64,000 nucleotides of DNA from Gonapodya prolifera JEL478 (taxonomy: Eukaryota > Monoblepharomycota > Monoblepharidomycetes > Monoblepharidales > Gonapodyaceae). Position numbers and translations under genes: made by a program. Shown piece after piece: positions 1 to 64,000 of this stretch. The notes under the pieces were generated by a model, which searched no databases, had not been told where the DNA came from, and saw nothing but the letters and a program-made list of their open reading frames with translations. Within the stretch, counting starts at the first letter, position 1; each line of letters opens with the position of its first letter. Where the stretch lies: the NCBI GenBank assembly GCA_001574975.1, contig KQ965747.1, forward strand, positions 161,267 through 225,266. The letters run 5' to 3'.

Positions 1-61
1 CGAAGCAGCTCCACCACCGAAGAAAAAGAAGTAGTCGATTCGAGATTATATAAATTATTAT

Positions 62-3000
62 TTACATATCACGTCGTGATAGCTTAGAGTGTCCGGCTAC
101 TGCAACGTCAAACAAATTGAGAATGTTAACATGAGTCCGCGTTGTTGAAAGTTCTTCATCATCCCCTGAATGGCCATCTTCTTGATGTGTTCTGTCCGCA
201 CGGCTGTCCGCGAGGTACTTTTCATTTGTGGTGAGCATTTCGACGGGCACATGCCAGTGTCCTCGCGCTTCTTTGGGTTTTTTCACATCACCGGGGTAGG
301 GGAGAAAAGCTGCCGCTGCTGTTTTGTTGGGAATCGCTGGCTGGTCTGTTGGTGATTCGCCGAGTTCCGTATTTTGGGCAGCAAGAAGGTTCTTGTACGC
401 AAGTCGAAGCTCATTGAGTCGAGATTCTTCTTTTGAAATTGTGTCACGTAATTGGCTCTGAATTGCCATTCGATGCTCGGTGAACTTGCGCATTCTTTCA
501 AGGAACTTTCGGGGGCAAATAATGGTCAGTAAATCATGCCTCGTCGCCATAGTAAGCCGATACTCACGCTGCCGTCGACAAAGTCGGGCTTACGCCACTG
601 TTTCACATCGATCGCACACATCAGAAATGACGCTCTAATCCACCAATAGCTCTTCAAAACGTACCGGTAAATCCTGCCACCGGCCTTTCAGACCTGGTAT
701 CCGCTTATTTAATACCCTCTGTCCCGTTGGTTCCTTTAATGAGCGAGCCGGCAGATCGTCCTGTTCAGTTGTCAGCTCAGGGAGCGCTGAAGATGTGATC
801 CCATTCATTGGGCCAAGTGAGGCTAGCGTGCCTCGGAAAGAGCTCGAGATAAGGATGTTGTTGTCTGATACATTCCCGGACTGAGGTGTCCTTCCTCGGG
901 AGCCACGGTCGCTTGCAGACCACGAAGTTGCTTGGATTGCAACATCATTCAACGACCATGCGCTTCCCCGTTTCAGCTGAGCGATTTCATCCCGAAGTTC
1001 CGCCAACTCTGCGCTGAGCAAGAAACAATGAAAACGTTTATAAACCGGAACAAAACAAATATGAAGGCGACCAGTTAATCTTACTCGTATTCTTGTCGAG
1101 CTAGGTTGAGTTGTTCAGCGTGTAGGAGTGTTAATTCCATCACCTCTTGTGCAGTGTACGTTTCTTTTTGACCGTGGATGCCAGGTTGATCAACTTTAGA
1201 ACTGTCGGATTCCAAATTTGAGGTGCCTTGAACACTTTGTGATTCTTCAAGTGACTTTGTTTGTTTCAAACTCGCAGAATGTTTCGCGATGTTTGCACTG
1301 GTAAGTCGCGCCGGACTTGATGGAAGGATGGCCGATCCCTGTAACGAAGAGCGCTGCAACGGAGCAACATCAGCTGATTGAATTTGATCCATTGACAGCT
1401 GGATAATGCTTGATTTTAATGAAAGTCTTCTCGTGCCAGTTCGATTGTTAAGTTCGTGATCATGTCCACTAACCAAGTCGTGCACTTGATCGCCTTCTTC
1501 AGTAGTATTTGACTGATTCGCCAGAGCTTGGAGCAAAGAAGAATTTTGAATTGGGGGCGCGATGGGTCTTTTCAGCTTCAAGGTTTCCGCCAACAGTGTG
1601 TTGTTGCGTGGAAGAGCAGGCCGAGACTCAGACGGTACGAAGCTCATAGTCCTTCGTCTTGATAATGCTCCCTCATCTACCGTTCTTAAGCCGGCCAATA
1701 TTTCTGAGGAAATCTGAGAATTGCGTCCAGCAGAATCCGGTCGAGCGTGTACTTCATGGTTTGACATATCTTTGTGACGGAAAGAAGGAACTTCTGACGT
1801 CATTGGAAGACCCAAATGGAGCTCGCGGAGCGTCAGAGCGGACGGGGAACCGTTTTCCGTTGCGTCATAGGTAAAGGTACTCTGAAAACACGATCATATT
1901 CGATATGGGCGATATTGCTTTCACCGAAGGGGTTTCTCACATTTGGAAGGTCGTATTCGATAATATCATTATTCTCAGTGCTGTCCAGTTTCCTTGGGGC
2001 ATGGCGCCAGTCTGCTTCAGAGCCAGGAATCAATCCTACGACTTTCCATTCCCGACCCGAGTAGCTTGATGACCGCTCCATCAGTCTTGCATTTTGCGAT
2101 GATAGTGGGAACTCAACCAGCGTCTGAACGTCGGGCTCAGAAAAGCATCTGGGTATGTTCCTTTGAAACTCCGTTATACGCTCCAGCAGTTTTGATTTAT
2201 TCGATCTTGTAGTATTAACTCGATTTTCCCAATTGAAGTAAGGGTTTCGATGATGAGAACGTCTGATACGAACCAAATGAGAGGGAGATGGCTTCAGCTT
2301 TGAGAACTTAGAAAGACAAAGGTTCCTTGCTCGGACATCGGCACATGATGGCGACACTGGAATGGCAACGTAAACGCGCTCTTGAACAGTTGAAGTCTCT
2401 GATGGCGCATGCTTTGGTGCTTCGCCGATTGGGAATTCCCTACCGCTCCTGTCGTAAAGTTCAGTCAGTTCTCCCGTCGTGGAGTAAAGTGGAGCTGCTT
2501 CGTCCGTCACAGTCGCCTCATCAACCATATTTGTAGACTTCTGATTCTCTTGCTCCTCTGGAATAGGTGACGTTATTTCTGGGCGCATGAGAACGCGAGG
2601 TGTAAACATGCGCGAAGAGTTAAGTGTTGGGGTCGAGGCCACATTGTCCGGTGTGGGTCTGAATTCAAATTGTGAGCACCTCGATTCATCAGTGACGTGG
2701 GGACAGCTCACCCGTATCTCGCTCCTTCGAGCATCCATTTGGGTGCAATACCAACAAATTGCTCGGGCCACGTCCTGACCAAGAGCCTTCCAACCATATT
2801 CTCCCACATTTTCATCCTCCGCCTGCTCTTCTCCCTCTTGGCTTCTCCTTCAGCCTTTTCGATCCGAGAGATTGCTACGTCAAGACACTTCGCGTGAAGT
2901 GCGAAGTCATCTTCGAGCGCCAGTACTGCAGAACGCCTCAGATGCCAAGGCCGAGAACACAGATGGGCAAGACGGAGCAAGTCGTGAAGTGGGGCGTAGA

Positions 3001-3950
3001 GAAGCTGGGACCTGGCGACAGCATTCATTCGGAAGCAGAAGATCAATTAAGACGTCGAAGAAAACTCGAGATGCAACTCACGCTCGCATGGCTTTTGAAA
3101 CAACAATCAGCGCATCTGCCTTAACGTTGGGTCCGACGCTCGGCTGCTTCAGCAGACCATCTTTCCATCGGGAGACGCCATCCAACGCAGCAACGAGGTC
3201 CGCGAGGGTGGCAAGAACTTCTCGCACGAGGTCCAGAGTCTCTGAACCAGGTACTTGCTGTTGTTCGAGGGGTTTGGACGAGCCTGTTGTTGCCTGAGCC
3301 CCTTCGGATGAAGGTCCGGGTTCTTTCTCACTCAATTGTGATCCGTTGTCTGATGTTCGAATTAGCGCTGGCGAACCGTTCTTCGGGTCCGCATCCTCTA
3401 CATCCCCTATCTGCACGTCCGCAAGATTTCGGATAATGTCGAGACGATATCCTGGATGTGGGATCCTTTTCCTGTTGTCCTTGATTGAAATCAAATCGAT
3501 TATGTTCGGTATGTCCATCTGGGGACGGTGAAGCACTGCTGCAGATGTCCTTCGGAAAACCATACGAGGATCGAATGGAACTTGTGTCGGGTCAGCTGAT
3601 GGGTCCAGGAGTAAATCTACCTGATCATTCGAAGCGTGTTCTGGAGCACGTATTCCTGGAACCTGAAGAGTGGGCCCGTTCTGGGATTTCTCCTCGTCGA
3701 ACACATCTGATGCTGAGAGAATCTTGGAGCCCAGAAGCTCCCCATCCTGGTCACTCGCTTTGGAACGCGAAATCAGTCGCGAACCACCCGCAGTCGGACC
3801 CTTGGGGACGGTATTGCGGGACGCACGAGAGCCATTAGGTATGGCGTTGAGCCGGGGGTTATTCGAGGGTTTGTTCGCGAAGCTGGTTGATGATCGCATC
3901 GAGCAGCAACGTTTATCCTGTTGTGTTGACCGAATTCGAGAACATAACAT
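62..3950 (-). CDS. Seven-exon coiled-coil protein of unknown function
   Basis: Open frames join across six phase-compatible introns: exons 3950-3082, 3011-2712, 2658-1881, 1821-1085, 1013-644, 597-568 and 505-62, giving about 1175 residues. A second ATG at 3899 could be the true start. Introns are 46-71 nt with good donors (GTGAGT, GTAAGA). I recognise no domain. The chain is mostly low-complexity Ser/Pro-rich sequence, with charged helical stretches that look coiled-coil: a basic Glu/Lys/Arg run in exon 2 (around 2830-2880), the exon 4/5 junction (AELAELRDEIAQLKRG) and the C-terminal exon (RMRKFTEHRMAIQSQL). The exact phase fit at every junction is the main evidence that this is one real gene. 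Function is not inferred. Confidence 0.72.
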
Positions 3951-4089
3951 CGCGGAATGTATATATTCTAGATATCAAATAAATTGTTAGAGTTTGTTTG
4001 TCACTGTAATTTTAGAGAGAGCTTGTTCGATGATATCGGCTGAAACGGAAAGAGCAGGTTGAAGTGGGAGCATTCAGCACGAGCCGGTA

Positions 4090-5100
4090 TCAACACTTTC
4101 GAGACTCAACGACTTCGCGAGGCTTCTCCTGTGGTACCATATGGTCTGCATTGAACCACTCGTGTGTTCCGTTTTTCACTGACTTCGAGATAGCAAGATC
4201 TTTAGGAACTTCGACGTCCGGGCTTGCTCCTAGTGGCACAACCATCTGGAGTCGCTGGGAAGACTCAGTCCCCGATACCAAGTGTGTCGGAGGGGTGACT
4301 TTTCCGAGGGAAGCGTAAACCCACTGGGTCCGTCATCGATGTTGATATGTCAGATGACGATCCAAATCAGATCAATGACCAGTCAAAGATTATATATCCT
4401 GTTATGTTTGAAATAGCAACTCACACCTGACGAGGTCCATCTTCCGGTTCCATCAAAGACAGCCTAACGGTGTGCGAAGAAATGATCATCAAATCAACAC
4501 TGTAACGAACAGTGCCAGAGTCATCTCGACGCTCACCCCTTCCTGTTCCCTGGGTGTCTTTAATGTCCACTTTGCCACTTTTACCTTCCCGCTTTCGATG
4601 TCTTCCTCGGGCACAACCTGACCCGAATTGTCCAAGCCAACAATTCCGTCATCGACGTAGCCCCGGAGAGAGTCTGGATGCCAACGCTGGAAAAATCTCG
4701 GTCGAGTCCTCCAGGAATTGTATGCTGTATCGCTATGGCGGTGGGAATGAAGATAGAAACATCATTTCTTCCGACAGGATAGTTGATGAGGATAATGATT
4801 GATCCAAGACGTACCGGCTTTCGAAAACGTTTTTTCTCTTGTATGCACCGAGACTAAGAGGGTTCTTGTATTCGCCTTCGTGGGGGAAAACGATGGGCTC
4901 GATCGCAACAATACGAGTCCAAGTCCTCGGTTCACCACGATTCTGATGCCGAGCTCCGATCCCGGAACAACGTGCTGGTGGATCGTCACGTGTGCTGGAA
5001 CGGTGGTCGCAGAAGAGGGAGAGGTGGGAATGGGTTCATTGCGAGGATCCGAGAGAGATGAGGTTTGACTGGATACGATACCAGCCGGATCACGGAGCAT
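4090..5100 (-). CDS. Unidentified spliced gene, structure partly resolved
   Basis: Several minus-strand frames read like protein but are short and change frame, as expected for a gene with small introns. A start at 5100 (MLRDPAGIV) can be joined through a 47-nt intron to a frame containing TRIVAIEPIVFPHEGEYKNP. That joins through GTACGT...AAG near 4811 to NDVSIFIPTAIAIQHTIPGG. Further down lie a piece reading GKVKVAKWTLKTP and a last exon ending ESRKC at 4090. The order and some junctions in 4300-4700 are ambiguous. No family was recognised. It could be a single gene of about 250-300 residues or a partly decayed one. Confidence 0.42.
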
Positions 5101-5285
5101 CTTTTGGTCGCGATATCACACGACATCCCATTTTACATTCCAACTTTAGTGGACAAAAAATCAACGCAGTGTAGATAAAGGAGCGTCAGTGTCGTTTTAC
5201 TCCGCTGATCAATCTCCCGGGGATCAACATTTCAAACGGAAATCAAACAAACCGTTTATTGAGAATAAGAACGAATCATATCCAA

Positions 5286-7288
5286 CTACTTCCTCCGCCG
5301 GAGATCATCTTCCTCGCTTTCCGAAACCCCATTCCACCACTTGGCTGAAGTGTCTCGCAACGTGTTCGTACCACAATGGACCTCGCCTCCAAACAAATGA
5401 TGGGAGTGAAAGTCATTCACAAAGTGTGGAGTCATGTTGGCTTTCTTGTATGCCTCTTCCACTGCAGCCTGGATGATATCCGTCCCATTAACCACAGGTC
5501 CGTAAGCCCTCGCGGCGATGTAACTTTGACCGATCACGATACCGTTGATGGCAGCTGGATAGAACGCTCCAACAGGTGACACATTGGCAAGGAATGGTCC
5601 GTATCGCGGAGGCGTTCCGTCATCTCCCCACTCGTTCCCAAAGAGCCCTCCTCCAGTGCCCAGACCTCCGTCTGCAGGGCCTCCATCAAAGAGCATGGGA
5701 ATCCTCACAACATCGCCCCCAGGAACACCAGTCTCGTCGAGAAGAGTTTGCAAGCTATCGCTGATGTATTTTTGGCACTTTTCCTGAATTTTGATGAAGT
5801 GCTTGTCCGCGAGAAGTCCCGATATGGTGATGTTATCGTCAGGTCCAAACCCTGGGATACCAGAGAAGTCTGCGGGCGCAGGTGGTGTACTCCGTGCCTT
5901 AACTTTTCCATTTCCTTCCTTCTCCGCTTTCCGAAGTACGTCCAGCGCAGAGGTTGTGTCGGCGATGCTGATTGTCCATCCCAGGGTACTGTTGTTCTTT
6001 GGAAGAAACGAAATCCATTCGTCGACGTGCCCAATGGAGAGCCAGCCCCCTTGAAGGATCAGCGGTTCTTGAATGCCGCCCCATTGAGCCTGCAGCAAGC
6101 CGAGCATTCCGTCAGATGGAAGGTACTCGTCGTGCTTCGCCATGATGACACGTCCAGCTGGATATGCCTTGCCGGTCTTTTTGCTCACGTACGGGGGAAT
6201 GGTTTCCTTGGAACACGACGTCAGTACATTGAAAGAAGCCAAAGGAGAATCCAGACATGTCATCGCCCACTTACAATGTTTCCACCAGAATTGATCTCAC
6301 GCCAACCAAGTGCACTCGGATGGCTCGCAGCGCCGTTGTAGGCACCAACACCCTTTCCACGAATACCAGGCTGAGTGAAGAGTTGGCGCCCAGCAGTTCG
6401 AGCCTGCTGGGCAGAACGGAGGTGGACTCGAACGGAGATAATGGAGTTCTTGGGACCGGGCATACTAGCATACGCTGGCTCGAAGAAGTCTTGCGCCCAA
6501 ATGTCGGTGCCGTTGAAGAGAGTGAGTGAGGAGGTAAGACCAGAAGCTGCACATGCGGCATCGAGCTCAGTGAGGAACGTCTTCTGCGCCATCTGCCCGT
6601 TGTCCGCGACACTGATGAGTCTGTCGACACGTTGGAGGTGGTGGTGGGTGAGAACGGGCGCAAGACGGAGGGTCACGACGTCATCAGCAGTATGGTTGAC
6701 GGCGGGGTTTGTCGCAGAGAAGCGGATCATGATTGTTCCGTCCCAGCTGTCAGGAGATGAGACAAGGGTCCTTCCATCTACACCGAGTGTCAAACCAGCG
6801 GTAAGAGCATCGGCGTTGAAACGGAGGGTTGGTGGAACGTAGGTCCAGTTGGCAGCGTAAGACTCTGATCCTTTTGGTCCCCTGTACCAGAAAATGCGAA
6901 CTTTGGATGCATGTTCCTCAGGCTCGGCCGAGACAGTTCCATATGTCGTGTTGCTTACTCCGGAGACGGGAAGTGTGCGAAGTGGGGCCAAGTATTCCGG
7001 TGCATAGAGGATATTGCCAGCGGCATCGTTGCAGAACGCAATTTCGGTATCAGAAAGGGGATCGCCATTATTACCAGTGGCAGGACAACGGCCATCGCTG
7101 TCACCGATGTTTGGTAGGAAAATTGCCCCCCTTATTGTTGTCCAAATGGCCTTGTCGGCGGCGTCTGCGTTGCTCGCGACGCCGTCACGGTTGGTGTCGG
7201 CGAGAATAATGGGCTGTAACGCCCAGGCATACGAAACAGCGTGCGTGGAAGCCACGGCAAGCAGAGCGTATCGAGCTAGACTTCGCAT
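5286..7288 (-). CDS. Secreted protein-arginine deiminase (PAD)
   Basis: Two exons, 7288-6275 and 6206-5286, joined at a phase-0 intron (GTAAGT...CCAAG), give 644 residues, close to vertebrate PADs (about 663). The start ATG at 7288 begins a hydrophobic signal peptide (MRSLARYALLAVASTHA), so the product is probably secreted or vacuolar. PADs hydrolyse peptidyl-arginine to citrulline and ammonia, usually calcium-dependent. The catalytic set is visible: Asp267 in WAQD, His398 and Asp400 in SIGHVDEW, and Cys616 in EVHCGTN, followed by the family-typical KWWN. Just after the signal peptide, DTNRDGVASNAD resembles an EF-hand or dockerin calcium loop. The C-terminus is a short acidic then basic tail. 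Family assignment is strong; substrate is unknown. Confidence 0.9.
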
Positions 7289-8107
7289 TGCTGTGTCAAG
7301 GATGTGCGTCAACACTGCATCATAACGTAATGCGATTCAGCAAAGCCTGAGAAGACTGTTCGCTCACAGTGTGAATGTCAATACTTTGAATAGTACAGGG
7401 GACTCTACAGAATGCCGTTTTACAGGGAACTGTTACCGCATTGTGCGGAGACCAGGTCCATGGGAGGCAGCGATAACATCCTGATTCCTGCCTTTTTGTG
7501 ATTGGTCGAGGGTTTCGACCCTCAGGGACCATCTAACTGACATTTGGTCATGAGAGCAGTAGGTTCACAACATCGCCAGGATTGATCAGAAGGAGATCGG
7601 AAATGTCCGGAAAGACAAGACACCACTTCGTCTGATGCTGTGGTGTGTGGAAAGTGGTGTTCCAGAGATCGCTGATTTGCGAAGTGGTCCCTCCAGCCTA
7701 ACACTTTGCCGCCGTCAAGTGAGAACACACTCCGCCAAGACCCGAGACCAATTACTGACCTGGGGCGGTATCGCCATGCTCTAAGGCGGCAGCGGAGCGG
7801 CCGTCTTATGACTAGATAATGCGACCACCTAGTTAACAGGTGTCAGGGGTGGGGTGAAAAAAAAAACAGGCTGCGTCATTCAATGTGATAAATTGAATCA
7901 TTTCGTAGATGTCAGTGGAATCTAAGAGTCTCGACACCGCGGAGGTGAACTCCAAGCGCAGCAAGCGAGGGAAACAGATGGTCTCTAAATTTATTGCAAG
8001 AATAATTTTTGTGTTACATGAGATTCTCGCTTGCGATACTTTATGATAAGTTGATGATGATCAAAAAGGCAATTACATAAGTTACTTGCTACAGTACATA
8101 TAGCACC
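7289..8107. other. Intergenic, no gene seen
   Basis: About 0.8 kb between the PAD start and the MYND-like relic. Only short non-conserved frames occur. A GAGGGTTTCGACCCTC palindrome near 7507-7522 resembles a tRNA T-arm but has one extra T and no matching acceptor stem. Confidence 0.6.
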
Positions 8108-8349
8108 CCATGACATAATCAATGGACCACGTTCCGGAAGTCTTCTCGACGCACCGGCTTATGGAAGTTTCAGTGTGCTTTCTGGCACCTTTCGTCGCAG
8201 TACTGGGCCGGCCACCTGACACCGCACGCATTTTCTCCTTGCAGTCAAGTTCATGCACCCAGCAGCGGCGCAGACCGACTCGATATCATTTGCTTTGTAG
8301 AACTTCCAATTGTCGGTTACCCCCCACCGAAGCGCCTCCAATACCTTAG
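8108..8349 (-). pseudogene. Decayed partial copy of the MYND-finger gene
   Basis: The minus strand reads ESVCAAAGCMNLTARRKC, matching ESVCATVGCMNLAPQRKC in the adjacent gene. Beyond RCQVA the frame shifts: the expected AQYCDERCQKAH is found in another frame, followed by an in-frame stop. Only the last finger and tail are present. Both copies lie on the same strand about 580 bp apart, so a local tandem duplication followed by decay is the simplest explanation. Confidence 0.75.
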
Positions 8350-8620
8350 GGGTTCCTCCAGCTGAACTAGTGGAATTCGGGACAAACGACCTAGGAAAGT
8401 GCTCACACCCAACATCGGTGAGGTAAGAAAGTTTTTAACGTCATTTTGTGCACTTAACATGTATATGCACGGTTGAGATCTCCGAATTTCGGAGCAAAAG
8501 TCGTCGCAAGTACCTCTTTGATGTGTCTCGCTAACAAAACTATACAAACATGGCAATAAATTATGCAAGACGTAAGATACAATAATAAAAAACGTGAACA
8601 AACTCTTCAATGGAGATTAA

Positions 8621-10169
8621 TTAAAACGTCGTGATACTCTGCGTATAAAATCTTGGACTGCTTGGTCCTGATCTTGTCGACGAGTGAAACAACGCCAACA
8701 TATCTGCTGGGAAAATTCCCTCCACGTTCCAAAAGTCTTCTCGGCACACCGCCCTGTGCAGTTTCCAGTGTGTTTTCTGGCACGTTTCGTCACAGTACTG
8801 CGCCATGTGGCACCGCGTGCATTTCCTCTGTGGGGCCAAGTTCATGCACCCGACGGTGGCGCAGACAGACTCAACAAGTGTGTCTTTGAAGGTATTCCAA
8901 TACGCTTTCACGTAGGTCAAGTTTTTTTGAAGTTTTTCGCACTGCTTCTTGTGGAGTTCCCGGTGTGCATTCTGGCATTCCGTACTGCAGTACTTCAACA
9001 CGCGACACCGCTCACACAACATTTTCGGGTTCAATGTCTCGCATCCATCTGCGGCGCAGCCTGATTCTGCCTCCTTGTCGCTTAGAGACTTCCAAAACTT
9101 GGAATTTGCTGATCTCGGTAACCTTTCACCACGACTGAAAATCGACATCAAGAGAAACTGACTGAAGGGTAGTTGAACGTGAAACTTGATCTGCAACTGC
9201 AGCTCCACCGTGCTGTAAATGTGAAGCAATGAATGCGTGTCCGATGCTGGCACCGCGCCAAGCCGGGTGGCCCGAAGAGTTTCGCCCAATGCATTATAAA
9301 GATTGTCGTTGCTTTTCACGACAGATGCATAGAATGTAGCGCCTTCCAAACCCATCTCAGGCGTGACAATTCTGATCAGGGTGTCGAGACAGTCCTTAAC
9401 GTCGCCAAGCATTCCTAAGCGGACTCTCTCTTCTTCGTGAAGAGAAACACCACTTTCGGCGACTTTGACAGCAGCCGATAACGACAGTGCGATGGCGTTG
9501 ATGAATCGGGGGAGGAGGTTGAGGGTGGGTTCGAAGATCATCCTTCGACAAGCGCGGGAGCGGACTGCCAAGTTGAGGAACACCTCACGCCTTATGTGCG
9601 AGGCTTCAGTCGGTATTGAGGGAAATGAATAGATTGCAATTTGCCTTCCGAACGAGCTCGCAAGGAGTTGTCGTACCACCTTGCGGGATGTGGCCATTGC
9701 TTCCATATGCCGTTCCTCATCCGCGTTCTTGAGCTCGGCCCACAGTTTTCGGAACGTGGATAGCGCAAGCCTTATTGCTTGCTCGTGTTGCTCGTACTGG
9801 ATGGGATCCTTCGGAGTTCCAAAGCCGGGCCATAATTGACAGAACTCTCCAATTGTCCGTTCATACCCGTGCTTCCGTTCCTCCATCCGCGCCAGAACAT
9901 CATTTGTCGAAATAAGCTCCGCGAGCAAAGACATCTGTACAGGTGGCGATGCCGCTCAGGAAAGGTTCGGTGAAGTAGTGTCCATATACTTCAACGGGTT
10001 GATGGTTGCGACGTGATCCCCAAAGATATCGTTGGATAGCGATAGTATGGTGATACGAGAAGCAATCACGGCTGAAGGCAGCGGCCGGAGCGCTCGGCCG
10101 GACGGCGAGGTTGAACAAGTCAGGCAAGAACCGTGGAACGCAGTCGCTGAGCCTCCGCCTTGGAATCAT
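8621..10169 (-). CDS. Protein with two C-terminal MYND zinc fingers
   Basis: Exon 1 (10169-9990, 60 residues) joins at phase 0 through GTATAT...ACAG to exon 2 (9934-8621), giving 497 residues. Two MYND-type Cys/His fingers follow each other near the C-terminus. The first starts CAADGCETLNPKMLCERC and continues KYCSTECQNAHRELHKKQC. The second starts CATVGCMNLAPQRKCTRC and continues QYCDETCQKTHWKLHRAVC. MYND fingers normally bind proline-rich partner peptides. The N-terminal 370 residues are helical-looking and not recognised, and no SET domain is present. Exon 1 is less certain, since translation could start at the ATG at 9934. Fungal genomes often carry families of such MYND proteins; this one has a decayed sister copy immediately downstream. 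Confidence 0.8.
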
Positions 10170-10302
10170 TCAAACACGTGGATGTGGATATGCGAATAAA
10201 AGCACCAGCCATGAATGAAAATATTGGCAGTGAAATTATACACGAATATCTTCAAGAAATGCAGCCGTTAAAATTGCGTTCAACCCCGTGCACGGAATCC
10301 TT

Positions 10303-12496
10303 TTACGTTTCAAGGACTGCGTACAAACTCTCAGACGGAACGACTGTCGGAATATCTGTGGCGTAGCCGATGATCCTATCCACCAAATCAGATGACAAGC
10401 TGAGGGGTGCAGAAGACAGTTTCGCGATGAGCACATTGTTGAGGATTGCCCCATAGATTGCAAACCCCAGTGTACCTCCAATGGTGCGCACAAAATTACG
10501 GAGACCGGTGACGACTCCGATATCCTACTTTGTGACGACAGCCTGAGCGGCGACTTTGAGGTTCAAAATATTTTAGTCAGACAGGTGGAACAGTGAAAGG
10601 TCAAAATTCAAGAATAGCACCTACCTAACGATGTCTGGGATATCAAGCCTTGCCCAAAACCTTACAAAATGACCTTTTATATCGTGCTTCCTTTCGCCAA
10701 TGTTGTACATCAAAACGACGGGTTACCTGCCAATATTAGAATAAGCACAACCACCCATAATGGTGTTTCTCGACTGATCCTTTACTGCAGAACGCATGAC
10801 ACCGTCCCCAAGACATATCCAGCGACAATGCAGCGCTTGTTAAATCTGCCAGAAAAAACATTTGCTTCATGCTCTCCGTCAGCGACCAATCGTAAGTCTC
10901 CCACCTGCCAGTCCAACTGACAATCCCTCCAGCGCCCAAGACCGCCATCACTTGAACTACGAGCAGTGGGATCATTTGCAGCCCAGCTTGTGTTCCTGAC
11001 TCCTGCTTCAAAACTTGGAAGTATTGTGGAATGTAGTTGAGCTGGGAATAATATGCAACCCCATTAAGAAACTGCGTGATAAATATGACGGTTGGGGTTT
11101 GCATGAGAAAAACACGCACTATGTAATTGACGCGAACGTTAAACAGTGGGACCTGGGGTTATGATGGTGGGAACAAAACTCACTAGGAATCACTGGAAGT
11201 CTTCCTTCGCTCCACCCAAATTTCAGTTACAATCGTAACACCAATCAGGAGCAATGATACCACAAAAAGTGAGATAACTTGAGATTTCCACGGTTATGTA
11301 CAACCACCCCACGACGTCGCGAGCTGAGGTGTAATCATGCCTGTCCCGCAATAGCAAAACATTTATCAAAATAACGTACCAGAAGAAGAAGTGGGGAAGA
11401 TAGAATAAGGACCGCTCCAGCGCCTTTGCTTTCAGTGAACCGACCACTTTTTTCACTGGGAGGAAAAAGAATATCATGAGCAACGCTGCCAGCGCAAAAG
11501 GGATGCTGCAGAAACGACAGCTTATAGCATTGAGTTCCGATCTAGAAAGGGCATCGTATGTACTCACGTACTCACTTCAGGAAAATGCACCACCTCCAAC
11601 CAAGCCTGGCAAGAAAGGGTCAGAAAACACTCCTCCCAGCACCGGACCAATTACGCCGGCAAGAGCGATGACACCCCCAATAACGCTCTTTACAAAAATG
11701 CGTGCGAACACATCATCAATCACCTGGATTGCGCAACGTGTAACGTTCCAATTACCTCGTATTTCCCTCTCTCCCTGATGCTGACAACATCACTCACCAC
11801 CGCCTACACCCGCAAAAGCGCGATTAACTATGAGGTCGACGATGGAGCGAGCGATCCAGCATAACACATTTCCTACAAAAAAATATGACGAGGCAGACGA
11901 GAAGGCACACTTTGCGACCCCTGTTTGCAAAATCGTGGCGTCATATTGTGAGGGCTCGAATGAAGAGGGAGTCCACGCAAGGCGCTCACCAAATATCGCT
12001 GAATCTACCCCAGAGTTTGGAACGCAGTGCTTGTTAAGAGGTAAGATGTGCCCACCCAGGAGGACTGGTCGCCGGAGGCAAAGTCGGCAGATATGCGGGG
12101 AAGCGCAGTCGCAAAGACTTGAACAGGCGATTAATCAATGAGAGTGCGATGTTTCTCCGTTAGTTGATTCGGCAAAAACACCAAGTATGACCGTTTCTTC
12201 TGGGAAAACTCACTCTTCTGATCCAAGGTGGACAGCATAATCGCAAGTCCGCATCCAGTAAACACGATCAGGAGTTGTCTGAATGGAAGATAATTCGTCT
12301 GATCCGATTGGACAAATTTTGCGTCGGCACCCCGACCACTTTTCGAGTCTGCGACTTCCTTCTCATCCTTGAGTCGGGGAGACCCATCTCTGTCCGTTTC
12401 ATTTGCTTCCGGCTGGGCTTCTACGTCGGTTTTGAGTGGCGCGATTTCATTGTTGTCAGACGTTGCACGATTCGTTACTGGACTCTCGTCGTCCAT
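10303..12496 (-). pseudogene. Broken DHA2-type MFS drug transporter gene
   Basis: Pieces of a 14-TM DHA2-type major facilitator appear in order on the minus strand: an acidic N-terminal tail from ATG 12496, the LSTLDQ segment, ATALPRISADF, GGVIALAGVIGPVLGGVF, IFFFLPVKKV, SQLNYIPQYFQV and the C-terminal NFVRTIGGTLGFAIYG. Frames do not join cleanly. A frame break with stop at 12005-12007 interrupts the expected LWGRFSDI stretch. An A7 run at 11877-11883 (T7 on the coding strand) shifts the next helix. Further shifts occur near 11780 and 10800. Some breaks could be introns, but these two lie inside conserved motifs with no splice sites. Best read as a recent pseudogene, or a damaged assembly. 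Confidence 0.7.
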
Positions 12497-12775
12497 GGGA
12501 GTAGGCCAGTGAACGAAGAGAAACCGAGCGACTCAGCAACGGCGACGGATGTTGTGCTCGTGGGGTCATTGAGTTGCGGATGGCTGCGGCCCTTCCGCCT
12601 GATCACTTCGGCCGTTGCATGGAAACAAAGGAAAGAAGACTGCAAAGCGCCGAAAACAACTTGCATTTGGAAGCTTCTCGCGATCAAAGATCACCAATGA
12701 AAATGAACGCAGATAGCTATACATTTAGAAAATGTTTCTGCACCGTCTGCACCTCTCCAAAACTACAAAACTCTT

Positions 12776-15765
12776 TCACAGACGAAGTACGAGCGTCCCT
12801 CCCTCCTTCCACTCCACGCGTTCCCAACTGCCATCCTTCGCTCTCGCGTACAAATCCCCGTCTCGTTCCCGTTCAGTCGCCTGCTCCGCAATCCGTGCTG
12901 CTTCGGGGTGCAGTCGCGAAAGTCGAGAGTCGGCGACAGTTATCGTGGTGTACGTGGAGCACCGGTTTCTGTGCAACAGTTTACGGATGTTGGAAGAGCG
13001 GTCGCCGTGGTATATGTACTGAAAACGTCCAAATTGAACGACATCAGTAAAGTCTCCGAATTGATCACGAGGAAGACAACAAACCTCTTTCAAGCCATCT
13101 CCTGCATCCATCAACGCCGTGACCATGAACGGCATGGTCTGGGGGTACCGCAACAACTTCTCCAAACCCGACATGGCCGTTTCTCGTGCTCGCTGCAAGT
13201 ATGGGCCTCCGTCTGCACCAGGAGCGAGTGCCGCGAGACGGACGAGGTTGTGCGCCGCGACCGAATTAGGCGAGGGTTCGGCGCCGTCGTAATCTTTGGT
13301 CGAGGGCACGTCCCAATCAGTTCGGGCAGACCCCCTCGACTCGGCCTCCAAAAACGCACCTTCCTTCATCCTCAACAACCCCCCACCTTCCGCCTGCCCT
13401 CTACCTCCTTCCGCCTCCTTAGCACCCGAGAAATAACCCCCTGCGACAGGATCCCAGAACTTCTCGTCCATTACATGTTGCAGCTGCACCGCCCACTCCA
13501 ACCACGACACGTCGCCGCCAGCTTGGTACAGCTCCAGGAGACCACGCACCAGGAACGCGTAGTCGTCCGCAACCGCCGGCGCCGTTCCAGGTCCCTCGCG
13601 GTACACTCTCGATATCAGCTTCCCCGAATCGTCCGACAACCTCGCCCTGATGAACTCGGCGGCCTTCGTCGCGAGGTCAAGGAACTCTGATCTCTCCGCG
13701 TCCAGCGGTGCGAGCACACAATGAGCGCGCGCAAGCGAGGCGATCATAAGCCCGTTCCACGCGACGAGGATCTTATCGTCCTTGTGCGGTTTGGGCCGTC
13801 CAAGGCGAACTTCCCACAGCTTGCGCTTGGCGTCGGCAATGATGTCGGTGATTTGGGAGATGGTGCCGAGATTGAGCTTGTCCCCGAATTTCTCGAGGAC
13901 CATAGCTGGGGTGCGTAGGACGCGGAGGACATTCTAGCGACGTTGGACAAGGTTCGGCGGGTGCACGAAGAGCGATACGACAAGTCGCCGCTTCTCTCAC
14001 CTGCCCCTTCAACTCCCCCTGATGATCCACCGACTTTGGCACATTCCCCGTCGGCCTCACATCAAAGAACCACCTCAACATCTCCGCGTACTCCTCCCCA
14101 ACCACTTTATTGAACTCTTCCGCCTCCCACACGCAAAACGCCCCTTCCTTCTTCACCGCCGCGTCTGCAGGGCCCGCCGAGGGTAGGGAGTCGGCGTCTT
14201 CACCGCAGTAGAACCCCCCGTCGGGGTGCTGCAAGTCACGGGAGACGTAGGTCACGATGTCTCGCGCGACGGCGGATGGGTGGAAGGCTGGGTCGGTTGG
14301 GAGGAAGGCGGGGCGGGCGGAGGGGTCGGTGGGAGGAGATGTGTAATCCAGGACGGTGGCCGTGAGGTAAAGGTCGAGGAGTTGGGCTTGGTCGTAGAGC
14401 ATTTTCTCGAAGCTGTGAGAGATAGTGTTGCGTTGGTCAGGTGAGTCGTGTTGAAGCACAACGACAGCAGGTGAATCGAACTCACTGGGGAACGTGCCAC
14501 TCCTTGTCCACCGAATACCTGTGGAAGCCGTTCCCAACATGGTCGTGGATACCTCCAGCAGCGATGTTCTGTTTTGTCGCAGCATTTCTCGAGCACTTGT
14601 AACCACGCACCACGACCACGGGTCTCACCACGTACCTTGAGTGTATCCAACGTCACAGACTTCGCCATCTCCTTCTTCTCATGCATCTCCTCCAAACCCT
14701 CCTTCACCGCCTCCACAATCTCCTGCTTCTCCGTAAGGCCTTTCTTCTCCAAATTCACGCTGCACTTGTCCGCCACCGCACGCAGTTCCTTCACGGGCAA
14801 GTTGGCGACATCCTCCGGTTTCGGGAGAGCGTCGCACCTGGCGCAGAAGTCGAGGAGGAAGTACATGATGGGCGGCGTGGGGAACTTTGGAGCGGAGCCG
14901 AACCCGCCCCAGGTCGGGTCGTGCATGTCGATGTAGTGCGTCGCGAGCTGAGACGCAGTGGATAGGGAGAAGGAGGAGGTGATCATGGAGGTGTTTCGAG
15001 AGGACAGTGGAGGCGACTGTGTGGGGTCGAACAACGTTTTGGTGTGGGAAGGTCCGGGCAGACGAAGGGTAAAAGAAGGAACATACCTTTTCAGCCTTCT
15101 CCAACACCTCCATCACCTCCTTCCCACTCTCCAGCACCTTCTCCCTCTCTGTTGTCCACGCCCTGCTCATATGCCTTAGGATCGACTTGAACCCGGGCCC
15201 GTGCCGCCCGTCGTCGCGCGGGTAGTACGTCCCGCCGTAGAAGGGCTGAAGTTGGGGGTTGAGCCAGACGGACATGGGCCAGCCGCCTCGGCCGGCGGTG
15301 GCTTGAATGAATGTCATGTACATTCTGGGAGGGACGGGGAAGGGGGGGGTCGCCATGGGGGAAAGCAGGACGACGCGGCCACGTCATGATCACTCACTTA
15401 TCGACCGTAGGCCGCTCCTCGCGGTCCACCTTGACATTGACGTACAGCTCGTTCATGATCCTGGCTGTCTCCTCGTCCTCGAACGATTCGTGCTCCATGA
15501 CGTGACACCAGCTGGAGGGGGTGATGGGGTGCAATTGCAAGTGGATCATTAAAACCAAGTCATCCCGTCCTTTAACGACTTACTGGCACGTCGAGTATCC
15601 CACACTCAGAAAGATAAGCTTGTTTTCCCTCTCCGCCTTCGCGAACGCCTCCTCGCCCCAAGGGTACCAGTTGACAGGGTTATGGGCGTGTTGGAGGAGG
15701 TAGGGCGACTTTTCGCGCGCGAGGCGGTTGGTGAAGCGTGGTGAGGAGGAGGTGGACGTGGACAT
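12776..15765 (-). CDS. SPATA20/YyaL-type thioredoxin-domain protein
   Basis: A multi-exon gene of roughly 730-780 residues. It has an N-terminal thioredoxin-like domain ([21 protein letters not shown], then [21 protein letters not shown] across an intron near 15595) and a long six-hairpin-glycosidase-like C-terminal part ending near 12776. The CxxC-type motif C60-H-W-C63 is intact. Other family landmarks are [54 protein letters not shown] and [13 protein letters not shown] chose ATG 15765; the frame is open upstream to about 16014 without another ATG, so a longer spliced N-terminus, possibly an organelle-targeting leader, is possible. The family is conserved from bacteria to humans and its biochemical role is poorly known. 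Confidence 0.88.
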
Positions 15766-17259
15766 GGTGCGGTGGGGTGATGGCGTGGGGAAGAGGGGGG
15801 TGGTGACGAATTGAAGACGGGTTGAGAAACTCCGATCGGTGGGAGGAGGGAGCCCGGGATTTGCTGGACCGCGGCTGGGAAACTGTGATGTGATGGAGAG
15901 AGCGCTGGATTGGTTCAGAAGGGGGCGAAGATGTGGGTGGAGCTTGATCGATGATGGAGGTGACTTCTGCAGAGGCGAGGGTTGACAAAGAGACGTGAAG
16001 CCACTGCGTATCAAGAGCCATTCACCGGTGATTGAAATGTGATCCTTACTAGAAGAAGCGACCGTGTCGCGACAGTAATCATAAACCGGGCTCCAAAATT
16101 TGCGAAACGTCTCGTAATGGATTTACACACTGTCAGGGAGATACCGTTCGGCATTGTATGAACTACATGAAATCACTTCACATCCCCAATGCAACGTTTT
16201 CGGTACGGTCCATGGCGAGCACTAGCAGGCCGATATGAGTGAAGGCGGTGCCCGAGCGCAGCTTGCGCTGTTCGCCGTACATCCAAGCCCTCTAACCGCA
16301 CGCCAGGTAACAACAGCCATGCACCAAGTGCGTGTCGGGGCACTGGCTAGTGATATCTACAAGTTCCGAGTTCCGACGTTAGCTGCATTCTGCATTCTGC
16401 AGACCATCGATGGACGCCCAAGTCCAAGTGGCAAGTGGGTGGGACGTGCGGTTGGAAGACGTCCCCAGCGAGAGTAATCATTTATCTGGCTCTGTCAGCA
16501 CAGTGAATGCATACGTTTGGAGGAGGAGACGGCATTTTGCGTTCTGTGAAGGAAACGTGATCGACCTCTTGTGATGCTCTTCGAAAGAGATCATAGCTAC
16601 TTTCGTAAACGTAAACTATAAATTTTACAGAATTCTGACGTATTCTTTTCGACGCGGCCCACGACGGGCAGGTCGACAGTTCGAGTGGACGTTGTGACCG
16701 AGTGCACTTCGCATCGAGACAAAGGGGAGAAACCGTTTCACGTTTCTGCGAGGGAAGGTAGAGTTTCGCACAGGGGTAGGCTTCCCAGAACCTGCGACAT
16801 GACGCAAGAGACACCGGAGGCAGGTTACTCCGAGTACTCTTGATACAGATGAATCGGAGAGGGTCCGCGGGAACGATTTGACGAGTGTAATTATCTTTAT
16901 CGAGCGCCATTCTTGGGGCTGTGTCTTCCCCTTTTGCGTCTCAATTTGGGCTGATATTTTCCCTTTTGTGGACCGGTTTTTGCCCCGTTATGGAAGACGT
17001 GCGCCCACAAAGGGACAATCAACCTCGTTTTGGACTTCATTCCGCTGCTTTGAAAGAGCGCAACGAGACGACGCAAACAAATAGGACATGATGCATAAAG
17101 TTTAGTCACCCCCGGGGTTGAGCGTGACTTCACGCGCCAGGCCAAGGGGTCCGCTCCGCCACTGTGGCGCGGCCCAGGTCACGCTGTCCCCCAATTCAAA
17201 TAAAAGGCGAACGGTTTCTCAGCCTACCCCTGATTCACCCAGAGAAGGAAAACGCAGAC
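15766..17259. other. Intergenic between divergent genes
   Basis: About 1.5 kb holding the upstream regions of the SPATA20-like gene (minus) and the MFS gene (plus). An open minus frame at 16482-16910 has no recognisable similarity or splice partners. No RNA gene was seen. Confidence 0.55.
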
Positions 17260-19684
17260 ATGGGCGTGCGCGAGGTTCTGCTCAACCACTTCAAGTGAGT
17301 GCGACAGGAGAGGACTACCCGTTCTTGGCATCGCCCCTCGGCGCTTTTGGCGTCGCTGGCATTCGAATCACAAACCAGCGCAGCATCGCCTGGACGCTCA
17401 GGAGACCGGAAACTGTGGATACATCGCTGGGAAGCCGCCCAACCGACTGTCGGCAACGCCGTTTTCTCTGTCCCGCGGCCTGCGCTGACTCACAACGCTT
17501 TGTCTCTTTTCCTTCCCCCAGCCAAACAAAGGTTGTCCGCGCACCAGATGCCATCGAGCGAGACAAGTTTCTCGAATTCCCTCCCCCAATCAACTTCTTT
17601 GGCAAGTTCGTGATCCCGGGAGGTTACATCCTGCGAGTACCGTAAGTAGTGGCTCGTCCCCAACTGCGCTGACCGCCATTGACCTAACCAACCGAAATCC
17701 ATCCCCCAACCCTTACATTTCTTCTTACAAAACAGATTCAATCGATGGGCGCTCATGCCCGCCGCCGTCATCATCCAGATGTGTGTCGGATCATTTTACG
17801 CATGGTCCGGCTACAACGCCGCCATCGACACCGCCATCTCCGGTAACAGCGGTGGTAAGTTTTTCATCCCCCTTTCCCTTCCTCCTTCTTATTTCTGATC
17901 GTCTTCACCTCGCACCCTTTGTCCTTGCGCCACCCAGCCGGCCAAGCCCCCAACACGTTCTACATCGCCATCGCCTTCTTCGGTCCTACCGCCGCTGTTC
18001 TCGGGCCCTGGATGGAACGCGTCGGACCCCGCTCGGGCGCTCTTCTTGGAATCACGGGATACTTCCTCGCGCACATGTTTGCCGCCATTGCCTGCATCAC
18101 GAAACAGCTGTGGTTGCTCTATGTCGGATATGGCTTTTTCGGTGGTTGCGGTCTCGGTATTGCGTGAGTGCGCCCTCTGGATGGGATTGTGTGACCGCCT
18201 CCCCCGCAAACGAACCCCTGACGTTTTTATACTTAAACTTTCAGGTACATCTCTCCCGTATCGCCTCTCCAGAAATGGTTCCCCGACTGGCGCGGTCTCG
18301 CGTCCGGTCTTGCCGTTGCTGGATTCGGTCTCGGTTCCTTTGCCGCTTCTTACTTGCAAAACGTAAGCCTCTCGACCATTTCCCCACCTCGATCATAATC
18401 CTCACACCACACCCCACCCCACACAGTCCCTCATCGCCTCCTACGGCGTCTCCAACTGCTTCTTCATCCTCGGATGCACCTACCTCGCCATTGTTCTTCT
18501 CCTCCTCCCCATCCTGCGCGTGACTCCCCCTGGGTACGCCATCAAGGGCGTGACCGTCGACACGATCAAGGGTACTGAGAACATCAACCTAACGAGCAAG
18601 TCGGCCGACTCTTTGGAGAAGAAGGATGGAGAGAAGGAGGGAGAGGAGGCAGATGGGTCAAAGGCTGCGGTCGTAGATGTGGCGACAAAGAACCCGTTGG
18701 CGATTCTGAGCTCGATGAATTTGGTGGATGCTATCATGTCTGTGAGTTTTACACTCTCTCAGTTCGCAGATCACGTTTTTTCGGTCCATGTGGTTAACTG
18801 TCACCATTTCTGTCCATAGTGGGAATTCCGCATGATGTTCATCATGCTCTTCTGCAACGCCCTGTTCGGCCTCACCACGACCTCCAAACTGCAAGACATG
18901 GTCAAGAACCAATTCGGCAAAACAGCCTCCGAGGCATCCACCGTCAACGCCATCTTTGCCGTCTTCAACGCCTTCGGTCGTGTCGCCATCCCGCTCCTTT
19001 CCGACAAGGTCGGCCGCAAGGGCGTGTATCTCCTCATCCTCGGCGTTCAGATCGTCATTTGCGCATCGTTCCCTACCGTGTTTGTCAATGCGAGCTACCC
19101 TGGGTTCCTGGTGTGCATTTTTGCGCTCGTGGCGTGCTACGGAGCCGGGTTTGGTGCCATTCCGGCTTTCTTGTCGGACCAGTTCGGAGCAAGGAACACT
19201 GGTGCTACACACGGTGTTATTCTGTGCACGTGGTCGATTGGTGGTATTATTGGGTTGGGATGTGAGTAGTTGAACGTGTCTCAGTTTTTGATTGCGGAAC
19301 AGAAACTCAACATCATCGTTCCCATTCTTCAACAGACAACGCAATCCTGAACGGCGAGGTGGCCAAATCCTCAAAGACCGCTCTTGACGTGTACAACCTC
19401 AACTTCCGCTGGATCCTGCCAATCATTATTGTCGGGTTCGTCAACACCATCTTTATCCGCACCAACATCCGCGACCGGTGAGTTGCTGCCACCCTTCCTC
19501 ATAATCAAAGGACCGTACTTACCTTCCGCCCTCACCACCCAGTCTCCTCCCCCGCTTCCCCGGCGAAATCATCCGCGTCCGCTTTGGCAAGCTCCGCCTC
19601 CTCACCACCTCCGGCATCCGCGTTATCGAGAAGGAGGAGGAGGACCGTCTCTGGGGCGAGTTCCTGGCCAGCCACGGGTACTAA
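17260..19684 (+). CDS. MFS transporter, oxalate/formate-antiporter (OFA)-like
   Basis: Nine exons can be placed exactly: 17260-17294, 17522-17641, 17736-17854, 17938-18163, 18245-18362, 18427-18741, 18820-19261, 19336-19477 and 19543-19684. They total 1659 nt, 552 residues, with every phase matching. It is a 12-helix major facilitator of the OFA/monocarboxylate type. The first helix carries [10 protein letters not shown], loop 2-3 is EVGPRSG-like (ERVGPRSG), the helix-4 region is [18 protein letters not shown], and the second-half motif A is [11 protein letters not shown] charged cytoplasmic loop (about residues 235-275) separates the halves. The substrate is probably a small carboxylate, but this is inference from family. 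It is intact, unlike the MFS relic 5 kb upstream. Confidence 0.9.
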
Positions 19685-19871
19685 GGGAGGAGGGACTTTT
19701 GGATGATGTGTGGAGTGGTGCGGCGGTCCTGGAGGCACCTTGAGGCGCCTTTTATTTGTCTCGGTGTCCCGATGATTTTGTTCACAGGTTAGCTTCTGTG
19801 ATTTTTCCATAATGATAATTGTAAAATGACATAGTTCATACATGCTCTCGAGTACTGAATTTTCAAGTGTG

Positions 19872-22800
19872 CTACATGCGCACAACGACTGTCCGCTGTT
19901 GGTCAGGCCACACGAGTGTTTGGGTTGCCGACGAGGGTCTTGAACCCCCTCGATTTTGCAACTGTCGTGCAGCAGCCGTGTCTCCTGTTCGCGCAGCGCC
20001 TTTCGCGCGACGCTCTCGCTTTCGAAAGGCTGAAGCGCGGTCGCTGGCGTCGACTGCCGGCGTGCGCACAATGTCGGAGCGGTTGTGGGTGAGCCATTCT
20101 ATGACTGTCTGGTGCGATTTACGCCGCAGGGCCGTTACTTCTTGGGAGTGGCTCTTCAACGATTCCTAACAACGCAAACAGAACCCCCTTTTTGCGTGCA
20201 TCTTTCAACGGAAAAGACGGGGTGCACTCACATTCAAGACCGTTCCCTCCATCCCCCGCTGCAGATCCGCCCTCACGAGGCCCAACGTCACCATCCAGCT
20301 CGCCAGGGCCCTTTTCGAGTCCACGCCGAGCTCTACAAGCGACGCGAGCGCGGCTTTGCGCACGTCGTCCTCCTTGTCCGCAAGGCGATAGATCAGCGCC
20401 AGCACCACTTCGCTGTGTGCGACATTGTAGTTGCCGAGAGAGGTTGAGAGTTGAGCGCGGACCTGGCGCGTGTGTAGGGGCGACGGTTGGGCTGGGAAGT
20501 CTTTCGGGGAGGGGTGACGATGCCACGAACCTGCCACGCCTCATCTTCCATTGCGTCCATTTGAGGTGCAATGACTTGCGACCACACGTCTCGAAAGTCG
20601 GTGCTGAACGTCCTGTAAAGGTAAAGAATGGCTTTCACTGCCTCAGAGCGTTCCTTCCACGTGGATATACTCGGTGGAGCGTACAGAAGACGCAAGAGGG
20701 ATAGCAGAATGTTGTGGATGGTCGGTGGAAGATGCTAAGATTTCGGAGATGTATTCAGTTCCCCGCAAAAAGAGAAAAGAAGGAAAGAATAATATTACCT
20801 CCATTCCTTTGAAATAGTTGTCTGTGATAACACTATCAACAGTTGCGTGGGCGCTTGGATCTGTTTCCGGTTGACTCTTTTTATAACTTCTTTTCTTTCC
20901 AGATGGAGGTGTTCCCCTTGTAAGCCGGTCATGATTGGCGCTGTACTCTTGGCGTGAACGGACCAGTGAGCTGGGAGTTTTCTGGAGCTTACGCTCCTGT
21001 TCATGGCCGTCGTGTTCAAGGCTGGTTTTGCCGGCCGTCTCGACATCGACCCGTTTTCGCTTGCCTCCTGACAAGATTCGTTCTGTACGGCGAACCAGAT
21101 TCCACGTTAGCTTCGCTTCAGCTTCTGTTGAGATGCTTGGGAACTCCAACTTCAAGTCAACAGTTGCAACTTCAGGTGGTGGAGCGGGTTTTGGTGGTGG
21201 CGGGAGACGGGGCAGTTTGGTTACTTTTTCGGGGTCCGGCACTTTCTTTGGCTTAACGATCGGGGGAAGTGTCAGTGCAGCAGAAACTACTGGCGGCTTC
21301 GCCTTCTTTTGTGGTTTCGGTCGAGGCTTGGGTGTGGGAATCGACTTGGGAGGAGGGTGTGGCTTCGGCGATGGAGGAACATCGTCTTTTTTCGCGTCGG
21401 GCTCTGGTTCTCTGATTTGGACCGGGTTTTCAGGCTCCTGAACGGTGGGTTCTGGTGGAGGTTCGTGAATCGCACCTTTCTCATCCAAATGAGATGGTGC
21501 TTCCGGTGCTGGCGCCTGGACAACAGCTGGAGGGAGACTTGGCGGCTGCGGCGGAGGAGAAACCGGAGCTGGCTCTTGCGCCGCTGAATGAACCACTGCA
21601 GGTTGAGGCTGCACGGTTTCCGGGGAAACATCTGTCTCCAATTCCACGTCATCATCTCCCACCGTCGACGGCAAATTCGGTTCAGGAGTTTTTTCTCGTC
21701 TCTGTTGTCGCCGCTTCAACAGGTAGTCTTTGAGCTTCGCGGACGAAGCGTCGTCTGCCACTGTCGGCCGGGTATCAGACGTGAACAATTTTCGTGATGA
21801 AATCATCGAGGGACGCTGCTTTGCGGAAGCTGCAGCGTTCCGCAGGACGGTTGCCGCACCCGCGGCATTTGGTAAAGAGATTCCCATCGCTTTAAACTTG
21901 GATTCCACTCTGAGGCGAAGTTTTCGCGCTAAGTCGATTCTTCTCTTCATTTCTTCGGTCAGAAAGCGATTATCCGGCGCTAGCGAGGGGTTAGAGAGCG
22001 ACAGGCCTTCCGTAGATCCCGTTACCTCATAAGCGGGGAGGCTTGACTTTCGCCGCGATCGCTTGTTCTTGGATGGATCAGTTTTGTCAGAAGTCTTCTT
22101 ACTGTGTCTGCGTTTTCGATGCTTCCGTTCTGTTCCACCATCGTCTGCGATACTATCGGGTTGAAGCACTTCGCTCTCACGATGACCACCGTGCACTTCG
22201 GTAGAGCCTCGCCTTGACATGATAGCAGAGGTTTTAGATGTCGCAAGCTTTTCTGCCTTCTCCGCAGCTGCGCGCTTTTGCCTTGCTGATGAAGTAAGAA
22301 ACAGATTATTATGCTGAATAGTTGATGGTGGTATCACTGACCTCACCGATTCGAGCTTCTTCTTCGTTTGCCATTTTGTGCAGTTGTGTGAGAAGCCTTC
22401 GTCGATCTTCGGTATCCATGTTCGGATCATGTTTTTGAATGAGCCTCGAGAGTTCTTCCTCAGTCAAAAGATCTGGGTGAAGCTACAGAATATTGAACAC
22501 TCTCCGATACTTTTCTCTTCAAATGAGCCACGTCACTCACAGATGATCGCCTACGGCCTGATTTCTCCTTTTTCATCATTTCCTCCATAAAATTGCCATC
22601 ATGCACAAGATCAGGGACGAATCCTTCACTCGCCACAGTAAAAAGGTGATTACTGGAAAAAGCATCTCAATCCCACTTACCTAGCGTAAGTGTTCCTCTC
22701 CTCGCAAGTTTTTTTTTGAGAAGCCGTCGATACTCCCTCGCTTTTTCAATGAGTTCTTCCTCGGTATACTTGATCCATTCGCCGAGCCCTTGCCGCCAGA

Positions 22801-25800
22801 AATGGGTCATTATTGAGTCCCAAACAACAAATGGTAGAACAGACACAGGGCGTATCTCTGACCTCGCAAAAGATCCCTCTGATATTCGCTGTACTGAAAT
22901 GGTTCCCGGGGTCGATCAGGATTCGGTGTGAAAAGAAACAATGAGTCTTCAAATCGGGATTTTGTTTGGTTTGTCGAGTCCCCCTCAATCGATGTGTCAA
23001 GGAGCTTGTACGATTCGATCAATTGGTAGATTTGTTGAACCCGATTGTCTCGCATTTCTTGGGTCATAAATCAAGGTCGGTCGTCATTTTGAATCACGGA
23101 GGGTGGATGCGGGACGCTCACTCTCTATGTCAGCCAACTTCCGCTGAATAACTTCATCCAGGGCTCGTTCACGTCTTGATGGTCAAGATTTTATCGACAT
23201 CACGATTTTAGAAAGACAACATGAACGCCCGAATTACCTTCGCATCATCCTGTCAACTTTTGTTCCAGCATGGGTTCTTTTTTGCAATTCAGATTTTTCA
23301 CGGTAGCCTGACTGATAATAGTTGATGAAGTCCTGGCCCGGCTCAAATACTGGAGAAACCTGAAATGTGATATTATCGCTCGGTGGTCGAAGCTACTGTA
23401 ACCAAAAACACGATGCTAACCTCGGTAGGATCATCATCGTGGTGCTGGCGAAGTACCATAAGAAGCACATGCTTAGGAAGATCTGGTTCAAATTTCGGTT
23501 AGAAACCTCAAGTTTGCTAAGACTCGAAACTTCACTTAAGCAACTCACAATCCTGGCATTTTACAATATTTACTCCATCCGTCAAACCAACAACAAGGTC
23601 AGCTCTTGAGTTTAAAAACTCGACAGCCGTGACAGGCTCGTTAAATTGAACATCTCGCACAAGGGCACATTCTCGTGTCCAAATTTTGACCGTCCCGTCC
23701 ATGCTGGATGTGGCAAAGAGTCCCAAATTGTCCAACACCGCTATATGCGTCACACGTCCTGCGTGGTCATCATCCCGCGAATGCTTGTATGGAGCACCGA
23801 AACCAGACACCGGATGATACGGTATTGTAAGCGTGGTACCTCCAACGGAGACGAATACGACTCCCATTTTCTCAGATGAGGCGATCAGCGATACGTCTCC
23901 TGCGGGAATTGTGGTCGTGAAAGCATGCTCCACCAAAAAGGGCATCTTGAAACCGTCTGAAGGGCGAGGTTCACCGTTGTACGGGACAATTTTAAAACAT
24001 CGAAGGAGGGAGTCTCTTCCACAAGTGAAAATCATGTTAAATCGCGGCTCAACAAACAAATGACAAATGGCGGCAGTGTGTGCTTGTACGAGTGGTTCGT
24101 GCCGACCGTGCTTGGAAATATCAATCAGCAGCAATTGACCGTCACTACGAATAGGTTCACGATTCAAGAAGGTTGTTTGAGATGGAAATTGGCGTAATAT
24201 ATGCTCACGATGTACCACAAACAGGCCACATCAAAGTGGGCTTATTGTCGATGGAGGGTGGCGTGACAGTACTAATACACGTTGATCTTTCACGTCGATA
24301 GTCTGATGAAGAGGCCATTCAAGATAGACTTTTTCAAAGTTTGATTCGTAAAGACGGATCACCCACGATTTCTCTTCCATTCGTTCACCAGCTTCATCGG
24401 GTGCATACGAGCCTCATAAACGGCCAGATCTCCACCGGACAGAAGATTATAGAGCCGATCTAAGTAAATTGCACGAGATTCAACGTTTAAAACTTTCAAA
24501 GCCATATCAGGACAAGCAAGCTCACCTCCTTTCATATCATATGTGCTACCGACTACTCCATCATTCTGCAACACTGGAAATGCTGTGTATAGGACCCTTC
24601 CATCTACCGTCCCAGTCATTCGCGCCGTTCCATCGTCCGTCACAACCAGTAACCTCCGAGTAGGACCCGCCACACCCGAGACGGACCCTTCCGGGAGTTC
24701 GATCCGACGGAGAAGAGTGGGGCGGGAAAGTAGAGATACAAAGGGACGGTGAAACAAGGAAAATGAATAGGTAGACAAAGAGTGCGTGGTGGATACGGAG
24801 AGGGTGCGGTCTGAGAGAATTGTCATGGATAGTACTGGGTGCGTGAATTGAAGGCTAAGTGCACGATGAAGGTTGGGCAAATCGAAACTGGAAGGTACGT
24901 GCAACTTGAACTTACTTGTACACTTCTCTCCCTGTCTCCAAACTCCAGCACCGCACAACACCGTCCTTGCCCCCACTCACCAACAACGGGATCTTTGGTG
25001 TTCCTTCGGGAAAAGGTACAACCATACTCGTTACTCCATTTTGGTGGGCAAACAGGTTGTGCACCACGTGGTTAAGAGGATCCAGGATCTTGACTGTTTT
25101 ATCAGGGTCAGCAAAGTCTTCAAAAAGAGGTCAATAATAGAACTCACTGCGGCCTTCGGTACCTCCAACGCAGAGATACCCAAACGGCTCGTACCAGGCG
25201 AGAGCCGCGATGGTACCGTCCGTAATGTTGGTCAAACGCTCGATGCGGACGCCAGTGTTGTAGGAGTAGACCTACAACGAATTCAGTTGTGGGAAGCTGG
25301 AGTTTCTTCATTGGCCTCAAGACTCACAATAACATCACCCCCAACCACCACGTATATTCTCCCGTGTACTGCTCTTCCCGGCTTGCCCTGTCCGTTTGTG
25401 TGGGATTCCTTGGAGCTTGCGTGAAACCCTCCCGAACAAAACACAGACGTTGTGCACCATTCGTCAGGGTCCAAATCATTTATATGCAGCCGAGCTGAAA
25501 GTGGTTGATTCGGAGAGGTCGACCTGTTAATCGAAGGCGGGGTGTGAAACGGACGGAGGATGGTAGTGAATCGATGTCGCGCCAGGGTACCAACCAGTCG
25601 CCGCCTCCCCATCCCCATATGCTCAAGCTTCCAACTCCGCCGACAATGAATTCGCTGGCTTCTTCCACGGCTGTAATGTGCAGCGCTGGAGTTCTAAGCG
25701 GTGTCGATGACAAAGGGCGGAGGTATGGATCAAACGTCTGGCAAGGTATCGAAACGACAGTTGAATATCGACATGTCACAGAACCAAATTTGCACAATTA

Positions 25801-27118
25801 CCTTGATACACATGGTCTTAGTCACTCCAACCACACAACGCCTCGCCTTCGCCCAGCACCATCCGACTACATCTCCAGCCTCCCGCCCTGCCTCAACCGC
25901 CCCATCCGCTCCCGGATCATCCACTTTAAAGCCAACGTGTGCCGCGACTCGAAGTCCCCTGTACGCTCGGGCGCACGTCGAGTCGAGCACGAGGGTGAGG
26001 TCGGGGTTGGCCACCGGAAGAACTCGGATGAGAGGGGGATGAGGCACTGAAAGGTTGCGAGACAGAAGAAACCCGTGTAGAAGTGATGGGGTGAGAGGGG
26101 GCGGTGGCGGTGGTTGGGGGGTGACTATGGTAGGGAGCCCTATAAGAGCTCGTGAGGACCGTCGCTGGAGGAGTGCAGCCGGAGGAGGTGGAGCGAGCAT
26201 GGCAGATTGAGGACGGGAGAATGTTCCCGAGGCGCTTGGCATGAAGAGGACGCTTTGACTGGGGATGCTTTCCAAAAGGTGGGTTGTCTTGTGTTCTCGT
26301 TTAATTGCCCGAGAAGCACTGGACGTGTTGCGAGCGGCCTTTGATTCTAGAACGGGTACGTCACGCTCAACTCCCAAAATTGCCTCCAGTTTCGTCTTAA
26401 GAATGGTCCAAGGCTCCACTGCGGCCCCCTTCTCCACCCTCTTCCCTCCAGCAACACGCCTGTTTTGCCCAATCTGCTCTTCTTCTTCAATGAGCTTCAT
26501 GACAGCATCTTTCACTCGTTCTGCAGATTTTTTTCGCTCTTCTTCCTCATTTTCGAAATGAAGGGATGACCTGCGTCGCCGCATTATTGAAAGGCGCCGT
26601 CCAGGGGTGTCGACGATTTTCTCTGCGACCTCTGCAGGAACAAAGGCTTCTGCCTGCGTACCAAGAAGTGGATTTCGTCGCAGCGCCGAGCGTGGTCCTG
26701 AGCTCGACGAAGCGGAAGAACTGGAGCCCGAGTCGTCATCCGAAGAACTAAAGCTGTCGCTGACGAACGAAGATGATCGAGAGCGGTCCCAAGGGTTGTC
26801 CCCCGAGTTATTTCCAAAGAGGCTGTCACTGGATTGCCCGCCCTCATCTTCATCGGATTCACTTTGTGAAGTTTCATCTTCTTCACTGCCAGACTCCTCA
26901 CTGTCGTTTCCCTGTTCCGACTCCCCATCCTCGAAGTCCACTCCAGCGTCACCAGTAATCTCTCTGACATCGTCGGCATCGCTGAATTTAACTGTCCGCC
27001 CTCCAGCAGGGATCGGTTGTTCCAATGCTTCTTCACCACTGCTCTGAAACTCATTCCGGACCTCCGGAGGATCCTCTTGCCCCAGATCCACTCCGTCTGA
27101 ATTTGCTGACTGCAGCAT
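19872..27118 (-). CDS. Giant WD40 + HEAT protein, WDR87/WDR97-like
   Basis: A long multi-exon gene read from ATG 27118 to TAG 19872. Exon 1 (to about 25804) encodes an acidic, Ser-rich disordered N-terminus. The next exons, to about 23530, give WD40 repeats: HITAVEEASEFIVGG, YLCVGGTEGR, VSGGKDGVVRCWSLETG, CGTS|DGQLLLIDIS, MIFTCGRDSLLRCFKI and FATSSMDGTVKIW. A middle part of short exons is charged and helical (KRRIDLARKLRLRVESKF), with a Pro-rich stretch at 21180-21650. The C-terminal part (20700-20200) has HEAT-like helices (VLALIYRLADKEDDVRKAAL), then a basic tail. This order, and phrases such as LYNLLSGGDLAVYEA, recall WDR87/WDR97, which in animals are cilium or sperm-tail proteins. Some middle exons remain unresolved. 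Flagellar function is inference. Confidence 0.68.
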
Positions 27119-27525
27119 TCAAAGCTCCTTGCAGACTCGAAATGGCGATCGAATGAAGATTGTGTGGTGGCGCAGCGAACACAAGTGCGGTTGAAATTCT
27201 GCAGGACATCCCACCACACCATCAGAAGGACCAGTTTGATAAGTTAGTATTTTGTCCTCTCCCCATTCAATGAAAATTGAACAGACTTGCTTCGCACTAG
27301 TATTACTTCGTACGTATAAGTCAACAATATCAAACATAGATATGCTAGAGTACAGGTACAAAACAGAAACTCCATAATGCTAAGCGTTCACTCCCAGAAT
27401 GCCTCCCCATTCCGTGCACATCCGTATATACATCAATCACATCAAGTAAGACGTCAATGCAATTTCGTACCGCATAAAGTGTTCAGAAGCAAAATATCCG
27501 AACGTTACGTTGACCCCAACATCCT
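27119..27525. other. Intergenic, no gene seen
   Basis: About 0.4 kb between the start of the WD40 gene and the stop of the kinase gene. No coding or RNA signal was recognised. Confidence 0.6.
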
Positions 27526-30500
27526 TCAGTACGACCGGTAGTACCCCCGACTTTCATCCTCCCACGCAGTCCTGCGACGCTGTTCACGCGACACCAAGTC
27601 ATCATGATCCGGGTGAGCATTTGGAGATCGCCCCCCGTCCAGAGCATCATTGTAATCTTGCATCCTTTCTCCTGTCAGCTGTTGAAACACCTCTGCGGTC
27701 AACGAGGCGTGCCTTCGGAGATTGCTTACGTCGGGTACGTTCTCATCCAAAAGTTCTTCCTCGTTCCTGGTCATCCTCTCGGCCCACTCCTCGAAATTGT
27801 CATCGTCGTCAACAGAGGATGGTCGTCCATGTGTCCAGTGCCACGGCGTACTTTTGGGACGATCTCCAGATGTTTTAGAGTGGGAGCTTTGCCTCATCTG
27901 CCCTGAAAGCTCCGAGTATTGCGAAATAGGTGATTGCCCTCTAACATTCGGTCCTGCCGGAGCCTGTCTGCCGGACAAATCCGAATAGGTCATCCTCGAT
28001 TGCGCCTCTCCCAGTGACGCCACTGCCACTGCGCTGGGAGGCGGTAAACCAGCATCATTCGGTGCCGTGCTGGACCGAACAATCATCGTCTGCGAATTAC
28101 GCGGAGACACTTCCGATGGCGGGCCAGACACGTCGATCTCTGCGTGCCTCAAGTTCGCTAAGCTCTTTGGTCTCCACAGATACTTGCGGAATCCCTTAGG
28201 TGGAGCCGATATCGATGGAGGGACTATGGCTCGCATTGTCGATTGCGAACTCGAGACTGACGCATCCACCAGTGGTGTTCGAGAGTGATCACTCGGAATT
28301 GGAGTTCGCTGGTCGGCAACGATAGCGCCCAAAAATGAGTTGCGCCAAGAAGATTTCTGGCGATTAAACCGCGGAGGCGGCGTCGATGACGTGTTCGGCA
28401 AATCTGGTGGAACTCCAACATTCCTGTTGGAATCCACGACATCGCCTGATGTGGCGCTTCCCAGCTTTCTGCTTCGAGAAGGCGACTCTCCGAGTATTTT
28501 TGATCGGCTGGGGGATTCCTGAGCTGACTTGAGTTTCGTCGAAGACGGTGCCGCCCCATGGTTTCCACCTCCATTTATCTGTTCCATCACTGCAGCAGCA
28601 GCAGCGTCATCTATTTTCATGGATCTTCGGAAAAAGGCGGAAAGACTCTTTTGAGGGGGTCTCTCTTGCGGAGCTTGCGGGGGACCCGAGTCTGGAATCG
28701 AAATGTCCGTATCCGACTTCAACTTGGAACCCACTGCTGACAGGGCTTTGACCATGCCAGACCGTTCCCTGGGAGGACTGATGGGTGTGGGAGGTTTTGA
28801 AAGCTCTACGGCGGACATGGTGTGAGGTCCATCGGGAATAGCTGCACAACAACACCCTATTTGAGCTCGGAGGGCTATTGTGCCGGGGACAAAACAAACT
28901 CACTATCAGCTGGTCCAGCTTTCCCTTTCTTTGCACTCTTCGGCGTCAATCCGAAGAAATTCCGAAGCCGAGATCCAATCGACGTGGGCTATGATAAGAG
29001 ATCGAGAATCAGAGCCATGTTTGCAAGTTCAATCCCTGTCGACACGCACTTCGGGTTCCTTTTCCTCCCACTGTCGCATCCTAACACTTGGGTCGACAAA
29101 CCACCTGCCAATCCGCGCCTCCCATTCACGAACACCAATCTCGTCAAGGTCGGCAACCGTCCATTCGTGGAAAGCGGCTTCCTTAAGAGTCGCTCGTCGA
29201 CTTTGGTCCTTTTCCAGGAGGCGAGAAAGCAGGTGCACCAACTGCGGTGTTGGAGGAAGGACGTCGGGACCATGGTTGAAAGAAGGTCTAATTTGCAGTT
29301 TGTGTGTTGTAAGATGAGAACATTGAGCAAACATGGCAACGCTCACGCTTGGATCCCAACAGCCCTGTATGCATCCCAAATGTTCGCTCCAGCGAAGGGT
29401 AACTTTCCAAATGCGATGCAGTACAGTGTGACACCAGAGGCCCAAACATCCCCCGCTACCATTCCCGGTCTCGATCGTGTCAGGCTTGCGCTCGCACGCA
29501 CCGTCTCAATGCTGACACGACCGTCACTATCAAGCCCGTAACAAGCCTCCGGGGGAAGAAAGGCAGGAGTACCGGCGCCGTGGGCTAACTCATCATCGAG
29601 ATCGAGAGTTGCTGTAGTCGCAGAATCAATGTCGCTAGTCTGGGTGGTCTGATAGACAACGACAGTTGTTCGAGGACGCGTGGACGAAACAGCTGGGGCA
29701 TGCCTGAGGTAACAGGAACTTCCCAAATCCGAGAGAACGAGTCGGTTATCTTGGCCTATCAACAGATTAGCGGGCTTTATATCGCGATGGGCGATACCAA
29801 AGTAGTGCACTATGGTGTTGAATGGGTTTAACATTCGTCATGTCTTGGTCCGAACTGGAAGAGACATCGCGGAACTCACAAAATGCGACCCCTTCCAGCA
29901 AATCCCGCCAAAGTGGCCTCGCCGTTTTCTCAGACCAAAAAGGACGAGGAGGGTCCGCCAAGTCATCGCTCCATTTGAGCGCGCCTTGTGCGGCATAATC
30001 CAGAACTTGAGGCAAAGTTAAGTCGTGGTAAATACAGACTTCAGCGATTTTCGCTTTTGATTAGGACCCACCGATGTAAACCTTTGGGCTTGACGGGTCA
30101 TCCACCACTTCTCGCAATCCTATGATGCGGTCACCCCCAGCATCAGCAGCCATAGCAAGGACCTCGACTTCTCTCTTAATGCGCGCTTGGTGCAGAAGGT
30201 CCTCCAATCTAAATGTCCCGGTCTCTCGACTGTCCCCCATAAGATGTGCAAGCATACGCATTCGCGGATTAACTGACTTCTTTGCTGGTGAGCGAGGCAC
30301 AACTTTGATCGCCACTTGAGACCCTGTGCGCAAGTCGATTCCAACTTTGACCTTCCCGTTTACACCGCGTCCGACTTCCTGTACAATAGAGTATCCGTTG
30401 ATGCACTTTCGTCCAGAACTGGGATCTACATGCTTATCCAGTTGCCGACTAAAGATCACGGTACGGCGTTGTCGCAAGTGTTCATCTTCACCTAGCATTA

Positions 30501-33318
30501 CCGATGTGGCCGTGGCAACGGCAATACGTAAAGGAGTTGGTGGCAGAACGGGCAGAGCTGCTTGACTTGGCCGCCTTCCGAACACAATGGAGCTTGAGGT
30601 TGGCGATGGTGTCTCCGCCAAAACTGCACCGGGGACTCTCACAGGAGAGCCATAGGGACTTTCGCCATGACGCTCAGAAGGGGTTGTCCGTGTCATATGA
30701 ACGTCATTTTGAGGGAAAATCACTCTCGCAGAACTTGTCCCTGCGAGTGAAACTAAAGGTGCAACTTTAGATCTCGGCGGCGTGAGTTCGATATATGAAC
30801 GTCGCTGGGGGTAGTTCGGATCGTCCGGATCTCGGTCAAAATCCATGCTAGTTGCCTCACGATATCCGGGAATGGGGAGTCGAGGTTGCGTCGTTCTATC
30901 TCCGTTGGGTGATTGATACATGCTCCCGCCTGAATCGACCGACGGTCTGACATCAAATCCGAATTCTCCGTAGCCGTGGATGGGGGACGCCATGAGGCCC
31001 GCCCCAGCAGCCGTGCGATGGATCGGAGGAAAGGAGATCGGGTGTTGCGCGACAGCCGCACCGATGTGCCAAGTGGAAGCAACAGCTTTGTACGGCCGAT
31101 TCTGTTCTGCTGAGCCACTCGAACTATCAGAATTGACACGTCCCTGCGATGGACGTTGGACAGTGGCTTGCGACGTGTCTCGGCTTACCGCGAATCGAAA
31201 TGGTGGAGCGGAGCTCGAGCCTGGAGATATCCCCGAATAGTACGCAGACAAGTTGGGAGGAGTTGTCACTCGACGGGAAGCACTATTCGATGGTTGCAGA
31301 GGTAATGATATCATCGAGTCCATCGTACTAGAGTTGTTTCCTCCAGATGTTGACGAGTACAGTGATCCAATGGATCCAAGACTCCCCATTTCTCTGCGAT
31401 CATTTGAATATTGTGCAAGATATGTTTGATGAGGAATATGGGGTGCGATTTGGAGCAACCCAGTAAGTTCCATGTTCTCTCGTGACGCTCCGGCAACTAA
31501 TTCCGGAGCTTCCAGCGAGTAATTGGAACCCATGGATTCGCTCAGAGCTCGTGTATGGGAGGGAAGAGGGGAGGGTGCGAGATGGCTGGGTACCAGAGCA
31601 CTCAACGATGAGGTGCCCGAATCTGAAATCACGGAATGCCTCGCTGGGTACATGAGGGATTCGTCGGAGTCTGCACGGTGGTGAAATGCAGGCCTACTGC
31701 GGGATCGTGACCCATCAAGTGATGACTCGTCGGCAGAAGTATCGGAAAAACGATGATAATCGGCGAGATATTGAGTTGGGTGGCGAATAGAAGACCCTTC
31801 GGAGGTTGATGATAATGCAGACTCATCTGAGGGTCGATGGGATTGGTGTTTCAATCCGGTCGGTGTACTGAAGTTGCTCTGTGAGTGAATGAAAGGGGCA
31901 TCAGTAGGGTAGTCGGCGGCGAGAGAATCGAGGAATGAACGTGATGGGGGAAGTTGAGCCGCCAGGTTCAACATCGACAAAGCCGTCGTCCCGTTTGATG
32001 TCTGCCGTCCATATACTGGACCTTGACTTCCACTTAATGGTGAAGCTCGCCCATTGATGGTCCGCGACGCATCGTATCGGGCAGCTATTGTTGTTGCTGT
32101 TGAGAACGTCGTGATGGACTGCCCACTCGCTGATTTTGGCAGCTTAGTGGAGCCATTCTGTTGAGATGATAGGGCGGCTGTAACATACGGGGAAACGATC
32201 GGGCTTGTGGTCGGTGCCGATCGCTCCGAGGATGTGGATTCCGGAGAGGCCCCGCCATGGCTGACAACGCCGGTGGGTCTGCCCTGTGGGTTGGAACCCC
32301 CTGGTGATGATCGACCATTTTCTCTAACAGGAAATTCGCGTTCAGGGAGTGAAGGAGCACTACTTCCATGATTCGTGGATGCTGCTTTCAAATTTGGAGA
32401 GCGCGCGCTTTGGTGGTTTGGGTCGCGCCATGCTCCCAAACTCCCATTCGAGTCTGAATGAGGAGCCTTCAACGATTCCATTCTGATTTGCTCTCGCGGG
32501 GCACTAATTTTCGCAGCTGACGGTGAAGTTTCGGTTTCCCCATTCCGTGCATTTCTCCGTAGTGACTCTTGTTGGTCTTCCAGTGAAGGTTCAGATATTA
32601 GCTGGTTGATCCACCCCCTCTCATAAAACGGTGTTTCTTTGGAAAGTGCTTCCATGACAGAATCGGAGCTGTCCGAGTAAGGAGACTCTGGAGAGAGGGG
32701 CGTTGTAGGGGAAAATGGAGCTCCTGGCTCTGGAGGAAGGTACTGAGACTGATATGGCACAGCAGGACCCGTTTGTCGAGATGCCACAGGATTGTGATCG
32801 CGTTGATACCCCAAAGATACACTGGTATTTCGAGCTCCGGAAATGCGAAGGCGAGAGGGGGATGCAGACGATGCACGTGGACGCCCGTTGTGAGCTTGCT
32901 GATTCGACCTATTCGGAGATACTCCATTGCGAGGTCTTCCCGGGGAGACAGATTGGACCTCTCCGTCTCCGGTTTGGCCCAACTTTTCGGAAGTGTAGTA
33001 GCTATCCAGAAGATACGAGCTGTTGTCACCCTCAGCCCAACGTTCCGGACTCCCCCCTGCAGCAGGATCTTCTCCGGAAGCATAAAGGATCCGTTTACTG
33101 GGAGGTTGTCCTGGACTGGAATCATAAGTTCCCGGAGAGCCGTTTCCCATGATAACGGTGGTAACTGAACTTGCGGTGCTCGCCCGAGAGAAAACCGTAG
33201 CTGCACTCGCTGAGCCGGTGAGCCTTGGTTGAGTGATACTATCGCTTCTGCTTCGGCGTTTCATCGCTAAAGGGTTGAAAGACGGAGTTAGTTGGGAGAA
33301 TGTTGTCCAGCGCCTCAT
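27526..33318 (-). CDS. Large protein kinase, CaMKK/LKB1 (SNF1-activating) type
   Basis: Exon 1 (33318 to about 30074) encodes ~970 Ser/Pro-rich disordered residues, then the kinase N-lobe: gly loop EVGRGVNGKVKVG and VAIK lysine. Introns near 30020-30073 and 29820-29880 lead to YHDLTLPQVLDYA and to HRDIKPANLL with DLG (for DFG), GTPAFLPPEAC and MVAGDVWASGVTLYC. The frame continues through GLTPKSAKKGKAGPAD and an intron at 28835-28901 (phase 1) into a Ser-rich C-terminal tail of about 430 residues ending at 27526. The GTPAF activation segment and PPE are typical of the CaMKK/LKB1/Elm1-Sak1-Tos3-Ssp1 group, which phosphorylates the AMPK/SNF1 T-loop. DLG also occurs in LKB1. Total length is roughly 1750 residues, long for the group. 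The kinase call is firm; the subfamily is an inference. Confidence 0.8.
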
Positions 33319-34303
33319 CTGGCTCGCTGCTTTTCGTGCCCCGCCTCATGAAGAGAGGCACGCCCTCTTGCACTCTAAATCATTCTCCAAATATCACGCG
33401 AGGCGACACCGTTGGTTCCACGAGCGGAGCTTCTGTGATCAAATCTCAAAACAACTGATTGCAACATATCCACATCGAGCACCCATCATGTGGAAGGGCT
33501 ACAATTTTCATGATGCAATACCATAACTGTAGACTTCCATCGCCCGGAAGCTCTCACCTTGGGCGCCAACAACAGGACGCTAGCCAATCTGTTCCAATCG
33601 AAGCCCACTCGGGAAGACTTTCCACCCGGTAACGCCGTTAGAGCCCAGTATTTTTCACAGAGCGGTGCTTTCTTCGATTCGCAGGATACGAGGATTTGCG
33701 CGACTTTTCCCCGAGAGTGGATGTGTCAGAACGCAATCCCTCAACAAACATCGACCGGCAAGGGGTCAAGACAGGCTCACCAAAATCACAGCCAAGTCCG
33801 ATTGACTGTCTCACTTGGCATCTAATGCTCCGTGTTGAGTCCGGACAGGCGAGGTTTGGGGGAAAGTGGCGCTCGAGTCGAGTGGTGTTGATAGAACGGG
33901 AGGGGTGGTTGACAGAATGGTTCAAACAAGCAACCAAACCTTTACTTTGGAAGTAAGTAATTATGCCAACTTCAGCGTCTGTAGAGTTTTCGAAAAGCCA
34001 TTTGACTCCAGCACGTTATAGACCTCATGTATATCGGCTGGACAAGTATGAGGAATCAGGTCACTGTGACCCACCGACTTTTTCATAAGTTCTACCGCAT
34101 AGTGTTTGACGTGAAGTTTTCTAGTCGCATTGGCCTGTTTCGCCCATATGTATCTGTTCGATGTATCGTGCAGTACGCCGCCAGTAAAGAAAAATATATT
34201 AGTGTACTGCAGGTGATTTGCATTTGTCTGGCTCCTGTTCCCACCGAGATACTTCGAAGTGCAACTTCAAACCAAAGCCCTTGACTTCCACCAACACTTC
34301 GTG
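33319..34303. other. Intergenic between divergent genes
   Basis: About 1 kb between the kinase start and ARL2. Only short unconserved frames were seen; it should contain both promoters. Confidence 0.55.
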
Positions 34304-35280
34304 ATGGGTCTACTCACGATTCTCCGGAAGAATCGGCAGCGAGAGCGGGAAATTCGCATTCTAATTCTGTGGGTCTCATGGGGCATTAAAGGAGTGAATG
34401 CGTGTCCACGAAGTACGGTGGTTTGACGTTGATCATAATCGTTGATTGCTTCTTCCCTGGCCTGTCCAATCCTTCTACGCACCGTGTGCAATACATTTCG
34501 CTGGACTCCCTCCGAACTGATACCTGGCTGTGGTTCTGCAGAGGATTGGACAACGCAGGAAAAACCACCATCGTTCACCGCCTTCTCGGTCGCGACTTGT
34601 CCTCCATATCCCCGACATTGGGCTTTGCAATATCAACAATTGCCTACGGCGGATTTAAGCTGAACGTATGGGACGTTGGGGGACAAAAGTCCATTAGATC
34701 GTTCTGGAGGAACTACTTTGAGAAGACGGACGCCGTGGTCTGGGTCGTTGACGCAGCTGATGGAGAGGAAAGGTTGAAAGAGTGTCGAAAGGAAATGGAG
34801 AGGGTTGTGACAGAAGAGGTAGGTTTCGCAAACATGTGGACCTTGAGCGCACATGTGATAGCCGCTTTCCAAAGAACACTGAGAGGATCAGGGAGAGAGT
34901 TCGAGAGCGCGAGAATGTCACTTCATGCTAGGGGCATGGACTGGGTGTGAAAAAGTGGTGGTTTTATATCTTGAGCGCCAGTTTTTCACCCGCTTACCCG
35001 GATTTGGGCGAGGTCTGTTCGATGATCAAACTGACCTGTCTCCCCTCCCTCTCAGCGCTTATCTGGCGCCACACTTCTTGTTCTCGCAAATAAACAAGAC
35101 CTACCATCCGCACTCCCAGCTTCTACAATTTCCTCACTCCTTGGCCTCGACTCCCCAAATGCGCTTCCCGGTCACCATTGGGCCGTGTGGGGTTGCTCGG
35201 CATACGACGGGCGAGGATTGCGGGAAGCTATCGGGTGGTGCGTTTCAGACGTGGGTGGGAGGCTGTTCCTGGTGGATTGA
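34304..35280 (+). CDS. ARL2: ADP-ribosylation-factor-like GTPase ARL2
   Basis: Three exons, 34304-34368, 34542-34818 and 35056-35280, give 188 residues (human ARL2 has 184). The start is the family-typical MGLLTIL. All GTPase motifs are present: P-loop GLDNAGKTT, switch I with SPTLGF, switch II WDVGGQ, NKQD guanine specificity (ANKQDL) and CSA near the C-terminus. The [19 protein letters not shown] stretch and [15 protein letters not shown] are ARL2-like rather than ARF1-like. ARL2 works with tubulin cofactors in tubulin folding and microtubule maintenance, and with BART-type effectors. Intron 1 uses GTGGGT...TGCAG (phase 2); intron 2 GTAGGT...CTCAG (phase 0). Confidence 0.93.
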
Positions 35281-36295
35281 AGGTGGTGGTGCGAAGATTA
35301 GAATCCGGCGACCCACCTTGGATGCGCTCCCCGTTATGCGACAAGCGCTCTTTATCATACCTATCTGTTCCTGTAAATAATCTATGCTGCACTGTGAAAC
35401 TCACTCGAAATTGGGGAAATGAATCAATCAATTCTGAAAGTGCGTGTTCTCTTGTAATCCAAGCTCCGTTACGTTGCTTAGCAGTATGTGCATCATCTAC
35501 AATTGAAGCGTCGAAGCGGTCGGTGCAACCAAGGGTTGCGACGGTACCGCATTAGTTCTGGTATCTCGTTTTCTTGAAAACGAACGGAGATCTAGCAAGC
35601 AGGAGAGTTTTCATGAATATCACACTTTCAACGAGAAGAATTTTCACGCATCCGATCAACCATTGTTCAAATTTCAAACAGCACAGAGAAGTGATTGTCT
35701 GCACATTCTATCAAATGTATCACCGCGGTTACGACTTCTATAGATTGCTCTACCTCCAACCCGCCATTCATTAGGCCGCCCCGCGCCCAAGTATCATACA
35801 CGAAATGCCTCCTGTGTACATGTAACGGGTGCAGAGCAAAACTGTGGGTAACCGCGAAGATTAAGACAATAACCTCTGACAATGACGTCCGAAGAAAAAG
35901 GTACCAAGGGGGAAAAGAAAAGAAAGTGAAAGTGAAAAGTTCGTGCTGATAGCCCAGAAGAAGACGTGAAGTACGGAAAAAAGGGTGTATGGAGACGAAT
36001 GTTCAGCGTGCAGAATGCCAGTTAGCGCAAGATGACGGACGCCCAGTCCGAGAAAGCGCGCGCACGCCGAGGTATCAAAATTGTGTCCCTTCGATGTCTC
36101 CAATAAGCCCAAGGCCGTCTAAATCCGCATTCCACGCCGTCATTGTACGAATCCAGGCATCAGCGCCTGTGTAGTACTCTACTCCAAACGATGAAAAAAG
36201 AAACCGATGTGAAAAGAAGCCAATCCAACATGCGCCGATGCAGTTCCAACAACAAAACCACCGCATCCACATCGACGCTTTTCCATGTGGTGAGA
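35281..36295. other. Intergenic, no gene seen
   Basis: About 1 kb between the convergent ends of ARL2 and the helicase gene. Short open frames only. Confidence 0.6.
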
Positions 36296-38692
<2,397 letters not shown>

Positions 38693-39039
38693 TCTAGGAA
38701 GGTGGGTTGGATGGGCGAATGACACGGCGTCAAGGGATAGTACCGAAACCGCATACGGGAGGAACAAGTGCCAAAGGAAGAACGTTTGTGTTAGCTCCGT
38801 TCTATTTCGCAGCGTCCGTCCCGGCCGCGACACTCACATTGGTGAAGTGTGATAAAAGGAAAAAATTCGCTCCTGTGGACACTCAACCAACCCAGCCTTG
38901 TCAACGAAACAGCTGGAAAACTGGGACAAAAACACTTTCTCTGAAATTCTTCTATTCGTTGCATCGAACATTTCTCACAACTTCTTCAAGCCTATCTGCA
39001 CACAACTATTTACCAAAGAACGCAGTGAACGAAAACGGG

Positions 39040-42000
39040 TCAGTCGCGGTAGCGCCCCTTGTACTTCTCGGTCCACTCCATTATCATGGACCTGATAGAA
39101 TGATTCGGCGTCTATTGGCCAAGGTCGTTAATGAGAGATACGGGGTTCGATGATAAGACATACCAATCGCACTGTCCCCTTGAACTTCAAACCTGTGATC
39201 GGTGACGTGTGCTTCATCTGTATCCACAAACGTATCTGTTCTTCTTCATAAGTGTGACCGTCCGGGGCTGGAGAATCAAATATATCCATTAGTACCAAGT
39301 ACCAGAAACAAAATTGAGGGTTCACTCGACATCAACTCACCAACAACTGGAAACTTCATAATCTCGTGAGAAATCGGACATAGGAAGGTTTCGGGAACCT
39401 TCACCCATTCAGGCTCGACGACCTGAGGAGGGGTCGGCACCGACGTCGACGGCAATGTGAACTGGGCTTCGTCCATCGCGTTCAATACCCGTACGGCCTC
39501 ACGAAGTTTCACACGTGCTCCCATAACCCATAACGAGCCCCATGTCTTGGAAGTCTTGATCTTCGAGCAGTTTGAGCGTTGGCAGGTCAATCTGCTGTTC
39601 AACAAACTGGGGGATGTACTGAGATAGACCCAATGAGATGAAAAGCTCCTCAAGAGAGGCAGGTGGCTTTGACTGGGGTGCTTGGAGCCGAGGAATGGGT
39701 GAGGAGGAAGAAGATGGTGGTGGAGTGGGGGTGTTCGGGGAAGCAAATGAACCGGGCACCCCAAACGAAAAGGAAAAGCACGTTGGCTGAGTGGTTGGCG
39801 ATCCCCCAGACGGTAGAAGCACCACACGTCCAGCGCCAAAAGGAAACGAGTTGGGGGAAACAAAAGGGGCGTAGCTTGAGTGCGCAGAGACCTCAGGCTC
39901 CGGTGTGGTTACATCAGAGTAACCACTCCCGCAAGACGATGACGCGGCAGAAAGGGGTCGTGCAGACAAAGAAGCTGCTGCTGAGATTTTCGTCTACGCC
40001 GTCGCGGGAGACGAAACAGGTTGCGATCGAGGAGAAGGCGGGGGCAGGGGTACAGCCACAGGAGTTCTTCCAGGCTCCAGTTTCTTCTGCTGTTGCTGCT
40101 GTGACTTCTTCGACGCTGGGGGGTCCTTTTTGACCCACACATGGCCATCCGAATGCAGACACTCGGACCCCACGCTGCAGCTCCCATCTTCGCTCTTACG
40201 GCATTTCTTAGTGCCCTGCCAGACACCAATTTCAATACCAGGGTCGATCGTGTCAGTGAGATGGCCAAAAGTGCACTTGTTTCCTTTCCAGCACTTCCCC
40301 TAGACGGAGACGTGAAATTAAAAGGACGTTGGGGCGTGTATCAAAGCTCCTCACCTGCTGGTAGTATTTACACAAAATCACCCTCCTCACATCCTTTGGT
40401 TCAATAACCCGGTTCAAAGATGAGCTGGAACTTGCAAGAGCAATTGTCGGGGCAGATGCGATGGGTTTCGACATCATTGGTGCAGTGCTGGGTCGGGCAG
40501 ATGCCACAGTAGCACGAGAGCCAGCTGGAGACGATGAGGCCGGTACAGCAGGCGCTTGTCCAGGAACATGCATTGCGGCAACAGCAGGGGAGAAACGGAG
40601 GCCAGGAGGAGCGGCAGTTGACGCTGGCTGCTGGGTTGGAAGAGTCCTGTCGGAGTTTGCCAAAGCCGTGATGCTGGCTCTGGTCGACCCTGCAGCAGCC
40701 CCGTGTACCTGGGCGAACAACTCTTTCTCCTTCCCAAAGTCGAAATCGCCGTCCATGTTCTGAATCACGCTGTATTCCCTCATCTTCGCATCTTTAGCCG
40801 CAGCGAGATGTGCATCCATTTCCGCCTGCTGTTTGGCCTGAGCTGCTTTTCGCTTCGAAGTAATCGTCCTCCACTCTTGCTCCAGTCTCGCTCGGTCTGT
40901 GTCCATTTTCGCGCAAGTTTTGAGCAGTTTGTCTCGCTCTTTGGCAAACAAATCCTGGCGGTTCAGCGAAGCTGCAACCACACATCGAACTCGGTCATGC
41001 GGGTGGATTATACGCCATCGGGGTAGAAGTTCCGCAAATGGGTGGTCCTTGATGAGGGCGAGGATTTCAACAGGAATGAGTGCGCCCGAATTGAGATCAG
41101 CGTCGGTCTGAGTGAGGTGTTGTTGACCGCTTTTGCGCTGACCAGGCGTGAGGCCAAGAGACGCGACCTCCTCGGCGGTGAGCTTGCTTTCTCCGGGTAC
41201 CATGATGATGAGCTGGTTTTGCGTTGAGGGGGTGATTGGCTTCGCGTCGTCTCGAAGCGATTTTAGGCGACTTACCCTTGGGCACCCCTCAATGATCCTT
41301 ACCACGTGCTGCACAAGCATGTTCTTCACTGTCGCGTGTATTTCTTGCGCTTTTGGAAGCCCCACAATACCCTCAGCAAAGTCGAGTGCGAGTTGTCCGT
41401 TGGAAACGACCGTAATTTCGAGCAAAGTGATGCGATACCACGCGGTGAGTCTTTGTTTATGCGACGAGATTTGGTCAAAGGAGACATCACTCAACCAAAA
41501 ATCTTTTACTCAACTCACTTATCTTTCCAGAAGTTCATCTGCGTCTTCTCCGTTCTGTGATCCCCCAACATATCCAACCATTGCAATCCTCTGGCCACCA
41601 GCTCCTTGTCAACCCCTACTGATTTGGCCTTGTCCACGCTTTCACGAATCTCCTGAATTCTCTCATCGATTCTCCCAGGTCGGCCTCGTATACCTTCATC
41701 CGCCGCCACCCTCAAGATAATCTCAAGGACATCTGTCGCCTTCCGTCGTTTCACGTACCGTTCCATTTCTGCAGCACGCTTCGCTGCATCCCGAGCGGCG
41801 GTTGGGTCTTCGATGAAAAGGTGCAGGGGCATCGACCAAGGTCCCAATCCGATGTGGTTGCAACCGCGGGTGCGGAGTGCCCACTCGCCCGCAGACAGGT
41901 GTTCCACCGTGTGGTAAGTTAATGTTGTAGTACTAACGTGCTTCACAGACGTTCCATCACCCTTCAGGGGACTGGAGAAGTCGCATAAAACCGATTAGCC

Positions 42001-43613
42001 TCGTAACAGGGACAAACAATTGCAATATACCCACGTTCCAGTCAGTTCGATCTCGTATTTCGTGACTCCCAAGAATTCTGCTTCTGAACATGTCCACAAC
42101 ACTGCGATGCGAGTCGTCGCATCCTTCTTATTCACCACAGTTTGCATGGTAATACGGGGAATCGAGCACTGATGCGGAATACCACCTGGCGGATCACAAA
42201 CAAATTAGTACGAGACCAATCCAGAGCCTTCAATCTTTCGCCCACCTTGCAGTCTGAGCGCTCCACCCTGCTGCGCTGCCTGCTTCGCGGATGCTTTGCT
42301 CCCAGCTTTCCCCTTCCCTGCGGCTTTGCCAGTTTCAGGGGCGAGCTCGTCAGCAGTTTTTGGGCGTCGCAAGCGTAAGTACTCCGCATGGTCATAAATA
42401 CGAATGTATTCTTTGCGACGTTCCTGTTCACCAAGTTTAGAATTAGATGCAGTGGAGTCCGTACGAGGAATGATATCGACGAAAACACTCACCATCTCGG
42501 ATAAGACGGTGTGCGCTTCTCGGAGCTCTTGGAATTTGACTTTGTCGGCTTCCGTGGAATGCGGCATCCGGTCCGGGTGAAGCTTCAATGATAGTTGTTT
42601 GTAAGACTTTTTTACGGCATCTGCGAATTAATGAGTACGTTCAGACGATGAAGAGCCACGACCATCTCTGAGCTCCCCTCACCTGCGATGATATTGTCGC
42701 AGTTCTCTTCCTTATCACGCAAATCGGTCCTCTTTTTCTCGACCACACGCATCTTCTTGCGAGCTTCATCGAGATTCGCGGCAGCAAGGGTCACGAGTAT
42801 GTCGGTAGAAACATCTTTGAACGCGGGCACAGTGAGAAGTCTTTCTATCTCGGTTTTTACTTTTTCGAGTTGAGGATTGATCTTCTCTGTTGCAGGGAAG
42901 GACTTTTTATGTCACTGAATAAACTCTCCATAATCGCTTGTTCTCACCTATCTTGGAAGCTCGGTCCTTCTCCTTGCCTTTTCCCGCCGTTATCTTATCT
43001 ATTTCGTCTTCGAGCTGCTTTCTCTTCGCGACTTTGGCAGCGAGGTTCTCGGCGAGCGAGAGCATGTGCTTTGCCGGGACATATTCGTGTGATATTTCAA
43101 CCTGGTCACCGAGAGTTTTCCGGAGAATGCGGACTTGGGCAACCACAAGCGGGTTGAGGTGAAGGTTGAGCACCTATGCGTCGCGGATGGCGATGAGAAT
43201 AAGAAAGGCGTTAGAACAAAGGAAATGTAAGAGGAACTGAGTTCAAGCAACTTGTTTTGGGCTCAAATCTGTTGTGTCCGGAAATATTCATGCCCATTCA
43301 TAACACCAGCGTCACGGTCATCGGAAAAGTCGTGATTCACAGAGGACTTTATTGAATGAAGAATAGAGAGCAAAAACTTCGCTTTACCCTCCGGACGTCC
43401 GTAACCAGCGTGTTTCCTTTCATTTGAGGTTCAAAACCTTTCCGTCTGATTCGATTCCAGCTCCACCAATCCGCTCAAAGCGAGTTGAGATGGCAACCCA
43501 TCATGATTGTATAGACGCACCTGAAAGTATTGGGGCAGAGGTCTCTGGTCCGGGTCTGCGTCCTTTGACTTCGCCTTTCCCTTGTCGACGGTGGGTTTGT
43601 CGAGGTCACTCAT
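39040..43613 (-). CDS. J-domain / FN3 / CCCH / SAM / U-box multidomain protein (frame broken in SAM)
   Basis: Twelve exons: 43613-43521, 43173-42948, 42886-42683, 42620-42493, 42423-42246, 42185-42035, 41971-41519, 41450-40355, 40299-40054, 39993-39341, 39267-39164 and 39111-39040, about 1200 residues. All phases match except one break. Order: coiled coil (about 35-170); J-domain with HPD at 189-191; FN3-like domain (about 282-380, GEWALRTRGCNHIGLGPWS); long helical and Ala/Pro-rich middle; CCCH finger at 838-856 plus a second Cys-rich motif; SAM domain (about 1036-1098); C-terminal U-box (FLCPISHEIM...VVAPDGHTYE...TSPITG...TPNHSIRSMIMEW). J-domains stimulate Hsp70 ATPase and U-boxes recruit ubiquitin E2s, so the chain could ubiquitinate chaperone clients. 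Caveats: a 7-bp tandem duplication at 39520-39533 shifts frame inside SAM; intron 1 is long (347 nt); the 60-nt intron at 39994-40053 has a GTACCC donor. Confidence 0.78.
39520..39533 (-). repeat. 7-bp tandem duplication disrupting the SAM-domain frame
   Basis: The plus strand reads CCCATAA twice in a row. On the coding strand the frame up to DMGLVMG is SAM-like and then hits a stop, while the frame giving ARVKLREAVRVLNA (the expected last SAM helix, leading into the U-box) is one base off. Dropping one 7-mer copy restores a continuous frame. No splice pair could remove it. Confidence 0.8.
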
Positions 43614-44028
43614 TCATGTGGGCGGAGGAGGATGGGTAGAAGAGTTACGAGACCGTGGATGTTTGTCTCGAGCAGGTCCGATCGTAGCACGGCGATGCGA
43701 AAAGAGGTTGATTGCAAAAAGCCATTGAAGATGAAACTTTAGGATTAGTTCAACAGTTTTTGTAAGGCCACGATGCCGAGAACATTTGAAAATAACGCTG
43801 CAAATGAATTGAGTTACTGAATCCTTTCGTAGGGCGCTGCATATCAACGAAATTTGCAATTGTCAATAACCTTCTTCGTGAGCTGGTTTAGGCATTCTTC
43901 AAGTAATCCGCTTTCCTAGACATTGCCAAAAGCAGTTACTGTAAAAGACGGTCAGCATATACGTTAGAAATCTGGTGAAGAAGTTGTTGCCTTTGCGCGA
44001 AGTGTCCAGATGTGTGCTCCTCTGCCTG

Positions 44029-44510
44029 ATTCCTTGTCCCCCTGAGAAGCTGCGTTCGGCCCTTCGAGGCTGGAGGAGTTGCCCACTTTATGCGCTCCCT
44101 GGTGAGTTCCCCAGAAATGGGTTGAGCTCTAGTTGGGTGAACAGCTTCCGGGATGGGGGTGTTGTTAGCGTCAGGTCAGTTCGTTCATCTTCCCGCCCGT
44201 TTCGAGCCGTGCCAGTCTCTGACCACCTTTCCCCTACCTTTTTTATGGTTGATGGGCGGGTATGACACCACCCAACGTCGTTCCGCTCTTGCGACAAGTG
44301 TCCCTTACCAAACTTTGACCTCGTTCGCGAGGACGGTCCGACGGTATTGGAACGCGAGTCCACCGTATATGGCTTTGGCCTTCGACGCTCTTCGGAGTGT
44401 CATGGTGTTGTGTCTGAAAAGGCGCGAAACCAACAAATTTGTGGAACGGGAAGGTACCATCATTCCTTTTATGAATCACTTAAGCCAATGAAACCGTCGC
44501 CACGTTTTGG
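44029..44510 (+). repeat. Inverted repeat copy A (~480 bp)
   Basis: Starts ATTCCTTGTCCCCCTGAGAA and runs to about GCCAATGAAACCGTCGCC. It matches the reverse complement of 47650-48146 over its whole length with substitutions and small indels. Shared blocks include GAAATGGGTTGAGCTCTAG, GTCCCTTACCAAACTTTGAC and GGTCCGACGGTATTGGAACG. No transposase was recognised in it. Confidence 0.9.
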
Positions 44511-45866
44511 AGAACTGTTGCTGCGGGACTGGGCTGGCTTGTGCAGTTGCATTTCATGGAACGAAGATGAAGAAAATCGCCCTGATCGCAAAGGTTGGCT
44601 GTTCGCTTGTTCTCGTTCATATGCAGCAGTTGGACAAATCGCTGCATCATCGTCGACCTTTCTCCTTGCGTTTTTTATTACATATGGATTTTCTTTTTCA
44701 CGGTAGAGCCCAACTCCACTCCGGTCTCCCATTTCTTTACCTTCGTTGTAAGCCACCTCTTTGCTCCGACCGCTCACCTCAGCCGCCTGTTCTACGTCAC
44801 CGTGTCGTTCTTCGGTGGAAATCAGTGGAATTCTCAATGGATTTTCAACTAACTCAATCTCATCCGACTCCCCACTCTCACTTCATACTCGATGCTTTCG
44901 TGTTCTCTTCCTCCGACTTTTCGATTTCCCATTCTGGCCCACGCTTCCTTCCGCCGCGTTCGCTGAATCTCAACTCTCGGCGCAGGAAAGTAACATCGTC
45001 ACATTCAAGAAGGGAACCTCAAGGAGGAATTCGACAAGGTCAACGACAATGCCAAGAAGCAAAGTGATCCTCAAAATGGCACCACTTCTAACTCACTAGT
45101 GCATGACCAAATTCCAAGGTTTCGCTGTGTCCCTTACTTTTACTGTCGCTTCTAAGTTTCTACGATCGTGTTCATCGCGTTTACCACTCTTTCCCCCATG
45201 CGTTGCTCGCTGTGTGTCTAACCAAATCCAAAAACTCATCTCGCACAGTGGCAGACGCAGTCTATGTCAATCGTTCAGTGGCCCTCAAGCCCCAAACTCA
45301 CATGACCACGTCGAAGCTGATCAATTATCCGTTAGTATCGCCAAGTTGGACTTACCGCCTTCGAGGGTAGCGACGGTAAGGTTCGGCCGCGCGCATTTAT
45401 AAGATATAGGAATCCGAGAAGGGCATTGACATGGAGCGGAACAAGCTAGTAGAAAGTTTGCAAGAGCATTGGGTGCACGTGTAAAGTGTAAGAAAAATAT
45501 GAACATTGGGGTAAACGACAGCCTTGACAAGGATCCGCTTAATCGGTGGTATGTTTTGAAGAGTAAAAATACGAGATAGAGGCGGCTGGCTTGATGAGCC
45601 AGTAACGAACTGGTCAATTGCCGAACCCGTCCTGAGCACACCCCGCGATTGCTGAGGACATTCTTCCACCTGTTGCCCCAATCCTTCCAGGACACCGCAA
45701 CAGCGAGCGCTGCTGTATCCCGCTCTGCAACATCAATGGCTTCGTCTGCTGTTAAGCCCGCCCAAACGGTTACCACTGAAACTGGTACCAACCAAGTCGA
45801 CCATCGCGAGCAAGAACCCCTCATAGCCTCCTCACAGTCAACTCTCTAACCATTTCGCAACCACAT
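44511..45866. other. Accessory segment between repeat A and the DUF4419 relic
   Basis: No convincing gene. A plus-strand stretch near 45005-45065 reads EGNLKEEFDKVNDNAKKQSD and could be an exon remnant, but a stop lies just upstream and no partners were found. Pieces near 45730-45845 (MASSAVKPAQTVTTETG) may be the 5' part of the DUF4419 gene. Confidence 0.4.
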
Positions 45867-46925
45867 TTGTCTCTGTTGTCACTCCATCATTCAGCATCTG
45901 TGACCTTTCTCGTCACAAGGGGCCTCAAACCTGAGCGCGCAAAAGCCTTTTACGGGCAAGGCCCCCCATTTGGCAGCTTCGTCAACGTCTTCCGCGAGCT
46001 CGAGACCAACGGTGGCGTCCTCGCGTCTTCCTCCTACGATTCGGCGACGTTCCTCCCCAAGGCCGGCGGGCTCGTCGAGGTCATTCTCGGGGCGTACCGC
46101 GGGCACCCCAACCTCGTTCTCCGACCTGACGACGTGTGGCTTGCTATAACCAGTTAGTGTGCCCGCTACGTCGAGGCAAATGCCGAGCACCTTCGAGGCA
46201 TGTTTGGCAACTTTGAGGGCAAAAGGGAGCTTGCCGTCAATGTTTCGGGACCGCTCACGCACCCTGCCACGGTCGAGCAGCGCGCCCAGGGATTCGAGCA
46301 GCTTATTGACAAGAACGTTGTCGACCCGGACTTGCGGGCCTTGATCGTACCCGATTTCTCCACCACAACCCACACGGACCGTGTCGTCGGGAGCATGATG
46401 CTCATGACGACATGCAAGTCCTACTTCAAGTACACGGCGTGCATCTGCGGCATTCCCAACATGACACTTGAGGGGACCGTAGCAGATTGGGAGGAGGTTG
46501 AGCGACGTGCAGCTCTCTTGGCCCGGTATGGCAAACACTGCGCAGAGTGGGCAGCTATGCTTGGTCCCGTGCTGGCGCAGTTCACGGCGGCCGTGTGGGG
46601 TGACGTGGATGCTGATTTCTGGGAGCAGATATGCCACACGAATAAGCCCCAGAATCGATGGGTGACTGTTTTCGGCGTCTTCAGCGACAAAGGACAGTGG
46701 CAGGCTAATACCAAGATCAACCCCGAGCATAATAAAACATGGACAACTCAATGGTGCTTCTTCCCGATCCATCAGATCAGCAAAGGGTACACTGAGTGAC
46801 CAGTGACAATTGTTGGAGACGACCGGGAGGGACCTTACCAGACCACGCTGTATGTCGGGGTGGTAGGAAGCAACGTCTTGAGCGATGGTGTCACCATAAA
46901 GCCAACGGTGGCGTGGCCGCTCTGA
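45867..46925 (+). pseudogene. DUF4419-family gene with two in-frame stops
   Basis: A continuous plus frame carries DUF4419 landmarks: PNLVLRPDDVWLAI, CARYVEANAEHLRGMF, GKRELAV, IDKNVVDPDLRALIVPDFSTTT, CICGIPNMTLEG, DWEEVERRAALL and the QISKGYTE...PVTIV region. It is interrupted by TAG at 46155-46157, where the family usually has a residue following LAI-S (often Gln), and TGA at 46797-46799 between GYTE and PVTIV. The frame resumes correctly after both and ends at 46925. No splice sites remove the stops. Function of DUF4419 is unknown; such genes are often multicopy in fungi. The gene sits between two large inverted repeats. The true 5' end is unclear. Confidence 0.8.
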
Positions 46926-47649
46926 AAAGACGACCCTGATGCACAAGCGAAACTCATAGCGACAAAACATCGTGGCAGATATTACTAGAGGCAATAACAC
47001 CGTTGACCGTAGCTTATTGCTGTATTTGAAATTTTGTTTATGCGATCCCGAGTTTGTGCAAAATATGGTGAAGAAAAGTCGCCAGTCAGGTCGCCAAGCC
47101 AAGCAGACCGATCAGAGAGCTCTGACTATATGTGTGTATTCTGACTCGATAAGTACCGCGAAAACAGAACACAGGAATTACCCATGAAGGTGATCGACCT
47201 CCCGAGCTTGCACCCATTGAGGCGGTGGCGAAAGTGATAATCGGCCAATGCGTGATTCGCCTTGATTACCGACTCGTGTCGAGACTTCTGTAGAGAAGTC
47301 CGCGTGCCACGTATTCGTGCTGAGGGTTGTCCAAAACGTGGTCGATGCTCTCTCAAGGAAGCGTTTGGAAGTTGGCGGATGTGCAATATTGGCTTCATTG
47401 TGACGTGTTGTGGAATATTTGTATTTCCACACAGAAATCGAAGTCACTGCTCACAGGCTGAAGTAAATACTCCACATATGGGACGTAAATTCAACGAAGC
47501 AGTTACCAATAGCATCCATATCAAGTCCCAAAAGTTGTACAACGAGGGGAAGCCATCGATAACAAAGGAAGCTAGGATATGGTCCTTTTCATTTTAGCGG
47601 GCATTCACTTTGACGAAGCGAGTCCAGTCCCACGGAACAAGTACTCCAA
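46926..47649. other. Accessory segment between the DUF4419 relic and repeat B
   Basis: About 0.7 kb without a recognisable gene; short unconserved frames on both strands. Confidence 0.5.
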
Positions 47650-48146
47650 AAAGCAGCGACGTTTTCATTGGCTTAAGTGATTCTTATAAAGAATGATGGG
47701 AAGAACGTTTTACGCCCTTCCCATTCCAAAAATTTGTTGGTTTCTCGCCCTTTCAGACACAACACCATGACACTCCGAAGAGCGTCGTAGGCCGAAGCGA
47801 AAGAAGACGGACTCGCGTTCCAATACCGTCGGACCGTCCTTGCGGACAAGGTCAAAGTTTGGTAAGGGACACTTGTCGCGAGAGCGGAACGACGATGGGC
47901 GGTGTCAAACCCGCCCATCAACCACGAGAAAGGTAAAAGAAAGGTGGTGAGACTGTCACGACTCGAATGCGGTGGGGAGATGAAGGAACTGACCTGACGC
48001 CGGACGACGCTAGCGACACCCCCATCCCGGAAGCCGTCCACCCAACTAGAGCTCAACCCATTTCTGAGGAACTCACCCGAGGAGCACGGTATGTGGCACC
48101 CTCCGAGCCTGGAAGGGCTGAATCAGATTCTCAGGGGGACAAGGAA
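47650..48146 (-). repeat. Inverted repeat copy B (~490 bp)
   Basis: Reverse-complement counterpart of 44029-44510. In this orientation it has a 127-codon open frame (SSWVDGFRDGGVASV...RRYWNASPS) that resembles broken frames of copy A, so the repeat may derive from a once-coding sequence. Copy B carries an additional block near 48000 relative to A. Confidence 0.9.
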
Positions 48147-48462
48147 TGTGGCACAATGTGAAACGTTTTTGGACCCGCGTGCACGCACACCCACAGATTT
48201 CATATATCTGAAGGAGACGTTAGTATTAGCGGTTCTTTCTTATTGCTTCATATGACCTAAAGTTTATGTTTGAAAAAAAGTACTTCCCGCATTCATTTTA
48301 TGTAACGACTATTTATTCCCACCTAATCAAGCTGAGCTGTAAACCAAGTAATCTCGCGTGCGCTTTTGCAACTTTGAACGTTTACATATTTGGGCCCACT
48401 CAGGCATCTCGTTTGGTGGTGCTTGGTGGAACCGTACAAATACAAAGCAATCACCGCGAGAT

Positions 48463-50360
48463 ATGGTGTCGCTCGCAAGCATCACATCGCTTCCCCATGA
48501 CAGTTTGGACCGTGTGCTGGACAACTTGCCGCCCGAAGACTTGGTGAGTGCCGAGTGGCCATGATTGATGCCTGCATCTCGACGCAGTCACCAATCATCC
48601 AAACTCCCAAACCCAGGCCAGTCTCACATTTGTCAATCGTCACATACACGACCGCGCGAAGGTCCTGAGAGCTCGAAAGAACGAGCACCTGGCTCAGTTC
48701 CCGTGCTCTGTGTTGTCGGCCCTAATCAAAACAGGATACACATGGTCTGAGCTGCTGACAAACGCTCAAGACCTCGATAGGTGTGCTGTTCGTGGGAAAG
48801 GGTATTCTCAGAAGAAGGAAGATGGTGAGTTTCCAGACTCCAGTTCCGTGGTAATTACTGACCCGGTCTTTGCTTTCAGGAGCCACACCCACGGAAAGCG
48901 AAAGACACGAGACTCCGCTGTGGAATAAGATGGTGACGCGGATCTTCCATCGCTGCTTGGGACGAGAACTTGTCGATGTCAGCGTGTCCAAATGAAACTA
49001 GCAAGATCCCCCTCGCAGTCAACTCGGCACAGCATAGGAACTTCAGAGACATTGTCCCGACGCACAACAACGCTGACCTCATCCGCCTCGACGTAACTCA
49101 TCTTCCTTGCCACTTCAAAGAGGCCTTCACTTTGAGGACTTGGCACAAGGTACTCTATTGGTGGACTCCCGAAATTATTCATACTGCAAAGACGCGGCTG
49201 GACTTGCCACCCCCTCAACGAATGCAAGCCTCCGTGGGAGGGCGCCGTATCATCTTTACGAAACGGGCCGTGAGGTAGAGCTGTCATTACGGCCGGAGGA
49301 GTTCGCAATGAAATTCTTGACGAGACATAGCCAAATGTCGAAATTCCCAGGGATCGATCGTGACGGGATCGGCTATGAAGTCGATAGAGTTGGAGCGAGG
49401 ATCGCGATTGATAGAGCTACTGCACAGGGATTAAGCCGTCTCGATGTTTGGTGCAAACGCTTCGGAATAAGCGTATCGGTATCTTGTCTTCAGTGGAAGA
49501 ATTTTGTGACTTCGCTACCAGCAGGATTACCACGACTGAGTGCCTGGACCGGTATGTGGAGATGCGCGACGCAAGAGATCATGCTCAGCGCATGATGGAG
49601 GATCTCACATCAGCAACAACATCCGACCTTGCGCGCGTATCTCGGCTTCGGTGCGGAAGAGTACCTCGACCACCACAGAGAGTTGTGCCTGGTGCTTTTT
49701 GACGCCCAGTTTTTCCTGAGCCACTTCGAGTTGTTTCAAGATATGGGAGCTGAACGGATCCTGGAGAATTTGTTTGGTCTTTCCTGTGGAGTGGACCATT
49801 GTATTTTCAGCCAGACTGCTGACCAGGCACTTTGCATATGAGAAAGGTACCACATTTATCGAGGCATTAATTCGATCCCGCTGCAGCATTTCAAGGATCA
49901 GTGGGACCCCACGAGGTTCTTGACGAATGTGACACACATCGTGACTCCTGAAAATACTCCGATGGAACCCATCCGACCCAGAATTGTCTCCTATTATGAT
50001 TCAGCGCTGAAACTTTCACGCGGGTACAGAGCGACAGGGCTTCTTTTCGCTGGTTTTGAAAAGGGAACTGCGTGGCGTGACTGCGTGAAACAGGGACTGC
50101 GAACTCGACGGTGGGAAGACTTGGCTCCACATGAAGAGAACTCATTCTACAAGAGGATGAAAATGAGAAGGCAGGCATCGAATAAAGCGCCTTCAGATCA
50201 AGAAGATGTACCAGGTGCTCCCGAAGAAGTTTCTGAGGACTCGCAAATCCCAGTGGAAGACTCAGAGCGGCCAACCCAGAACGAGGGAAGTTCAATTGGT
50301 GCAACAGCGCCCGGTGACGGGGGAAGGGCGAAACGTAAGACGACAAGAAAGAGGAAGTAA
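48463..50360 (+). CDS. F-box-type gene, possibly degenerate
   Basis: The start at 48463 gives MVSLASITSLPHDSLDRVLDN, an F-box-like N-terminus. It continues across an intron (GTGAGT at 48544 to CCCAG near 48617) into SLTFVNRHIHDRAKVLRAR, and across a second (near 48826-48880) into ESERHETPLWNKM. Beyond this the frame changes often: IPLAVNSAQHRNFRDIV, then YHLYETGREVELSLRPEEF, then CLDRYVEMRDARDHAQRMM, then RAYLGFGAEEYLDHHREL, then PRIVSYYDSALKLSRGYRA and a basic tail to 50360. Some changes may be introns (a 76-nt one from 48932 to about 49007 fits), but that near 49630 has no room for one. F-box proteins act as SCF substrate adaptors. It is either many-exon or decaying. Confidence 0.48.
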
Positions 50361-50792
50361 ATGAATTTACCACCTATGAATGAATGAAGTGGGCAAGGTC
50401 AGGAGGGCGAGATATTCTTGCATTGTGATGGGACGACTTTGGAACCGCGATTAATTGAGTATTTCGTGTGTATTTGTACAAAAGGCTGATGATATGAACG
50501 AATCTTCCTTCGTTGTTCGGTTCATTGTGATATGGTCTGCTATGTAACTTCTGTAGTTCGACGGACGTGCAGAGAGGTAAGTGGTGAACACTCAAGAGCC
50601 CCAGTACTAGTGTATTTCGAAGGTGGGAGACGAGATCCAACATAATGCAATCAAAGATACGATGTAATGCAGTCCAATAATACAACATTGTAACACCAGA
50701 TTGAAGCCCACCCCACACCCCGTACCCCTCCGACATCCTCGGTCAGCACCTAGCGATAATTTACCCTCGGGCTCGCTACGCTCGTCCCCCCC
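50361..50792. other. Intergenic, no gene seen
   Basis: About 0.43 kb between convergent gene ends; no coding or RNA signal recognised. Confidence 0.6.
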
Positions 50793-51791
50793 CTACGTAA
50801 CAATCACCAACACCAACAGAATGAGAAACACGACGCCAAGGCAAACGATCGTCATCATTCCTTTATCGTTCTTCGTCTCCTCCAGGACCTTTTTGGCCCT
50901 CCTCATGGCCACCGCCAATTTCCCGCCCGTGGTATCCACCTGCGTGTCGAGATCCTCAAGCAACCGCCTCTGGTCGTCCACCTCCTCGCCCATGGCCACC
51001 GCGACGTGCTTGAGCGTGTTCACTGTCGACAGCACGCCCTCGAGCTGCGCGTCCTGCGTGCGCATAAGGTGTTGTTGGGTCTGGACTTCGTTTTGGTAGA
51101 AATCGGCGGGTGGCGGGGAGGAGGAGGAGGAGAGGGGGTCGTCCGGGGGTGGGGAGAGAGCGCGGCCGGGTGGGCGGTAGGAGGTGGATTTGGCGGGGGT
51201 GGTGGTGGAAGGGATGGAAGGGAGTTGGCGGGGTGGGGCGGCTGTTTTAGAGGAGGTAGAAGTCGTCGAAGGAAAGACTTGTTGCGCCGTGGCCCGTGAC
51301 CGGACTGAAGAAGTGTCCGGTGGGGGCGGTTGAGACGCCGGTGACTGTCCGACCATTTTCATTTCCTGTGCGGTAGGAAGGGGGGGATTCGAAAGCCCCA
51401 CAGCCACTCCGTCCCGTTTGGCTGCTCCCGCCCCAGCCCCAGCTGCGCCAGCCGCACCTCCAGTCCCCGCCGCCACCACAAGCTGCCTCATCTCCCTGAC
51501 GCGGGTGCCGGCCCTCTCGACCCACTGCTTCCTGCTGGAGACTTCCCTCAGATCGAGCCTGAACCGCTTCGGATCCGCCTCTGACGCCTTGACTGCCTCT
51601 CTGAGCTCCACCAAATCCTCCTCGATGACTGTCAGGGTCTGTCCGAGCTGCGCAGCGGTGCGCGATAGTTCAGCCTTGGACGATGGGTTGGACGGAGAGA
51701 GGAGGAGAGAGGAGAGTCTGGAGTGCAGAGCGTTGGCCGATGCGAGCGAGGAGTCGATGTCGTCGCGCACGGCGTAGAACGGATCTTCCAT
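50793..51791 (-). CDS. Syntaxin-6/Tlg1-type Qc-SNARE
   Basis: An intronless gene of 332 residues. The N-terminus MEDPFYAVRDDIDSSL and the following three-helix region (EEDLVELREAVKASEADPKRF) match the syntaxin-6 N-terminal domain. A Pro/Ser-rich linker leads to a SNARE helix (about residues 240-300, with VNTLKHVAVAMGEEVDDQRRLLED and a Gln-type zero-layer region) and a C-terminal membrane anchor (TIVCLGVVFLILLVLVIVT) with essentially no lumenal tail. Members act in endosome-to-Golgi and trans-Golgi fusion. The linker is longer than in animal syntaxin-6 (about 255 residues). Confidence 0.9.
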   Translation of the reverse strand: MEDPFYAVRDDIDSSLASANALHSRLSSLLLSPSNPSSKAELSRTAAQLGQTLTVIEEDLVELREAVKASEADPKRFRLDLREVSSRKQWVERAGTRVREMRQLVVAAGTGGAAGAAGAGAGAAKRDGVAVGLSNPPLPTAQEMKMVGQSPASQPPPPDTSSVRSRATAQQVFPSTTSTSSKTAAPPRQLPSIPSTTTPAKSTSYRPPGRALSPPPDDPLSSSSSPPPADFYQNEVQTQQHLMRTQDAQLEGVLSTVNTLKHVAVAMGEEVDDQRRLLEDLDTQVDTTGGKLAVAMRRAKKVLEETKNDKGMMTIVCLGVVFLILLVLVIVT

Positions 51792-53005
51792 TTGTGTGAC
51801 GATCGATTGGAGGGGAATGATGCTGAGGGGGCGAAGGTGAATTCTGCCGAACCCAGATCATCAACACTTCATTTCTTAGTCCGCCTTCCCCCGGACAAGA
51901 AGCAATCACATCTGCAGCGAATCTCAATCACTATATTCAAGTTATCTCTGAACGGTTCTCGGTCTCCGGGCTCGTTGGTGGACCGGCGCATGTCGTTCGT
52001 CGCCTTGGTGAGCTGACTCCCCCTCAACTCCCACCGTGGCACTTATCCAGCTTACTACTGGCTCTTTTCTAAATCAAGATATCTCGCTAAGGAGTCCTGC
52101 TTAAGTGCAGGTGGTGCAAATTCATTTGGGACCTTTGACACGGTATACAAGTGAAGCCTGGCGTGGTCCCGCCCCCCCATAGCATCGGTCATTTCCAAAA
52201 GGTTAAAAGGCGACGTAGCGTGGCAATGATGACTGTCGAGGAACCAAAGAAAGCGTTCAGCTCAGGGATCATCTGCGACACGGCCCAGAAAGAGTGGATT
52301 CGGGTCGCAGGAAGGGCCAGAAGACTCGTTGAGACTGTACAAGTGTACTTTGGTACATAGAACTCATGTGATGAGAGTCATTTCGTTCTGAGGTGACACA
52401 TCCCGCTTTATCTTCATGCATCATCGCGGGACGCGATTAAACCCGCCGCGACGTCGGAGGAGGAGCGGAAGAAAGGGGGGGACTGGAGGGCGCGGGGAGG
52501 AGTTTCGGCGTTACGTATGTGGACCAGCGGAGTTATGCAGTGCAGGCAAGTAGTGGAACGTGTGACGGGAAGAACGAAGCTTACCTTTCATTGGCGACAC
52601 TGACCGCGAGGTTTATTGTGACGGCACCCATCGGGCGGGCGGGCGGACTTTTCCACTCTCAGCAGATTATTACCACTTGTGTACTTTCAAGTAGACTGGA
52701 ATACATCGGCTCCCTCCGAGACTGTGCTTTTCCATGGCCCCGAACTGAAGAACTGTCTGGATTTTCGCACCATGCCTCGACGAATGACTTTGTTGGTATT
52801 CGAGCAACGAAATGGGGGCGACTGCAGATCGTTGAATTGGGACATATCTGCAACATGGACGCGTCTGTCGACATAGGTATGTATTGGATTGGCATTATCC
52901 TGAGACCTAGGTATGCTTATAAGCACCTACGCTCTGCAAGACATTGTTTTATCAGTTTTAGGCTCGGTCAGCAACGATTTCCGTCATGTGGCGCGAAACA
53001 GTAAC
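51792..53005. other. Intergenic, no confident gene
   Basis: About 1.2 kb upstream of the SNARE and downstream of the CobW gene. The longest open frame (52519-53004, plus) has unremarkable composition, no domain and no splice context, and is not called. Confidence 0.5.
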
Positions 53006-54455
53006 TCACTTCACTTTGATATATTCGTCGATATCGTCTGGCGCCCACACATGCGACTTCATGGACGGAACAAACACCTTGTAGCAGTTTCCCTCGTCCC
53101 AGTGGTGCGTGACGACGCCGTCTCGATATCCGCCTTGCAAATTGACTTGAACCTGTATTGCAGTGTTTAGCTCGCGAGAGACTTACAGAGGATCGGCGAA
53201 CGTTGAAGACTCACCCCTTGACCGGCCTCGAATCGCAGCGGTACCGCCTTACACTCTTCGAACTTCCGGATGATTTCGGCTCGATCCAGGTTCCTTCCGA
53301 TGAAGATAAATCGCCCTTCGCGCTTATCCTTGCCCCACGGAGTCGAGAAGTTTCCCCCAAAGAGCATGTGGACGCCCTGGAAGACGAACCGCTTGTTCAT
53401 TCCTCGAACTGGCAGGACTCCTTTGTAGCTTTGGGGAATGGGTCGGTGGACGTGATTGTTGCAAAACTGGACCTCTCATGCTCACCGGAGCAGATCATTT
53501 CCCTTTTCGCGCATGAGCTCTCCAATCAGATCTTCCAACTTTGCTAGCACAAGGTCGTACTCGAAGATCAATCCCACGGATGTAACGGACTGATCGTGCT
53601 GGTGTTCCGTGTCCTGGAGGAAGTCGGGCTCCAGCTCCAAGATCTTCTTCAAATCAAACGCCCGCTGGTTGAGGATCAGTCGTGGATCGACTTCGGAGTT
53701 TCGGGTTTCGATGATGCGAGCGGTTCGGTTGATGGAAGTGACTTTGGCGCGCAGCTTGGCGACGTCCTCGTCGTTCTCGATGAGGTCCAGCTTGTTGAGA
53801 ATGAGCACGTCCGCAAAGGCGATCTGCTCAATTGCCTCGTTTTCGGTACCGTCGGTTCTGCGAGCGAGCGTTGAGATGTCACGTGCATTCCCAACTCAGA
53901 ACCTTTTTTAGGAGGTACCTTCGACTCACCGTTCTTCCAAGTGCAACCAAATATGTTTCGCGTCCACGACCGTCAAGATCGCATCCAACTCATAGTGCGC
54001 ACTGACTTTGTCGTCCACGAAGAAGGTCTGCGCAACAGGTGCGGGATCGGCAAGCCCAGTTGTCTCGATCAGGATGAGATCGACCTTGCGAGAAGCGAGT
54101 TTCGTCAGGAACCCGATCAGGTCGCCACGGACCGTACAGCAGATGCAGCCGTTGTTCATCTCGAGGATCTGATCGAGGTGGACGCATTGTGAGAAATGCT
54201 GCACGAGGACACGCAGCTTTGGAATGAAAACGAGCCCACCTCCTCGTCACCGGCAAGTTTGTCCCTCTTCGAGACGAGGGCGTCGTCCACTCCGACCTCA
54301 CCAAATTCGTTTTCGATGACTGCGACCTTGAGACCATGGTTGGAGGTGAGTATGTGGTTCAGCAGCGTCGTCTTGCCGCTGCCAAGGAAACCTGTAATGA
54401 CCGTGACGGGCGTCTTCCTCTTTACAGGGGGTGGCGAAGAGCGCTTTGGAGGCAT
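53006..54455 (-). CDS. CobW/COG0523-type metallochaperone GTPase
   Basis: Five exons from ATG 54455 to TGA 53006. Exon 1 has the P-loop GFLGSGKTT and IENEFGEVG. Exon 2 has [15 protein letters not shown], the CxCC zinc-binding motif of the family, and ETTGLADP. Exon 3 has the ILNKLDL (NKxD) motif and ends [10 protein letters not shown] 54-nt intron (phase 2, GTGAGC...CAAAG) joins it to [21 protein letters not shown] in exon 4. The last exon ends with [14 protein letters not shown] and DEYIKVK. This G3E-family protein probably delivers zinc or another metal; eukaryotic members include ZNG1/CBWD, but the closer match here is to the YjiA/CobW-type arrangement with the CobW C-terminal domain. Confidence 0.9.
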
Positions 54456-55002
54456 TTGTCACGTTTTGGGGACAAGGCTGGGGGCTGGCGCAACGACATG
54501 GTGTCGCGGAAAGATGAGTTCGGATGGTCAACTTCGATGACGGAACGAGTGATACTCACGGTGTTTGGAGTAGTTGGAGCCCAGCAATGTAGACAGACTT
54601 GACCTGGTTTACAGTTGGGAAAAGTACCTTCAACGAGTACCATTCAAAGGCACAGTCCCTTTGACGGAGACGTCATTGTTTCGAAAACTGCCAATCATAG
54701 AGTTGCACATTTTTCGCGGCTCGCTTTGTGATTGTATCAACGTGGCGGTCAGATTAATTTAGATTGAATCGTAGAGTCTGCACTGTGAACGTTGATTTCG
54801 TTTTGGCGCCACAGTTGACTGTCAGCGTAGAGAAACAGTGCATTATTACGAGTCTGAGTTCTGCTATATATCTGTGTTTACTTGGTGAGGTGAAGATAGA
54901 AAGCTGTGGAGCCACAAATAATAACCGCATCAACAGAGATGCACCAGCACCGATTTTCGGGGTAAATCCAATTAATATCAGCTCAGCTGTCCAACGAGAA
55001 GC
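54456..55002. other. Intergenic, no gene seen
   Basis: About 0.55 kb, AT-richer than neighbouring exons; no gene recognised. Confidence 0.55.
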
Positions 55003-55625
55003 TCAATAGACGTGAGTCTCACCGAATGCGACACCTGCGTGGATGACAGCAAAAGCGTTTTGTGGAACGACCTCCTCGGGCTTGACATGGACCAGCAATA
55101 GTTACGATCGGTGCTACAATTTGCCGCAGTAAAATAAGTCGTACCTTTTTGTTACGAAGGAGGAGAAATGCGGAAACAATTGAGTGGTAGGCGAGTTGCC
55201 CCGATGCGAGCTAAAAGAACGGATGTATCGAACGGAAGACGCTGAGTGATACGATTCCGAGAATCATGACGATCTCTGCCTACCTCTGTGTGGCCTGTAA
55301 AGTTTCCGGAGTTCCAGACGGACAAACTCGGGACACCGCTGGTGTTTCAGACAGTGTCGCGCGGTAAGCCGAATGTGATTCCAGGCTCAAGCAGCACTGA
55401 TTCATACCAAAGTCCAACTAGCGCAATAGAGAAGAGCGTGTCCGGCAGAGGAGCATCGCGACCCTGGTGATGGGGTTTCGGAGTTGTCGGACGAAACTTG
55501 CCGACCCTTCGCGAACAATGAGACCGTACCTTGGAAACCAGGCCACCGACGAGACCAAGAGCCGGAAGCACACCATCGAGAATGCCGTTTGTGAGCCACA
55601 GCGTGGAGTCGGGAATTGGAGACAT
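55003..55625 (-). CDS. Small spliced membrane-type protein, unknown
   Basis: Five small exons join in phase from ATG 55625: MSPIPDSTLWLTNGILDGVL...GLVSK (intron GTACGG...CACCAG), GRDAPLPDTLFSIALVGLW (intron GTATGA...CACCAG), GVPSLSVWNSGNFTGHTE (intron GTAGGC...TTTTAG), LASGQLAYHSIVSAFLLLRN (intron GTACGA...GTCAAG), and PEEVVPQNAFAVIHAGVAF ending at 55003. The product is about 120 residues with three or four hydrophobic segments. No family was recognised. Good phase agreement supports it, but the donors are only moderate. Confidence 0.5.
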
Positions 55626-55958
55626 TCTGTGACTTCTGTGAAGTGTTGAAGTTTTGGGGCACGTTGTACTGTGGTCCCCACTTCGCCCACACGCTTTATA
55701 ATGTTGACGGGCTGGACTCGCACAAATCGAGATTAGCCTCAATAGCAAAACGTTATCGAGAATGTAAGTGCTTCGCCCCACACATTGATTGCAGGGATCT
55801 TGCCACGTTTTCTCGAACTCATCGAATACTTTGTTTGTCGGACTGACACTACTTGAATTGGTCTTTTTGGGAGTGACATTATAATAGAAACAGCAATCAC
55901 TATACAATATGAAGAAGAACAAGAGTGTGCAATGAGACGAAGCCCACGCTTCCGTCTC

Positions 55959-58900
55959 TCATTCGAGTCCCAACACTTTCAACGCCTTGCTATGCGAGCT
56001 CGACCTAGACTCTGCGCGGTCAATGTTCTCTTCACTTCCAGCTTCCTCTTCCTCACTCCGCTTTGCGTTAGAATCCATTTGTGACGCTTTCCAAGACATT
56101 GCGAGCTCCCCAACGAACTTCACAAACTCTTCTCTCCACGTCCAGTCGCCGAATCGCAACATGTATCGTCGTTTCTCGGTTGCGTTGTTTCCGACCCCAA
56201 ACGAAGGAATTTCTTCTCCAAAAATGTCAGAAGTTCGTTGTGTGCGTGGGTCAACCGATGATTCCGGGGTTGAAGGGGCTCCAGTCTCCGAACTCTGCAC
56301 ACTAAAAGGTTCGGAGGCTACTCGCTGGTGCCGACTTGCGCGGCGTTCATTTGATGGCGATGTACTTTCGGATGGGTCTGAAGGTGCACGACCGTGGTGT
56401 TCGTCACGACTTGGTCCGCCTGGGTGGCCAGAGAGCTCCCCTGAGCTTGCCTGCATCAAGAAAGCCATCTCCGCCTTGGTTCCCTCAGGTGACGTGGCTC
56501 GATTTGTGGTTGGGTCTGTCTGTCCTGCCAATTGTGTTGCGGAGCTGGTGGAACCAAACTTCAGAAACGACGGCAACGGAAGTCCGGAGGATGATCGTTT
56601 CGGTGCTTCTTTTTCTGCAGTGGAGGACTTCACATTCACAAGGGGAATGTGAAGACGAAGAACAGCCGGATCTGGCAGAATGTGCGTATTTTAGTAGTTT
56701 GATCACTTCAGATGTCAAGCAAGAGCAAATTCTCGACTTCTCTCACCATCGCCTCTTTGAACCTTTCCGATTTCCACGTCTGTTATATGAAGTAAGTGCT
56801 TGAGCTTGTACCTCTTCTTGCCCTTGGCCAGCCACGTGGCATCATCTTCCGTCGGATCCGACATCTTCGTTACTCCACTCCACCGCTTCTTTTCCTCCTC
56901 GCTCCCGGCGACTTTCTTGCTCGAGACCAATTTGGTCATCAGAAGAACGTCACTCATGAGGAACAGTTTCATTCGTCGATCGCGGATCGCCAGAGAGTTT
57001 TCGCACAGATAGCTTCGGATGAAGCGTCGAGGTGGTTTCAGCAGCGATACGGGGCATCCGTCAACCAGGCGGTGCGTTTCCCATAGCCCGATAATCTCGT
57101 CCTGTCGCCTCTGAACGCGATTCATGGTCTCGCTTAGTTCTGTTGTGAACGCTAGAGAGGTTGCCGTCTGGTTTCGTGCTGTGGCGTCCGTCTCGGGAAT
57201 CTGGGAAAGAAGATCTAGCGATGAAAGTTTCAGCCGCCAAGGACTTTGGATGAGCTGCAGGCAAGCTTACTTTGTAGTAAAAGAGAATACCTCAGTGCCC
57301 TACGTCACGGAAAGGTTCCTTTATGAGTTGCCTAGAGTCGGTCAGTTAGCATGCAATCCATCCTCACCTCTGAATCGGCTGTATCAGGAAACTATTGATG
57401 TCCTGCAGTTTGCACTTCGGATTCGTACGGCAGCTCTTCAGGAGGGGGAAAGTGCGATTAAAAACGCACACTTTAGGTAGCCGATGGAACTTCAGAGGCC
57501 TCACCTGATTGAACGTTTGAAACGCGTCATTCTGAAGTTCCAGCTGCGTCACAACACTTTTGGCAGTGACATAGTTGGAGACATACATCACAAACAACTG
57601 AGCGCTTTTCGCCTAAACGTTGAACTCGTTTTATCCACACATCCTCACCTTTCCAAGAACGTAATGCAACTCACATGGTTCGCGAATACTTTTGCCACCC
57701 CTCCTCGATCATTTTCGTAATCGTCTGCTGCTCGCTTGAAGTCTTCCGCCATTTCAATACTGAGATGCATAAGTTCAGGGAAGTGTTTGAAGATGATGTC
57801 TACTTGTTCTGATGAAATGATGGGCTCCGACGTCTTCGCAGCTTTGTGGAGTGGCTCTGCGACGTTCTGGTATGATGATTAAGAGCAACGTTACTATTTT
57901 GTATAGCGCATGGTTGGACGCCAAAACGAGGTAAACAAACCTTCAAACAACGTCGCAGATTGTCATAATACGAAACCTCCGAGAGGTAAAACTCCTTGGC
58001 CGTTTTCGCAGCCAGTCTTTTAGCCTTAACTTCATCCTCAAATTCTAGTGTCTCCGATATGGTCACCCTGTGGCGAGTCTTCCTCCGCTGCGGGGCTGCC
58101 ACGAGCGCTCCTCCAGCATCGGCATCGGCACCAATTCCGTTGTTATCTTCCTTACCCTCCTGTAAAGTGCCGCTTTCGAAGAGGTTTAGTACCGATTCGC
58201 TCAAGGCAAGATTGCCGATACTGCCGCCCAAACTATCTAGCGTTGAACTTGGTGTGATGGTACGACTGGGCGTCACATCCAAGAGATTTCCACTTGACAT
58301 GGTAGGCGTCCGCTCCCCTACAGAGGGGTGCATAGCGGGAGATGCTAGATATTTGGAGCCCAAACCGAACGGAGAGATGGGCCTTGGGTCTTCAATAATG
58401 GTCGAACGGGCGCGAGCATCTCGGAAGTTAGACGTCATTGAGCTCATCAGTTCCTAGCAAGTAATGGAACGGTGAGTTGACGAAACCGTTCTGTAACGTT
58501 TCGAGGCGTGAAATCTCACAAAGTCATCGGACGTTTCATCGTCGGAAACAGAATTGGCTTCGCTCCCTTGAACTGGAATCGGGGCGACGGCGACGGGTGT
58601 AGTCTGACGACTACGTTTGTCATTCGCTGAAAGGGAAACCGGCGACATGAGTCCGAGAACGGGCCGACACTCATCTTAAAGGAAAGCGCAAGTCGACCGT
58701 CACCTTTCACGATCTGAGCCAGCTCCGTCTCGAGTTTGCGGATCTCATCTTCGACAGCTGCAAGGTCTTTCTGCATGTCCATGTCGTAGTGTGTTGCCAC
58801 TACCTCTTTAATCGGCGCCTTTGTTGGGACTGGCGCATTTTCCACCACAGGCGACTCCCGATACAAGCTCACAGATACAAGTTTAATTTGAGGCTCCCCT

Positions 58901-59771
58901 GCGGACCGACCGGAGCCTTGGCTTGGCTTCGTCTTCTGTGGCGGCAATGGTGGAGAGAGGGAGGGTTTGGCAGGTTCCTCGTCGTCGTCCCCTTCCGAAT
59001 CACCAAAATAATACGCATTGAGGACGTCAGAGGGCGATGCAGCTGCCTGGGGTGCTTTTGAGTCGGACCGTATCCGTCTGTGACCAGTTCGGCGGCGGCC
59101 GTAGTTTTCGGTTTGAGGAGTCATGTCGGACGGTACTTCGGGCTCTGAGCTCCAACGTTTCATCGGTGAGGGGACGGTGGTGGATGTTGGAGCTTCTGCT
59201 ATAACCGAGAGTGCCGTTGTACTGGAGCTGGCGCTTTTCTGATGCTTCGCAGGTACAAGAGGAACCTCCTGTATGACAGTTTCGAGCGATCTTTTCAACT
59301 CGTCAGAGCTCTCCCCCCTCATTTTCGGCAAGGAGTTTGTACTGTTTGCGGAGGGTTCAACACAGGTCATTTGGGACGACCGCAAGTCCGCGATTCTGCT
59401 GGAGCGGCTTTTCGTCACCCCACTCAGCACATCCTCAAGTTCCTGAGTCACGGTCTTAGCGACAATGAGAAGTTTCAGAGCTGCGTCCTGAACGAGAAGT
59501 CGTGAAGCGATTTCGGCGGGGAGCAGCGAGGATTCGTTTGGGGCATCCTTTCGGCCAGGTTCAAACAAACGACACTTTTGTAGCGCTTGCCCGGTAATCA
59601 CGAGAGCATGAGTGAAGCCGATCCATGAATCCTGTGAGTTTGAACATCACTTTGCCGCACCAAGAGATCCCATGCAATTTCATGGCTCACTTGCTTCCTC
59701 CCCCCCCTCAATGCTCTGCTAGCCGAGTCGATGGTCTCTGATATGATCGTTAGAAGGTCCGATTGCGACAT
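55959..59771 (-). CDS. Dbl-family RhoGEF (DH-PH)
   Basis: The start ATG 59771 (MSQSDLLTIISETIDSA) joins at phase 0 (exon 1 59771-59691, exon 2 from 59631) to a long Ser/Pro-rich region with a coiled-coil stretch (MQKDLAAVEDEIRKLETELAQI, about 58690-58780). A DH domain follows in several exons: AKEFYLSEVSYYDNLRRCLK (57960-58010), then VIHLSIEMAEDF-like sequence near 57750, YVSNYVTAKSVVTQLELQND and CKLQDINSFLIQPIQR near 57370-57600. The PH domain near 56800-57100 includes RSYLCENSLAIRDRRMKLFLMSDVLLM, a split basic loop and RFGDWTWREEFVKFV near 56140. The C-terminus is Ser-rich and acidic, ending at 55959. Such proteins activate Rho-family GTPases. Exact exon borders within the DH domain were not all fixed. 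Confidence 0.82.
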
Positions 59772-60121
59772 CCGGTGACGCCGAGACGAGTCTTAAAGGT
59801 AGGTGAGAGATGGCGAAGGTGCGGAAGGTAACACGATGCTGTGCGAAGCAATCGATCGATCTGGCAATGAAGCTCGAAATTAGGCATTCCTAGGCAAAAT
59901 GATTGAAACTGAAATAATAGCTCGGTGAGCTTACAATGGTGACATCGTAAAGAATCTACATCCCAGCAAAGCATCGTTCCAATGTAGTCCCGGAGATACT
60001 GGTGTCGTGATATATGCAAGATCATCCGAAGATAAATGTGAATATGCCACAGCAGAGCCAGACACCGTACCATCGCTCCAAGCGACTTTCGTGGCTTGCG
60101 GTCGATTCTGAGTGCTCCCGT

Positions 60122-60683
60122 CTAATCCTCATCCCTTGAGTCACGACCAGTCCGCTTGAAGGTCCACTTGCCCGGGTCTGTCAGAATAACCGTACTCTGA
60201 AGACTCTTGAGCTCATTTCGACACAGCCGAATGATATGCTTCGCTTGCTCCTGCGAACATACCGTCTTGGTTTGAACTTGAACATTGAATCGTCCTCCAC
60301 GAGGCGCACTCACTTCATCCTCCAAATTGGTGAACTTGCTGAACCAAGCTTCCCGTGCCCAGTCCTTCACCTCGTCCCGCGATGAGTCCCCCAGCGCTTA
60401 CAGGATCGTTGACTTAGCGCAAGCACGGATTCCACAACACATCGCCAACTGCGAGCTCACCTTTCGCCGTCTTCATCCATTCACGATAGAGCCGAAGGAT
60501 TTCCTGTCGGAGGAGAAACTGCAGTGGGGCGTATTAGGGGAGCAATCGATTGAGTGTCCAGCATCATAGAATCCGCACTTGTTTGAACGATAGGACCGGC
60601 TTTCCGGGCATGGCATGAGCCACACGACGAGCAGTAGTGAGTTGGCGGAGCGACAGCGAGGATGGGGCGAAAAGGCGATTCAT
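60122..60683 (-). CDS. LYR-motif mitochondrial protein (LYRM2-like)
   Basis: Three exons, 60683-60579, 60518-60461 and 60396-60122, in perfect phase, give 145 residues. The N-terminus (MNRLFAPSSLSLRQLTTARRV) is Arg/Ser/Leu-rich with no acidic residues, like a mitochondrial presequence. Exon 2 carries the LYR signature, RQEILRLYREWMKTAK, followed by a helix with DEVKDWAREAWF. The C-terminal part is longer than in typical LYRM2 (about 88 residues). LYR proteins are adaptors in mitochondrial Fe-S delivery and respiratory-complex assembly and bind acyl-carrier protein. The exact member is uncertain. Confidence 0.82.
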
Positions 60684-60976
60684 TGGAGATCTATAGAAGG
60701 GTGAAGCAAACAAATAATCGTGCGCAAACCTACCCAAAGATGTTTTCTCCACACACACACTCTCTCTCTTTCCTTCAATGTCTCAGTCTCGAAGACACGC
60801 TAATAACATGATGCCACTGATGTTTTAATTCAGGTGCATCAATACTGTACAATTATGATCCTAAACCCACAGAAGTTGAGAAAAAACGTTCATATGTAAC
60901 AAGCTTCCATCCAGAAAAGAAATCCCCATTGGCAGCTCCCGCATTAACCCGACTTTTATCCCGGTGCCTGCTTTGC

Positions 60977-63899
60977 TCACGCACACCCCAACGCCGCCAA
61001 CTCCTCCTCCAACCTCCTGTTATGCGATTTGAGCCAGTTGCCCTTATGATTCAAACTGGACTGGTCCGCCACCTTGAGCAGGTTCCACATATCGGGTACC
61101 GCGTCGGTATCCATTCCGGCCTCCTCGTAGGGACTGAATCCGTCCACCTTCTCAATCACGACAAAAAGCTGCCACGCCGCCCCGGATCCACCGAGGGCGT
61201 GCATCTCGAGCCGCGCCCAGGTCCCGAACTGGTCCGCCAGGCGAACCTCTCGGCGAACAGGGCCCAGGTCGGGCCGGTCAGCCGCCGACTGGACGGCTTG
61301 GGAAACCGAAATGGCGAACTCTGAGTCCACGAGCTCGGCCACCTTGTTCCCGTACACAGCCCCCGAATCCTCCCCCGGCACACCCGTGAGGATCTCAGAT
61401 GCGGCCGGGTTCGCATAAAGCACGAAGCCCTCCCTACTGACTCTCATCCACCCGCTACTCGTCGCTCCCGGCGGGGTGGCCGTGAGGCGTGCGAACCCCG
61501 ATAGCCCCGGTGTGTGTTCGGGCTCGAGGGCGGTCTCGACGGTGCGCGGGCGGCACGAGAGGACAAAGCATTTGGTGCGCTTGCGGTTGTCGAGCTCGTA
61601 CTTGTGGCCCGTGGAGTCAAGCCAGAGGTAGGACCCGTCGGCGCGGATGATGCGCCATACGACCGAGATGTCTGGGATCGCGGATCGGACGTGGCAAGAC
61701 AGTTAGACCAGACACCCGCACACAAGGCTTCCCAAACGTGAGCTCACCCGAATGCACTCTACTCCCCCTCAACTCCCTCGCCACATTGGGCATATCATTG
61801 GCGTGACACAGCTCATTCAACGTCAACCCCACGATCTCTTCGGGGTCGTACCCGGTCCAGTCCTTACACATGCCTTGACTTGCATGCAAGAAAATCCCGC
61901 GCGAAGACACGATAAAGGTCAAGTCCCCGTGCGACTCGGCGAGGAGTTGGGCGCTGGCGGGGTCGGAGAGAGAGGAGGGTACGACGGTGGGGCGAGCGAC
62001 GGGGCGGCGGGCGACCAGGGTTGGGCGAGGTGCGACGGTGGGTGGGACGGGGGCCGCCGCCTGGCCTGTCGCTGGGCCGACCTCCAACCGCTCCTGCACA
62101 TGCTTTGCGGCCCTCACGCTCGCCATGCTCGACGGCAGCGGGCGCTTCACCTCTGCGACAGCTTGGTCCACATTCATCTCCACCACAGGCTTGGGCTGCT
62201 CCACGGCTCGCTCCTCGACGACTGCAACAGACTTCTTGTGCAGGTCGGGGAACAACATGCCCGCCACATCCCTGCCATCCAGTTCCACGACGGGCAAGGC
62301 CGCGTTCGGGGTCATGCTTCGCGAAAACGCGTCGATCCCGGGCGGGAGGAGTCGCGCACCGCCCCCGGTGGCCGGGGAGGGGCGGGCAGTGACCGCGCCG
62401 AGGGAGGTCGGGAACGAATACGTCCCGCCAGCCATACGCCCAAGAATGCGTCGCGACTGCTCCTCGAGGTCGACTTGGAAGCCGACAAAGAACGTGATGT
62501 CGTCGTCGTCGTTCCAGCAGAGCGGGATGATGGTGATGAGGTTGACGAAGGGCTGTACGTGTGGAGGGGGGGATGAGGAACCGGCAGGACGAAGAGGCGA
62601 TGGAATGAAGGGGATGAGTCACAGGCCCGACGCAAGGCTCTCTCTCTCTCTCATCCACTCACCGTCCCATCCTGCTTATAATTAACCTGCGTATACTGAC
62701 ACTCCTCATGCCTCTCGACGCTCTTCTTCATGTCGTAAATGACCGCATTGTCGCAGTGCAAGCGGACCGCCCCGCGCTGGACGCGGCCGTCGGGGGATTG
62801 CAGGAAGCGGCAGTTTCGGCCGAGAACTTGCGAGAGGGAGTAGCCGGTGAGGCTGGGGTGGATGGGGTGGGACAGGTGAGGAGGGAGTGTGGGAGGGTAG
62901 GAAATGAGTCAGTTGAGCAACAGGGTGCATGGAGGATCCGTGAAGATGCGAGGGAACTTACCGAGTGAAGTTCTCGCTGATGTGGACGATGGGGTAGTCG
63001 GGTAACTTTGCGTCGACAATGACAAAGCTGGTGTCGCAGTCGATGGGACCGAGCTGTTGGGATGTACGTGGACACATTAAAAGAGAGTGAGAGGAGAATG
63101 AAAGGTTAGAAGACGTACGTGAATTTTTGGGTTCTTGCGAGAGTAGACTCGTGTCAGGACGCCCAACGTGTCGAACCCGCTGGTGGAGTAGACACCCGAG
63201 AGTAATTGTCCCTTGACAAAGGGAGAGGGCATCGTGGATGGCTGTTCGGAGGCGGGCTCCATCTTCCTCTTCTTCTCGATGTGAGCCAGAGCGGCTGTCG
63301 CCGGGGTAGGGTTCTCGAGAGCCAGGCCCAAGTCCAGGTCCAGCGAGTCGTCCAAACTGTATGACGAGTGGTTGAACGCAGCTTCGCGGAAGAAAGAGGG
63401 AGGGAGGTTCAGGAGGGCATCAATGTCTGGGTCGCCCGTGAGTTGCACAGGTGAAGCTTCGGTCGGCTGGTGCTGTTGGAGCGGGTTGAACGTTGCAAGT
63501 GGGTTGAAGGCGGTTGTGGGTGCACCACTGGTCGAAGCAAGCACGAAAATGCGTCAAAAATGCACCGACAGCAATATTTACATATGGCGGAGATGTTGGG
63601 ACATTCCGATCCGATTTCCTGGCAGTCGATTCGAGAATCCAGTGGCTTGAAGGTGTGAGACGGGCACACCACACTCACCCATCAAAGGCCCTCTGCCCGT
63701 CCCTCCTCAAATTGGAGTCCCATCTCTTCTCCCACGGCGACAGCGCAGCAGCCGGTATGCCCCCAAGGAAAGCCGCAAGCCCGCTTCCGAGCAGGGACGA
63801 CGGCTGGGCGTCGGAGAAGAGCGAGAAGTCGTAGGCTGCGTCGAGTGCTGCGCTGGGCGAGAACGCGTCGAATTGCCCGTTGACGTGCGCGGAGCTCAT
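60977..63899 (-). CDS. White-Collar-1-type LOV/PAS blue-light receptor without GATA finger
   Basis: Six exons fit exactly: 63899-63679, 63527-63119, 63053-62962, 62852-62663, 62552-61748 and 61671-60977, giving 803 residues. The LOV domain (about 211-325) has LTGYSLSQVLGRNCRFLQSPDG with the flavin-adduct Cys255, then QVNYKQDGTPFVNLITIIP and FFVGFQVDLEE, close to fungal WC-1. A second PAS (about 480-610) contains FIVSSRGIFLHASQG, GYDPEEIVGLTLNELCH and VVWRIIRADGSYLWLDS. A third, weaker PAS contains GFVLYANPAASEILTG. The protein ends with a helical tail (NLLKVADQSSLNHKGNWL...RRLEEEL), in the place where ascomycete WC-1 continues into a GATA zinc finger, which is absent. WC-1 partners WC-2 for light-regulated transcription; lacking the finger, DNA binding would rely on the partner. 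Confidence 0.92.
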
Positions 63900-64000
63900 G
63901 AGCGAACGGTGACTGGTATTGGATTCGGTATCAGGGATGTGGGCTCGCTCACGTTGGAAGGGAGTTGTGCCTGAATTTCGGTGCTGCGGACCATATAAAA

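Follow-up and report, generated by a model that had tools for sequence, protein, structure and literature searches.

Two differently damaged copies of a gene that probably once joined a J-like domain to a U-box in Gonapodya prolifera

On the minus strand of a 64,000-nucleotide stretch of the Gonapodya prolifera JEL478 genome (the window), we find the modules of a gene that, judging from its reading frames, probably joined in an ancestor a J-like domain, an FN3-like domain, a CCCH finger, a SAM domain and a C-terminal U-box. Neither of the two copies in the assembly encodes this five-module gene. In the window copy, a stop codon beyond the CCCH region and a duplicated 7-bp unit within SAM would cut the U-box off from everything upstream; the sister copy on contig C98 appears to have been broken otherwise, by frameshifts, by loss of the J/FN3 part and by an inversion, one breakpoint of which lies in the exon 8/9 region. 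We hold with moderate confidence that an ancestral gene of this kind was damaged in one way in the window and in another on C98, and the gene is probably in decay, not a new ligase that works. An earlier note on this DNA had read the region as one gene encoding a self-contained Hsp70-recruiting ubiquitin ligase; the modules are indeed present, yet they do not form a single open gene, and the ligase reading finds no support in the window copy because the stop and the frameshift cut the ligase off.

Results

Gene model and domains of the window copy

Joining exons 1-10 (43613-40054; Table 1) gives 2712 nt, or 904 codons, free of stops; the shifted frames contain 28 and 31. Introns 1-9 begin with GT and end with AG, carry G at +5 of the donor and are 55-69 nt long, the exception being intron 1 (347 nt), whose length makes exon 1 the least certain exon; a branch-like motif (e.g. 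CTAAT, TTAAT) is recognisable in most of them. Together with introns 11 and 12 they are plausible and match in phase, including the junctions 42246/42185 (J/FN3) and 40355/40299 (within the CCCH finger), and intron 8 can also be read through, in an open reading frame of 418 aa (40253-41509). The construction of the CCCH finger across 40355/40299 with matched phases, and the frame open through intron 8, indicate that the J, FN3-like and CCCH modules belong to one gene, as had been proposed. The third junction of the note, 40054/39993, is not confirmed: the segment that it spans ends in an in-frame TAG and does not resemble an intron.

Table 1. Features of the gene region in the window copy
Feature	Position in window	Strand	Observation
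Exon 1	43521-43613	minus	Start ATG at 43613; open frame; donor GTGCGT
Exon 2	42948-43173	minus	N-terminal region, charged, probably helical
Exon 3	42683-42886	minus	Charged, probably helical; expected site of J-domain helix I
Exon 4	42493-42620	minus	J-domain core with HPD; Pfam DnaJ 7.2e-12
Exon 5	42246-42423	minus	J-domain end and linker
Exon 6	42035-42185	minus	FN3-like domain, first half; phase-1 junction with exon 5; weak PDB match (PTPRF)
Exon 7	41519-41971	minus	FN3-like domain, second half, and region after it; weak PDB match (PTPRF)
Exon 8	41276-41450	minus	Phase-matched; remnant on C98
Exon 9	40355-41212	minus	Last part carries first Cys of CCCH finger
Exon 10	40054-40299	minus	Remainder of CCCH finger and second Cys/His cluster
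60-nt segment	39994-40053	minus	Putative intron of the earlier note; more probably a coding linker closing with in-frame TAG
Ser/Pro linker and first part of SAM	39535-39993	minus	Frame of exon 10; Pfam SAM_1 1.3e-5
7-bp tandem duplication	39520-39534	minus	Frameshift within SAM; TRF; single unit in C98
SAM end and U-box start	39341-39519	minus	Other frame; reading frames, Pfam
U-box middle exon	39164-39267	minus	Joined U-box exons, Pfam 5.9e-18
U-box last exon	39040-39111	minus	Open frame with stop; Pfam

A domain search of the joined model matched DnaJ, SAM_1 and U-box, placed a CCCH finger slightly below the cut-offs and returned no fn3. The DnaJ match covers residues 175-223 and profile positions 15-62 of 63, and the HPD motif between helices II and III, noticed earlier, is present as KLHPDRMP; the best PDB match is DNAJC5, and a whole-genome search recovers the core at G000:C17:203762-203887. 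The PDB alignments also begin after helix I, so that this helix is either absent or unrecognisable: neither Pfam nor the PDB alignments reveal a YxxLG-type helix I in exon 3, and by sequence the J-domain is not a complete four-helix domain. For exon 2, the Pfam search gave no significant match. The FN3-like assignment is suggested by just three PDB matches, all to the receptor phosphatase PTPRF and weak (best E 0.07); PTPRF carries FN3 domains. Of the CCCH fingers previously described in the plural, one alone scores (Pfam 2.4e-4 to 6.4e-4; 20.0-21.2 bits, with a cut-off of 24.6 for the 21.2-bit match), its spacing C-x7/8-C-x5-C-x3-H being found in CKYYQQ/GKCWKGNKCTFGH across the splice junction, while the second Cys/His cluster (CRKSEDGSCSVGSECLHSDGH) does not follow the canonical finger pattern. 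SAM_1 scores 8.8e-5 in the joined model, where the frameshift shortens the match, and the U-box, lying in a different frame, reaches 65.2 bits against a cut-off of 21.4. Pfam matched neither a TPR before the U-box nor a WD40 before SAM/U-box in the joined model.

Two lesions between the CCCH finger and the U-box

The CCCH frame runs on for 19 codons past exon 10 and stops at a TAG (39996-39994), and the SAM frame is the continuation of the CCCH frame. A true 60-nt intron would remove this stop, and the segment does have GT...AG ends, a length like that of the neighbouring introns and a preserved phase; however, its donor is GTACCC, it has no recognisable branch motif and its G+C content is 67%, whereas each of the other 11 introns carries G at +5, with a G+C content of 38-54%. 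On C98 the donor is deleted and TCG stands at the TAG/acceptor site, and splicing, even if it took place, would leave the SAM frameshift where it is. Removal of the TAG as an intron is thus very unlikely, and a nonsense codon appears the better reading of the segment.

The second lesion, absent from the earlier note, is the tandem duplication of a 7-bp unit (CCCATAA on the plus strand), which shifts the frame by one within SAM, so that SAM and U-box, both confirmed as domains, are not in one frame. The sole local GT...AG pair encloses 17 nt, which rules out splicing across the duplication. Owing to the TAG and the duplication, the U-box does not share one open frame with the substrate-binding part of the protein.

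The position of the TAG, between the two parts, might suggest two neighbouring genes, one encoding J-FN3-CCCH and the other SAM/U-box. This is scarcely credible: after the TAG, the first in-frame ATG comes at residue 151, inside SAM, and a separate SAM/U-box gene is rejected because no start codon precedes the SAM core. The CCCH frame reaching SAM with one TAG in between, the missing ATG and the C98 copy, in which an open frame leads from the second Cys/His cluster to the U-box, make it likely that SAM/U-box once belonged to the same gene, from which it is separated today.

The sister copy on contig C98

The genome searched comprises 207 contigs (47.6 Mb), with the window on contig C17. The gene region has a copy of about 90% identity (88-90%) on C98, in which TCG replaces the TAG and a single 7-bp unit is present; a single frame runs through ...DMGLVMGARVKLREAV...ETFLCPISHEIMK, SAM_1 being matched up to profile position 63, so that SAM and the start of the U-box share a frame in C98 but not in the window copy. 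This copy carries damage of its own: loss of 1 nt downstream of the CCCH finger, replacement of the first CCCH cysteine by Phe, a -1/+19 pair in SAM whose members compensate each other and leave a 289-aa frame open, a changed U-box splice donor and an altered last exon. On C98, the counterpart of window 34634-41257 lies in reverse orientation with respect to its flanks, and a 66-bp remnant of exon 8 sits beyond the breakpoint. J/FN3 was not found in the 17 kb of C98 examined, a protein search of the genome outside the window found no second copy of it, and window 41375-50518, which holds J/FN3 and an inverted-repeat unit, has no C98 counterpart between the matches to 52384-50519 and 41374-41309.

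More widely, compared over window 27000-41257 and 8000-16000, C98 carries a second copy, 80-90% identical, of much of the window, and several J-domain and U-box genes elsewhere in the genome are paired at 80-90% identity over 1.7-3.2 kb. The C98 copy and these other gene pairs could reflect two diverged haplotypes, hybrid subgenomes or an old duplication within the assembly.

Comparison of the window copy with C98 gives a dN/dS of 0.38 for exon 9 (p = 6e-4) and 0.15 for the CCCH-containing exon 10 (p = 7e-5), where constraint is strongest; these values cover the entire history of the copies since their split and give no date for the lesions. The ratios for exon 11 before the duplication (0.57) and for the SAM end plus U-box (0.66) are not significant, and the neighbouring helicase segments show 0.09-0.38 at similar dS, with no frameshifting indel. 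The gene thus seems to have been coding during much of the time since the split, its ligase end being less constrained.

Were the TAG and the duplication assembly or sequencing errors, the window would encode an intact five-module Hsp70-recruiting ubiquitin ligase. The module frames are open apart from the lesions, C98 has neither of them and the U-box match is strong. Nevertheless, two independent errors would have to fall within one 480-nt stretch, read errors do not typically take the form of a 7-bp tandem duplication, the adjoining helicase segments are free of frameshifts and the C98 copy is broken too, all of which makes such errors an improbable source of the lesions.

Discussion

If the window copy is expressed, the decaying gene that we favour would yield a 923-aa J-FN3-CCCH protein devoid of the ligase, possibly an Hsp70 co-chaperone with an RNA-binding finger, or its transcript would be lost by nonsense-mediated decay. 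The lesions, both copies and their frames are seen in the assembly; that the lesions are real and derived and that the ancestor was functional we infer, and the direction of change rests on the reading frames, as there are just two copies and no outgroup. Decay, if any, would be recent, because the U-box still matches profile positions 1-70 of 73. As a sub-case of the same explanation, a functional J-FN3-CCCH protein ending at the TAG might have been kept by selection and the SAM/U-box part discarded as a 3' end; the degrees of confidence attached to the alternatives are hence not exclusive. Exons 1-10 are free of lesions and constraint is highest in exon 10 and not significant beyond the TAG, but the ratios cover the entire period since the split and the J/FN3 half, lost from C98, has no partner there for comparison, so that we regard selection for the shortened protein as a tentative proposal.

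The ancestor would have worked as an Hsp70-directed ubiquitin ligase, with the J-domain passing clients to Hsp70 and the U-box recruiting an E2. In this regard it recalls CHIP/STUB1 (TPR plus U-box), with which the window gene shares a C-terminal U-box and, attached to it, a module that would contact Hsp70, although that module is a J-like domain instead of a TPR and the U-box is out of frame. A separate TPR plus U-box gene of the CHIP type is found in the same genome (L013, G000:C10:614313), and its other U-box genes include a UFD2-like pair, named from sequence only. At another locus (L012, G000:C34:48323), a U-box exon is followed by frames that by look resemble a VWA-type domain.

In WDSUB1 and its relatives, SAM directly precedes a C-terminal U-box, and forms without WD40 have been described, bona fide WDSUB1 being restricted to animals (PMC3087547). 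The window gene has this order of modules in common with them, with SAM and U-box in different frames, but lacks WD40 and bears J, FN3-like and CCCH modules upstream. With the class C J-domain proteins (DNAJC) it shares a non-N-terminal J-domain that keeps HPD and is joined to unrelated modules; unlike theirs, its helix I is not recognisable.

Text searches of the literature, a weak test, returned no description of a protein that combines a J-domain with a U-box. Such a protein would give the cell a second direct link, beside CHIP, from Hsp70 to ubiquitination. The combination is likely a past architecture in this genome, and since it is broken in both copies, its value depends on finding intact relatives. 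Speculatively, relatives in the lineage may have stayed intact, with a helix-I-less J-domain bringing Hsp70 clients to the U-box ligase, SAM serving self-assembly and the CCCH finger RNA, and the window would then represent a broken strain or assembly; we put this forward as a possibility, and a rather doubtful one.

Beside the gene region, window 44101-48077 contains inverted repeats of several hundred bases (82-93%) that flank about 3.1 kb, within which lies a DUF4419 gene (46158-46796; 5.2e-53). A mobile element and a duplicated gene with arms are candidates for this unit, and pieces related to it occur on contig C73.
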